NCBI GenBank assembly: GCA_023078685.1
Contig: JALGAS010000010.1
Coordinates: forward strand, 930,001 to 994,000
Length of the DNA stretch: 64,000 nucleotides
DNA from: Neopestalotiopsis rosae
Taxonomy: Eukaryota; Ascomycota; Sordariomycetes; Amphisphaeriales; Sporocadaceae
Direction: 5' to 3'
The translations under genes and the position numbers were made by a program. Shown here piece after piece: positions 1 through 64,000 of the stretch. The notes below the pieces were generated by a model that saw only the letters and a list, made by a program, of their open reading frames with translations, searched no databases and was not told the origin of the DNA. How positions within the stretch are numbered: the stretch's first letter is position 1; every line of letters begins with the position of its first letter.

Positions 1-330
1 GCAGGAGTTCAGGGACGTATCAAAGACTTTTCTGTGCTCAAGCCTTCCGAGGACAGCGATGAGTTATACTTTACCTGTGGCAGCAGCGACGGCAAGATCC
101 GTGTTTTCCGAACGAGCCTTGCGGAGCTGAAGAAGGCCAAAAAGGTCCAGGACAAGGAGAAGAAGCAGGTGGGCAAGCTGCTAGGAGCCTATGACACGCA
201 AAACAGAATCACTTGCTTGGAGGCATTTGTTATGATACCCAGACCCGAAGGCATAGAGGATAGCGAGGATGAGCTCGAGGATGATGACTCGTCGGATGAC
301 GACGATGAGGACGACGAGGACGAAGAATGA
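1..330 (+). CDS. Mak11/PAK1IP1-like WD40 protein, 3' end only
   Basis: The frame is open from the first base of the window, so the 5' part lies outside it. The visible 109 residues begin with a WD40 strand set (GSSDGKIRVFR near residue 28), then a basic helix (ELKKAKKVQDKEKKQ), a last partial repeat, and an acidic tail of about 25 Asp/Glu/Ser residues before TGA. This order of last blade, KKxxK linker and acidic tail fits the Mak11/PAK1IP1 family, WD40 proteins needed for 60S ribosomal subunit maturation in the nucleolus. Family assignment is from pattern recognition; a different nucleolar WD40 protein is possible because only the tail is seen. Confidence 0.62.
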   Translation, partial: AGVQGRIKDFSVLKPSEDSDELYFTCGSSDGKIRVFRTSLAELKKAKKVQDKEKKQVGKLLGAYDTQNRITCLEAFVMIPRPEGIEDSEDELEDDDSSDDDDEDDEDEE

Positions 331-2091
331 TTGAAAAGTAATAGTCAATATATGACTGGTTGAATCCAATTCTGGTGTGTGGCTCATGCATGCAGATATG
401 ATGAAAAGCTGCTGCCTCTTCGGGCATTTTACTTGTTTGTGGCTGCACTCGAATCAGACATGTCACTCTGGATAACAGGGAAAATATCCGCCGAGTGTGT
501 TGCACAACATTAAACACTGATATGTCAAGGGCGGCGGGGTCGGATACGGCCAAGGTTGCTAGACTTTGTTCGAGTCACGACTGAGCTGGCGAGTTGAGGT
601 GTAAGAAAATAACTTGCATAGGTTGGATGCTCAATGACCCGATTGGGCGATATGAAGCAACGACATGAACGCAAAAGCGGCACGACATGGCCGAGTGCAT
701 GCATCGTATCGCGGAGAGATAGAGAGGAGTAGATGATTTGCGAAGCCGGGCCAGACCCTGGGTAAACAACAAATGATCAACCCCTCAACTTGCCCAGAGA
801 TGTTGTGTTGCAGCAGGAGATCGAAAACAATCGGGCGGCACCACCCAAACCACCGCCCCAGTGCCGGACAACATGCGCCGCGAGAAGCGCATTCCTTCGC
901 ACTAGGTACCGGTCAAGAGTGTGGGGTAGCGCTGCACATCAGTGGGCAGCTAAGAGTCATGCGCGTCGCCCGGACTGGAGCTGGGGCGTGCTGGGGTTCT
1001 TGTTAGCAGGGGAAGCGAGGGGGAGCGAGGGGAGAAAGCCACCAAGGCCACTGAGCGGGCCAGCATGTGATTCTGACAAGAATTTTTTAGTCTTGTAGCG
1101 GCCATGGAAAGCAGCCTCAAAGGTGGAGTCTGGTGTCGAAGGCGCCTAACCACAAATCTCGTGTCCCTGAGACCATTGTACGAGGATTGAGCCAGGTGCC
1201 CACTGGCAACCGGGCGGGTGGTGGTTCCATGAGACCACTAAAGCAACAGCTCATTGTCAGCTCAGGGCGTGTAATGTTTTGGCCCATTGGGCCCTCAAAC
1301 AGGCAAGGTCGGGTCTTGCAGCGCCTTGTCATGTACTTATTTCCGCCGAAGCTTCATTCGGGTTCGTGCCAGTCAACAAGTGGTTCCAATCCAGTCCAGA
1401 CGAGAGAGAGAGCACTGAAGAAAAGATGAAGCCAATGTATGTACCTTGATCGAATGCAACCCCTACTACCAAGGTACCTCGAGACCTCCATTACCTCCTA
1501 ACCCCCCTCTTTCTTCAGTGCGTCCAGTCTGGTGCAAATCAATCAATCAATGCTTTCCCATTATTCGTTTGGTTACTCCACTGCTCGAGCCTAAGGTGTC
1601 TCAACCCATTTACGGTACCGCTTGGATGCAAGAATGAGGAGAAGAAGAGAAGGGACGAGGAAGAAGAGGAGAAGTACCGTGGGTTCATTCATTTAGTAGG
1701 AAACTCTCGCCCTATCTTCTGTCTTGTAAACACACGAATTCAACCTTCTTTCACACTTCAGACACCAGACACACACTTTGTCTGCCGCTACTTAAGTGAA
1801 TCGATCCATCTGGTCTTATTATTTCTTTTGCAATCCGCGTCTGTTGTGTGGGTCGAGGGACCTGTCATAGTGCCAAATCCATCCATCGTCCCCAATCATA
1901 TTACGAACTATATCCCTACACCCTCAAGCGAAAACTAAACCTAGTGCTTGCTGTCCCAGCATCGACCAGAACTTTTTTCTTTTTCCTCTTTTCTTTCTTT
2001 CACAATCTGATGCAAGTCAAGTAATCTCGCGTGCAACAAAAACGAGATCCCACGCCCTCGGAACCTTAGCCGACAGCCAATTCATATCTGC
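331..2091. other. intergenic: Mak11-like 3' flank and INSIG promoter/leader
   Basis: No coding region is convincing here. It holds the 3' flank of the WD40 gene, an AATC microsatellite (about 1537-1550), an AG-rich purine run (about 1625-1675) and a strongly pyrimidine-rich tract (about 1970-2000), the kind of CT-rich stretch often seen just upstream of transcription starts in filamentous fungi. Confidence 0.6.
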
Positions 2092-2297
2092 ATGTGACCC
2101 AAAACATCCGAGCTTTCCCAACGGCCGAGACATCTAGTACCAGCTGGCCAGCGAAGAGGAGGGAAAGCAGCACCAGCAACAGCCATTGTACACAGTCGCG
2201 AGCTTCTTTCAGCCATTGCGACCAATTCTGCCACAACCCTTTGCTTATGAGAGCAAAGAGGGAAACCGCAGGAATCGACGGCAACATACATACGTGA
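2092..2297 (+). promoter_or_regulatory. upstream ORFs in the leader of the INSIG gene, including a start-stop uORF
   Basis: ATG at 2092 is followed directly by TGA (2092-2097), a minimal start-stop uORF. A second uORF of 16 codons plus stop runs 2247-2297. Both precede the main ATG at 2411. If the transcript starts in or before the CT-rich tract they lie in the 5' leader and could damp translation; the leader extent is inferred. Confidence 0.45.
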
Positions 2298-2410
2298 CAG
2301 TTTCACCAGAAGCTGTCTTCGAGAAACCCAAAACAGCAACAAGCCGGTCAATCCGCCGAGGGGCAGACGAACTAGCAAAAACAGCGACAACAGACTCGTT
2401 CACGAAAGCC

Positions 2411-3739
2411 ATGTCTGCAAACCAAGACGGCCCTCCGCTATTGCGGCCGATCCCCCGCCGCCCTTTCAAGCTCAACTTGTCCGGTCCGACACCACCGGAA
2501 GACGAAGACAATGACGAACCTCAGGTCGTAGCCCATAGCCCTCCACACACAAGCTCGAGTGGAATGCTCAACCTCGACTTCCTCAACAGGCGGCTCTTGG
2601 ATCCGAGGTCGAACACGCCAGGGCAGCATGAGCCGGGTTCTGCATCTGGGGACATTAGCCGCGCGCAATCCTACATGAACCTCACGAGTTCGACCCTATT
2701 TGGCATATACTCGCCTACGACCTATGGGCGGGATCGATATGACCAGGACGAAATGACGACACCCTGGGGCACGGGAGCCGAGACACCAGCGAAGAAGTTG
2801 AGTCTGGACGAGCCACATTACGAGATTCAAAAGGAGAGGGGGAGGCAGATGCGCCGCCGGTCCTCGTTACATCCGACATCAAGACCAGCTCCACTGTCCA
2901 CGCCCGCGACGGTCTTTTACATGGGACTGAGGTCACTGCTGCTGTTTGGGCTTGGTATACTCTACGGCCTCATGATTGTCAGTTTTCAGGACAGACACAA
3001 ACTGGGGAGGCTACAGATGGACGAGATTAGCCAGTCTACGGCATCCCATGTTCCATTCATTGCATTCTGGGGCGTCGCGGGAATCGCCCTTGGTGCCCTG
3101 CTCCCCTGGTTCGACGGTGTTTGGGAGAGCGTTTTCGGCCAAGACGACCAATTTGAGTCAGCCACGGAACATGCAATTAGCTCCGAGGAGGATGAGGAAG
3201 ATCAAGCAACCGACTGGGGATTGGCTATCCGAGGAATTGGTGCCTTCGTCGGTATCGTGTTTGCCATTGTAAGTTGACGCGTCAAAAATGCCCGTCCCAC
3301 GGATGCGAGAGATTGATTTGCTGACCACTATCGATAGCGGAAAACACATTGGGCGTCCACAATGCAACTCTCGTTGAGTCTGGCCCTGGTGAACCCCTTT
3401 CTGTGGTACTTGATCGACCGCTCGAAGCCAGGCTTTCTCCTATCGTCTGCGGTTGGCCTGGTGGGCTCCGCCATTGTAATGAGCCTCAAGCCAGACATGG
3501 TACCCGCCCCCACCAGTTTATTGTCATTTGACGTCCAGCAAGCGAACTCCTCCTCGAATGGGGTGGACCCGCCCACTATGCTTGGGGGACTAGCGAGCCA
3601 ACCCGCTGTAGAAAAGGGCATTTGGATGCTGAGTATCCTGTTTTGCTGCTGTCTTTGTTTTGGTAACATTGGGCGGCGTCTGGCATTGAATCGGTCTGCA
3701 AGCACAAAAGGGAGGTGGGCCGAGCAAAAGACTGGCTAA
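2411..3739 (+). CDS. INSIG-family ER membrane protein
   Basis: Two exons, 2411-3268 and 3338-3739, joined in phase 0 across a 69-nt intron (GTAAGT donor, CTGAC branch motif, TAG acceptor), give 419 aa. I chose the ATG at 2411 because upstream in-frame sequence has no ATG. Residues 1-170 are polar and Pro/Ser-rich. The membrane part starts near residue 175 (a hydrophobic segment GLRSLLLFGLGILYGLMIV), continues with a second segment, and after the intron has the LWYLIDRSKPGF stretch typical of INSIG proteins (human INSIGs have a similar W-x-x-x-DRSRSGF), then two more hydrophobic segments. INSIG proteins sit in the ER membrane, bind sterols and control HMG-CoA reductase or SREBP-SCAP; fungal relatives are Nsg1/Nsg2 and Ins1. 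Leader uORFs suggest translational control. Confidence 0.83.
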
Positions 3740-6700
3740 GTAATATTGGACATGGGGAGAAAATTGCATGATACCCCGGCCTCTTTTCTACCATGTACAC
3801 CTATGGCTTGGAAGAGAGGCTTTTCATCTAGGATATATTAGGCATTCGGCCTGCGTATAGCAAAGCCAAAAAGGGATTTGGGATTAAATAACTTCTCGGC
3901 TCATTTGGAAAGGCGATTGGCATGGTCTTGGGACTTGTTTGGATATTTGGGGCATCGGTTTGGCTATGGGTATTGATATCAGCGCAGGCATTTGGTAATT
4001 TGTATTGGGTATCAACGGACATGTTGACCGGGACGGCAAGGAATGTGTATTACCATTTTGAGTAGCACCAGATCCAAAGCCATGACTTTACCATCTCAAT
4101 GATGCTGCTCTTGGAGCTCTCTACGACGTGATGCCATGTTTCTTTCCTTCCCATGCCTGCGATGTTCTGGAATGAACTGAGGCTTGCTAAGCGGCGTGTA
4201 AGAGCTCTAGTGCTCTCATGCTTGATTCCGGGCGGATCTTTGCAAGGCGTCGTCGCACTTTCGCCTGATGTGACGAGTTTTCTTGAAGCTCTTGACTGCA
4301 CGGAGGATGTATGCAAGATGTTGGCGAGAGGTAATACACCTGTGGCACCATTTCAATGAGTTCTCGATTCACACTATCATCGCTGAAGAATCAGCCAGGG
4401 GACGGGGAGACCTACATAGTAATGTCCATCTTGCGCTGGAGTCAAGCGTAATGTTTCGTGACAAGTCAATCCCACCACCCCTTGGTCGTCGTCTTGCCTA
4501 GAGGAAGCTCGCTGTTGCCTCCGGGATAATGAATAGGGGATCCCGAAAAGGTCAATGTTGGGGCCCAACAGTGAAGTACCTGCGCGGCACATGAACAGAT
4601 TACCCCTTCATTGACCACGTGAACCTGACGTGATCCAGTCAAAGCGCTCGCCGAGGACGGTAATATTTATTTATGAAGGCAAACCCCTGATATGCTGGGC
4701 CGTAGGATCCGAGTTCCTTTGATAACACCCCCGATATGTGCCTTTGGTTTCGTAAGCGGTGACAAGTGTAAGATGCCGCGACTTGTAGCCATGTCCATGG
4801 TTGATGGCTATCGCTTTTGACAGTCCTCAAAGAATTGAATCGTCGTCGCATCTGGACTGGTTTTGGAATATAAATCTCATAATACGGGGTTGCGGTAAAT
4901 CTGTCTTGGCCAAGTGGCCTGGCTTTCAACGTATGGGACGGATTGCCATTGTCACAATCGTAAGATGCCACGGAAGTTTGAGAATTCTTCGAGATCAGAT
5001 CTCATTCATAGTCATTCAAGATTTTTGTGAGTATTTTGCGACTCATCTCGTGACATAATCGGAATGCTTCTTGCCTCGACTGAGATTTTCTGGTCGGTCC
5101 ACCGACGAGGTTACGGCGACAGGTGAACCATATCTGGAAGCAAAGTACCAAGGCGGAAGCCTGGAACGATACCGTGGAACTCTGGTATCGTCATCAAGGG
5201 TGGTGTCGAAGGGATATGCAGTTTCCTCCACCTCTGAAATTATCCGAAGCAAGCCTGGGCCGATGACTACTAGAGACTAATGATCATCTACTCTAAGCCT
5301 CGTAAGTGATTACTACATGAAGGGAGGCAAGACTTTAATGTTGAGCTCTAGAGTTCTCGTCAAATGTATCTACTAAGCAGTGTTAGAGTCGATAGTCTAA
5401 GAAAGCAAAGGCGAGTCACAAAACTGTCCCACTATCACCACTCTTGAGTAGATCAAGATAGAGACGGACTTGATCGGTATCTACCGATTATTCCGAACCG
5501 GCAATATTGGAGCAGATCCATCTTTACGCGGACTGTTATAGAAAATATTATGTTGAATATACATGTTCTGATTGTGAGTAGCGCAGTCCGTGTAAGTACA
5601 ATATGATTAGATTTGTTGCAGAACAGGAACTCACGGGTAGGTCGCTTTGTAGACTTGACCAGACACTTCTCCCACAACCAAGTAGAATGTTCTAATTTTC
5701 ATATCGCAATGATCGATCTAGAGTGATCGCGGGTAATGCCGTGATCAGAAGAGTGCTGTATATATCAGGTGGCAGAAAAGCTCGCATTCCGAAACCGGTC
5801 GCAATGCCCAAGGAATTAGTGAATATACCACGATTTGCCGACATAGATAGTTGGGTCACTAGTCAAGCAAGGATGAATGCTATTCTTTACTACAGGCAAA
5901 GTCTAGAAAGATTGAGCTCTTCTAGAAACAATGAATTCCAGATTCAAGCCCTGGGTTCCCTCCCAGCACGGCATGTCCGTCCGCGTTCATGCTATGGAGG
6001 ACGCAAGTTGGAGGGCGCGGGAATAAAGAATGAAACCCGGATACTGTGTCAAGCAGATGGCAGCATTAACCGTGTGTTTAGAACGATTACTGACCCATGT
6101 TGGCCTTCCAACTGCAGCTGTCTCTTTCGGATTTTGAGTTGTTCTATGATACGATCATTGACTGGCAAATATCAAAAAGGGGTCGTCGACAAATCATGAG
6201 AAGAAATTGGTTGGGAGTTTCGGACTAAGCAGAATGCAATAGTCATGACTTGCCTGGATCTGAGACACGTAACCACAAAAATACCGGTAGCTTGTCGTAC
6301 CCAAAATGCAGTCTCAAAGTTTATGCGTACAACGGCTTAGAGTGCCAAGAAAGCTGTCCAAACGCTGCTCAACATATTCTTGCGGACTTGCCTATTTTAT
6401 CGTCGAGATGAGACTGAAGATACGGGATTTCTTTTTTTGTTTTACTCAAGGTTCGTATACAAAAGACTTGCGAATCCAGCCGAGGTCCATCGCCAATATG
6501 CGAGATATGTCGAATAAACTCGGCACTATGATCTTTGTCAGAATCCCACACTGGCTCAGCTCTGACAGGACGTCCGCTGGATCATGGAATCCTGTCACTG
6601 AAGTAAAGCACTGAGTGGTGGTTGCATATGTACAACCACTTCGTTAGGCACCCTGATGCGAGAATAAGAAAATCTCAAGAGGATGAGGCGATGCTAAGCG

Positions 6701-9700
6701 ACGTGATCCTGAGAGGGCGCGCAAAGTCCAATTTGCCGAAGAACAGAGTACCGAGTCGGTGACCACCTTTGCCTTCGCGGTCAGCGTGAAGTCGACGCAT
6801 CATCACTGGCTCTATTTGGAGCTCTGGACTTTTGAGTGTGAAAGTGCTACACCGGGCCGAGACAGAGCGTTCGAATTCCATAGGTCTAGCTAAACGCCGA
6901 AAGCTGCAAGATCAAGCCACAATGCTTAATACTGTCCCAAGCAACCAACCATTGCTCTCGGTTCCCAGTATCATAGAGGTAGCGTTTACCAACCTTGAGG
7001 ATATGCAGCCCCTAGAGTCCTCAACGCTGTGGCTTGAACCTTGGGACCTGGAAAGGCTGGCTCTGCGTGAAGACATGCATTTGGAGAACAGCAGCTTGAG
7101 CAGCTAGATTGCCTAGGTTAGACGGCTGGCCTTTTGGAAAATTAGGGGTCTGCGCCGCCTAATGAATTTCGAAAGCCAGCCGTGAGCGGAAGAGCGCCGC
7201 TGAAGTCCATTGGCTCTCGGCCGAGACGGGGAATCGACCTCCGAACTGCCACAAAACATGGCTGAACTTGGAGTGCAGTTTGGCACTCTGCTCCATTTGT
7301 CATTCAAGTGGCCTCTACTCAAGACCTGGGGCAATATATGACTCGCATACTTGGTCCAGTGAGGCGAGTGCCTGGCCAATGGTGGAAGTTGAAGTTGGCA
7401 GTAAAGAACACGAGGCAGCGATTTCGTTAGGATGGAGAGATCTAGGAGATCCATTCAAGCGTCATAGGTGAGGCTGAAAGGAGCGCCTCCCTAATGTAAT
7501 GGGGGGTAGCTGACCTCGAACTATCTGGGTTAGGGGAGTAGCTTCAAGGCACGGGTATTGCGGGACAGAGATCCAAGGACACGCGGCCCTTTGGCTTGTT
7601 TCCTGGGTTTTGTTTCCAGGACAGAATTCTGCCGCCAAAGAGAGGAATCTCATTGCCCATATCCATCGCGGTTGCGGCAGTAGGTGAATCTGCACGAGCC
7701 GGGGGGCAATTTAGATTTGAGGTGCTCAAAGGTGATAGGTGCGAGGACGCGGCGCACGTGCCGAATGAGGTATCAGACTTAGATCTATGAGCTAATAAAG
7801 GCCGCCGGCAAGGACAGGTCAGGGTCTGTTTTTGCTGGGGCAGGATTTCCAAGGACGGGCCGGCGTGTTGGGTTGGCTTGGTTGGTTCTCCTTGCGCTGC
7901 GAGATCAGGTCGGCATAGTCGGTCAGGTCTTTGAACAAAGAGGTAGAGATGCCGTTAGCGGTATGGTCGCGATGAAGCTCGATTGTCCGGCAACGGGTCG
8001 GCCCCGGGAATCAGAGCAGCAGCAGAGGATCAGAGCTGATTCCTTCACTATGCCCTAGGCCCCTTAGCAGCCGCTAAGCTAAGCGGAGGCTGAGAAGTCA
8101 CTAATGAGCCATTCGGGAATGTCAAGAGAACTAATGGCAGCCATGTAGCGGTACCTGTCGCATTCCTGGGCAAGTCAACCGTCAAAGAAGCTCTAGGTCG
8201 AACTTCTACCGTGCATGTGGTAAGCCAGGGAGCTCTAACAGCTCTAATAGTGCGCTATCAAGAGCATGTTGCTGATCTTGGGGCATTTCTAGGCAACGAG
8301 CTTGCGCCAAAAGGAAACGGATGAGAAGTGTGCCGTGTCCAGACTGATGATGAATTTTTCGTTTCACCGCCGGGCAAATGATCGAGATGTTGTTGTATGC
8401 TGTGCCCAAAGCAGGAACACTCGAACACATTCTGCACCTCGAAATGGCGACATGACAGTAGCGTGGCTAATGTATTGCGGCGCGTGGCTTGATTATGCTA
8501 CTGAAAAGGTGCGCAGTGTTGAAGCTCGAAAAAGTCGTGACGCATGTGAGTACAGGGGTCCAGGTCTAGATGATTCAATCCATGTCAGCATGGCAAGCAT
8601 GGCCTTTGGGCGCCCAAACCCTAAAAATGGTCTTTCTGGAGAAGACCGACAAGCTGGTAGACAGCTTTCGGGTGGTTTGAGCAGTGTTTGTTTGGCATAT
8701 CGATATTGACAGCCACTATCACGACAGTGAATACAGCAATTGCCATTGTTCTTTTTCGCTTTCTTTGCCTTCTATGCTCTAGATTGCCCCTTGCATTTTC
8801 ACAAACGGCCAAAGTGGCTGCGCTTTATGCAACTCAGCTAACCTTATATTTATCCCCGAAATGCCCCTCCCCGCGCGCGCCCGCCGAGCTCGCAGGTCAG
8901 CCAAGTACGTCACAAACTCTGGGGCTCGACTCCATGGGGGCGCGGTAGTCAGCCAGTATTGTATGTACTACCAGCAAATATAAGAGTCATCGTTCTGTAC
9001 TTGGACGATAATAGCAACCAGCTCGCCATTCTCTGTATTCAACTCATCGCCTCTGCAGTAAAACAAGACTTGAATCCATCTTAATTAGTAGTTTGATCAC
9101 ATATCATGTTTTTGTGCGTCTCTCTTAGATTGAAAGCTAGGTACCTCTTCCAGATACGGAGAGAAGTTGCAACCCGCAGACTTACGAAAGCATCCAAGCG
9201 TCGGCCAGTAAAGGAAAGAGCGTACGAAGGCACAACTTTGCTTCAAGTTTGCAACATGTTGAATCTTTTCTCTTCTCATATGAATCGTAGACAGGCAAAC
9301 TGTCGTGTATACGCCCAAATCTCAGGGACCGATTGCCTATTTGGATCAGGTCTCCTCAACCCGCGAATGTAGGGACTCTTTGATCTCAGCACAGTTTCAA
9401 ACTTATTTTTTCTGTTGACCATTTCTCTCTCATTTTTTTGACTCTCGCGTGGACGATTCAAGGGTCCTGCAGCCAACCCGGCGGATGCTCCACATTGTAG
9501 GTAATTCTGTATCCTCGACTCAGGCGGTAATGGGCGGGTTTCCAATCAATGCTTGGCAAAGAAAATGGCAGAGCCAAATGCGTACCATAGCCGCAAATCT
9601 CATCGAGATCTTCGGCCGTCTTTTTGCACCTCTCCAGCCAATAGCAACCCGCCAAACCTCGACAATGGCCGTTGAAGTACCGGTACTGACGCATTCTCGT

Positions 9701-10550
9701 CGGTCTCGCAAAATACGTACCTCTTTTTCTCTCGTCTCGTCTCTCTCTTCGCGTGGTGGCTCACCTCTGCTCAATTGCCTTGAGACAAGCAGGGCCCCTA
9801 CACACGACCCTAGGGCCCCTCCACACCCTTCTGTCGGGACGCAACGCACTTCTGGATTTGCGCATACATGTATGATGACCTCCTACATCTTGGACAACGC
9901 GCCACGCTCCGCAGAACTCCGTTTGAACACGGCCCAAACTTTTGTTATACTACCATAATCCCAAATGCTCTGAAAGCTGTCTGCATCCCCCAAACGCTAT
10001 TAGGCGTCTCAGTCACTACTACCCGGTTCTCCTGCTGATCCCCAATCAGCCTTCGACCAAACGTTGCCCCATGTGGATACGAATAGCATCACCAAGCTGT
10101 CACGGCGATTACCATCCTTGAGGAGCTGCCACTGTTACTGCTACTACTACTTTTGATCTACACCAGACCTACCACCTATTACTACTCACCCTCCCTCTTC
10201 TAATCAGAAGATCTATCTCGGCAGGGATCATATCCGTCCAGCGCATTTCAGTATCTATGCTATTAACAGACTACTCGACGCTCTTCCTGTCTATCCTAAT
10301 TCATAGCCGTCATTGCCACTGGTCAACCATATTACTAGGGACAGGTTCGAAATAAGCTTGCATACATCCTGTGGTTTGGCATCATACATAACCGAGGAGC
10401 ACCAAATTGGGTTGTCTGCATCTGCGGTCTTGCAATCTACATAACATATATATTTTTTGAGTTGATCGGATATACGTGCATCGTGGCGCAGATATTAGGC
10501 CTCGACTCTAGCATACCTGGCACAAGGGCTTGGGTGCCAAAATCACTTTC
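3740..10550. other. 6.8-kb stretch without a recognisable gene
   Basis: All six frames are broken into short ORFs. The longest plus-strand ones (5723-6199 and 9449-9958) start at GTG, have no recognisable domain and no persuasive splice partner. I saw no transposase, reverse transcriptase or terminal repeats, only one short imperfect hairpin near 7122-7183. A possible TATA-like AAATATAAG near 8975 precedes an 88-codon ORF at 9106-9372 that I cannot assign. The last kilobase is CT-rich and probably the promoter and leader of the LON/RING gene. Decayed transposon DNA or long regulatory spacer are both possible. Confidence 0.5.
7122..7183. repeat. imperfect inverted repeat (hairpin)
   Basis: The arm at 7122-7143 begins ACGGCTGGC and the arm at 7165-7183 ends with its exact complement GCCAGCCGT. 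The inner parts pair with small gaps, leaving a loop of about 20 nt. It may be a remnant of a small inverted-repeat element or chance; no target-site duplication was identified. Confidence 0.35.
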
Positions 10551-12290
10551 ATGTCCTCAGCTCAGGCACGCAACAGCCCGCCGATACCAGCGTCGTCTAC
10601 GTCGTCCCGAAGCCCCACGTCTCTGTCTTCGCGCTCCGAGAAGAGTGACACGCCGGTAGGGAACCCGGTAGGCACCGAGGATGTCGCCGCCGCCTCTGCT
10701 CTCCTCTTGAGCGGCGCCAAGGACGTTCGGGAGATTATCAGGCTGGTTCAGTGCGGCGTCTGTTCTCGCATCTTGCATCATCCTACTACCTTGTCCTGCG
10801 GGCGTAGCTGTTGCCAAAGCTGCATTCCGCCAACCTACCTACGAACCAACATATCCTGGCCCGCTACCGCCAACCGCCTCTATGGCTTCAAGTGCCCCTA
10901 TGAGGAGTGCAAAAAGGAGCACGCGATTGGAGATTGCAGTGTAGATGTCACCCTGAACAAGGTTCTCGACATCATACGTACAGTCGTGGAACGGGATCGC
11001 GAGGTTACGCTGACGCAGAATGTATCAACTCAGATTGTCATCCTCGATCAGTGGACTGTTGCAGGACTGTCGCCGATGGAAGAAAAAGGCGTCACGTCAC
11101 AAGTTATTCAGGGCAGGCGAATCGTATCGACTTACACCTTGGCCGAGAATGGGAAGCTGGATTATAAGTGCGAGGTCACCTATACTGCCATTGGGGCGAC
11201 CGAGGAGGAAGTAAGTGAAGGCGATGTGGCTGCTTTCACCAGCTTGAAAGAATCGGTGCGCACGGAAATGGATTGCCAAATCTGTTATGCGCTGTTCCTC
11301 GACCCAATTACAACGTCATGTGGCCATACCTTCTGTCGGAATTGCCTGAATCGGACTCTTACTCACTCAGAGCACTGTCCTATCTGCCGGCGAACGCTGT
11401 CTATTCAACCACACGCACCCTCTGGCTCCGCGCCATCGAATCGACGTCTGACGAAAATTATCAATGGATTCTGGGCGGACACAATTGCGGTACGAGCACA
11501 GACAGTCCGAGTCGAATTACAAGCCGAGCTAAGCGGCGAGTTTGATATTCCAATTTTCGTCTGCACGCTCTCATTCCCGGCCATGCCGACATTTCTACAT
11601 GTTTTCGAGCCCAGATACCGAAGAATGATACGACGAGCCATGGAAGGGGACCGCACTTTTGGTATGGTGCTCGGCTCGGCAACAACTGGCCCCGATGGTC
11701 GCAACTTTTGCGAGATCGGAACTTTGCTTCGGATTGTTAATATCGAATTTTTCCCCGATGGCCGGAGCCTGTTGGAGTCAGTTGGTATCTCACGTTTCAG
11801 AGTTCTTCGACATGGCGTGTTGGACGGCTATGTGGTAGGAAAAATTGAAAAGATTGATGATGTCAGTCTAGCTGACGAGGAGGCTATGGAAATTTCCGAG
11901 ACCATGAATGGCCAGGGTGTTCGGGATTTCATTCAGTCCAGGAGCGAAGAGCCAACAAATGCCACCGATCAGGATCCGCCCCAACAACTGGAAGAAGCAA
12001 ACGTGCTTACTGTCGAGGACCTTGAGACCAAGTCTACACGCGAACTTTTGGAGATTGGTATTACTTTTGTCACAAAGATGCGCGCACAGAGCGTGTCTTG
12101 GTTGACCGCACGAGTTTTGGCAGTCTTTGGGGAATGCCCGAATGATCCTGCCTTGTTTCCCTGGTGGTTTGCCAGTGTTCTCCCCGTGAGCGACGAAGAG
12201 AAGTACCGGCTACTTGGAACGTCTAGTGTTCGGCAGCGCATGAAGATCTGCTGCCGGTGGATTGTTGAATGGGAAGCAAGCAGATGGTGA
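10551..12290 (+). CDS. RING-RING-LON substrate-binding domain protein (LONRF-like E3 ligase)
   Basis: A single 579-aa frame from ATG 10551; the in-frame codons just upstream contain no ATG. After a Ser/Pro-rich N terminus, residues about 68-115 hold a first, somewhat divergent RING (CGVC, then a Cys-rich LSCGRSCCQSC, then CPYEEC). Residues about 242-285 hold a canonical C3HC4 RING (CQIC, CGHTFCRNC, CPIC). Residues about 335-560 form an ATP-dependent-protease LON N-terminal-type domain, including FPAMPTFLHVFEPRYR and a Trp-rich C terminus. The architecture matches LONRF proteins, probable RING E3 ubiquitin ligases whose LON domain binds substrate. The final codons read ASRW then stop; a GTGAGC immediately before the stop could act as a donor, so a spliced extension cannot be excluded. 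It converges with the Clr5 gene. Confidence 0.87.
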   Translation: MSSAQARNSPPIPASSTSSRSPTSLSSRSEKSDTPVGNPVGTEDVAAASALLLSGAKDVREIIRLVQCGVCSRILHHPTTLSCGRSCCQSCIPPTYLRTNISWPATANRLYGFKCPYEECKKEHAIGDCSVDVTLNKVLDIIRTVVERDREVTLTQNVSTQIVILDQWTVAGLSPMEEKGVTSQVIQGRRIVSTYTLAENGKLDYKCEVTYTAIGATEEEVSEGDVAAFTSLKESVRTEMDCQICYALFLDPITTSCGHTFCRNCLNRTLTHSEHCPICRRTLSIQPHAPSGSAPSNRRLTKIINGFWADTIAVRAQTVRVELQAELSGEFDIPIFVCTLSFPAMPTFLHVFEPRYRRMIRRAMEGDRTFGMVLGSATTGPDGRNFCEIGTLLRIVNIEFFPDGRSLLESVGISRFRVLRHGVLDGYVVGKIEKIDDVSLADEEAMEISETMNGQGVRDFIQSRSEEPTNATDQDPPQQLEEANVLTVEDLETKSTRELLEIGITFVTKMRAQSVSWLTARVLAVFGECPNDPALFPWWFASVLPVSDEEKYRLLGTSSVRQRMKICCRWIVEWEASRW

Positions 12291-13275
12291 GCATATCCTT
12301 CTTGGTGCTCCTCTCGCCATATAACTCCCCTTATACTTTCCCTCTTCTTCCTCTCGTTTCGACTTTGGACTACTCCCTGCCATGGGACGCTCAACGGAAA
12401 ATTCGAATTCGGGATCCTACTCTCACTCATTCTACTTGGAAAAACCTTACGTTGACGGATAAACTCCAGGACCATATCAGATTGCCTTGTCTTATGACTG
12501 GCCCCCATCGGTGTGCTTGTGTTTTTGGTCCTCGCGTTCATCTTGAGTCCTGACGCACGGTAGACTTCACGACATTGGGAGGTGTTTTTGGCGTTTACAT
12601 CACGTTCTTCCAAGGGCCTCATCTTGCATTTAAGAAAGACATCATACTAGTGATACCTCGCAGCGGATTTTCTAGAACCGCTGCAACTTGCATTGGATTT
12701 ATTTCATTCTCCCAGATTGCATATATAGCGCTGCATATGGGTGCAAACATGTGCATCTACAAAGATATATATTTCAGAAAAAGATCGTTCTTCTCAAACA
12801 CCCAAACGGTGAAAGCTCATTCTTACGCGCCCTATCCCCTGGACATTAATAAGGCAATTCACAACCTAACTTTCCCTTGTGCTTTCCGAACTGTGAAAGA
12901 TCGACATAACGGATCAAACATGACCGGTGACGATGGTAATTAGATAGACAGCTTCGGTTAGTACACTCACCAGATTTGGTATGTTCTGCTTCGCGTATTA
13001 GTTCAGTCTAGATTAAGAAAAAGTGACCAACGAACTAGATACCTCAGGATTTGAACCATGGACGGCAAATGGTAAGTGCATCCTTCACAAGAGATTTTCA
13101 CAGCACAAGTAGGGGCAAGCGTCGGAGTACACGGACGAATAGGAACTACAGAACAAATGCACCACCGATACGGTAGCTACAATTGCTCATGGCCGAACGA
13201 AACTGCTAGAAAATCCCTCATAAGGTTCATACATGCAGCATCATTGACAGAAGCTTCTGTATGTTCCAGCTAGGA
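12291..13275. other. convergent intergenic spacer
   Basis: This lies between two genes that face each other. Short ORFs only (for example 12575-12943), AT-rich, no domain seen. It probably holds both 3' untranslated regions. Confidence 0.55.
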
Positions 13276-15232
13276 CTATCGAATGCTGGGTACCTGCGAT
13301 GGACTTGGCAAAGTGATGCTGCAAGAGCTTGAAAATATTTCACTCAGGAAACTCATCGAGGAGGGATTAGAACCGTACTGGGAATAAGTCATGCTCGGAG
13401 TAGAGCGCACGGTACTAGACCTGTAAGATCCTCTCGCTCGATGGGATGCCATTGCCGTGGAAGCGTCCCTGAGCCTGCCATAGGAAGAATCGGAGGAGGC
13501 GAGAGACGGAGCCATGGTTGGCGCACAGTACGAATATATCGGCTTGGCCATTGGAACAAACTCATGGATCGGAGTAAGTTCATAAATTGGAGCCGGTACC
13601 GGTCCAAGAATCGGGGCCAGTTCGTGAGGGTGACGGTGTCTACTGATATTCAGGACGGGCTGTTGGGGTATCTCGACTCTCTCGTAGAGAGCCTGGATAT
13701 ACAGCGTAATTGCATCGTCGCTCTGATAGAACTCTTGGGACTTTGTCGATCGAGTAAGGTCAATGACCTCGGCACATATATCGAGGTGCTCCGCGAGAGA
13801 TACTCCAAAGTCATCCTGTTCTGTTGTCCAATCCGGGGATATTGGAGCTCCTGAATCACCCTCATGCCACATTCGCCATAAATTGACAAAGGTGCCCTTT
13901 TGATACGAAGTATTTGTGCTGCATAGAATTGAAGACTCAACATGAGCACTGGCCTGTTGACACCAGTGTAGACTCTCTTTCAGATCTTGCAAAAGGTAAG
14001 CCGATCGTGACACGTGATCGTCATGTTGCATCGAAAAGAAATTCATGAAGTCTGTATGGCTGATCGACGATTTGTCCTGGGGATTGGAGGGCGATGAAAA
14101 TTGCAATCGTTTGTAATAAACATAGGCGAGTAGATAAAGCGAGACAGAACTCGAAGGATCTCGTTCACTCTTCACTGCCTCCGCGAAGGATTGTGCTAAT
14201 GACATATGGGCAGACGTTTTGTGAACTTCTAGCAATCCCAGTTGTGAAGACAGCTTAGCCGAAAGAATATGGGATAAAAACTGCTCAACCAATGACTGCG
14301 TTCGCCGATGGGGTTGATGTAGGACTGCTGACAACATGTTCCGCACAAATGTGCACTCTTCTCTTGATCGTGCTGCCCTCGCACTCAATATGAGAGACGT
14401 CGTACAGTAATTGTTGAAAAAGGCGCCGCGAGACTGTTCGCTTGATATGAGGGTAGAATATAGACTAGCAGCTTCTGAGAATTCTTTCATAACGAAGAGA
14501 TAGCCGGCGGCGACCCTCAAGCAATTTTCAGTCTCGATCGATGAGCTTGAACCTCGGCCAGGCTTGACTGACTCTGCTATCCTCAGGCATGACTCAATGT
14601 TGAGGCTTTGGGAAAGAGGCTGTCCCGGAGTGTTTGGCTGTGTCACAGTTGACTGCACAGTAGGCTCGGACAAGTCTCCTTCTTGCCGAATATGCAGAAT
14701 ATCCAACTCCTGGTGTTGCCTTGGATTTTCAGGCGAAGCGTCGTCATCAGTAACGGTGAGAGCTGAAGAGCCACTCCTCTGCCTGGATATCGCAGGATCG
14801 AATCCCGTAATTACAGAGGTTTCGCCTTGGTGGAGTGACAGTTGCTGGTCGTCCATTTTGAGCCTCTTGACAAACGGCCTCTCTTCTCGATCGCATATGG
14901 GTAATAGGTTAAGGTCCATCTCCACGACGTGGAAACTAGTCCTCTTGGTTTTGTACTTTTTAACCCCCCATCGCTCTAGACGGGCTGTGTATTGTCGTGG
15001 GCTAAAAGGTGCGCATTAGGCTTGTCGGTACGTACGGGAGCCTTGCGAGGGGAACATACGTTGCTTCGAACCCATGAATGCGTTTCATTTCTGCTGCCAA
15101 TTCCTCCAGCGTCATGGAAGGGTACATTCTCCGAATCTCTGGCTCGTGTTGCTCCCAGATTTTGTCTGAGATCTGTCTGGCCTTTGCCCTCTTTGGGCCA
15201 CTGGCCCATTTCACTTCCACATCCGCGGGCAT
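13276..15232 (-). CDS. Clr5-domain protein
   Basis: Exon 1 runs 15232-15060 and exon 2 15001-13276, separated by a 58-nt intron (GTATGT...TTTTAG on the minus strand) and joined in phase 2, giving 632 aa. The intron cuts the Clr5 domain. Exon 1 supplies W-E-x-H-x-x-x-I-x-x-x-Y and GFEAT; exon 2 supplies P-R-Q-Y-x-x-R-L-x-x-W-G-V-K-K, so the spliced product restores the full motif at residues about 20-75. Clr5 domains are fungal N-terminal modules named after an S. pombe silencing factor and occur in many Pezizomycotina proteins. The middle (about residues 190-330) is helical with TPR-like A-A-x-x-Y periodicity (inferred), and the last 120 residues are Pro/Ser-rich and disordered. It is probably nuclear; the role is unknown. 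Confidence 0.8.
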
Positions 15233-16452
15233 GATGGTGCTATATTATCGCTCTAGATTCGGCCGTTCGTTGAAGTACCCGAAAATAGCTGTAGTAAGCT
15301 TCTAACCTATAGGCTTGTGCGCATGGAACCTTTCAGGAAGCGGCTGCTGAACTACACTGTCCTGAAATTGAAGGCGAAAAAAAAGGCATGCATAGCATTT
15401 GAGCCTTGAAATGCTGTCGAGGTGATCGGAACCTGTATATAAGTAATATGACAATCAGACTTGATTTCACTTGGAAGTTCGAGGGGGCTAGTTATCAGGC
15501 TGGGCGCCATGCAGGCGCTGCATGTATGCTATGTGAAATTCCAATGACCATTCTCGGACTAGCGTTGGATGGACCAAATGCCAAGTCTAGCACATGACGC
15601 GGTCTGTTCCCTTCTGCTGGGGAAATGGATAAGGCCACCAAGGTGGGATTAATGCTAGAGCTCGCTGAGCAGTTCGGGGAAGTCTGCTCATCTCTTGTAG
15701 CCATCTATAGAATTTCTTTAATGTGTCCCTTGATGCTGTTGCCTTTCCGGTATTGAAGAACGATAAAGGAGCGAATGAGGGAACACCAACATTTTTTACT
15801 AATGGAATTGATGCGGCTAATCCAGGCGCGTGGTCAATTTTTGGCTGCTTTCGCTGTCATCTATTGCCAAAGGTTTGGGCATCCGCCAAAGCTGCAATAT
15901 TGTACTGTGATCGATGGATCTTCGAACTATACTAAGCCAAATACGGTCTTTGGGATTTCCAATGTTTCCCTATTGCGAGGCACGTTAGTATGCTGGCCCG
16001 TCATCGATCATTTGACTATACAATGTTCTTGAAAATATACCACCAACTTGTTGCCAAGCCATGCTACGTCTCTTATTCGCCACATTATCAGAATTGGCTT
16101 CTGAAACTTAGTGCCCGTAAGTCAATGTCCGACAGCTACGAAAGTCTAGCCACGGCACTGACAAGCGGTGTCGAATTGCTTGTGTCGAATCATGAAGTAC
16201 ATTACGACCCGCCTGATCCACATGCTTTTTACAAATACCTCTTTGGGTCATTGTAAATGCAACCAACCGAGGCAATTGGCGCTTTTGACAAGTTATGATC
16301 ATGACTTACTATAGGAACGAGGAAAGAGATGCGCCCGGGACGCCATGACATACACAGACCCAGGTTGCCTTCCTTTTACCTGCTTCAAGGCTGGAGCCTT
16401 TGGCGTGCTGGAATGAACGGCCAATTCAAGTACTGAGGTTCGTTGACAGATC
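15233..16452. other. gene-poor entry into the orphan-gene island
   Basis: Several overlapping short ORFs (for example 15775-16032, 15990-16256) have protein-like composition, but no frame joins them through good splice sites and no family is recognised. They may be remnants of a decayed gene. Confidence 0.4.
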
Positions 16453-16459
16453 TATAAAT
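16453..16459 (+). promoter_or_regulatory. TATA box of family copy A
   Basis: TATAAAT, 181 bp upstream of the ATG at 16634. Copies B and C have TATAAAA at 177 and 178 bp, so position and sequence are shared across the family. Confidence 0.55.
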
Positions 16460-16633
16460 GTTCGGGTTTGGACACCGTCAAGATTGTGGAGGCGTTATCT
16501 TGAGGCAGCCTGTCTTCTAAATCAATCTCCATCTATTCCTGAACATCGCGACACTATTGTGGAACTGTGTCAAAACACCAGAATTACTTATATGTATGGT
16601 GTCATATCAGGCGCTTCATAACCAGCCAGTATC

Positions 16634-17013
16634 ATGTCGAAGAAAAACAACAATAAACCTTCTCGCCGAGCTCATCGTGGTCATCTTGATCATGATCTTG
16701 CTTACATAGGTTCTTGGCCCAAAGACACAAGCTGCGGGCCTGAAGTAAGTAGTTAGTTGCCCGATAGTTACACGAGAACACTGGTTACTCACGTTGACAG
16801 AAGCAGGATTCTTCACTAGCAGTGACAGACATTATCGAGCTGCCACAAGTCCTTAACATGCCAGCATCAAAAGAAATACCACGCTCAGGCATTCCGGCAA
16901 CGCCTTTGAGTCAGAACTACCAGATGGAACAGTGGGAGAAAGAGACTCGGAAGGAGAGTTTTTGGACTCTAGCACAAACCACCACTGTCACAACTCAAAG
17001 GCACAGACCGTGA
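16634..17013 (+). CDS. orphan small-protein family, copy A (GSW/WxxET family)
   Basis: Exon 1 16634-16744 and exon 2 16801-17013 join in phase 0 across a 56-nt intron (GTAAGT...GACAG) to give 107 aa. Exon 1 ends with the family motif HDLAYIGSW plus nine residues. Exon 2 has a variable Ser/Pro-rich half and then the conserved QMEQWEKET...ESFWT. No signal peptide or membrane segment is evident; the C-terminal motif could form an amphipathic helix with spaced tryptophans. I recognise no known domain. The gene model rests on the same exon structure, intron phase and motifs recurring in copies B and C, and on a TATA box at matching distance. A minus-strand orphan gene (17183-17713) lies tail to tail with it. 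Function unknown. Confidence 0.72.
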
Positions 17014-17182
17014 GCAGTCAAGAATTGGTACAACTACAATATTCCTGTCAAGGCCATCAGAGCGAGACGCGACGAATACTGACCATGATGCAGTCATCAC
17101 CAGCTATGTTCCATGTTCCCTTCCACTGCTTCGGCGATGTCATGCACAGACGTGCTATCACACAAGGTCTCTCAAGTTCGCG

Positions 17183-17713
17183 TCAAGAAGCCCAGTCTCG
17201 CTCCTGCTGAACCATCAAAGTGGCGCTTGGCGCCCCGTTGAATGCGAAGCCCCGCTGAAGCCCCCAGAAGATGAACCAGAGGACTTTGAAGACGATTCCA
17301 GGGTCGGTGTGAACGTTTTCTCTTCCGAGTACCTTTTCAAACTCTCCACCTAGACCAGCAGAAGCGAGGGTTCGGATGATATCATTAAAATCCTGTTCGC
17401 GTCTCCTAGGGTTCGGGAGATCTGAGGTCAAATCTTTTGCACCACGCTCGTCAGACTGTTGCATGAAAATTGCTACATCTGCATCTCTGCTATCTTTGCT
17501 TTGGATGTTGATATTTGTTGCTTCAGTCAAATGGCTCACCATTGCGATAGTTAATGCTTTTCTCATGCTGTATTTCCGAAGGTCGCACTACTCAAATCTC
17601 GTTGTTTTCTGGATACCTCTCACGTAGTTTGTCACCTGCTCAACTATGTACTGTTCATCTCTCGGATTTTCCGTCCGCATCCTTTCATAGATCGTCTGAG
17701 GCTGAGGTGGCAT
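17183..17713 (-). CDS. orphan protein with C-terminal hydrophobic helix, partner of copy A
   Basis: Tentative three-exon model: 17713-17624, 17567-17540 and 17472-17183, with GTGAGA and GTGAGC donors and CAG/TAG acceptors, giving 135 aa. The last exon is the best supported part: an open frame with a charged stretch, D-F-x-D-I-I-R-T-L-A, then T-D-P followed by a hydrophobic segment (GIVFKVLWFIFWGL, about 25 residues before a short tail). The order D-x-x..L-A..L-G..D-P..hydrophobic helix recurs in the minus-strand ORF beside copy B, so a second paired family is suspected. An alternative is an unspliced ORF from an ATG at 17566. It converges on copy A with 169 bp between stops. Function unknown. 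Confidence 0.42.
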
Positions 17714-18473
17714 TGATGCTGATTAATTCTTCCCACGAAAGCGCTCGTCCGGCATGCACCTTCCAGTCCTAATGTGGCGTGCTGTGTGTGTTTTGATACC
17801 ACGGTCTGCAGTTCAGCTTGAGTATGGAATGCTACATCAGTATAGTATGCTAGCAACTCCTTTCGCAGCAAGACCCTTTCCACCATTTTGAAATGTCCAG
17901 CGGAGCAAGAAAAAGTGCGAGGTGATGATATAGGTTGAAGTAATTGACTTATGTTATTATTGATTCATAGGGTCGATGTTGGTAAGCCACTGGATGTATA
18001 CTCAAGTTGGTCTGTGCCCCCGAGGACTAGTCGGCCTCCGGCACTTCTAGGGACCAAGGCCTATCTTTCCCACCTTTGCATAACATCAGATCACAATCTC
18101 AGCCGTACCATCAGCATAAGCTGGTAGGAATGTTCTTTTCGGTGTGTTGGCCTTTATCCCACGTACACGTACTTGCGGCTCTCCCATTCCGCCCGCGGTC
18201 CAGCGGGTCTTGCGCCGACCTGTATTAGACTGCTAATTACTGAATCCGGTAAGTATACCATAGTCGGTATGGCGACCCCCAAAATGATTGGCTGTCAAAT
18301 CTCACAGAACGCATCTAATCATGCAAACAAGGAATCTTGTCCTACAAGAGAAGAGCAGCTCTGGTATGATAATGCTTCCGCGCCACAAGACAACACCTTG
18401 ACCGGGCCTCCGAGATAGATGAACATGAAGAATTGTGCCTTTCGATCGCTAATAGTTCAAATTGCCTTGCGCA
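17714..18473. other. spacer upstream of family copy B
   Basis: No convincing gene. The short ORF at 17644-17886 (-) overlaps exon 1 of the preceding orphan in another frame; 18173-18418 (+) has no recognisable features. Confidence 0.4.
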
Positions 18474-18480
18474 TATAAAA
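18474..18480 (+). promoter_or_regulatory. TATA box of family copy B
   Basis: TATAAAA in GCGCATATAAAATC, 177 bp upstream of the ATG at 18651, nearly the same spacing as copies A and C. Confidence 0.6.
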
Positions 18481-18650
18481 TCTCGATTCCCATCTCAATC
18501 TAAGATTTGGAGGCCGCGTTTGAAACATGCTGAATTGACAGACCAAGCAATTTAATCAACTTTTATAGCAAAAAGACCCCTTAAACACTGACTCAACCAT
18601 TCATATACGTTGCTAGCCTAACTGAACCAGAAACTTCCCAGTTTGTCATT

Positions 18651-19012
18651 ATGTCAGACAAAATCGGCGACACGCTCTCAACCCAAGTCTTCCACGGTGA
18701 TTTTGAACATAACATTGCGCATATCGGTTCGTGGATCAGCAATGGATCCAATGTAAGTAGTTGGCTACCATGACTCACCATATCGTAAGTAGCCAGCAAC
18801 TTATGTTGTCACAGAAGAACAGTCCTACCCCTACAACAGGAGATCTGGTCGAGGGGCCTCGGCAGTTCAATCCATCGGCGTTCTTGGTAGGAGTGAAGCA
18901 AGAGATTGCGCCGAGAACGCCCTGCCAATCTGATCAAATGAGTCGTTGGGAAAAGGAAACCATTAGGGAAAGCCCTTGGACTTCCTTACATAATTCTCCA
19001 AACCAGAACTAG
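18651..19012 (+). CDS. orphan small-protein family, copy B
   Basis: Exon 1 18651-18752 (34 codons) and exon 2 18815-19012 join in phase 0 across a 62-nt intron (GTAAGT donor, GTCACAG acceptor), giving 99 aa. Exon 1 carries EHNIAHIGSW followed by ten residues, and exon 2 ends with QMSRWEKETIRESPWT plus a short polar tail. The variable middle is Pro/Thr-rich. Sequence between the two motifs is almost unconserved with copies A and C, so the motifs are probably the functional parts and the duplication is old or fast-evolving. The 3' end overlaps the minus-strand ORF 18986-19165 tail to tail by 27 nt. No signal peptide is seen. Function unknown. Confidence 0.73.
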
Positions 19013-19165
19013 GGTGAGGAGCGTGAGCACATAGTAAGCCGGGTCAATTTCGCCTCCATCTCCTTCCTCAATGCCAAGAGCAAAGCTACCTAGGTAGTCA
19101 ACTAGGCTGATACCAGCCAGATTCTTCAGGTCAACGTCAATTTCTGAAGTTTGGTCTCGTCGCAT
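18986..19165 (-). CDS. small orphan protein with C-terminal membrane helix, partner of copy B
   Basis: A 59-aa frame from the ATG at 19165 (an upstream exon is possible). It reads basic start, DVDLKNLAGISL, a Gly/Asp/Glu loop, then I-D-P and a hydrophobic segment AYYVLTLLTLVLVW ending in two or three residues, like a tail-anchored helix. The layout resembles the minus-strand gene next to copy A (L-A..L-G..D-P..helix). It overlaps the end of copy B by 27 nt on the opposite strand. I recognise no family; the ORF is short enough that coding status is uncertain. Confidence 0.38.
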   Translation of the reverse strand: MRRDQTSEIDVDLKNLAGISLVDYLGSFALGIEEGDGGEIDPAYYVLTLLTLVLVWRIM

Positions 19166-20864
19166 ACTCTCCGTCGGACGGATGAATCGTGGCAAGCATC
19201 AATACACTCTCCGCACATCGCAGAACTGCAGATACCTTCTTTCGCTCCACCACGCCCTGGTTTCCTTGCGGATCACAGTCTCACAGCCTTATCATTCTCT
19301 TTCCTTTCGCCAGTCCTTTGTTTTACATTCTTTTCTTTCCTCATCTATATATACATATATACATTTTCGCAATAAAGAAAATTCATTTGAGAGGATAGAG
19401 AGAAAGGGCGGGGTCTTGATTCGACTTAGTCTCCCAGGGTGGAAAGATGCTGAACCAAGGTGATTTCATCTCACTTGCAACAGGCATTCAGAAGCCAACC
19501 CCCCAATGAAGGGAAATGACGATAACAACGCATTTCGGGAATCCGGGGTGCGGTGAAGGCAAGATTGTGTGAACATGGTGTTAATTGTGCTTTCTCGAAA
19601 GTTCAGCAAACCAGGAGACATACATTGTCGTCGAATAATACGATAGGACAAGTAGAGGGAATTCGCAGCCCCACAAATTATAGCAAACAGACTCATGTTT
19701 AAGAGCAACTTTTACTCATACAACTACCCGACTTAGATGTCTGACTCATTTGTTCAATTTGAGAAGATGTACAATCAAGAGCGCAATATTTTTAGATACG
19801 TTTCCAGAATCAAGTATATTGAAGAGCTGTCACTGTGGTGAACACTTCTCAAACACGAAGTGGCCTTTTGATAACAAAGTGTGCGCTTGATCAGCCTGAG
19901 GATTGTGCAGGTGGATCTTAAGTTTAAGAATGGACCATGTTTCGTGCACTGCGCTCCAAGCTACCGTCCCCAGGTTGAGCGTCAAATAGACGTTATGGAT
20001 CGTTGTTAGTGGTATAAGATCCAAAGTATTTGATTTATGTACTTGATCTATGCGTGTCCTGAAGATTCCGTTTGATGCTGAATCCTCCGGGTACGGGCGC
20101 AATTTGAACGAAAGTGCAGCCAATTTGCGAGTACGGTCCGACAATTACCGAAACATAGATACAATTAGGTGACTCGTGACTCGTATGGCACCTGTTCATG
20201 AAGCATCATCTCTGGGAAATCTTTGAAGAGATATAACGAGATAAGTCTTCAAATGAAGAGCTGAAATTCCGGGAAAAGAATAGTGGTCGATGGGGTTGGC
20301 AGGGACGGTTTGCTGCTGGACATCTAACTTTCGCACATCGGCAAAACGCGGAGGATAATGTTCGCATTCAGCTCTTACTTGAATGTGATGCCCCGCTGGT
20401 CGATTTTGTAGGGTTGAGACTGGGAAAAAAAAAGCTATCAATCGCTCAGAGATAGTGTCAAGAGAGCTCAAATATCATGGTCTCGAACAAGTACTAAGAC
20501 CTGGTTACCTCATTTTTAAAACAATCTAAGGATAAAGTCATGATATTTTGCGCTCGAATTCATTTCAGAATGATTCTAAGCTACGTTGACTTGCAGCTTT
20601 TGAAAAGCGTTGGGCAAGTTCCAATGCCTCGTGGGCAGTTGTCGTGTTCGGCCGCACACCTCTCGGCACAATGCATCGGAATTCGCTCCAGGTCGCATTT
20701 ATTCACCGAAGGATTTGAATTCTTCTTGACGAATCGAAGTGCGACACGTTCCGTTCCATGTAGGGAATTTATGTTATCCGGTGGTACACTCTCACGTCGA
20801 TCAACGCCCACCACTTCGGTAAGCCCTGGAAGATGGCCATGTCAGGCATGAACCGGCTTTCGTC
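19166..20864. other. spacer within the orphan island
   Basis: AT-rich, with a TA dinucleotide-rich patch (about 19345-19362). Minus-strand frames at 19830-20144 (no ATG) and 20196-20471 are open for about 90-100 codons but lack recognisable motifs. I see no further GSW-family copy. Confidence 0.4.
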
Positions 20865-20871
20865 TATAAAA
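20865..20871 (+). promoter_or_regulatory. TATA box of family copy C
   Basis: TATAAAA in CGTCTATAAAAGAGC, 178 bp upstream of the ATG at 21043. An upstream ATG at 20877 would lie at or just before the expected transcription start. Confidence 0.6.
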
Positions 20872-21042
20872 GAGCAATGTCCGCTGCGAAGCACCCGACA
20901 ATTTCGTTCTCCTTTGCTAAATTTTGTTGCATTCATTCCCTATTCCACATCTTCACCACCAAACACCGGCGATTGTGTTCGAGAGTGCCAAAACCTTTTG
21001 CGCGACATTGAAGAAAGGTTTTGCGCAACGACCTGCATCATT

Positions 21043-21425
21043 ATGGAAAATGTGAACAGTCCACTGAGACAGCAAACCCTTCAATGTCATATTAATGACC
21101 TTGCGTTTATCGGTTCGTGGACTAGGAATACATGCTTCACGAATGAGGTGAGTGGTCAGTTGGCAGAGAATTTGTCGATGCTCTTCGTTCGCTTATCAAT
21201 ATATCAAATAAGAGCACCGCCCCAATTATGGAAGATGCTGTCAAGATGACAGCGATTCCAAATGTACCGTCAGCAATGAGGATTTATCAATCAGATTTTG
21301 CGACAGAGATTTCGCATGAAAGTTACCAGATGGAGCGTTGGCAAACAGAAACTGCGAAAGAAAGTTCATGGACTTCTGCGCACGTTTCTTCCGAGAAGGT
21401 TGATAAGAGGAATGATAGTAGATAG
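21043..21425 (+). CDS. orphan small-protein family, copy C
   Basis: Exon 1 21043-21147 (35 codons) and exon 2 21213-21425 join in phase 0 across a 65-nt intron (GTGAGT donor, AAATAAG acceptor), giving 105 aa. Exon 1 has HINDLAFIGSW plus ten residues, and exon 2 has SYQMERWQTETAKESSWT and a polar, basic tail. Exon lengths, intron phase and both motifs match copies A and B. A near-duplicated TTTTGCGC motif sits in the leader at about 20997 and 21020. No membrane or export signal. Function unknown; the gene could also be read as a single ORF from the ATG at 21228, which would lose the GSW motif, so I prefer the spliced form. Confidence 0.73.
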
Positions 21426-22776
21426 TTGTAAACGAGGATGATCACAGAATTCCTGTACAGAAGTTTCGCTTGTGGAAAAGTTTAAGATGATACGGAATCG
21501 AGATATTGGTATTGCACTGCCGCTGCTATAAGTCTTGAACAAATGAGTGATATCCTACCCCGCTGTTTAACAGCTTGATTTTGAAATTCATACGAGCTAC
21601 AAAGTGTATCCGTCTTGTCTCAATTAAGAGAATGGGGACTTCAATGAAATCATATCATCGATGAACGTCTGTCTACAGATTCCCGAATGATCAGTTGACT
21701 GAAAGCATAGAGTCAGCCGAAGAGGTTGTTCTAGTATCCTGTGCGCTTATTCTTTTTGGTTCACCTCCAGCTCTAATCATCCGTATCGCATCCAGTTCAT
21801 CACTGCAAGATTTCAACGGCCCGTGGCCCGTGCGTCCGTACTTAGATAGTTCGTAGGAGGGTTGCACTGAAGGTTAGTCCTTCAGCGCAACAACAACGTA
21901 ATACACAGACCCTTACAAAGATCTTCTTCATTGTGCATTGATGAAATGCCCTCCAGAGAGCCAGTCTGCTCGAAAATTTAAGCTTTCAATATATTTGGCG
22001 GAGACGTATGATTTTGTTGAAATTGTACGTATTAGTGTACGTGAATGCGACTGAGGCTGTGAGCTGGTAATTCCACGCGCCCGGCATACGCGATTGAGAT
22101 AATCGCATGGATTTGGAACTTGTGGGTTGCTGGCTTCGCTCGACGCATCGATGTGCGATATTCCAGTATGTGAAGCTGGAAGCAAACCATGATTGGCGGG
22201 TCGTCTGTGACAGAGTTGAAGATTTGCTTTTGGCTCGGCTAGTGACATCCTTTCTTTCGGCCAGTAAGCATGATCTTCAAATCATTAACATCGCTTTAGG
22301 GCAACCCATTCCGCCAACGGTAATTATAGTATGTAGGGGGACTATACCAGATCGAGAATGAGCTCCAGCGAATTGCCCGGCTAGTCGACAGCAGTTAAGC
22401 TGAGGGACAATTTTCTGTCAAGTTCATAAAACGTGCTTTCAAAAGGTGACGATAGGGAACAAAAGCAATAATGACAGTATGATTATGAAGAGAGAAAGAG
22501 GAGGACGATTCTTGGTCTGATGCTACGGCTTCCTGGAGATGGACGGTTCTAACCTAAAAGAGACACACCACGGGGAACAGGATGGATCATGTTTATATAT
22601 GGAAAAGTTACGTGCTCCTCATGAAGCTATTTGCATAATTATATATTTGTCTGGAATTGCAGTCAACCCTGAGAAATCGTTTGGCAAGCGGAACTCTGTC
22701 ATTGGTTCCCCAGCCGAATATTTATCGCTCCTTGTCCCGATCCTGGCTCGATGCGGCCGTGGCGATAGTCCGCGGG
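21426..22776. other. spacer with decayed repeat
   Basis: No supported gene. It contains the left copy of a diverged direct repeat (about 22190-22390). The frames 21928-22248 (-) and 22539-22796 (+) have no recognisable motifs; the latter is antisense to copy D. Confidence 0.4.
22190..22390. repeat. diverged direct repeat, left copy
   Basis: This ~200-bp segment aligns by eye with 24530-24730, sharing blocks such as GGCTCGGCT-GTGACATCC, ACATCGCTT/GCATCGCTT and the CCAATTGCC/CGAATTGCCCGG end, in the same order and orientation. On the minus strand both copies can be read as related short peptides sharing A-G-x-x-x-G and P-x-A-M-L, but the left copy has no intact surrounding ORF. It indicates segmental duplication in the island. 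Confidence 0.5.
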
Positions 22777-23090
22777 CTATCTTTGAGGCTCTCTAGCTGC
22801 CACAGTACCTGACCGTGATCCTGATTGGTGTCTCTCGATTTCTACGTGAGGAGTTTTGTTTGGTGTCGATGCAGTGGGATACCTGGGTAGTTCGCTGGAG
22901 CTCTTTGAAAGTGAAGAGGTATCATGTGTCTATAGTACGGTGAGCCTTTGTGACCAGTTGCGAAGCTATCATGTAAGACATCATTTACCTGGTCACCATG
23001 AGTCGAGTCCCAGACCCACGAACCGACGTGAGCTAGGTCATGATCAATCCGGTCTCGTTTTGAGAGAGCATCTTTGGTGTTCTCTGACAT
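22777..23090 (-). pseudogene. orphan small-protein family, copy D, inverted and apparently decayed
   Basis: Exon 1 (23090-22989, exactly 34 codons, phase 0, GTAAAT donor) is a clear family member: DHDLAHVGSW plus nine residues. Splicing to 22902 gives an open frame of 41 more residues to a stop at 22777, 75 aa in all, but this frame lacks the C-terminal motif. A remnant of that motif (WQLESLKDSPRT) lies at 22802-22767 in another frame, with the second conserved Trp changed to Arg (CGG). I read this as a frameshifted pseudogene; an unseen splice could still rescue it. A TATATA lies near 23281-23286, about 190 bp upstream of the ATG. Confidence 0.6.
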
Positions 23091-23607
23091 AATGATGGGG
23101 ATGAGTAAGAAATAGGTACTATGAGTTCGACCAGGAAGTGGGTGAATTTGAAGATACTATTCTCAAATTGTCACGATGTAACTTTGAAAACAGTGGGACA
23201 CATGCGATCACCTGAAGCTTGCAGAAGATATTGCCACCAAGAGGAAAAGCATCGAGAAGTAAGGCAGCGAGGAAGTCCAATATATAGACATTCAACGGTG
23301 TCCAGCATTGGTCAATTTGGCCTCAAGCAACCTGCTGCATGGTCTCAGTGCTTGAGGCGTAGTCGTTCTGTAAGTGGTGCGTCTAAGTGACCTTCAGCAT
23401 GGCTTGTTGCTGTCTCCATGGTAATCCGTCGAGCCATGAGTTCGTCTTCCAATTTCCCCCACTTGACGATGTAGGGTATCTGATATCTCACATAAGTCTA
23501 CATATACTTCACAGACCACGTATCGGCAAATGCATCCGATTGGCCAGCGAGCAGAATCCCCAATTCTAGGAGACGGTGTGCACGCGCTAGGGCTTCACCA
23601 AAAGCAG
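23091..23607. other. spacer between copy D and the 130-aa orphan
   Basis: Only short, unconvincing ORFs; it includes the probable promoter of copy D. Confidence 0.4.
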
Positions 23608-24085
23608 CTACGTATTGGAAATACAGCCATCGCATCGAGAATCTGGACACAATGGGCAGGCCATGTGCGCTTTCAGTCTCTCAATAATGATTTTCAAAGG
23701 TGATGGCAGCTGATAAAATATGCAGCTATTGCTTGTGTTTCGTTCTGTCGGAGAGCTGCTGACATGCGTCTGCAGAGATCAAGGCGGCAGTGCATAAGCG
23801 ATAAATTATAGTCAAATCAGAAAAAAGGAAGTGCAGTTCGTTTAACCCACTTACGTCGCGCATCAGAGATGGCTTGACGAAGAACTTTTGTATACCAATT
23901 GATTTTGGTTTATCAAGCTCTAATCCCGATGTTAAGGCAGGTTGGGGGCCAGGGCGTTTAAAGACCTCCATGGCATGGCCGTGGGTAAGCAATGCACAAC
24001 AACGCCCGACCACTAACGGGAGGAGGAGGAAGTAATAAGCGAATTTTCCATTCTCAATCAAATCGGACGGAATACATCGCATCAA
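23608..24085 (-). CDS. orphan two-exon protein, N-terminal hydrophobic segment and Cys-rich tail
   Basis: Exon 1 24085-23855 (77 codons) and exon 2 23769-23608 (53 codons plus stop) join in phase 0 across an 85-nt intron with GTAAGT and TCTGCAG sites, giving 130 aa. Residues about 14-32 are a strong hydrophobic segment (YYFLLLPLVVGRCCALL) that could be a signal anchor. The middle is basic and Pro-rich. The tail has LKIIIERLKAHMACPLC followed by CxxxCDGC-like spacing, a possible metal or disulphide cluster. I recognise no family. Support comes from consistent phase across good splice sites, not from homology. Confidence 0.45.
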
Positions 24086-25126
24086 CCATTATACAATCCA
24101 CATCCATTAACACAACGAATGAAGTCCATTTATGACATACATACGTAGGCTGACTCTGTTGCATTTCCCCTTCACCATAATGCTTTTTGTATTAGGCAAA
24201 CTTGATCTTTATGACTCCACTGGAGTCCGCTAGAATAAAATTGAGAATTTTCGTCTGCGTATTTATCATTTGCAACCGCTCTTCATCAGGACAATAGCTT
24301 TTCCTATGTATGAACATTGCCGTGCCTTTTCAAGCAGGTTTACCATCTACATACTCTTGAGAGCAGGGGAATGACACTCCCTCGCGATGGAATCATCGCG
24401 CAAAGCTCAGGAGAATCTGGTCTCCATGTGCCCTCATGATCAAGGTAATAACTGTTTGTGTCTCTTCGGTTTGTAGTTTGGCGATGCTGTAGCATGTGAA
24501 GTCTTTATGATCTACATCAGTTGGGTTGGTGGAGCGTCTGTGATAGAGGTTTATAAGCCTTTGGGCTCGGCTCGTGACATCCTCTCTATGGGTCCAGTGA
24601 ATGCGACCCAGAGTTACATTTACAGCATCGCTTGAGGACGATCCGTGCCCGCAACGGCAGTTAAGGTGTACGGTTGGACACTGAGCACCGGATTAAGTAT
24701 GGAGCCTAGCCAATTGCCGGCCTGGATGACCGGGGCCAAGCTGGGCAACTGGGGGTCGCTACCCAAAAGCAATCGATCTCCGCGTTTAGTAGAAGAGGGG
24801 ACCATGCTATTCTCATCTTTCTGCTACAATACCGTCACAATGGGTCTACTACCGGCAAGGATATATTTGGTACGGTCACAACTCTTCCGCTTATCAGGTC
24901 GCATGCTCGTACGTGAGATGGTCACAGTCAAGCCTTTTAATGCGACGTCTTGATATGAAGAGCGGTCGACTGTAACCGATGGAACTATGTGATTTTACCC
25001 AGACCAATTTGACATAAAGCGCCATGTCTGCCCTCGAGACGTTTTATGAATTTCAAATCATGCTACACATTCTTAATCGAAAGTCCGATTAGCGAAGTTG
25101 TCCCGCTAGCAAAAACAGACGCCACG
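24086..25126. other. spacer with right copy of the diverged repeat
   Basis: No supported gene. The minus-strand frame 24620-24805 (61 aa) overlaps the right repeat copy and has an acceptor-like sequence just upstream, so it may be the last exon of an unrecognised gene; coding status is uncertain. Confidence 0.4.
24530..24730. repeat. diverged direct repeat, right copy
   Basis: Right-hand partner of 22190-22390, same orientation, about 2.3 kb away. Here the minus strand keeps a short open frame (stop at 24620) containing QAGNWLGS and RPQAML. Confidence 0.5.
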
Positions 25127-26228
25127 ATGCTACCCTTTGTGTTGCTTACCTTCTTGGGCCTCGCCAGCCAGGCTTCGGCAGCAACATGGTACTTCCTACG
25201 ATACTATACGCCGTCCGGTGCTAAGTTCACCTCCTTCTCGGGAGAGATGGTGATTCCCGCTTTGCCACAAGCAGGCACTTACTATCTCTGGCCCGGATTG
25301 CAGCCGACCGACAACAGTGGCGTCTATCAGAATGTACTTGACGGACGAAGTGGCACTTGGTGGATCGGATCTGGATGGTATGCGTTTTATTCTTTTACCT
25401 GAACAATTAGTCTCTACAACAGACACTTCATCCACACAACCCAGTCCGAATGGGTATTTTCGGCGCACTAACATTGCCATAGGTGCTGCAGTAACCCAAG
25501 TCTGCCCTGGGGCAGCGGTTTCAACACGTATGCCGGAGAAACCGTGACTTTTAGCAATACTTGTACGTAAACCATCTAAAGTTCTCATCACCAACATCGA
25601 TGCATTTGAAGAGTGATCACTGCCTTGAAACCCGAGGGGTGGATGCAAGAGCCGCCAGCTCATTACCTCACAATCGTACTAGCAGACGAAACAGAAAGCT
25701 GACATCAAATGTAGTGTCAAGTGACAACTCTGGCTGGACATCTACTCTCACGAGATCGGCCAATGGAGCGAGCGTCACCGACAACTTCGCATTAGGTGAG
25801 TTCGGAGAGAACAATTTCACTTCTGTTGGAAGACAGTTTTCACTAATATATATGATATTAGCCGATAAATCTTTCAACCAAGTCTTATTTGCAATTGAGC
25901 TGTGAGTTACCCAGTTCGCATTGCGCGAAAAGTCAATCGACATGTACTAATATTCACTCACAGGACCGGCGTGAGCTGGGATTTTGGGCAACTCGCTTTC
26001 AAGAACGTCAGAATTGTGAGCTCAGTCCTTATCATATTGAACACATGTTACGAATGCTGACTATTCACCTTGCAGACAAGCACTGGAACCGATTCCAGTT
26101 GGTGCACTTCGAGCCCTGAAAACTACAACAGTGCTACCACCTACTCCATCAGCGGCGTCAAGGCCAGTGTCAGCGGCAGTACTGTCACTTGCACGATCAG
26201 CTCCGTGATTCTGCAGAAGCCGGCCTAA
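25127..26228 (+). CDS. secreted protein of unknown fungal family, six exons
   Basis: Exons 25127-25377, 25483-25562, 25715-25795, 25862-25901, 25964-26015 and 26076-26228 all have GT-AG borders and keep frame throughout, giving 218 aa. I prefer the ATG at 25127 to the in-frame ATG at 25046 because it gives a clean signal peptide (MLPFVLLTFLGLASQASA, cleavage after ASA). The mature protein begins ATWYF and is rich in Ser, Thr, Gly, Trp and Tyr, with a Cys pair in exon 2 and two Cys in exon 6. Short beta-strand-like alternation suggests a jelly-roll or ConA-like fold (inferred). It is probably an extracellular or wall protein; no catalytic motif is recognised. Five introns in 657 coding bases is dense for a secreted protein of this size. 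Confidence 0.72.
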
Positions 26229-26967
26229 GCAGACGTCTGCTTCTAGAAATTCTTTGTCCTGGAGGTTTTGCTAGCATCGAAACTCATTGCTTTTGGTGAT
26301 TTTGCTGTACTGAATCTATTTCACAAAGTCCTGAACCTATCTCTAATGCGATCTGCGGTGTATGCGGTTGCTACGAAGTGATTTTCGTCTACTAAGGACC
26401 CATTGCCGTGTCTATAATAAGTTACACCATAGATGTTGTGCTACCATATCTCCAGCGGGTTTGGCGGGGCACGCGGTTGAACCCCGCTATTATAGCACCA
26501 CTTTCAGGACTCGCCAGAACATTCGAGTACAACAACACTAAAGGGCAAGAGAATTGACTATCAGTGTTATAATGCTCTCTTGCCATATGATATACATAAA
26601 ATAATAAGCTTTGAAAGATGGGAATAGATAACAATCTAAGTATGCTCGGTGCATGCGCCAGTGTGGCACGGCTAAGACATGCTAGGATCATTGCCTCTTA
26701 CTAGACATAGGCCCGGTCTCAGCTGGTGCCTGGCCTAGCGCTAAACGTCAGGTTCACATATAAATGCGCCAGACTTGTCAACAACATCAATCATCGTTCT
26801 CTTGACTTCGAAGGAAGTGAATCTTGGCCTTTTTAATTTTCATCATCTCAAAGCCGGTGCTTCTGCTGGTGTCTGTACGGAGCCTGTATCACTGAGGTTT
26901 GGACTCTAAATCATTGAGCTCGGGGGCAAGTCCGCAGGCGACAAACTTGTAGGCGAGCATCGCCAAA
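26229..26967. other. intergenic spacer
   Basis: 3' flank of the secreted-protein gene and promoter of the RING-YEATS gene. I see no ORF of note and no clear TATA box. Confidence 0.5.
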
Positions 26968-27945
26968 ATGAGTTCTGTCAGCACACGAGATGCCAGAGCT
27001 GCTCGACGAGCCCGGCGGGATCAGTCTTCTAGGCAAAGCAATTCAGGTCCTGCACGGCTACGCTCTGATGTCACGCCGAGGAGCCTTGGTGATCAGCCCA
27101 ATCAAGATGAAAATGGTGAGGAGGTGGGAGAAGACGACCTGTGTCCCATCTGCCGCCTTCTTCTTCACGAACCAGTGACTACCACGTGCAATCATACGCT
27201 CTGCGAGTTCTGCATGGCGCAGTGGGCGTCAGTATCGCTGGCAGCCCCAATGACCATTGTGGACGTTGACGAGGAACCTGTCGAGTTCGACGCTGTATCA
27301 GAACTCGAGGCGAGATGTCCAATGTGCCGGACTATGACCACGGCGACGGCAAATCCGACCCTCGCACAGGAGCTCAAGTCAAAGTATCCACTGACTCACG
27401 GCGAGCGAGAGGCAGAGGCACAGGCAGAAGCCGACGGCCTCGGTGGGGATGCCATTCACACTATTACCGTGTACATTGGTAACCGCCACACCCAGGTCCC
27501 GGGGTCGCCAGGCTCTCCGCACAATATACATGACTGGACCTTCTTCGTGAAACCGACTAGGAACGAAATCATTGAAGAAGTTCACATCTTTTTGCATCCG
27601 ACCTTTCGCCAGAACCGCATCGTCAAAACGCGCCCGCCTTACCAGATCTCGCGCGTGGGCTGGGGTACCTTTGGCATCACCGCGTCTGTGGTGCTAAAGG
27701 CGGGGTACTCTTGGGTCTCGGACGACGCCCAAGATTCTCCGGATGGCGCGGCAAAGGGCGTCTTGCCCCTCGAGTGGATGTTGGACTTTGAGGGCTTTGG
27801 CGGAAAAGGCAGCATGGGGAGGTGTCGTCTCAAGGTCAAGAATGATCGTGACTGGGATCGTGTGAGTGAGGAGGCGGAACGAGATCAAAGAGAGTTGAGC
27901 AGGATGGTTCGCCAATATGAACAAGATGGAAGGTATGAACCATGA
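26968..27945 (+). CDS. RING-finger plus YEATS-domain protein
   Basis: A single 325-aa frame starting at ATG 26968 in a CCAAAATGAG context. After a basic, Ser/Arg-rich N terminus, residues 59-123 form a C3HC4-type RING (CPIC, CNHTLCEFC, then a long acidic insert, then CPMC). Residues about 165-300 match a YEATS fold: H-D-W-T-F-F-V, EEVHIFLHPTF, PPYQISRVGWGTFGI and a terminal strand set. The GWGxF segment is the acyl-lysine reader signature. The tail is a charged helix. YEATS proteins (Yaf9, Taf14, Sas5) read acylated histones, while RING domains recruit E2 enzymes; here they sit in one polypeptide, suggesting a chromatin-directed ubiquitin ligase (inferred). The gene is intronless. The minus-strand neighbour converges on it. 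Confidence 0.82.
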   Translation: MSSVSTRDARAARRARRDQSSRQSNSGPARLRSDVTPRSLGDQPNQDENGEEVGEDDLCPICRLLLHEPVTTTCNHTLCEFCMAQWASVSLAAPMTIVDVDEEPVEFDAVSELEARCPMCRTMTTATANPTLAQELKSKYPLTHGEREAEAQAEADGLGGDAIHTITVYIGNRHTQVPGSPGSPHNIHDWTFFVKPTRNEIIEEVHIFLHPTFRQNRIVKTRPPYQISRVGWGTFGITASVVLKAGYSWVSDDAQDSPDGAAKGVLPLEWMLDFEGFGGKGSMGRCRLKVKNDRDWDRVSEEAERDQRELSRMVRQYEQDGRYEP

Positions 27946-28228
27946 TAGTAATAAAATCAATAAATAGGTAAGCTAAACTTTCCCTCAATCGTGTGTACAC
28001 TGCACTGTTGAGCCCAAGACCTTATGATTGACTTGGCAGAGAAAAGAACATAAAGCGCACGAGCCTTCAGATGGAAAACGAACCTGAGCCCATGACATCA
28101 GCAGAACATTGCGTTAAAAAACCAGTCCGATCAATACAGAAATTTGAAGCACATGATCCATAATATTGTGTCATACTCGTGAATTATCGTCAATCCGATG
28201 GACCCAGAGCACTGAAAGTCTAACACAA

Positions 28229-29191
28229 TCACCATGCGCCCCGCTGCTCTTCCTTCTCCAAAGAGCAATCGAGCTCACAAAGGCCGAACCGAATGCCCCT
28301 CAAGATTAACAAGAGTTCCCTCATTGCCTTGGTATCTTGAATGCTTTCCCGTTCTCTTCGCATGTGAGCATCAAGCCTCTCGACTCGATCCCTGAGGCTC
28401 TGTACCGCGTGTCTCAGTCTGTACGAAGGGAACAACACCTTCTTCTGCGCGGGAGTCTCTTGAATTTGGGGATCATGGCAGATCGGCATTCCGGCGCAGG
28501 GATCGGCCGGAAGTTTTGAACGCGAAGGAGAGACCGGCTCCATGTCAAGGGTGCAGGAGCTGGCGGGCGAGTCGGGAGACCCCTCAGCTAGGTCGATCGA
28601 AGACTCATCTTCGATCAAGATGGAATTATCTTTGGTCGCGCCGTCGGCTGGACGATGTGATAGAGGTACCGGGCGCATAATCTCATGAATCGTTTGTTCA
28701 GCTTTGGGGGAACTTTGGGAATGAGTCTGATTTGCAATCCACGGTTTCCAGTGGGACCTTGGAAATCGCAATCGAGCGTTGCGAATTGCATCACCTGGTG
28801 CACCGTGCACTAGAGTGTTTTGCCATGGAGAGGAGGAGTCCTTGTCGTTGCCGTTGTCGTCCGCAAAACTTTGGTAATTTCTTGACAGGTCCGTTCTTCT
28901 CATGCTGTTTACACTGACTTCTCTCCAATGGGATGGATCGAAAGTGGTTTTGCACGGGACAAGCGGGGGATTTGCCGAAATTGATGGGAATGGATTGTAC
29001 TCTTCTTGGCGAGAGGATGGATACATGTCTTCTGAAACATGTTGGACATTGCCTTCTTCATCTGCTTGCCTCTCGTTCTGGCCAATTAAATGCAGCGCTG
29101 GATCTTGCTCATCTTGCTCATCCTCGTCTTGGGGATATACGAACGTCATTGTTATTGAGCAATGTAGAGAAGCGTGTTGGTGTAATTTCAT
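28229..29191 (-). CDS. hypothetical protein, C-terminal coiled coil
   Basis: An open frame of 320 aa; an in-frame Met at residue 15 is an equally good start, leaving 306 aa. The N terminus is acidic (EDEQDEQD) and most of the chain is polar and disordered. Residues about 255-310 form an amphipathic helix with heptad-like spacing (RLRHAVQSLRDRVERLDAHM), probably a coiled coil. I recognise no family. Composition and length support coding, but homology evidence is lacking. It converges on the RING-YEATS gene with 283 bp between stops. Confidence 0.6.
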   Translation of the reverse strand: MKLHQHASLHCSITMTFVYPQDEDEQDEQDPALHLIGQNERQADEEGNVQHVSEDMYPSSRQEEYNPFPSISANPPLVPCKTTFDPSHWREVSVNSMRRTDLSRNYQSFADDNGNDKDSSSPWQNTLVHGAPGDAIRNARLRFPRSHWKPWIANQTHSQSSPKAEQTIHEIMRPVPLSHRPADGATKDNSILIEDESSIDLAEGSPDSPASSCTLDMEPVSPSRSKLPADPCAGMPICHDPQIQETPAQKKVLFPSYRLRHAVQSLRDRVERLDAHMRRERESIQDTKAMRELLLILRGIRFGLCELDCSLEKEEQRGAW

Positions 29192-30141
29192 ATTCCTGAA
29201 TCAAAACATGTGGATGAAGGATACAAGTATAAATAGCAAGTTTATTTCCAGTCAATAATAATTCTGATCGCCTGAGCAAAAAATACCGAGGCCTTCTCAG
29301 AGCACCACAACGGCTTATTTGATTGCTGTTACTTGATGCCCGATCGCTATCATTTACTCGAGTACCAAGAAAGAGAAAGCGGCTTTATGCTAAAAGAGAA
29401 GAAGTTGATGCCTGTGTCAAACTCATAAAGACTTAGAGAACCATGTTGTACAAGACTTGTATTGGAAATCAAAAGGAGAGTGTGCCATATGGCTCTTCTT
29501 TAGTCGCCCATCTTTTCTTTTCTTTCTTTTTTTTCCCCAAGAAACAATTACTCCATTTGTTTGGCAAAACTGTCACTTGTCATTATGCTCTATGTCAGTG
29601 AATGTTTCAAGATTTTGCAGATGATGCTTGTCATATGAACGACTCAATCATCATCCACAAAATGAATACCGCTCTTGAAGAATCCTCGTACAGGCAAAAT
29701 ATCATGTCAGCTATGTAGAGTGGAGTCTGGCCAATTCAAATCGACTAGAGCGCCATTTCTAGCAATGGGGTATTGTATGATCCCAGTTAACCCATGTGGG
29801 ACAGCCCATTCACACTTCAGGAAGGGAAGGGGGAATTTTAGGCATCAGCTACGTATCTAGCAGCGTTGCCCCTGCTAATAATGACTACAGCGCCTCAAGC
29901 TCCTTAGAATAGCGTTCTCTCATTCAAGTAACCACTCTAAGCCCGAGACAAGATCACATGATCTGGCGTCGAACTAGCACGCGTCCCAATTTCTTTGTGT
30001 TCGCGCAACCGTGAGATTTTATTTTTCGTTCCGCCCGCTCTTCTTATAAGGGAACCATTGTCATTTCGATGGGCTCAGGACTGATTTTGAGTTCGTCCAT
30101 TACTACAAAGCACCAGCGCATCGATATGACGTCGTTGCACC
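29192..30141. other. divergent intergenic region
   Basis: Promoter region shared by the minus-strand hypothetical gene and the plus-strand genes from 30142. Pyrimidine-rich tract near 29510-29535; no ORF of note. Confidence 0.5.
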
Positions 30142-30560
30142 ATGACTATCAAGCAAAAATCGGTTAAATCCGCCGAGGAAAGAGCTTATGCCGGCCAGAA
30201 CGAAAGTCAAGACTCTCAGACTCTAATAGAGAAGTATCACAATGAACATGGGATCGGAACGGTAAGAAAAGCAATTACCGCAGACTCCCATGTAAGTCGA
30301 CAGAATATATTTGCTAATTCATCACTTTTGTAGCTAAGCTCTTCGCCATTGAGACAGCACAATCCGATTGGTGAGTTCTCTCCATTCAACACTCTGATTC
30401 GATTCAATCTTCATGACTTTTACCTTGATTCTTTACGACCGTGAACAAGCTGGTATGCTGACCTTTAGTGCTGAAAGACGCCATTGTAAATGCAAACTCG
30501 GCCCGGTCTACAAGGGTCAAAAAGGTAATCTACCACCCCCAGTTACCCGATCGGCGCTAG
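30142..30560 (+). CDS. small spliced ORF directly upstream of the BRCT gene
   Basis: Exons 30142-30291, 30334-30370 and 30469-30560 join with consistent phase (GTAAGT/TTGTAG, GTGAGT/TTTAG) to give 92 aa, basic at both ends, with a helical N-terminal half. It stops at TAG 30558-30560, one base before the ATG of the 998-aa BRCT gene. It may be a separate small gene, a spliced upstream ORF in the BRCT leader, or the two could be read from one dicistronic message. No family is recognised. A GTAATC at 30525 could be a further donor but gives no in-frame fusion to the BRCT protein. Confidence 0.4.
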
Positions 30561-30561
30561 G

Positions 30562-33558
30562 ATGGCACTGACAAGCAGCCCCCCACAGCCCACTGAATCG
30601 CCCCCCAACGACGACGCGCTGGAACCCAAAACGCGTCCCATCAACAGTCGCCCATTCACAGCCAACTCCCATCAGAGGCCATGCAGTGGCGAGAAAGCCT
30701 CGATTCCTCATTCATTACAGGCTTTGGAGACTACCAGCTCGCCAGCACAGCTCCAAACTCTACGTGATGCTGGGTTGTTCCCCGACACTGCCGATCCACC
30801 GAGTTCGCCGACAAAAAATGGTGCTGTAATCCAGGTTCTACGACCTAAAGCTACCGACCCACTGAGGAGGGCGCCCCAGAAGAAGAAGAGGATGGACGAC
30901 CTTTCGCCCGAGTCGCCGACTCAATCAAATGAGGGCAGAAGCTACGAGCAATACCGAACCTTCTATGAACCCGGCATTGCATCCTCGCAACCGTCCAAAG
31001 AGCATGAACAACAACGGACCTCTGGCCACTTTGACCAGGTGGAATCACAGATATCTCGTACGAGTAGCTCCCACGAGCACCGAACACTCCACGAAGACGA
31101 GACGGGCGCCGTGAAATTCTTCTGGAATCCTTCAGACAATGACGGACACGATGAGTTCTCACAGCCTACGGGAACGTCACAGCTCAATGATGGAGCAGAG
31201 GTGGCTCACGACCGGCCTAACATGCCGGCAGCTACGATGCCTCCTCCAGAAACACCGCTTGTTCCGGGCTCAAGACTCTTCCAGTCAGGCGCACCGGCCA
31301 GTGACTTGATGGGTGCTTCGCAGCTTTTCATGCAAACGCAGTTCACCTCGGGTGTCAAGAAGCCAGTAGCATCGCCAACCTCTTCACGACCCTCGCCCGT
31401 GATATTCAATCATAATACAATATCTCCGAACAATGTCTCTTCTCCTCTCAAAGACCGTGGACTACGCACATCACCTCTGCAAGGCCCAGCTACTAGCCCG
31501 GTATGCTCTGTTCCTGCCACTTCCTCGGTCCACAAACCAAGGGAGCAGGAAGAACCGGAGACTCTCTTGGAAACCATTCCAGGATCACCCACTACATTTC
31601 AGCCTAAGCTAAGACGTAGACCGGACCCTATAGGTGACTATGCGCCTATCCGAAACTCATCTGATCTCTGTAATGCCCCGGATAGGTCTCAAGACCAGGT
31701 GGATTCGGATGATGACGACTCGCAAAACCGCCGCCGGCTCGTCAGGCTGAGACGGGAGAGGGCAAACAGATCCTTGACGAACATTACACTGCCAAAGCAA
31801 AGTAGTAAGGATAATGTCGAGGTACCCTCTACAAACCGTAGGAAGAAGAAAGCCTCTACCCAATCCAGTACTTCGGCCGCCTCATCCATTGAAGTTGTCA
31901 AGCCCTTTCTACGGTCAGAAGTGACAAACGGACATGACTCGCAGGAGACTGTAGCAGACTCGCAGGAAGTCTCGGGGACAACTATTGGCGTGACGAATCC
32001 AGCAGATATATCAGCAGAAAAGGTCATTATCGAGGTGACGAAAGATATCACACCATCGGAGCTCCCTTCTGCACCCCAGCAAAGCGATGAGACGAATGGG
32101 AGTAATAAGGAGACGATCCCAGAGACGAGTCCGCCTGGCAGCCTGCTACCAAAACGGGGCACACAGCTTGCCAAAGTCAAATCTATAGAACCACGGACTC
32201 TACGTTCGTCGGAAAGATTGAATTCGAGCATCCGGCTCAGCTCTGAGGAGACGAGAGAAGTCCCTTCCTCGCCGCCCTTGCCCGCACCTATTGCAGCTTC
32301 CACGCAGGCCCATTCTCGTCGGTCGTCTAAGCCACGACCTGCCGCTACGCCCATACCTCCGTGTCCTGCCGGTTCCGATAATGAAAAGCAACCGGCCACT
32401 ACCTCGTCTTCATTGACTGTTCTGACTGAGACACCCCAACACACATCCAGCAGTACGCCAAATACAGATACGAATGACTTGCCTGACGCTGGGAACAGGA
32501 GCGTCTTGCCAACGGCGGAAAAGTTTGAATTCTCGTCACCGGCGGCGGCAAAGAATAACCGCCAAAAGCCCTCGAAGTTGAAGACCTACTCATCTCCGCG
32601 GAACAAACGCCACCACTCTGTTTCTACGGACGAACTAGCATTGTCAACGCCAAACTCGGCCCTCACAGGACGGTCATCTCGCTCATTTTTCCGCAAGTCA
32701 GGCAATGAAACACGTATGCATCCTCCCAATGCAGGCCTCTTTAATGGCATGACATTTGCTACTTCATTTCAGTCAGATCGAGATAAGCAGTCAGTCGAAA
32801 AGATGATCATTGCAGGCGGTGGTACTATTCTTCCCAAGGGATTTAATGAGCTTGTCGAGATTGGTCCCTTGGAGTCCGATCAAATTCCACGCGTACGACA
32901 TGGCCAAACCCCTGGCTTCGCAGCTCTCATCACGGATACACATTCAAGAAAACCAAAATACATGCAGGCTCTTGCACTAGGTCTACCATGTCTGTCCTGG
33001 AAATGGATTTCCGAATGTACTCGGGAGAGCGAGGTCACGGACTGGTCAACGTACCTGCTCGCGGCTGGCCAGAGCCAAGTGCTAGGTGCAATTCGCTCCA
33101 GGCATCTTGAATTATACGATGCGAAGAGTGCGAATATCGAGAATATCATCGAGAGACGGCCTAGGATGCTCATCGGCTCGAAGATCTTACTGGTGATGAA
33201 GAAGTCAAAAAGTCACGAGGAGAAACGCATGCAATATGTCTTTCTAGCTCAAGTCTTGGGAGCTTCATTACACCGAGTTGGCACCTTGGAGGAGGCAAGG
33301 GCAGAGCTCAAAAAGAGCGAAGACGCCGGACAGGCCTTTGACTGGGTCTACGTTGACGATCACCCCGTCGAAGCAGAAAAGGTTCTATTTGGTCAAGGGC
33401 TGCCGCCTCCTTCAAAGAAGAGAAAGAGACAGAGCACAGTCGATAGCACAGAGGGTCCTTGCCCAAAGCGAGTCAGAACTCTCACCGACGAGCTGGTCGT
33501 GCAGAGCCTGATTCTCGGGAGGATGGTCAAAGATGGAGAGCTGGATGCTACGTTGTGA
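30562..33558 (+). CDS. tandem-BRCT DNA-damage checkpoint mediator (Rad9/Crb2/53BP1-like)
   Basis: A single 998-aa frame. The first ~720 residues are disordered, Ser/Pro/Thr-rich and dotted with SQ/TQ sites (TSQ, ASQ, TQF, DSQE twice), typical ATM/ATR (Tel1/Mec1) targets. The first BRCT starts near residue 726 (GLFNGMTFATSF, GGGTILPKGF) and ends near 815 with CLSWKWISEC. The second starts near 869 (MLIGSKILLVM) and includes FDWVYVDDH near 925. A basic cluster (SKKRKR) follows. The layout matches fungal Rad9/Crb2, nuclear adaptors that activate the checkpoint kinase at DNA breaks. I could not find the Tudor fold expected before the BRCT pair. Alternatives are other two-BRCT repair proteins. Confidence 0.72.
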   Translation: MALTSSPPQPTESPPNDDALEPKTRPINSRPFTANSHQRPCSGEKASIPHSLQALETTSSPAQLQTLRDAGLFPDTADPPSSPTKNGAVIQVLRPKATDPLRRAPQKKKRMDDLSPESPTQSNEGRSYEQYRTFYEPGIASSQPSKEHEQQRTSGHFDQVESQISRTSSSHEHRTLHEDETGAVKFFWNPSDNDGHDEFSQPTGTSQLNDGAEVAHDRPNMPAATMPPPETPLVPGSRLFQSGAPASDLMGASQLFMQTQFTSGVKKPVASPTSSRPSPVIFNHNTISPNNVSSPLKDRGLRTSPLQGPATSPVCSVPATSSVHKPREQEEPETLLETIPGSPTTFQPKLRRRPDPIGDYAPIRNSSDLCNAPDRSQDQVDSDDDDSQNRRRLVRLRRERANRSLTNITLPKQSSKDNVEVPSTNRRKKKASTQSSTSAASSIEVVKPFLRSEVTNGHDSQETVADSQEVSGTTIGVTNPADISAEKVIIEVTKDITPSELPSAPQQSDETNGSNKETIPETSPPGSLLPKRGTQLAKVKSIEPRTLRSSERLNSSIRLSSEETREVPSSPPLPAPIAASTQAHSRRSSKPRPAATPIPPCPAGSDNEKQPATTSSSLTVLTETPQHTSSSTPNTDTNDLPDAGNRSVLPTAEKFEFSSPAAAKNNRQKPSKLKTYSSPRNKRHHSVSTDELALSTPNSALTGRSSRSFFRKSGNETRMHPPNAGLFNGMTFATSFQSDRDKQSVEKMIIAGGGTILPKGFNELVEIGPLESDQIPRVRHGQTPGFAALITDTHSRKPKYMQALALGLPCLSWKWISECTRESEVTDWSTYLLAAGQSQVLGAIRSRHLELYDAKSANIENIIERRPRMLIGSKILLVMKKSKSHEEKRMQYVFLAQVLGASLHRVGTLEEARAELKKSEDAGQAFDWVYVDDHPVEAEKVLFGQGLPPPSKKRKRQSTVDSTEGPCPKRVRTLTDELVVQSLILGRMVKDGELDATL

Positions 33559-36500
33559 TGATACATGTTTTTTGTTCTGATTCATGATTTCTTACAAAAA
33601 TGGCTGGCGTGTGTTATTAACGCTGTTGAGATTTATTTGGTCGGAGTTCAAGTCATGGCACTGGTGGACGTGCTTGCAGTGTACTATATCCCATGTGCCG
33701 CCAGTCACGAGCTCTGGTCCACCGTATAAAGCAGCTAGATACCACGGGAAGTACGCAGAAGAAGGCGGAACCCTCTCGTAATCAATTTTTATTCATATTA
33801 CGAATGATACTGCTCGAGACTTTCGTATATCTGGTCATTTCCAATCTCCTCACCTGCGTCATTGAAGATCAAAGGTTCCATGCAGCAATCGTATTCGTAG
33901 CAAGAGAGAGATTGATCAAATGCCGGGAGATTACCTTGCCTTCATCTTGACTAGAGCGATATAGCAAAAGCGTCGAAAGCGGCTCGGCACACAATAGATA
34001 GACTGATGCAAGAAGCCATGCATGGGATTGTATAGTCTCATGCCAAGCCACTGCCTAGACCAAACCTTATCTCACTCACTGTCACGCAAACGCGCTCAGA
34101 CGTTTTACTACCAAGATGATAAAAAAGAATGGTCTGATAATTCACCCCAACCGATCTCACCCCCGATGAGACCCCAGCCCATGGGTTGGGGTTGGTGTTT
34201 TTTTCCTCTCGTTTCTCACGATGATAAGAATTCAATGGTGTGTTGAAAAAAAAGAAGCCAGACAGAAAAAGGCGCTTCCTGTCCGGCGCCTGCTCCCCTT
34301 CCCCCCCTCCCCTGCGCCAATGTAGCAATAGTGCCTAAGCGGAGCGCCGACGACGCCGACAGACGTTCCATCGTGAGAAAAAGAATGGGAGGGGGCAAGG
34401 GATGAAGAGAAAATAAAGTGTTTGCTGCCTTGGTTTTCTTGTGATCTTTTTACTTCTTTGCGGCCATTCCTCCGCTGTGACTTGACTTACCAATGGCTTA
34501 CATGTCCGCTGCCCGCTGCCCGCTACGCGGCGCCAAGAGGGCAAAGTTGATGCGTGTAAGCTTGCAACAGAAGGGACAGGGTCTCGAGAGTCGAGACTTT
34601 CGGCAGTTCTCTCTCTAGTTACTGGGGATGGGCAATTGCCAAAAAGCTTAGGTGGCAGGTGTGGTGAAATGCAGGATCGCGATATATGCGTGCGCACCAG
34701 ATTTTGGGCAGGGGATCCCGCCGCCCTTTCTCGTCTATTGCCCGCGTCGGAGCATTTACACCTCGCTCTGCTCGCCAAAGCAGGAGATGGGAAGATTCTC
34801 TCCACTCGCAGATACCTCTCAACGGGATGCGGGCGGAAGGGTGGTCCGTAGTGAGAGCGTCAAGTGTAGGTAACAGGAGGGAGGTACGTACAAAGAAAAC
34901 AAGCAAGACTAAGGGCGGAGATCGAGATCTTTAGAGAGGATCGGAAAATATTTGCTCGGCCCTTGGCTTGGTTTCCTCTCTATTCTTTCCGCCGGCCCTT
35001 GTTTTTATGGTTAAAACCGTTGCGAATCAGTGCGAAGGGGAAAAACGACTCCTGTGTGAACCAGACCAAACAGTGGGAAACGGAGGACAAAAATCTTGGA
35101 AAAAGTTGGATTTTCGACACTTCAGTCCGGTTCTGTCTAGGCTGTGTTTGGCCTAGTGTCAGGAACGTGGCTCCCGCCGGAAGAGGCAACATTGGATGTT
35201 CACACGGAATTTTGGTTGGTGCAAAGAGCAGGGAGATACAAAACTTACAGGCTTGGCGGCGCTGCAGCTTCCATCAGGGCCATAGTCCATTGCCCATTTT
35301 AGTCCCCTGGCATCATAAAGTCTGGTAAGAACCTGTTCCAACAAGTCTGACTGACTCCTGGAGGATCGATCAGCACGGATCAGTGTCATGTTTCCCCTCA
35401 GGAGAACCGATTTGGTTCCCAGGCACGGGCCATCAAAGCAGGAATTGGCTTGATTAGGAACCGCATTGTGGCAAAACCGTTGTGCAATGATTCAGGAACA
35501 GGTCAAGTTCCGCCAGGCGCCGTATGAAGTCATCCCGCTGGGGGATGCGCGACACTAAATTGGCCAACTATGCCAACGCTCAAAGATGTACACGAACAAG
35601 AACCAGATCGAGTGAAGATCCGCTCTATAGTTCGCTGCTGCTATCGGCGTCGACCGCCAGGTTCCTCGGCTCCACGGCCGGACTGCGGATTGACGCTAGA
35701 AGCTACCCGTTCTTTTCTTTTCGGAGGAAATACGCGGTAGCATTTTTGACGTCTTGTCATCGTCGTTCCCGGATCTTCTTGCTAAGCAGAGAATAATGTA
35801 GACTAAAATAGAGCCGAGGACATCCCTTAGTTCTTGTCGTATCCCCCATGCGCCATTCGTCAGTGGAGGTACGCGGCGCCGTCGTGGTGAACAGCAATGA
35901 TCATTGTCCTGAGCTATGACTTTGATCCGTCTCCGTCGGCTCTTTGGGGGAATCTCAGGAAGCCGAAGATCGTGCGCTGGGACGATCTGGCAGCTGGCAC
36001 AGTCGCTATGACGCGTTCGATGAGTAGACGGAGCACGCAAACCACAATTATACGCGGAAATAAGCCAACATCCGGCGGTGTAAGAGAAGTGCTCCAGATT
36101 CCCGTCCAGCCCGTTCGCCATGTCACGAAAAGAAGATCTAGGTCTCTCTGGGTCAGAGCCGCATTGGACAGTTGGTGGGGGGTTGTCAAAGTGTCGTTCA
36201 GATTCCCCGGAAGTTCCGACAGTTCTGTTACCTTCTAGTGGCTCCTGGGTACGGGGAACTGGTGTAGTGTAGTGTGAGAGTAGTCTCGCCGCATTATATC
36301 GTGGGATGCCGCGTCCTATATGCTGGCCAAAATGCCTACGTATGTACAATTAGCGCTGTCCCGCAATGGGGTCTACGCGGATGCATAGTCCTGTAAGAGC
36401 TGGAACTGAGGATCTCATCCTCCATTCAGGAGGAAGAGCTGTGGCCCACGAGGTTGTCTGTCGAAGTCTCGGCCGCCGTAGACTCCAGGTCTTTGCATGC

Positions 36501-39500
36501 TGTACCTACATAGGGTGACTTTGGCAGGATGCAGATGGATCTCAAAGGCGCCATCGGTGTGCGCGTTCAGGCCATGCATACATAGTGAGAATGTACATCT
36601 GCGTGTGCCGATTGCATGGTCCAACATGTAGGAACTCTGCGGCATGAGCATACCAGCGCATGTGCAAGCGTGTATGGCGTGGTATTGGACGTTGGTGATG
36701 TTTCCACCACGGTCACCTACCCATAGTACAGTGCAAGTGCTAGCTCGATGTTTGCAAACCAGGCTTTCTTTGGCCAATCCTCAAGGTTTCCCCTGCAGAC
36801 CGATCCGGCAATGGAATCAAACGGCTCATGATCCCGGTAAAAGATGACTTGCAAAATTCGTCTCACGCAAAGTGCTAGGCGGTATTCCGGATCAATGCTA
36901 CTGTGTATGTAAGTGCGAAAAAAAAGTTCCAATACCAAGTCGCCTTGCTGGTCTTGGGCGCCAGGAGTAGTATAGGCAGAGAATCTATAGTTGATGGATT
37001 GATGTAGGTCATGCTTACTTAGCTACACGTTCCAAGGTCCGATTGGTTTCATTCTTTCCCAATCGAGTATTATAATGGCCTGATATACAGGCCTACCCTG
37101 TTTTGTTGAAGCTGCAAGCCTGCAATGACGTGGGGAACAGGGAGCCTTATCTTGCCAGGGGCCTGTACCAAACTTGGCAGAATGCAGCAAGTTAGGTATT
37201 GTTGTACTACCTAGTTGTCGAGAAACCTGTCGTGCATCACAAAGCCCTAAATGAGCCCTGGAAAGCGAAGAACAAGACGACAATGCAGGTTGGAGCTTGA
37301 TGTCGGCAGTAGACAACGACGACCCCTGGAAATCCTGAATCTGACAAGGCCGCGGCGCTATTACAGCCGTTTAAAGGTTCTGTGCTGCTCACGGCCATCA
37401 GTGCTTTGAGACAGTCGCCATTTTTCTTCGGTCGGCCATACCAGCTTTGGGCGACGGATTCGGACCTTGTTCTAGTCTCACACGCGCTCAAGCCGCCGGT
37501 TCCTGTCAACCTGCCACATTGGCTAATGTGTAGGGCGCGGGTAAAGGATCCAAGAGAGACGAGATCAACAGACAATTGAACAAAGCACGATTATTCCCGA
37601 AGGTGAAACCACCCAAGTCGACTTGAGGAGTTGGGATTTTGACAAGTCCCAGTGATTGATCGGATCGCAGTTGCCAGTCAAGACCTTCAGCAAGGGCTTT
37701 TGGGCTGTTTCCCCACACACAACCGGACGGAGAAGCTCCAGTGCAGGTGCTCAGCTGCCGCTCGCTCGCCTATTTCGATTTACTGGCCGTGATACCTACC
37801 TGAACCCTACCTGGGCTCTCCCTGCTAGCATCCCGATATAGGCGTGGCCCAAAGCTTTCGGACTGCGCAACAATCGATCTGCAATATTTTGCTCGAACAG
37901 CCTCGTTGTTTTTGGACCCTGAAAAAATAGAAAACCCTCCTTCGGCCTCTCGGGGACCTCATCTCGGTCGTTACCGAGCAGCGACAACCACAAGATTTCG
38001 TGTCGGGAGAGATTCCGGTGGAGAAAGACTGCCCGGGAAACGAGGTATGTGCTGATCTCTCTCGTAATCGCGGGGTCCAATGGGCTCAGCCCAGGGTCTC
38101 TCGCCTGCAATCAACACGCCATTACTGCCAGTCATGTTCCTCTGGTTCCCAGGGGTCTTCCCTTGAATTGCCGTCACAAGCGAGAAGGCGTTCGTTTACT
38201 TTGTTTAGTTATTGTTTGTTTGCAATGGCCTATCTACTGTATACTGTACCTATTTGCCTCTCTCGAGGCCCATGTCTCATAGTTCTTCAAGTGTCGGGCC
38301 GGCGCTGAAGTATGAGGCGTCAATGGCGGTTAGATGGAGTAGTAGCAGCAGTGAAGGATGCATATGCCTACATGTGTTTTTGCTACACAAAACCGCGGTG
38401 GTTGAAACGATGCTGACGAGAATGCTCCGGAAAGCCAAAAAAGGCAAGCAGGTCATATCAACTACACATCACAAGACGCGCCTATATCGGGGTTGAAACA
38501 GACTCTTGCACGCAGTTGGTTGGACCGAGACAAACATATAGTACCTCCCCCGCGACAAGGACGACGACAAATACAGTACTACTACCTACGACGGGCAACG
38601 ATAAATCTCATGCATATGTGGTGGTGATCAATACATTGCTGCCGCTGCTAGCTCCAAAGATCCCATTGGCAAATCGGAAATCCCATAGCGCCCACGGAGT
38701 CGTTCGCACATGGCCATGATCCTGCAGGCATAATCGCTGTCGCTTCTCACATCCCCAGCCCCCCACTCGACTATCGCACTTCCAGGTTGGCTGCAACGCC
38801 AACCCACTCGAGGCATTTGCATAAGCTTGCAAAAGGCCCGAGAAAGAGGGACGGACTACGGAAGACAGACATCCATATCGACTAGAGATACCTGTAAACA
38901 ACCACCTCCATCATTCAAGGGACGCCGCGGCTCGCATCATCACCAGTGATCACACACACACTACCGAGCCAGATAGGCAGGGAAAGCAAGGCGACAAAAA
39001 GAATTGTCGTCTCACCTGGCTTATCGCAAAGACGCCATCTACTGGCAAAGTACACTATCGCTTACTTGCAACTGGGTTCATGTCTGCAGCCGTGATCGCC
39101 TATCTCGTCAAAAGAAGAAATCACAGCGACACCGCCGGAGAGACATCAGATTGACAAGCTCAAGATTCAGGGTCCTCCTGCCTGCATACGGCATAAAACA
39201 TTTCTTTACTTTGCAACAAGCACTAAAAGTAAAGGAAGGGCATAAAAAATTTCAATCTCCCTTTGGCAACCCCATTGGAACTGCACTATCGTCAGCCTCA
39301 AAGCCCGTGCTTCTTGCTGATCATCCCTCTATTTCGTACTCTTGGCGGTCGCCAGTGTCCGTTTGCAATTGGCTGTAATTGAGCCGCCCAGCCCGCCGCA
39401 GCACAAAGGAAGTTCTCACGTATCCGGGGGAAGGGGCAAAAAGTGACTTCAAATGCAACGTGAATCAACCCCGCTGCAGCTGTCAACACTCCCGCAAACG

Positions 39501-40718
39501 TCACAGTAGCGAGATTGTGGTGATCTCTGATTCAGCACGGATGGTAAAGGACCCAGCGATTACATCAACCGTCGTGCCATTCCAGCAACATCATTGGCCG
39601 AATACCGGTTCAAGTCAGTGGATTATTTCCCAAAGGTCATCTGAAAAAGTAACTTTACCCACAACTCTCTCATCATCGCCTCTCGGCGGGTCCCAACTCC
39701 ACGGAACACGGTCGCGCGCTTGTGGAAAGCCAAAAAAGCTCCCTAGCAAGCCAGCAAGGTAGCAGCCGTATCGTTCCGCCTGCTTGCAGCGATACATTCA
39801 CACGTTCTCTCACGCACCTGCTCAGCACTCGTGGGCGTGGTGTGGTGTGCTGTAGCTTTGCTCTTGCACATCCCACTTGGCGACTTCTTATTACATACCG
39901 GCTTCTTGGTACCCGAAAGCACTACCAACCTATATATCCACCAAGTACTTGTTGGCATCGCGACAAAATCGCATAAATCTCCTTTTCTTAGGACGAGGCA
40001 ATTATTTGCAAAGAATTACAACAAAGCCAATCCACCAAATAGCTGTCAATAGGCACGATTTCGAATTAATTGTGTCCCGTCCAATCTTGACATCGATACG
40101 CGGTCTCAGGTTAACGGCAGCGCGCGCGGGCTTTGCTGGCACTTTCACTTTTAGCAACCAGACGTGCCCTAGCTAGCACTTGCAGCTTACATCCAGTACC
40201 TCGAGACTCCACACACCTGCGAGCGATCTGCTTCTTTCTTTACCTTCGCCCGCCCGTAGCTGCTGCCACCATCCCAGCCAAGAGACGAATACGTCCACCG
40301 GGCAGGCTTGCTAGCTCGGCTTTAAAGGCATCAACCGTCCCCTCTAAAGCCCCCCAGATAATCTAGCGAGAAAGATCGTGAGGCATCCAAAGGATTCAGG
40401 AAAGGGAAAAAAATTTGACAGTCGCTGGTCTCGGCGTCGGTCGTCTTGTCCTGTGCTGTCCTGCCCTCACTATTACACTAGATTGATCCTGTTTTATCTA
40501 TCATTTCGTCCGCCAAAGTCTACCAGCTGGCTACGTGCCACCTTCTTGGACTGGCCTTCTCCACCTTCGCGAGAAGCACCGGCACTGGAAAACGTGCCCG
40601 TCGTTGCTCCTTTGTCGTGTCGTCGTTTACAACAGCAACTACGAAAAAAACGAAAATCAAACTAATTGGGTAGTTGGGTACGGAGAACATCTTTCTCTCG
40701 CTTTCTTCTCGCTTGGGG

Positions 40719-40725
40719 TATATAA
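40719..40725 (+). promoter_or_regulatory. possible TATA box for the gene at 41713
   Basis: TATATAA within GGGGTATATAAGTTAAG, the best TATA match in the upstream region. If used, the leader is about 950 nt and CT/CA-rich. Confidence 0.35.
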
Positions 40726-41140
40726 GTTAAGAAGAGCAGAAACTAGAGTTCCCACCTGTTGTAGCGGGGCCTTTTAGGTGGTACCTCACTATCTCTTTTT
40801 TTCGCTTTTCACTCTTTTTTTTTCTCGCCCACTGCGCTTTCGTCGCTGCGACTACGGGGCCCGCAGTAGCTCGTTCTCTGGCGCTGGGCGACCAAATAAG
40901 TCAGAAGCATCATCCATGCAACGTTGACAAGCGCGGCATTCACCCAACATCCCACTACGACTACTTCGTACCACTACTATTATTCCTGGACATAAGCTGC
41001 TACTGCTTTTGTTCATAACCAAGCTCTCAGCCACGGACCTTGTTTCGCCAACCTTGTTCTCCATTTTCGACATTGTCCATACTTGGTCAAGAAAGCAATA
41101 GGGACCGCCTATTGTTTTGTTGTTGTGATTCAGTTCTAGC

Positions 41141-41189
41141 TGCTACTGCTGCTGCTGCTACCTACCCCTCAGCAGCCAGCAGCCAGCAG
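41141..41189. repeat. CTG and CAGCAGC microsatellites
   Basis: A CTG-type run (41141-41160) followed by CAGCAGCCAGCAGCCAGCAG (about 41170-41189), non-coding, in the probable leader of the downstream gene. Confidence 0.7.
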
Positions 41190-41535
41190 TAATTATCTGT
41201 TCCACCCCCCGTCTCGTCACACAGCAGCATTGGCCCGCTTCTTGCTGGCTACTTTGTGTGTGTGCACACTCTTGGGCTTGAACAGACAGACGTTTTTGGC
41301 TGGCGGCACGCTATTGATTACATTTTCAATTTCCCAAAGCCCGCCGTTATCTCACACCATCGTCATCCACTCAGACTGCAGCCCACGCGCAGCAGAGACC
41401 AGCGATCGCCATCTCACCACGCACTACTACAGTTTACCGCTTGGCCTTGCGCGTGTGTTTCCGAGCCCGACCTGCCGAATCGCACTACTGTACTGCCCGC
41501 CTTTGTACATGCTACAGCAACGCACCAGCACTGTA

Positions 41536-41555
41536 CAGCACAGCACAGCACAGCA
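41536..41555. repeat. CAGCA tandem repeat
   Basis: Four tandem CAGCA units within the leader region of the gene at 41713. Confidence 0.75.
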
Positions 41556-41712
41556 AAAGCACACGCCTCCAATTCCATTTCCTGGTCTTGGCCTGGCCCT
41601 GCAGCCCTGAACCTAGCAGGCGGAAGATAGCCAACCAAACGGCTAGGCCAAAGTACCACATCACATAATAATTACCGCCGCCCACCCCCTCCACCAAATA
41701 CCAACACACAAC

Positions 41713-42765
41713 ATGTTAGGTGAAAGCCATTTGAGGAGGAAGCCTCTCGATCCTCCTGCTCAAATTTACTCCCACTCTCGAACCAGGACAACTTCGTCCA
41801 ACATATTTCCTCCACAACAACAACAATACCAACAACAGATTCATGCACCCACACCGATGCATTTGCAACAGCCCCCGCCAGGCATGGGCCACACGCGCCG
41901 CTCGCCCTCGGTGAACACGTTCAGTACTGTCTCGACAAACCCGCCCCCTCCAGCCTTCCGCACGTCTCCGCCGCAGTCCGACCTCCGCCGCAGCACGTCT
42001 TCGCGTTCTGGCGGTGGAGCACCCAACAGCTATGTCGCCCTGCTCAGAAAACAGAAAGCTACAGTATGGTGCGATAGGGCACAATATGAGGACCCCCGGA
42101 TGCTTGCACAGCAGAAGGCGGCCAAGCAAAGGGCCAACATCGAGATGCACGGAGGTCACGGAACTATGCGGACGTCTACTGGTATCAGCAGCGCTGGCAA
42201 GGTGGCCGCCAAAATCAGGCATCACGGAAAGCCCGGAGTTGTGGGCTACGCGCCAGAAAACAACTACATTGGTGTTGGTGGTGTGCCCATGCGCCTAAGT
42301 GCAACTGAAGTCGAGGGAGAGGACAGCGACGACGACGACACTATGCAGCGCTTGCACCACCGTAGGACAGGGAGCAGCGGACGCAGCAGTACCGCCAGTG
42401 GCCGTCGCAGCATTCCATACCGAACGTCTGGTCCCGTAGGAAGCGGAAAGAAGTGGAGCCCTGCCGATACACCTGAAAGAACAGGCAGTATGGTCGACCC
42501 GGCCCCCGAATACTCAGTTGGTGATGATCGTCAACTTAACCGAGCCGAGAGCACACGCAGTGGAAGCAGTGCTGAACGGGCGGACGCGCTCCCCGAGCTG
42601 AGCGTCACCAGCGCAGCCAAGCTCGCCAGCAACAGTCTGCTCAATGCTGCTCTGACCCGAGAAAAGAGCGTAAAGAACCCAGAGGAGTTGAGGAGGAGAG
42701 GTAGTGTGGACGAACGCACCGCAACTCTTACCAGCACTCGTCTTTTCATTGCCAACCCCGACTGA
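41713..42765 (+). CDS. conserved fungal protein, Ser-rich, unknown function
   Basis: A single 350-aa frame. The N-terminal 100 residues are Gln/Pro/Ser-rich. A conserved-looking core follows: NSYVALLRKQKATVWCDRAQ, then EDPR and a charged helix with AQQKAAKQRAN, then a Gly-rich KPGVVGYAPENNY segment and an acidic patch (DSDDDD). The C-terminal half is Ser/Arg-rich with many RxxS sites, and ends with LTSTRLFIANPD. I have the impression that this core recurs across Ascomycota, but I know no assigned function. No membrane segment or signal peptide. A long CT-rich leader suggests post-transcriptional control. Confidence 0.72.
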   Translation: MLGESHLRRKPLDPPAQIYSHSRTRTTSSNIFPPQQQQYQQQIHAPTPMHLQQPPPGMGHTRRSPSVNTFSTVSTNPPPPAFRTSPPQSDLRRSTSSRSGGGAPNSYVALLRKQKATVWCDRAQYEDPRMLAQQKAAKQRANIEMHGGHGTMRTSTGISSAGKVAAKIRHHGKPGVVGYAPENNYIGVGGVPMRLSATEVEGEDSDDDDTMQRLHHRRTGSSGRSSTASGRRSIPYRTSGPVGSGKKWSPADTPERTGSMVDPAPEYSVGDDRQLNRAESTRSGSSAERADALPELSVTSAAKLASNSLLNAALTREKSVKNPEELRRRGSVDERTATLTSTRLFIANPD

Positions 42766-44763
42766 TACACGTTTGTGTCTTTGTAATAATGAGGAGGGCG
42801 GCCACAGCATCCGGCTGGGTCGAAGAATCAGTGGATTGATAAGCGTGTTCATTTAGTCTTTCGTTTTGAAATACCGGAGTTTCTGTCTACATACAAAGGA
42901 GCTGCCTACCACGATACCACAAAAGCAAGGTAGAAGCAAGCTGGTTTGGGGGGTCCTATCATTTTAAGGCGTCTTTGCAGGCTTTGGTTTATTTTTCTTT
43001 ACTGCTGCTTCGGTTCTGAAACTCGCGTCTATGGACAGTCGCATACTACGATCGTTCATGGGCCTATTTCCTAAAATCTCTGGTTGTTTATAGAATCCAA
43101 ATCTACGCCTGGTTGAGGGGCGTCTTGAGGATATTGCAGACAATCGTCACGAACGAGTCGCTTCACCAATACAATAAAGCATTCGTTTGAGCCATCATTA
43201 TTTTCTTGTGCTACCCCTTTCATATGATCGTGAAGAACCTGATACAACGTAACAAACAAATTCGAATCACATGCCAAGGATACGGCAACTGACCACAAAA
43301 CCCTAGGTCCCTCACATAGTCCTCGTAGATGACCCATCTATAGGATCAACAGCACAGTCCACCCTCCTCTTGGGCTTTTATCTCGCTGCTAGATCGTCTA
43401 GCACGCGGGAGATCTCCTTGAGCTCCAGGCGGCACAAATGTCCGCAGACTAAGCTATGTGCTATTAAGCTTATCGAAGCCTGGGGTAAATAAAAAGCAAT
43501 CCTCCCGAAATTTTTTGTTGAATCTCTTGACCCGTAAAATGTCTATCTAGCACAAAGTCAATCACATGGCGTGTTTCGAAGATCGATTTTACTGCGGCAT
43601 GGGGAATTAGACAAAGGTAAGATGATGAGGAAAAGACAACATTTGGTGCTTGATGACACCAAAGCACGTCTAAAATGGCATCCCCATTTTTGGCCACGTT
43701 ACCAAATCGCTTTCAAGTTTGGGCCAGGGACAATTTACACATGCAAGACTTGAGATATTTGTAATTGTTATTATTGTGGCGAGATTTCATTCACATTCGG
43801 TCCTTGTAGGAATGCAGCCAGGAAAGCTTCATCATGGACCCAAACGACATGACAGGATCCAGATTGATCAAACGGGACTTTCAAGGGGCCATGGGGTATA
43901 AGCTTATTGCTGCTTTTCCTCTCCCCTCGGGATATCACAAAGCACGTGGGTTTCCCTTCTTTGGGGAGGGAAACGGCGTTGCCGGTTTTTTGTGGGAACG
44001 CGGTGAAGGATGCCGCAAACTTTGTTAGAACGTGAAAAGGGTCGCTTGGGAGGCTTTGGGAGGGCACATGGGGCTCCAAGTAATGAAGGGGGAGGGCGGT
44101 GGGCTGATTGGCTTTTGGGACATTTTTAAGCTTTTTCTCTCATCTTTTTTTTGTTGGAGAAAGAGAACAGAAGTGCTGAGATAGATAGAGTTTCCCGCCA
44201 TAAGTGGGCGATCTGGTTTTGTCTATGGTTATACTCGGGGAGGACGACAGCTGGTTGGGCAGAATAAGAGTTGTTGGACTTCGGGGGAAAGAGGATATAC
44301 ATCACGTGTCATTGGCTTTTTGTCTACTTCAGCCCTGATCACCGGGTTCGCCATAAGCGAGTCATTTGAGCCTCCCTTTTCCCCGAGCCATGGCAGTAGT
44401 CTTGGTGCTGGACTAATGCAAATCAGCTGTGCTCGTAGTGATGGGCGTGGTATGTTCAGACCTGCCGCGCCAACGAGATTGCAGGGGCTAGGCAAAGTCT
44501 ATTCGCAGCCTCTCTGTCTAGGAGGAAGATGATGCGGCTGAACTATATATTGCACTTGGTATAAGAATGGTCCAGACGCAAGTTGACACATTCACTAGCT
44601 CATGGACTAGGTCAGAGGCCTCTTCTGGATGTAGATTTATGCCAGCACAAGACGGCATTATTGATCATTTCTTCGTATGCTATACATGTTCGAACATGTA
44701 ATTCAATTATACTAGGTGAATTGCCTGACATTATCCAAATATGCGAGACATGTGAGTGCCCAT
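42766..44763. other. intergenic spacer
   Basis: Short ORFs only (for example 43834-44028). T-rich and G-rich runs near 44020-44170. Nothing recognisable. Confidence 0.5.
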
Positions 44764-45062
44764 TTAATCACCGCGTGTCTGATTCTCACATCCAGGGCCT
44801 AGATGAAGGAGCTGTTGTCAGTTTTGCTGCTCATTTCACCAGTTGTCAAGTAGGACAATAACCAGATCAGAACGTACAGGCTTCGATGCCTTCATCGAGA
44901 ATGAGCTCTCGTGCATCAATTTCTGAGTTCATGTGTCAGTTTGAGATCTATCTTCCATGAGCGCGTTTAGAAGTATTACTCACCATTTGTCACTGGTGAG
45001 GCCAGGACATGAGCCATATTGGCCGCCAGGAAAGCAATCAAGAACTTGGGCAGGAACATCAT
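44764..45062 (-). CDS. candidate small secreted peptide precursor
   Basis: Exons 45062-44984, 44922-44878 and 44798-44764, joined at GTGAGT/CTCAG and GTACGT/TCTAG sites with consistent phase, give 52 aa. Residues 1-22 are a good signal peptide (MMFLPKFLIAFLAANMAHVLA). The mature part is about 30 residues, acidic, ending in EACPGCEN and a polar tail. Two introns in such a short gene are typical of small secreted fungal proteins. No known family; it is not an obvious pheromone precursor, since no repeated KR/KEX2-flanked unit is present. Models ending further downstream are possible. Confidence 0.38.
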
Positions 45063-45833
45063 TTTGGTGGTGATTGTCCGAGATATCGAGTCCAAAGATA
45101 TATGAGTTTTGATTGTGCAAGGGAGAAGGTAATGAATATGGACTGTGAACCAAAACCTTGACTTTTTTTGCGTGATCAGATGTATTTATGTTTGCTTTGT
45201 CTCCCTCGCTTTGTCGAAAAGTACCAAGCCGCGTAATGATAGCCTCTGGAATTCTGCTCATACAAGATGGCAGAATAGATGAACATGCACATGTAGAAGG
45301 TAGGAAAACTAGAATACTCACTTGCAACATCATGTGCAGATAGCGCCTGGCTGCCTAGACGCTCTGGCTGGGGTTCCGATATGAAACAATCAACTGTCAA
45401 TATGCCTCTTGGGATGTACGATTGATGATTGGTTGTGAGGCGCAATAAAGATGCTTGCTCAGCCTCGCCAGTTCCGCTGCGAATCCATGCATTGCTGCCA
45501 GACAGGTTCTGCGGGTAGAGCTTGGCAATGTTCGGCACTTCGACAGTGAGTTGTTCCATTGGTCAACATGTTCAATACCCATGACAGCTCACCGAAAATA
45601 TTGACGGATATATTGCTCGGATGTCCCCAAAACGTTTGTTCATGTTGTACAATAATGTTGATCAATGGTTCTTCTCGCGGAGAGCCTTATTGTGCACGAC
45701 CAATGCAGGGCGAAGGCAGACTGCGACTGAGCGCTTCGCTGTTACCCCATGGTGTCACATTCTGTCGTTTCCCGCATGATATCTTTCATTCCTCTAGCTT
45801 CACAGCCTCACCAACATATTATTAACTGCATTT
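45063..45833. other. spacer with possible minus-strand exons
   Basis: A minus-strand frame beginning MEQLTVEVPNIAKL at 45559 stays protein-like to about 45326, where GTGAGT could be a donor. An upstream frame around 45590-45665 could splice to it. No family is recognised and I cannot assemble a full gene. Confidence 0.3.
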
Positions 45834-46115
45834 TTACTTTCCCTCTTTTCCGCCGACTAGTAAAGTCTTAGGTGCATTTGATCCCACGACCCGGCCTCGA
45901 GTTGCACACAGTCCATCCGACCTTCGCTCGGACCCGGTAATGTATGAAGAAGTCTGATATGTCTTGAGATGGTCCTTTGCGACTGCATAAAGCGTCTGGA
46001 GCTGATGTAACACGACGCAAGGCAAATAACGATCATTGGGTTGCATTTTGTGTGCTGCAATATCAGATGCCGCATTGTATAACGACCAGCACTGAATAAC
46101 AAAGGACTTGATCAT
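45834..46115 (-). CDS. uncertain ORF downstream of the Rid gene
   Basis: A 93-aa frame from ATG 46115, protein-like in composition (helical IAAHKMQPNDRYLPCVVLHQLQ, then a polar tail). An acceptor-like ACTAG just upstream in the same frame suggests it could be the last exon of a larger gene whose upstream exons I could not place. No domain recognised. Confidence 0.3.
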   Translation of the reverse strand: MIKSFVIQCWSLYNAASDIAAHKMQPNDRYLPCVVLHQLQTLYAVAKDHLKTYQTSSYITGSERRSDGLCATRGRVVGSNAPKTLLVGGKEGK

Positions 46116-46338
46116 GGGCAATTGATAGCAGGGGGACTAGTCTCCTTATAGGCCTCATGAATTTGTATTCATTTTTCATGTCGGTTGGTATAATCTGCCG
46201 GATATTCATGGCTATGCCGTTTTGTGCGGAGCTGTACAGCCGGTGAGGCTGGCCATGGAATCCGTAAAGAAAGCAACGCCTGGAAAAAGCATCCAAGTGA
46301 GCGATGCGCTCCGACTGAAGGATGACAACTCAGTTGAG

Positions 46339-46794
46339 CTAGTGCACGATGGCCGAAACCTCGCATTCATAGAGAATGGCCTTCTTGGCCAGACTCGCCA
46401 CTCCTACGACCGTGTCAGGAGGTCGATGACCATCGGCCTCCTTATCCATGAATTCCATCCATGCTTCTCCCCAACCACGATCCACCACATCCAGACGGTC
46501 CGTCTCTGGATCTCCTGTCTCCTTGACGATGTAGTGCCGGACGTGCACGATATCGCGGGGCGTTGCTCCAGCCGCGGCGAGACAGGCCTTGATGTTGGCG
46601 TACGCCTGGGGTGCCTGGCCTCTGATGGTCTCTGAGACGAAAGCACCCTTGGAGTTGACCCCAATCTGCCCGGCAAGGGTGATGAGCTTGCTAGTTGGAA
46701 GGAGAGGCGTCACGGCAACGTGTTTATACGTCGGAGGTGGCGGGGATACTCCCGCGGGGTCGAAGGCGTGGGGTTGATTGTTCTTGCTGGCCAT
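46339..46794 (-). CDS. RidA/YjgF/UK114-family protein
   Basis: An intronless 151-aa frame. The core is typical: LAGQIGVNSKGAFV near residue 42, QAYANIKACLAAAGATPRDIVHVRHYIV in the middle, and VVGVASLAKKAILYECEVSAI at the C terminus, i.e. the trimeric chorismate-mutase-like Rid fold. RidA enzymes hydrolyse reactive enamines/imines formed by PLP enzymes. The Arg that begins the C-terminal R-x-x-V-x-V motif in RidA proper (Arg105 in E. coli) is not seen; the aligned stretch reads D-T-V-V-G-V. This member may therefore belong to another Rid subfamily with a different substrate. It is followed upstream by a COMT and an APH-like gene on the same strand. Confidence 0.83.
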   Translation of the reverse strand: MASKNNQPHAFDPAGVSPPPPTYKHVAVTPLLPTSKLITLAGQIGVNSKGAFVSETIRGQAPQAYANIKACLAAAGATPRDIVHVRHYIVKETGDPETDRLDVVDRGWGEAWMEFMDKEADGHRPPDTVVGVASLAKKAILYECEVSAIVH

Positions 46795-47614
46795 ATTTTG
46801 CGATGACTTGTGGTACTATAATTGCAGTGAAGATGGTCAGCCTGCAACAATGCCGCGATACCCTCCTAGCTTTATGAAGTGGATGAGTGGATCTTGAACA
46901 GCTTGCGTGAGGTTAAGATTGCAGTGAAGTGGTGGTAGTATTCTTGTTGCGGACATGCATTCATGCTGACTGCATCAGCACGCCCACTTTGGGAATAGCG
47001 TTAAGTGTGTTGAAAGTCTGAGCCTGCAAAGGTTCACGAGCTTGAAGACGTTGTAGGTATTAAAATTGCAGTGAAAAAAGATGGAGGGGGCGGACTTTTG
47101 ACACTTGCATGACACTCGCAGAGCCTCAACTCAGGCGTTAGTAACAGGTGAAAGTGAGGTCCTGATGTATGAGAGCATCAGCAACTAATGAAAGGTGTGT
47201 TGTTGCTTGTTTTGAGGACCAGAACTAGGTTATATAGTTTGGAGGCAGGTTCTGAGCATAGGTATTTGTCCAATTTGTCAACTCGTCCCGTCATACGGAT
47301 ATATGAGTTCCATTTGCCCTAGGTTTCTGCATTATGGGTATGATATGTCATCAATCACAATTTGTCAACTACAGATCCTCAGTTGCAATTACAGACGGGC
47401 TTGAGTTTTCCCATCTAATTGATAGGTATACCGTATGCCCAAGTGCATACCAAAGCCTAAAGTAGAGCACGGCATGGTTGCTTACACATGTACTAGTTCC
47501 ATGCTCAACATGTCTTCTTTTATTCGTTTTGAGTAACGCGCCGGATTAGGTGCGCCGCTAACATTGATTGTATTCGCCCATTGCTCCACTTCCATACATA
47601 GGTATACATCATTC
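46795..47614. other. spacer between Rid and COMT genes
   Basis: Promoter of the Rid gene and 3' flank of the COMT gene. The phrase TTGCAGTGAA recurs (near 46823, 46921 and 47064), a possible short dispersed motif. No gene seen. Confidence 0.45.
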
Positions 47615-48617
47615 CTAGCCACTGACCTTTACACATCTTGAGACTTCTAGAGCATCCTGAATAGTGTTACACGCAGACCAATTATATCAAAGGAGACCGG
47701 CAGAGACGATGATATAAGGGAAAGGAACGAAGAGAAACCATGGGAATCAGTACTCACCGGTTCTCCACTCGGCTCCCATCCCTCGATGAACTGTGTCTCA
47801 TATACCAGTTCAGGGTTTCCTTTTGGTTCTTCTGTGGCAGCATCATAACGCTCTCTCTTTTGCTCTACTGTGCTTCGAACGTACTCGAGGTACACGGGAT
47901 TGCCCGGCATGACGACTTTAGTATGTCAATATACATTGCGAAACTGAGGCAAACGCTGGTTTCTCACCATTATCCGCAATACATACTGATCCCGGCTTGA
48001 CCAGACCAAGCTCTTCGGCCACTTTCAGATCGGGTGTATATAGCGGTTTAGTATGGTCAATGAACAAGAGATCAATGTGCTCAAGCGTGCGATTTCCATG
48101 TAGTCGCCTGAGTGCATCCGCGCTCGACTCGACAATAATGTTAACAAAGTCGCCGAGCCCGGCCAAGTCGACCAGCAGCGTGGCAATAGCGCCGTACTCG
48201 GGGTTCTGCTCCAGGCTGTAGTACCGCTTGCCGCCCACGGCCCGGGCGGCGGCGCCAAACGCAATGGCCGAGTAGCCGACGTAGCCGCCGAGCTCTACCA
48301 TGGTCTCGGGCTTGACGTTGTGGATTATGTCAATGATCGTCTTGGACTTGTATTCGCCGACGTTCATGAGGTACTTTTCCGCCTTGCCGTACTCGTCAAT
48401 GGCGTCTAGGACCCTCTGTGGATGGCCTCGCATCTCTTCGAGTCTGGGGTGGTTGAAGATCCAGTGGAGGAGGGCAATCTCGCGACCATCGTTGCACTGA
48501 TGTAGTGTTGTAAGTATACAGCCAGGGAGGAAGGGCTGGTGGAAGGCGACTTACGAATACTTTCCCCATGGGCTGGTATGTCTCGCCATCAAAGACCCTT
48601 TGCTGAGCGTCAGCCAT
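47615..48617 (-). CDS. catechol O-methyltransferase-like SAM methyltransferase
   Basis: Exons 48617-48555, 48496-47968, 47915-47758 and 47656-47615, joined in frame with GT-AG borders, give 263 aa. The SAM-binding loop is VELGGYVGYSAIAFG. An acidic residue follows in YSLEQNPEYG. The catechol-type metal site is visible as FIDHTK and CIADN (Asp, then Asp-Asn). The last exon ends DALEVSRC, which aligns with the usual COMT C terminus and supports the final splice. Such enzymes transfer a methyl group to a catechol hydroxyl using Mg2+; fungal members act in aromatic catabolism or secondary metabolism. A TATATAG on the minus strand (48744-48738) lies 121-127 bp upstream of the ATG. Confidence 0.85.
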
Positions 48618-48737
48618 TTTAAAAGTACAGTGCTCTGCTTTCGTATACGATTGCTTTCTACAAATTCGCGAAACACAGAAATTTGAGAACAACGTAGAAG
48701 CCTGTAATGAATTGACTTGAACACCTGGTGATCTTCT

Positions 48738-48744
48738 CTATATA
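48738..48744 (-). promoter_or_regulatory. TATA box of the COMT gene
   Basis: TATATAG on the minus strand, about 121-127 bp upstream of the COMT start codon. Confidence 0.5.
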
Positions 48745-49080
48745 CTCTCATTCTTCCAGCGAAAGAATGCATAGCCATATACACCAAGACGGAATGTCGT
48801 GTATGCCAGGCAAGGAATGGATGCAATACAACACTGTGGTGGGGTATTGAGACTCGGAAACTACTCTACGTGCATGCCCAGACATCTGTAGTTGTGACTT
48901 GATTGAACCGTGATGTTCGTTTGCATTGATAATGATTTGGAGGTTCTAGAAGAGGCAGGTCTGATCCTGATTCGTCAGCTTGCAGGTCAACTGCCGTTGA
49001 AGAATCCAGGCACATGAAGAGCTCTTAGGTAAGACAGACCAGCATTCCAACATTCGAGGAAAGATTGATTTGATCTGGGA

Positions 49081-50536
49081 TCAAGCATCGAGATCATTCA
49101 GAAGTGCCGCCAACTTTTCGGTGGCAGTCTTGAATGCCGGCTCAAGCTTCCCCTGTCTCCGCAGCCTCTCGATTGCGCGCTCGTTTCCGAGCCTTGAAGG
49201 ACAGAGTGCGTCCTCCAGTTCCATCAGTTGTCTCAACCGGTCAATACCAGCGATAGAAGATGGTCGAATGGCACCTCTTGCCGCCAGTGCCGCATCCCAG
49301 GCCTGAGCCACCTGCCATTTGGTATTTTCCTCGTCAAAAAGAGACTCGATCACGTTGTCGAATTTGCCCGTCACAACCGCCGTAACCATATTGTCATTAT
49401 TTGACCGTAAACCGCCGCCGATATCCCATAGTCCCGTGAAGAACTCGTGAGAAGGATGCGCAACCCACGAGAAGTCAAAATCCAGCAAGGCTGTTATGCG
49501 GCTGGTGGTCTTGTCGTACAGGAAGTTATTCAAGGCTATACGCAACGTCAGTCATGGAATTTCAACACGAAAAGAAAGACACTGGAGAAGGATTGCTGAT
49601 TAGTGGTTTGGGGGGTCTTACTGAAATCGCCATGTATCAGCGTTCTCTGGGTAGTGTCCACCCCTCCAATCAACTTCGCAACTCTCGCATCAACAAGTAG
49701 CTCGTCAATACGAACACGAAGACCGCTTTCCTTCCAGCCTTCAGGACAGAACTTTTCTCAGCATCATGCAATTGCTGACGGAATCGCGACATCCAAAGTT
49801 CCGTGTAGTCTCTCCACGGCCCGGCAGGCAAGATGGACATTTGCCCACCAATGATCTGACCTTGACTGTCAAAATGTCATTCCCCCGAGATGTCCCTCGA
49901 GTTGGGAAGGAAGGGATGTCTTTTGAAGGGCAGTCAGTACATCGGCGACTTGTTCAATCACACCGAGCTTCTGCGACAGTTCCATGGCCGGAAATTGTTC
50001 ATCGAGATTCGCACCGGGCATGAATTCACACATCGTGCACCCGAAACCGGCCTCACCAGACACCTCTGGCTGTCGACATGGTTCCCACGCGTATATCTCG
50101 GGTATGATGCTGGCCAAATTGGGATGATGCGTCGACAAATGATCGCGAAAAAGTGCTTGTGCAGCTACTTCGTTCTCCACGCGGTGGGCATTGTTCAAGC
50201 CATTGGCACGAGGATTGCTCAATCGCATGATCATGGTTGAGACGTCCGACGTGGAAGGCGCCAAGGTGCCAGGCCGACGAGTTTCATCAGCACCGAAAGT
50301 GTCCGCGTGCAGAGGAGATGACAGCTCTATCTTGTATATGAAGTTATTGTATGGAAAAGGACAGTCTTCATCATACTCGACGGGCGTCACCGCTTTCGCC
50401 TAGGGGAACTGGTAAGAACAAATATCTCAGGGTCCGGACTTGAACGACTCACTTCAAGTCGATAGGCGTTCAGAATGGATGTAATGACATCCAGACGTCT
50501 CTGGAAGCCTTCATGATTGATCTTGGTGTCAGCCAT
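49081..50536 (-). pseudogene. aminoglycoside-phosphotransferase (APH)-family kinase, two compensating frameshifts
   Basis: Exon 1 50536-50453 joins in phase 0 to an exon starting at 50399, and the last exon carries LNNFLYD, then the catalytic-loop end LLDFDFSWVAHP, to a stop at 49081. The Brenner motif HGDF lies just before an intron (donor GTAAGA). APH-fold proteins phosphorylate small molecules or act as fungal kinase-like proteins of unknown substrate. The frame breaks twice: one extra base in a four-T run (minus strand of 49871-49874) and one missing base in a four-A run (49753-49756). Between them about 115 nt are readable only in a shifted frame, and after the second shift the original frame returns with good homology. 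This is either a recent pseudogene or assembly error. A TATAAAT at 50614-50608 lies 72-78 bp upstream of the ATG. Confidence 0.72.
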
Positions 50537-50607
50537 CGCTGAGATGGAGAGTATTAAGTTTATTCAGAATTGTCTAGCTGACGGATCTAGGGGGCAGTTT
50601 TGTGGGT

Positions 50608-50614
50608 ATTTATA
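50608..50614 (-). promoter_or_regulatory. TATA box of the APH-like gene
   Basis: TATAAAT on the minus strand, 72-78 bp upstream of the start codon. Confidence 0.5.
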
Positions 50615-51410
50615 TTGTTCTGAGATCTATAGGACTTGAAAGAAGATACTTGTGTGATGTAAAGAAGGAGTGATGGGTGTCACGCTCGATAGTAGAACAT
50701 TCGTCAGCAGAATGTGAAGAGATTATCATGCTTGGCTCTATACTCTCGGCATGCGTAATACCGGCTCTGATAGGCCAGAAGAATCAGGCAACAGCACATG
50801 GTCTTACAAATGTAGTGCAGTGCAAGCCGCCGAAGAAGTAACATCATAGATAACCGCGGTGCGGCAGAGCAATCGAATCGCGGGGTGTTACGGCAAAGCC
50901 ATGACTGATCGGGAGCATCGTCCGAGACTGCCGTGAAGGTATTTTATACCGTGGAATCATCAACTTGTGCTGTACAAGTTCAGATTCGGGACACAAAGGC
51001 GCATCTATGATCGAGTGCGGACTAGTAGATAACCATGCGGTATCATTATGACTTGGAAATGTTGTGATTCAGAATTTTGGAGTATAATGGGCTTGTTGAA
51101 GGTACGTGATTGGAGCACTACATATGTAGCTAGGCCGGTACGTAGGTACCTAGGGAGGCACTCTATAGGTTAAGGCGGAAAAACCTATGTCCACCTTGGT
51201 ACCCCACGATTCCAATGATCCAATGTGCCCGTCCCAGCTCAGGTTATCCCCCCCACCCTCCACAATTCCACATTTGTCGAAGCACCAGTGTGCAGGCCAA
51301 AGTAATCCGCGACCAGGAGGAGCTTGCGATTACCACGACTACGACCACGTCGCCCATACAACAGCAGCAGCATCCGACTTCATCAGCCTCCGTCCTCTGC
51401 TTCCCTAAAC
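50615..51410. other. divergent spacer between the APH-like gene and SRP54
   Basis: Promoter region for both neighbours. The 200 bp before SRP54 are rich in C, A and CAG. No gene seen. Confidence 0.5.
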
Positions 51411-53045
51411 ATGGTTCTTCAAGATCTCGGCCGGCGCATTAGCACGGCCTTGCACGATGCTACTCGTGCGCCCAATCTCGATGAGAAGGTACAGTCTCTT
51501 TGCTGAAGCGAACCGCCACCCAAGTTTGCCCCTCCACCTACTAACCCGCCATGTGTGTCCTCACAGGCCTTCAAGGCTATGCTCAACGAGATCTCCCACG
51601 CCCTCCTCGAAGCCGACGTCAACGTGAAGCTTGTCAGCAAGCTCTCCAATTCGATAAAATCACAGGTCAACTTCAAAGACCTGCCACCCGCCGTCAACAA
51701 GAAGCGCCTCATTCAAAAAGCCGTCTTTGATGAGCTGGTCAAGCTCGTCGATCCCCATGCCGAACCTTTCAAGCCCAAGAAGGGCAAGTCCAATGTCATC
51801 ATGTTCGTCGGTCTGCAGGGTGCCGGTAAAACGACGACATGTACCAAGCTGGCGCGACACTACCAGGCCCGTGGATTCCGCGCTTGCTTGGTGTGCGCCG
51901 ATACCTTCCGTGCCGGTGCCTTCGATCAGCTTAAGCAAAACGCCGTCAAGGCCAAGATCCCGTACTATGGTTCCCTCACCGAGACGGACCCTGCCGTCGT
52001 GGCCAGGGACGGTGTCGAGAAATTCAAGAAGGAGCGCTTCGAAGTCATCATTGTCGATACCTCCGGAAGACATCGACAAGAGTCTGCGCTATTCCAAGAA
52101 ATGATGGATATCCAAACTGCCGTCAAGCCCGACGAGACCATCATGGTTCTCGACTCGTCTATCGGTCAACAAGCCGAGTCGCAAGCCAAGGCGTTCAAGG
52201 AAGCTGCCGATTTCGGAGCCATTATCATCACCAAGACGGATGGTCATGCCAGCGGTGGCGGTGCCATATCAGCCGTTGCTGCGACACATACACCAATCGT
52301 GTTTATCGGTACCGGAGAGCACATGCTGGATCTCGAACGATTTGCGCCACAACAGTTTGTCAACAAGCTATTAGGCATGGGAGATATGGCAGGACTGGTC
52401 GAGCACGTACAATCCCTGAAGCTGGATCAAAAGGACACCATCAAGCACATTACCGAGGGTATCTTTACAGTGAGGGATCTGCGGGATCAATTGGGCAACA
52501 TTATGAAGATGGGCCCCTTGTCCAAGATTTCGGGCATGATTCCTGGAATGGCCAATCTGCCTGGTATGGATCAGATGGACAACGAGGAGTCTAGCGCCAA
52601 GCTCAAGCGAATGATTTACATCTGCGACAGCATGACCGAGAAGGAACTCGACAGCGACGGCAAGATGTTTGTCGAACAACCTACCCGAGTCGTGCGTGTG
52701 GCTCGTGGCAGCGGCGCCAGTGTGAGAGAAGTTGAAGAACTCCTCACCCAGCAACGGATGATGGCTGGCATGGCCAAGAAGATGGGAGGCAACATGAAGA
52801 ACATGCAGCGCGCACAGCAAGCCATGGGTGGCGGTAACAAGGCACAACAGATGGCAGCTATGCAGAAGAGGTTACAAAGCATGGGTGGAGCCGGTGCTGG
52901 AGGCATGCCAGACATGGCCAGTCTAGCCAAAATGTTTGGTGGAGGTGGCGGCGGTATGCCGGGCGGTATGGATATTCAAAACATGATGAAGTCAATGGGT
53001 ATGGGCGGTATGATGGGAGGCGGTGGAAGAGGTGGCAGAAGGTGA
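51411..53045 (+). CDS. SRP54: signal recognition particle 54-kDa subunit
   Basis: Exon 1 51411-51488 and exon 2 51567-53045 (78-nt intron, phase 0) give 518 aa, close to the usual ~500-540. The N domain starts [10 protein letters not shown]. The G domain has [37 protein letters not shown] and [11 protein letters not shown]. The M domain includes GMIPGMANL and a Met/Gly-rich C terminus ending [12 protein letters not shown]54 binds signal sequences and SRP RNA and, as a GTPase with the SRP receptor, delivers ribosomes to the ER. The expected reading frame and motifs are all intact. Confidence 0.96.
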
Positions 53046-53280
53046 TGAGCTTCCCAAAGTTTCCATTCCTAGCTTCTGATGGCGATATATTGCTCTTCAG
53101 AATCATCCACGAAAACTGATAGCTAGACTGGTTATGATAGCATGGCATGGCGTTACGGGTCGTTTATAACATGACGAGGCAAGAAAAACCAATACAAATA
53201 CAAATAATGCTCTATCCAAAAATGTATTTCTTTATCGCAAGATTTGATCAGTTCTGCTGGCGGTTCATTCGTCCCAAGAA

Positions 53281-56162
53281 TCAATCCAATCTGCTTTCTT
53301 CGATTGTGGAAGAGATCTCAGTCCCAGAAACCCGCCCGTTACCTTGCTCTAGACCTCGTGGTGGCCGCATCTGTCCTGATGTCGAGTCAAGTGCGAGAAG
53401 TGTTGTCCCAAACTCCTGCTTGCGCCTTTCTTCTCCCTTGACCGAGAGGCGCTCCAAGTGGCTGAGCTTTTGAATGAGCGCCGTCGGATGGCGGTTCGAT
53501 ATAAGCGGCCGCGGCCACCATTTCGAAAAGTGCAATCCGTATTTCCACAATTTTAGAAGAACCCAAAAAGCCAAGGAAATGACATGCTGCGGATACATCA
53601 GTCAGGAAATCGGTAACGCGAGCGTCATCACCACTCCCCATGAACTTACAGGGCCGTATGCCACCACAACCATGTCAAAGCTGGCGCCTCCTGGCCTGGT
53701 CCACCATGTCGCGCTCAGACAGGCAAAGATGAAGACACATCCGAGCAGAGCCAACCGAGCCGTCCACGGCTGAAGCCAGATGAGCACGTTCCAAGCTTTA
53801 TACTTGGGATGGCCCCGGATGAAGCGCTCCATTCCGGCCTTTCCCAGGCCTTGGGCACAAGATGATGTCCTGGAAAGCTCTTGTTTAGCTCAGGTTTGCA
53901 GAACGTACAGCTTCGCTTAACTTGCCAATGATCATATCGCAAGTAGGCAACAAGGAGCAGTGTCCAAGTAATGACACACGAGATACTCGACGTGAGAGAG
54001 ACTATTTGGATCATCTGTTACTGGGATTAGTCACTTACAGCCGATCCCTGAGGAGTTAGAAAGAAGAATAAAGACTCACATCATCCAACGCAGCAGGACT
54101 TTCGAGCTTCAGCCGAAGACTAACAAACGGCAACCAGTAAAAGGCCAGCAGACTAACCAGCAGGGCCATGGCGGGCACACCCGTCGAAGTCCACACCTGG
54201 CCAAACGTCTTTTTGAACCACCGACTAAACATGTGGTTATCCCGCAGCTTTTGCGTCATGCCGTACAAGGTGCGACTAGAGATATACAGTGCCGTGTTCG
54301 CCGAGGATAAGACGGCGAAGATGATGGCTCCGTTCGCCACGCCGGCCAGGTCCGGGTGCACATCCCAGATGGAGATTATGGTGGCACTGTCCGTGTGCGG
54401 CATCGAATTGGCAATGGTCTCGTGGGCCCCGATGAACTTCCACACGCCTGGGAGCCGGCAGTCGTCCCACTTTACGCCGAGGATGATGCCCAGCGTTACC
54501 ATGAAGAGGAGCAAGAGGCAGGCCCAGTGCGTTATCTGCGAAGAGCGCGCAATGGAACGTGTGCTCCGCGCCTCGTAGGCGGCAATGGCCGTGGTTTCCA
54601 CGCCCAGGAAGATGAAGGCGACAGTGGGTACAACGAAGCTGTTTGTCCTAGGTGGTCAGTCTCCATTGTGGGCTCGGTCTGGCGAGGAAAAGATACTGAC
54701 CAAAATGCCAAGAATTGTTGACTCGATCCGAAAACCTGTAGATTTACAGTGAGACCATCATGTATTGCTTACGGATGATCAGCTTGCGTCGAAATAATTC
54801 CTATATGGCACGAGTCTTCTTACGATTGCTGGGAAATACGTTCTGTGCTTGTATACTTGTCAGCCGAGATCCATCTCTCGCAAATTTGCAATTCATACCT
54901 GCAGAGTTATTATACCATGAACAAGTGCCATCGGTGTCGTTGATAAACAATGGCGCTGAAGAGAGGTCAGCGCGTCTTTTGGATTGGGGTCTCTCAGTAT
55001 AGCTTACACTCTTTTGTTGAGTGCCCTTGCTCTGGGGATTATGTTAGTAAATCTGCGCATTCTCCCGGAGGAGTTGTCACTTACTGTAAATGGAGACATT
55101 GTACAAGACACACGATATCACAACCACAATTACCACTAGTGCGCATGTCAGTACCCATGATTTTTGTTTACAAGACCAGCCATGGCCGATTCAGATACAG
55201 ATCTGCCTTTTGTTCGTTGATCAAACCTTGGGCCCGGTCGCACATGATAATGACATCAAGTATGCTTCAGTAAGGATTGAACAGGGATATACTCACTTTT
55301 AAGCGCCCCACCAACGGTCTCGATCCAGCCGAAATACTGCACAGTATGAGCCTCAGAAGTTCAGACATGATCGTATCGGAGTAGACTTACATCAACACCC
55401 CACAAGTTGAGAGCAAAGAGAACCCACGGCGTGAAGCCGTAAAAGGCCATAGGTCCCGCAACACTGTCCACATCGGGCCAGTATTCTAATATCCGCGAGG
55501 CGTTGAGCATTTGTACTGGCATGATTGAGGCCCAACAATACCTGTACCAGCACATCAGCAAGACGAGGCTCAAACTTTGCCAAATTTGGTTTTCTCTTTC
55601 TGTTCCATATCCCCCTCTTCTGTCACGAATCACTTATTCCTTTCTAGGAGTGATTATGACTATTTGCAAGACAGAGCTTACCAGTGAGCAATGGACGCCA
55701 CCCAAGCCAAATCCTCATCGACAAATTGCTCAACGTAGAGGTAGATGGCATTTTGAGCGGGAAACACCTGCACGAGCTCGCTGACCGTCTCGCCCACAAA
55801 CGCGGCAATGATGCCATTGAGCAGCACCGCTAGCAGCAGGCCGATCGGTCCCGACACTTCGAGGACGGAGCCATTATAGTTAAATACTGCGGAGCCTATA
55901 ACCACACTGATAATGATAAACTAGAGGAATATTAAGTCAGTAAATTTGGGAATATGCACTCCAAATTGCGTGGATGGGAGGCCACCAACGAAGATTTGGA
56001 AAGCTTTCAAACGTTGTCTAGGTAGATAGAGGCCAAGTCAGCTTGATTGTGGTGCCTTGCAGGTTCCAGGCTTATCATGGGGAGGGGTGGGAGAGAAGAG
56101 CCTTACCGCAGCTGGGAAGGATCAAACGTCGCGGCACGACCAGACTCTGCATCTGAAGCCAT
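53281..56162 (-). CDS. amino-acid permease (APC superfamily), 14 exons
   Basis: Exons: 56162-56107, 56017-55960, 55920-55682, 55541-55391, 55336-55297, 55135-55085, 55031-55008, 54955-54899, 54828-54824, 54735-54701, 54647-54080, 54014-53922, 53877-53650, 53586-53281. All joins keep frame at GT-AG sites, giving 636 aa. Transmembrane segments are evident in exons 3, 4, 6, 10-14 (for example GPIGLLLAVLLNGIIAAFVG, VVPTVAFIFLGVETTAIAAY, AIIFAVLSSANTALYISSRT). The G-V-E-x-T-A and SSANTALYISSR segments are typical of fungal AAT/YAT permeases at the plasma membrane. A Cys/Asn-bearing loop lies in exon 8. The 5-nt exon at 54828-54824 is needed to keep frame. The exon 12-13 junction uses a weaker GTTAAG donor and is the least certain. 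Substrate unknown. Confidence 0.78.
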
Positions 56163-56575
56163 GATGTTATCAACTTCTGGCTCAAGTCGATACTGAGCTA
56201 TAGCGACGAGGAAGGGAATTAGGAAATAATCATATTTCCTGCAAGGTTGGGAATCATTGGCGGCATTCTCATTTGATTTGCATCATGTAAGCAAGTCGTG
56301 GGCAAGAAGGAACGCGGCTATTTTCAGGGAAATACGGCTGGCGGATCATTTGTGTGTGTGCCGTACGGGGCGCTGATCCTAGAAGGCGACCGGTAGGACA
56401 GTCTGATGTGATACGAGACTCGCTAATTTTGGGGCAGTACGTGTGCTCATAAAAGGACAACCTGTGACTCGAACTGGCGATATCAGGCATCTGTAGCAGG
56501 GAAGGCAATACTAGGGATTTAAGAAGTGTACGATCGCCGGAAGTTTAAACAATGAATATTTCTTAGACCCTCCGT
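56163..56575. other. divergent promoter region, permease / small four-exon gene
   Basis: A 413-bp gap between two head-to-head start codons, so regulatory elements may be shared. No TATA box stands out on either strand. Confidence 0.45.
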
Positions 56576-57027
56576 ATGTTTGGACAGATATATGCCAAAC
56601 GCGACGCAAGACCAATCATGGCGGAGTCACATCATCATATCCTTCCTTCCCAAGCCTCGCGCTACCTTGCGATCAAGGACGAGCTCGAGACTTATCTGAA
56701 AGAGATTTACAGTGGGAAAGTGGATGATACATATGACTTTTCCGTCAAAGTAAGTTTGCATACCTTGGCACCCCAAATTTGGTGACCGGCTTGCTAATCA
56801 AAATACAGAATCGAAATGATAGATGGTGCTTTGATGGACCCGAACAACTAAGCGAGGTAAGTGTTCTGGAGAGCCGCCAAAAGTGTAAAAAGAAGGCAAC
56901 TAACAGTGGTTCGCGCAGAAACGCCTAAAGTATGCATGATTTCATTGTGCTTTGCAGAAGTATGAACTGACCAGTCATTAGAGACATGGTGCGCGAAGTA
57001 ATGAAACGCAGCAAAGCAGCCAAATGA
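56576..57027 (+). CDS. small four-exon protein, unknown family
   Basis: Exons 56576-56749, 56809-56856, 56907-56929 and 56982-57027 join in frame at good sites (GTAAGT, GTAAGT, GTATGC donors; CAG, CAG, TAG acceptors), giving 96 aa, or 82 aa from the second Met at 56618. The sequence is charged and helical: YLAIKDELETYLKEIYSGK, then NRNDRWCFDGPEQLSEWFAQ, then a basic tail VMKRSKAAK. It looks like a compact soluble protein. Three intron junctions keeping frame in under 300 coding bases argue for a real gene. I recognise no family. It is divergent from the permease gene. Confidence 0.55.
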
Positions 57028-57627
57028 ACACGGGGCGTGGGAGGATGACGGAGGCGGGGGCGGAAGGATTCGTTCTTCAGCTCATGCTGGTGGACTAAAC
57101 AGGGAGGATTGCGTGGCGAGCTTTGCCCAGTCGCGGTTGAGATGGAGATCAGAGCGCCAAGGTTGAGGGCGCAGGCTCTGCTGTGCCACATGTATGAATC
57201 GTATGGCTCGAAAGGGCTGCGATGGGCGGAGCAGCGGTCTGCTTTTGCAGAGGGCGAGCATCAATGCCTTATTTGATTTTCGGCCTCGGGGAAGAATGCC
57301 CAACTTGCTTATAGAATGCGAGTGGAATTATTTACGAAGATAGACGGCGGATAATGGGGGATGAATTACACAACGCAAAGCGCAGACGAGGTGCAAAATC
57401 GGATTTAGCTGGCACTGATAGAACGACATACTTGCTTTTTCGATAGTGTGGGGGGTCGATGATCCTGGTTCGCCCTATATTGTAGGGTCGGTCAAGTGTG
57501 ATGGGGTTGTGTAGACTATACATTAGCAACGAGAAGCATGTCACAATTGGTTTACCGGGTCATGGTAAGCACTGGTTGCCAACGACAAGGGCATTGAACG
57601 GTACGAGAGTGTAACAAATGCCAATGG
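57028..57627. other. convergent spacer
   Basis: Between the small four-exon gene and the kinase gene. Short ORFs only (for example 57332-57544 on -); nothing recognisable. Confidence 0.5.
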
Positions 57628-60600
57628 TCAGCTTTTTGGCCTGCATTTTATAGCGTGTATCTTGCCGTCTAGTTGGCATATGAGAATAATGCTCGCAGCT
57701 TCGTTGTTGCAGAGGACGATCTGCATCGCGGACCGCTCCTTCAACCGCGAGTCTGTCCGACAGAGAGTGTGCCCCTCTGCAAATTCGTCTTTTGGTTTCG
57801 TTGACAATATGTGAATCGCCGAAGAAGAAGGTAGACGTTTCGAGGTAACGACGACAAAGGATTGGTCTTGATATAAACATGACGCTCGAATATCCAATAG
57901 TCTGGGCTGGACAGGGAAAGCACGGAATGTTCTCGGTGCATGATGGGGAATGACGCTATCAGGAACAAAAGCCACGTGGCTGTCGCCATCAGGAGCGACG
58001 AGACACCCTAAAGAGTGATTGAAGGGGAGTAGTCGGGTATAGTGCAGTTTCACGTGCTCTTGCTGCAGGCTGTTAGTTAATTTGAATCATCAAATATTTC
58101 TTCCAAATTGGTAGGAATTGCGAATTACTTACAAAGTCATAGGGGGTTCTGGCCTCAAGTTCAATGCTCAAGGGCGTCATGATGCGATAGCAAAGTAGCC
58201 AGCCCTGACTGAGGCCCGTCGCCCATACATACAGAAGATTGCCCTCCTCATTGAATGCAATGTCTTCTATGTAGCAATTCTGCTCTAGAGGGACATCCCT
58301 AGATGTGTGACGAGTTTGTACTTCATTGGGGTTTCTGCAATGAAAAGTGGTCAGAAAATTTCGTTACACCCGGAATTGACGGCATATGTACTCAAGATGC
58401 AAGATGAAGAATTGCTTCGTATTTATCACGGCCATGAATCCTTCGTCTGTTATGGTGATTCTCTTGGAATGCTCGAAATCTTTCGTCGGAATGGGGATCG
58501 ACGTAGGACTAGACGTAGCGTTGTGATAGTCCAGTTTATATGCCTGAAGCTAGAAATAGAATTGAAATAAAATTAGTTTCTTCGTATATTAAGGAATCAC
58601 AAAAAGCATTGAGAAGCTGATCTTACCATTGGCTCTGATCGTTTAGATTCTCCCCAAGCCGCGAGGTACTGCCCAGCGACCACGACACCGCTGCGGTCTG
58701 TCTTTGCTTTGAAGGGTACGACGATAGCCCCGCCTGGTTCCGTCATATTCTTTCCGTCCTTGTCTGGATGGACTCGCAAGAGGGAAATTGTTGACTTGAT
58801 CAAGTATGCAATCCAGTATTTACCAACAGTCAAATCGCTGGGACTTGAAACTCTATTCCGTGTTTCCCATGACATAACATGTGTCTCGACGTTTTGCCAC
58901 TCCATATCAAAGGACGGTCTCCGGGCCAGCTCATTGGTGGCGGGAGTCGAGAGCCGAAGGCCGTAGCTCGATGACCCGTGAGAGGGTTGATCAGAGCCCG
59001 TGTCGATGCTGCTCGCCTGTCTTCCCCTACTTTGATAAATTGGTTCAACTGATGTATTTGGCAGTGGTGGTGGGTTTTGGTGCTGGGAGAAAATACAGCT
59101 TGTACTGCTATTTTGGATGACCTTGTCAATATGCTGAGAAACGTGCAGAATATTTGTATACATTCTCTCAGCATCAGGTCTAACCTCAGGATCCGCCACA
59201 AGCAGAGATTCGATACAGGATGCCCAGCACGCAACATAGTTACGCTCATTCCCTGAGCATTTTCGAAGGTCTCTGAGCCATACGATCACTTCTGGCCGCA
59301 AGTGGTAGTTCTGGCTGTGGGTAAAGGGGCTCAGGTGAGTAGATTTGCTGGAGAATTCCGAGTAAAAACTGTCATATGTGCCGCCGCGTAAATTTCTGAA
59401 CTCAACAACTCCTTGCGGACCCTTTTGGTTGAAAGTGAGAATCTCCGAGATGATTGCACCAAATGACCAAACATCGCTCTTTCGTCCTACCGTGAAATTG
59501 CCAGCTGAATCATCCCAGGCTCTTTCGACTTCCGGTGCCTGGTAGGTGCTCTTGGGCCGCCGTGCTCTTGTATGCATTGTTTGATTCTCCACATTTCCAT
59601 CTTTGCTGACCTTTTTGATTACCGATATTCCAAAATCGGCCAATTTCCACCAGCCTACAGGGTTATCTCCTTTGTCGAATAAGAGAATATTGTCTGGTTT
59701 CAAGTCCATATGAGCAAGGTTAACAGAGTAGGCGTGGTCGTCGGAAAATCCAGCGTGAAGCCACCTCAAAGCGTCTGCAATGGCTACGCATTCTTTCGCT
59801 AAGGCTCCAGCTAGAGAGACACCATGGGCGGGAAGATTTCGAAAACGTTCATCAAAACTTGCCGGCGTCAGCTCGTATGTCTTGGAGCTCACCGCGGGTT
59901 CGGCATGTAAGAATTGGTGAAGGTTTCCTAGATCGGCGATTGGCAGAACGATCAAGTACCGAGAATCCTGCTCAATAATGGTATGATGGAGCGTAATGCG
60001 GTACACCTCGCTTGGAAGGGTTCTCTTTACCCTACACAATGTATCCACTTCCTTTTTGGCATCATCCAGCGATTCTTCATCAGCTCGAAAAGACTTGACT
60101 GCCACGGCATATGGTTCGCTCGCCGTCCATGAAAATTGGCTGTATTTACGATCTTGAATGTAGTCGGGAGATACTTGGTAGAACTATAAGTCTAATTAGT
60201 GCTAATAATTCAGGAGAGACTTGCTGCGCTCACATTGATCAAGCCGTAACCGCCCGATATTTCCTCGGTTGATCGAAACTCGAAAGGTAGCCGATACCTC
60301 GAGTCGATGATCTGTGTCTGAGGCTGATGACTGAAGTCGAGCGTAGTTGGAATAAATCGGTATTGCTCTCCCAAGTACTTCTTTACGCGGCGAGGATTGA
60401 ACCCCATGGAGATGAGTTCCTCGGCATCAACGGGAAGGCTCTTGTCCGTGAAGCGTGTGTATGAGCTATTGGGAGGAGAGAACAGACAGCTTTTGACAGT
60501 AGAGAACCATTCTATATCTGGCAGTTCAGTCCAGACAATGAATGAAAGAAAGCCCAACAATTTGTTCTGTATAGCATCGATTTGCTCGGTTGTCAAATGA

Positions 60601-60770
60601 CTGTCAAAAAGAAGACCTCGCAGTTGTGGCATTCCCCATATTCCTTTCAAATCAGAGCTGCGACAAAAGGCCTTTTCTGGGTCGTTGGCCATCTTCATCG
60701 CATCTTGTATTCCGTTTGCTATACTTTCGAAATAGGCTTTCCGGCGCGCGTATTGGCTTTGGTTGTCCAT
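57628..60770 (-). CDS. protein-kinase-domain protein with C-terminal beta-rich region
   Basis: Exons 60770-60234, 60183-58627, 58549-58368, 58334-58133 and 58062-57628, joined in frame, give 970 aa. Residues 1-165 are a helical N-terminal region. A kinase domain spans about 172-500: a degenerate glycine loop SGGYGLI split by the first intron, AVAVKSF lysine near 208, catalytic loop AHMDLKPDN near 335 (Met in place of the Arg of HRD), ADFG near 360, and YQAPEVE near 392. Residues after about 560 look like repeated beta strands (CYIEDIAFNEEGNLLYVWATG, LLPFNHSLGCLVAPDG), suggesting a WD40-like propeller (inferred). Many Pezizomycotina encode such orphan kinases; targets unknown. HMD kinases lack the RD arginine, so activation may not depend on loop phosphorylation. 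Confidence 0.75.
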
Positions 60771-62087
60771 ATTGGGGCTAGACTTTGCTGCGATTGTGGT
60801 CCGGCTCGATTGTGGCCGTATAGAGCCGCTTGATCGTCTGAGCAGCTAGCCAGAGAGCCATTACTTCGGACGGATTTCTAAGACGAGGTTCAAGGAGACG
60901 GTGATTAGACTCGGGCGGGCGATATCGCACTGCAGTGACAGGATGTTGTGTCATGGGTAGAGAAAGTTGGTTACTTGCTATTTGGCGGGACAGGTTCGTA
61001 GGTTGAGGCTCTAGGTGCGACACACGTCATCAGGTTGGAGATTTTGGTGTTCAATTTTCCAGGCGGCCCCTCAATTGCAGCAGGAACGGGAGTCGAGACC
61101 AGTGCCAGTCACCGAGAAGATGATAAGGCAGCACAGATCCAATATTGCAGTCAGGCTGTGACTGGGGTCAGGTAGGTGATAGGTGGCTGTCCAGTGCCTA
61201 TTTCCTGCCGTACCACGGCACAGTCGTAGGAACTGCAGTGCTGAATGACTTCTGCGCTTATTGGCTTGTAAGCCGAAGCCATGGTTCCCTCCTTGAGTTA
61301 ATGGTGGTTGCCCAGCCTGAAGAGTCGGTAGGTAGGTACCTTTCGGCTCTACATTTGGGCTGGCAAACCCCCAGTTCAGCAGTCAGGGAAGTCCAGACCG
61401 ACTCTTTTTGAGGCGTGCAGGAAGGAGCATTGCAGAGGGTCTTGCCGTAAGCCGCGTGTGGTGCAGAACAGACGCAAGTCATCGAACGATGATCGGGGCT
61501 CACTGTTGTGATTGCGGGGATCCATACCGTGGAGTGTGCTATGCAGCAGCCAATTCAGGACTGTACAGGAGCGCTGCAAATGACCAATTATTCAATAGAA
61601 AAAGTTTTGATCAATTGTGAATCTTTGCGCATTCAAGCGACCGGCATTGAAACAAGCACAACATCTATTTCGAGTTCTTGGCGCTGTCAGTACCTTAGTT
61701 CAGTTGGTCAGTATATGATCCCTGTTTCCCCCAAGGTTACAGGTCTTCTACTCTATAATTTAGTGGCCCAGCCCCTAACTCCCATTACGAGACTGGGAAT
61801 CATCCCACGTCCCCTAATCTGTCGCACACAACACAATAGCATACACCACAGCACAGAGACATCATCAAACGACGAAAGATTATGAGCCTTAGTATTGTCA
61901 CCAGACGGAGCACAACCTGAGGTAAATAGATCGAGAACTTTTGATTTATTTCAACCTGCAGACGAGACGAACAGCAGGTCCCAAATGATCAGATGACAAC
62001 AATATATACATAAAGAAGCTGATTCTCCCGCCAAGACACACGAATCCCGGGAGCTTTTATACATTCGAACCCTCAAGACACACTACC
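60771..62087. other. intergenic spacer
   Basis: Promoter of the kinase gene and 3' flank of the endoglucanase gene. ORFs such as 61508-61885 (+) have no recognisable features. Confidence 0.5.
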
Positions 62088-63130
62088 TTATGGCGTGTAG
62101 GTCTGGAGAAGCGAGTCGTAGTAGGTGTAGGCAGTACCACTTGGGGGCTCGAAGCTGTAGATGTAGCTTCCCCACCAGGGACCGCCAGCCCACCAGAGAG
62201 CACCCTGCCAGACGTCGCTGTTGTCCTGGAGGTGGTCGAGGAGGCCCTTGATGGCCGTCTCGCACTGAGAGTTGGCGCCGCCGGCGAACTCGCCCAGGAC
62301 GCCCAGCTTGCCGTTCTCACGGAGCCACTCGGTGGCGCCAATAACGCGGTCGACACCAATCGTGGTCGACACGCACACGTCCGAGGTGCCCGAGTTGTCC
62401 GAGTCGAGGTACTGGTGCATCTCGTAGATGAGCTTGTCAGCTGAGTCAGTCAGAGCGACCAAGTTTGTGTTGGTCGTGTTCCAGACGTAGGCGCCCGAGT
62501 ACGAGTTGCCCTCGGCGAAGATGTACTGGCTGGTGGCGCCGGCTGCGCGGATGGCGTTAATGGCGGCTTGGTTGAGGTTCAGGACCAGAGTCTGGTCCAT
62601 GTCATGGTACTCGTTGTTGGTATCAAAGATGACATTGGCATTGTCCTTGAAGGCGGTGGCAACAGTGGTCCAGAATGAGCCAAAGCCGGCTGTGTCGGTG
62701 ATGATGTTGCCGTAGTAGCGACCAAAGTTGTGAGGGTCAAGGACGGCGGTCGCGCCATTCTCGGTGATGTAGTTGATGGTTGCGGTCAAGTTGGCCAAGT
62801 AAGCAGCGTCGGCACTGCCAGTGAGGGTGTTCGGGACCAGGCGTTCCATGGAAAAGGCAACACGGAAGATGTTGTAGCCCTCACCAATCAATGTCTGCCG
62901 AGGTATGTTAGTGTCATGTTCCTCGGATCCATTGACAATCTTGACCAGCAGCAACTTACACCGATAGAGGAGGTCGAGGGAAAGTAGAAGTTGGTTCCCC
63001 AAACACCGGGATATGTACCAGATCCAAACTCGGCAACACTCTGGTTGATACCGAACCACTTCAGCTTGGCGGCAGCGCCAGAGGCAAGAGCAACGCCAGC
63101 AAGGGCGGTGCTAAGAAAGGATGGCTTCAT
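62088..63130 (-). CDS. secreted GH5 endo-beta-1,4-glucanase (cellulase)
   Basis: Exon 1 63130-62960 and exon 2 62894-62088 (65-nt intron, phase 0) give 325 aa. The signal peptide is [21 protein letters not shown]. The mature enzyme starts [12 protein letters not shown]5 landmarks are the strand [26 protein letters not shown], the acid/base Glu in DTNNEYHDM and the nucleophile Glu in VLGEFAGG, followed by [12 protein letters not shown]. The sequence is close to the Trichoderma EGII (Cel5A) type, subfamily 5 (from memory of the family). There is no CBM1 module or Ser/Thr linker at either end, so it is a catalytic-domain-only cellulase. It cleaves internal beta-1,4-glucan bonds outside the cell. 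Confidence 0.93.
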
Positions 63131-64000
63131 GATGGTCGAGATCCGTTGGTGTTTCCCGTCACTTGTCACGATTGAACCTAATGATCAGAGCATTCAAGAG
63201 AGCAGAATGATGAGAAGCCCCCATGGTTAAGTATAAATGCGATGCCAAGCAATCTGGGGATGTGTCACCAGCAGGGACCTGGTATGTATGGATACCACAT
63301 GGTCTTGTCTATGGATCATGAAATTACTGCCAGGGGTTGAGCTCGAATCACATACTCGAAACAAGCTCAGGCCTAGACTGCTTTGAGGGGGGCGGAGAGA
63401 AGCAATCCTCAGAATAGGTACGCACGTTGCATCCTATAGACGTTGACCTACCTTCCGGGGTTCCGGAACGGTAGTAGGGCCCTTGAATTAGTGCATGGAG
63501 CGGGACGATCGTCGGCACTCTTCTACCTCTTTGGCATGATGCGGCTCGCTTTTCATTCTTGTAGCGTCACCTGCGACCAATATATCGCCGACGATGCTAG
63601 CTTTTGTTGTATTTGTTCTGGAAAAGGAATTCCAAACTAAGGTTTAGTTGCAACGGCGCAAAGGCAGACATGAGATGACCACGGAGCTTCCATCTCCAGC
63701 GCGCTTATTAACTTGAAGCCGCCAGGCCTATAGCGCCCCTTTTAACGCACGGTGCGTCGACTAGTCCTGGCGCTTTCGGCATTGCGCGCCAGAGAGACAT
63801 GAGACTTCTTTCTTGGGACATCTCATTCTTTGAAAATTTGTGCGACAATGATATTACCAACATGGCAGGCAACTCACCCATTCTGTTGGGCGGAAATCGA
63901 GTTTCTGATTGAAAAGAAAACGCACCGATTTGAGTAAAAATGCCCCAGAAACACGCGTTCTTTTCTGCTTCTGCGTCGTCATTATATCATGGAGCCGGGA
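63131..64000. other. upstream region of the endoglucanase gene
   Basis: No gene recognised to the window end. It should include the cellulase promoter; I did not find an obvious TATA box in the minus-strand orientation. Confidence 0.5.

Follow-up and report, generated by a model that had tools for sequence, protein, structure and literature searches.

Among the described proteins that come nearest to the family reported here are the yeast RNR inhibitors Hug1, Dif1, Spd1 and Sml1, presented in the accessible text of PMC4245953 as small proteins with weak overall identity and separable short binding regions. Hug1 and Spd1 are intrinsically disordered, and SML1 and HUG1 are neighbours through duplication; the Hug domain is marked by invariant R29, G37 and Y38 in Hug1 and by GMR(I/V)R(K/Q)(S/A) in Dif1-type proteins (PMC4245953). 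The five small proteins of Neopestalotiopsis rosae considered here (c1 to c5, 73-108 residues) resemble these inhibitors in small size, apparent disorder, duplication and weak identity, as far as the same text goes. However, their conserved blocks are different: GMR is missing from c1-c5, the Hug-type GY is missing from c1-c4, and the single GY of c5 lacks an arginine eight residues before it (position -8). None of the five carries a Hug domain by these marks. That they are RNR inhibitors of this sort, i.e. small disordered binders born of local duplication, would agree with the comparable general features (PMC4245953) and is, given the missing residues, very improbable. The proteins also resemble lineage-restricted orphan small-protein families in being short, in having no Pfam or significant PDB match and in occurring in few genomes; they differ from such families in general in that the arrangement of the exons and a pair of constrained blocks outlast saturated divergence, and in that one copy is unlinked. 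The lineage includes plant pathogens according to the accessible text of PMC13215550, in which the word 'orphan' occurs 0 times, and no paper on such a family appears among titles and the opening parts of abstracts.

Four of the genes lie in a 6.5-kb part of the window (the whole stretch of 64,000 nucleotides that was analysed) and the fifth on another contig, C5. Their common plan consists of a first exon with [IV]GSW (34-37 codons in c1-c4), a phase-0 intron and a second exon. The cluster introns measure 56, 62, 65 and 147 bp in c1, c2, c3 and c4, with GT..AG borders and phase 0 in 4 of 4. The gene models are as follows.

c1 exon 1: 16634..16744, plus strand, 37 codons, N block HDLAYIGSW at 16691-16717
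c1 intron: 16745..16800, plus strand, 56 bp, gtaagt...ttgacag
c1 exon 2: 16801..17013, plus strand, 70 codons and stop, C block QMEQWEKETRKESFWT
c2 exon 1: 18651..18752, plus strand, 34 codons, N block HNIAHIGSW, exon also in the orthologue P0001
c2 intron: 18753..18814, plus strand, 62 bp, exon join as in the annotated orthologue P0001
c2 exon 2: 18815..19012, plus strand, 65 codons and stop, C block QMSRWEKETIRESPWT
c3 exon 1: 21043..21147, plus strand, 35 codons, N block NDLAFIGSW
c3 intron: 21148..21212, plus strand, 65 bp, gtgagt...aaataag, weak acceptor
c3 exon 2: 21213..21425, plus strand, 70 codons and stop, C block QMERWQTETAKESSWT
c4 exon 1: 22989..23090, minus strand, 34 codons, N block HDLAHVGSW
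c4 intron: 22842..22988, minus strand, 147 bp
c4 exon 2: 22722..22841, minus strand, in-phase AG acceptor, 39 codons and stop, decayed C block QVLWQLESLKDSPRT

A preliminary description of this DNA had already given the four loci (16634+, 18651+, 21043+ and 23090-), with their GSW first exons of 34-37 codons, their motifs and phase-0 donors, all as found here. It counted 9-11 residues after GSW in exon 1, where there are 6-9. Its length of about 65-70 codons for exon 2 of c1-c3 agrees with the 70, 65 and 70 observed, but the WxxET block, placed at the end of the exon, is followed by 14, 9 and 16 further residues. For c4 it rightly recorded the GSW exon; the second exon with its decayed motif was absent from that list. 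In c3 the AAATAAG acceptor at the 3' end of the intron is weak and the branch site is only a loose CTTAT.

The five genes, together with an orthologue in Neopestalotiopsis sp. 37M, constitute a protein family in which a GSW exon is followed by a WxxE exon, and that the genes form a real family is practically certain. A profile made from c1-c3 ranks the four N blocks first to fourth among the 91,488 stop-free places in all six frames of the window (at least 42.0, the next scoring 24.7); the three C blocks rank first to third among 68,948 places (71.7-76.7, next 31.7). With leave-one-out profiles the C blocks reach 59.0-65.5 and the best non-member 28.0-36.0. For c4 the C block, QVLWQLESLKDSPRT, ranks 5th of the 68,948 places and heads the 245 places on the minus strand between 22500 and 22990. 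Searched against the whole genome, the c1 query recovers the second exons of c3 (E 8e-6) and c2 (0.01), the c2 orthologue recovers c1 (9e-4) and c3 (0.0012), and c3 recovers c1 (6e-6) and c2 (0.003). The signal of c4 is weaker: the c4 query finds c1 at 0.045, and the c1 query reaches exon 1 of c4 at 0.093, right after a match at 0.092 that is not counted as a member. This doubtful candidate, L005 on contig C12 (QQLESWETKDEHSSSWS), has no GSW exon upstream. Other whole-genome matches lie on C15 and C13, at E 0.7 and 1, and the candidate L020 was rejected with low scores for both N and C blocks. When c1-c4 were compared pairwise, 0 of 2,000 shuffles reached the observed score in five of the six pairs, and 49 of 2,000 did so for c3-c4. 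The best-scoring of the six frames is the coding frame in c1-c4 with a codon table from neighbouring genes, the scores of c1-c3 being near zero. The complete arrangement by which we define the family ([IV]GSW exon, phase-0 intron, QMxxWxxE[TS]xxESxWT exon) is present in c1, c2, c3 and c5, where 242-248 nt separate the QM codon from the point ten residues ahead of [IV]GSW; c4 has the exon layout with its C block decayed.

The orthologue, P0001, is the 99-residue protein E8E14_006997 of Neopestalotiopsis sp. 37M, named only 'hypothetical' in the database. It is identical to c2 at 95 of 99 residues, and the four substitutions (residues 16, 48, 54 and 55) all fall outside both blocks. Its independent annotation reproduces the exon join of c2, and both family motifs are present at the level of the protein, which alone was seen. 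It is the one annotated member found in 37M, and only one of the five genes here had an annotated relative.

The unlinked c5 has the same layout as the cluster copies and both blocks, its N block retaining only L, [IV] and GSW. The family is thus not purely tandem, as it had first been called, although the clustering of four copies stands. c5 was first found through a DNA pattern, after whole-genome protein searches with c1, the c2 orthologue, c3 and c4 had missed it; conversely, a c5 query returned no cluster copy in the genome at E up to 10. Its membership is argued from the block, the arrangement of its exons and pairwise shuffles, the c5-c4 pair being weak (60 of 2,000 shuffles reach its score). 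The searches of the large protein database preceded the discovery of c5 and did not include it. With one annotated relative, and with c5 missed by its own paralogues, the family is nearly invisible to annotation and protein search. Homologues with both motifs outside the cluster, on which the preliminary description made its proposal depend, thus exist in the form of the 37M orthologue and c5.

Three patterns were run over the genome. TGG-GAR-GAR-TGG matched 26 times and its reversed control 4 times; 4 of the 26 are members (c1, c2, c3 and c5), and the other 22 were rejected, either lacking an upstream [IV]GSW and scoring at most 34.2 or having stops inside. With so few members among the matches, membership does not account for the excess over the control. 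CARATG..TGG..GAR gave 14 matches against 2 in the control, comprising 4 members and 10 rejected sites, 0 of 10 having an upstream [IV]GSW (one has LGSF, at 77 nt). The N-block pattern gave 5 matches against 0: the four cluster copies and a site on C15, which was rejected as it has no C block within its 3 kb.

As first proposed, selection acts on the two blocks while the linkers change fast. In the three pairs of c1-c3, pN/pS is 0.19, 0.17 and 0.46 over the 25 motif codons and 0.70, 0.77 and 0.82 over the remaining codons, ratios that are rough since pS is saturated. Motif identities as high as those observed were reached by 0, 0 and 1.7% of 5,000 simulation runs, and linker identities by 18%, 85% and 23%. 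These statistics show purifying selection in the motif codons, the absence of which would have counted against the preliminary proposal: the two blocks are conserved despite synonymous change, and the linkers drift as if neutral. Because the layout and the blocks remain amid saturated drift, the sequence itself reveals which residues matter, and these are directly testable. It is highly improbable that c1-c5 are open frames arisen by chance or non-functional remnants of an ancient duplication. Weak codon bias and the decayed c4 would suit that explanation, which is contradicted by the genome-wide E-values, the common splice layout, the orthologue, the unlinked c5 and the synonymous change in motif codons.

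The invariant positions of the C block form a one-sided helical pattern, judging by the helical moment, which peaks at 100 degrees on one face. The exact p is 0.00035 for c1-c3 and 0.0019 with c5, or 0.0026 and 0.03 when the angle is searched, for 16 columns in 3-4 sequences, the columns having been picked from those same sequences. The AlphaFold model of P0001 has a mean pLDDT of 51, its best ten residues, 71-80, reaching 74, and places a helix at 72-86, with low confidence in the remainder. In the model of c3 exon 2 a 40-residue helix (20-59, best at 31-50 with pLDDT 70-78) extends past the C block, and no segment of at least 3 residues falls under pLDDT 50. The low pLDDT, obtained with shallow alignments, suggests that the proteins are largely disordered.

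At a probability of roughly 45%, we favour a 'two-hook' reading, in which the proteins attach to a folded partner by way of an N-terminal GSW hook and a C-terminal helix. They would remain inside the cell, mostly disordered. The exon-1 hook, [LI]-[AM]-x-[IV]-G-S-W, would dock on the folded partner, and the exon-2 amphipathic helix, QMxxWxxE[TS]xxESxWT, would dock on the same partner, or the two hooks would bridge two partners; the linker would merely set the reach between the two docking points. The likeliest mode would be regulation by stoichiometric binding, the proteins serving as inhibitors or adaptors; the cluster copies would be driven by TATA promoters, and c4 would be either decaying or altered in its binding surface. 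Alternatively, the two blocks could bind each other, so that the paralogues form homo- or hetero-oligomers and the folded partner is another member. Both blocks, the constrained parts, are present in c1, c2, c3 and c5, and a conserved helix face bearing two Trp would fit self-association. However, just one annotated member was found in 37M, where the protein could only bind itself, barring members missed by annotation, and we regard oligomers as unlikely.

The core of the Atg8-interacting motif is W/F/Y-x-x-L/I/V. It occurs at the end of the C block in c1 (FWTL), c2 (WTSL) and c5 (WTAV), as would be expected of autophagy-receptor-like proteins binding Atg8 there. In contrast, c3 and c4 have no such core anywhere, so this motif is no hallmark of the family. 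Such a short and loose motif is also easily matched by chance, which makes Atg8 binding by this route highly improbable.

No membrane helix appears in the hydropathy of c1-c5 (best 19-residue mean 0.78). A crude hydropathy scan of the first 35 residues gives top 11-residue means of 0.03-0.91 for c1-c4. In c5 it reaches 1.55, in a mildly hydrophobic N-terminal stretch, so this copy might have a secretion signal. Small, fast-evolving and clustered genes in a lineage with plant pathogens (accessible text of PMC13215550) could also encode host-directed effectors with non-classical delivery. The absence of a signal-like stretch in c1-c4 and the mild one in c5, the 0-2 Cys per protein and conserved blocks that resemble interaction sites make effectors quite unlikely. 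No Pfam-A family is matched above the curated cut-off by P0001 or c1-c5. Dynein_C is the sole Pfam listing, at E 0.029 in one member. The best PDB sequence match, Nup153 (E 0.12 and 0.32), is not significant and was discounted, and a Foldseek search found no match with the pLDDT-51 model, which is too weak to mean much. The preliminary view that no described family has this pair of motifs is borne out by the Pfam and PDB-sequence comparisons; of the undescribed system it suspected, the protein family is established and a system is not, as yet, and the roles it suggested (effector-like protein, selfish or self/non-self factor, subunit of a small complex) are at present candidates.

A gene with NPHP3_N/NACHT lies 3.1-3.5 kb from c5, with an amidohydrolase gene between them. 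Together with the narrow distribution among annotated proteins, the local duplication and the fast linkers, this proximity could mean that the proteins are conflict factors (self/non-self recognition, spore-killing or NLR-partner elements), which would explain both the fast linkers and the duplication. Against this, the linkers fit neutral drift and not positive selection, the amidohydrolase gene separates the two, the seven window ORFs scanned contain no NACHT match, and neither a poison/antidote pair nor a clear second shared family was found; conflict factors are thus rather unlikely. Unlikely, too, is the more specific form of our docking reading, in which the proteins would make up a hitherto undescribed class of regulators that act inside the cell through two hooks and are restricted to Neopestalotiopsis and its close relatives. 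The constant pair of motifs, one per exon, would then be read by a dedicated partner, perhaps of NLR type, and the paralogues would differ only in linker and regulation.

Among the convergent open frames, no second gene family common to the loci was found. For those beside c1, c2 and c4, 371, 262 and 24 of 1,000 shuffles reach the pairwise score; the pair beside c2 and c4 is borderline (24) and the other two pairs are clearly unrelated. Rfam gave no match at gathering score in 15000-26500, and 9000-30000 holds no tandem repeats. The 400-bp upstream regions share no 9-mer with at most one mismatch; 20 shuffled sets gave none either, so this comparison says little. The cluster copies have the following TATA elements.

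16453..16458, plus strand, TATAAA, 181 bp before the c1 ATG
18474..18479, plus strand, TATAAA, 177 bp before the c2 ATG
20865..20870, plus strand, TATAAA, 178 bp before the c3 ATG
23281..23286, minus strand, TATATA, 196 bp before the c4 ATG

At random points in 14-26 kb, 4.1% carry TATA[AT]A at -150 to -215, a range chosen after the sites were seen. The 400 bp upstream of c5 contain no TATA[AT]A, and exactly one is present in the 400 bp upstream of each of c1-c4.

All four cluster copies, c1, c2 and c3 on the plus strand (starts at 16634, 18651 and 21043) and c4 on the minus strand (start at 23090), have a first exon of 34–37 codons with the N block, a motif ending in [IV]GSW, and a phase-0 donor. 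The second exon of c1–c3 carries the C block, QMxxWxxETxxESxWT. Both features had been reported in the preliminary description and are borne out here. The top-scoring places of the window for either block in a profile scan are the family loci, by a wide margin, and the C-block lead persists when the tested copy is removed from the profile. Used singly as genome queries, c1, the c2 orthologue and c3 returned the sister second exons at E 6e-6 to 0.01. For pairwise scores among c1–c4, none of 2,000 shuffles matched the observed value in five of the six pairs, the exception being c3–c4 (49/2,000). The exon join of c2 is identical to that of its orthologue P0001 (hypothetical protein E8E14_006997 of Neopestalotiopsis sp. 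37M), annotated independently by others, with 95 of 99 positions identical between the two. The intron starts of c1 and c2 have 14 of their 17 first bases in common (82%; likeness family D14). Each cluster copy shows an A at -3 and, at -181, -177, -178 and -196, a TATAAA or TATATA that is the sole such hexamer within 400 bp; random points have one between -150 and -215, a range picked after the sites had been inspected, in 4.1% of cases. By codon score, the coding frame is the top of six frames in each of c1–c4, with values near zero for c1–c3.

c4 is linked to the others less strongly: the search from c1 finds it at E 0.093, on a par with a non-member at 0.092, and the reverse search gives 0.045. 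An in-phase AG at 22843–22842 on the minus strand is followed by a 39-codon frame with QVLWQLESLKDSPRT. With a score of 25.7 on the c1–c3 profile, this stretch ranks fifth among all 68,948 places of the window and leads the 245 on the minus strand of 22500–22990; one non-member in the window outscores it (31.7, at 41078). c4 also has a shorter linker, and Arg stands in place of the second Trp of the C block. From its sequence, we read c4 as a putative decaying or re-aimed copy.

A scan of the source genome (53.77 Mb, 17 contigs) with the C-block pattern, one mismatch allowed, led to a place on another contig, C5, where a profile scan gave YQMGRWAHESSAESQWT. This fifth copy, c5, is organized as follows.
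C5:368032–367922, minus strand: exon 1, 37 codons, ending in ..ILMQVGSWANDPKSQSE
between C5:367922 and 367863, minus strand: intron, 58 bp, GT..AG, phase 0
C5:367863–367648, minus strand: exon 2, 71 codons
Eight of the nine C-block positions invariant in c1–c3 are kept in c5 and the remaining one is changed from Thr to Ser, an agreement that is partly built in because the place came from a DNA pattern modelled on the block. That pattern did not include QM, the [IV]GSW exon with its 37 codons, or the spacing. None of 2,000 shuffles matched the score of c5 against c1, c2 or c3, and 60 did so against c4. Genome protein searches in both directions failed to return c5 and the cluster copies from each other, and no TATA[AT]A hexamer is present in the 400 bp upstream of c5. 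Two further genome DNA-pattern searches, with each match inspected, added no further member; there may be a more diverged copy. TGG-GAR-GAR-TGG has 26 matches in the genome versus 4 for the reversed control, and only 4 of the 26 are family members. On contig C12, an open frame with QQLESWETKDEHSSSWS (5622174–5622305, minus strand) presents a weak C-block likeness (E 0.092); a GSW exon was not found for it.

By sequence statistics, the two blocks are constrained. In the c1–c3 alignment, pN/pS is 0.19, 0.17 and 0.46 for the 25 motif codons and 0.70, 0.77 and 0.82 for the other 70–78 codons, ratios that are rough since pS (0.5–1.07) is saturated. When an equal number of base changes was placed randomly (5,000 runs, c1–c3 pairs), 8.7, 11.5 and 11.2 motif residues were expected to be kept versus 17, 18 and 15 observed, values reached in 0, 0 and 1.7% of the runs. 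The linkers kept 14, 12 and 14 residues versus 11.2, 14.3 and 11.7 expected. Both analyses cover c1–c3, c4 and c5 being left out. Degenerate invariant codons show synonymous differences in 5 of 6 cases in the C block and 2 of 3 in the N block. The four differences between c2 and P0001 all lie outside the two blocks, a distribution that does not reach significance with so few events.

P0001 was the sole relative in the protein database, both when the full alignment was the query (E up to 1, 26 candidates) and when the blocks only were used (E up to 10, 1 candidate). The database includes proteins of Pestalotiopsis fici, Seiridium, Truncatella and Pestalotiopsis sp. NC0098, and the queries were made without c5. 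Such absence is weak evidence because the search requires exact five-residue words, tiny genes often escape annotation and c5 was found later than the queries. The family is real and undescribed, and its distribution, judged by annotation, is narrow. Relative to the preliminary description, the observation is more secure and the "system" less so.

The nine invariant C-block positions (1, 2, 5, 8, 9, 12, 13, 15 and 16) form one helix face, with the moment peaking at 100 degrees (p 0.00035 over all choices of nine of sixteen; 0.0026 with the angle searched too). With c5 added, the eight invariant positions give p 0.0019, and 0.03 with the angle searched. AlphaFold modelled P0001, with exon rows, at a mean pLDDT of 51 (10 residues at 70 or more), the C-block helix being best. 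For exon 2 of c3 the value is 59.5, with a 40-residue helix that is best across the C block, and the model has no segment of at least 3 residues below 50. Hydropathy revealed no membrane stretch in c1–c5 and a mildly hydrophobic stretch close to the N terminus of c5. A short constrained block in each of the two exons, joined by a drifting linker in a small soluble protein, suggests a two-point binder, which would fold on its partner; we give this class a probability of about 0.45. The closest functional analogues are disordered small proteins that inhibit enzymes, for example Hug1 and Spd1 (PMC4245953), whose common sequence features are absent as a set from the family. An Atg8-type core is found at the C-block end of c1, c2 and c5 but not of c3 or c4. 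A less probable reading is that the proteins are conflict factors: an NPHP3_N/NACHT gene, listed below, is 3.1–3.5 kb from c5 with an amidohydrolase gene in between, a proximity that may be a coincidence.
C5:362995–364140 (L030:296–1441, an excised stretch), minus strand: NPHP3_N/NACHT gene, by domain match

The window covers bases 930001–994000 of contig C2. Around the cluster, a Pfam scan of seven window ORFs indicated ordinary fungal genes.
10512–12287: RING-LON protein
13279–15015: protein with no family above cut-off (best ANAPC3, E 0.015, under its cut-off)
about 26968–27945, plus strand: RING-YEATS protein, both domains in one chain
30562–33555: BRCT protein
Fungal relatives of the RING-YEATS protein are numerous, and in the protein database its identity reaches 98% with an unnamed JGI protein, then 87% with P. 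fici PFICI_11543, 78% with a Seiridium and 73% with a Truncatella protein. Together with the 95 of 99 identities between c2 and P0001, these values place the organism in Neopestalotiopsis or near to it. The stretches 22160–22330 and 24480–24660 (plus strand) are a seemingly non-coding duplication, most aligned bases being alike, with indels. A genome search with the former returned itself alone, and its sensitivity must be low because even the 24480–24660 copy was missed. A probable two-exon gene convergent to c1 (17186–17722, minus strand) reads MPPQPQTIYERMRTENPRDEQYIVEQ.. and then a 134-codon open frame, this second part having no Pfam match. Likewise without Pfam match, 25127–25399 (plus strand) encodes the first part of a small protein whose N terminus, MLPFVLLTFLGLASQASA, is signal-like. 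Antisense to the c2 end lies an open frame (18989–19198, minus strand) whose tail, DPAYYVLTLLTLVL, is hydrophobic. This frame bears a borderline resemblance to one antisense to c4 (score reached by 24 of 1,000 shuffles). Finally, a coding-looking open frame at about 15980–16257 (plus strand) ends in ..DYTMFLKIYHQLVAKPCYVSYSPHYQNWLLKLSARK..YKYLFGSL.
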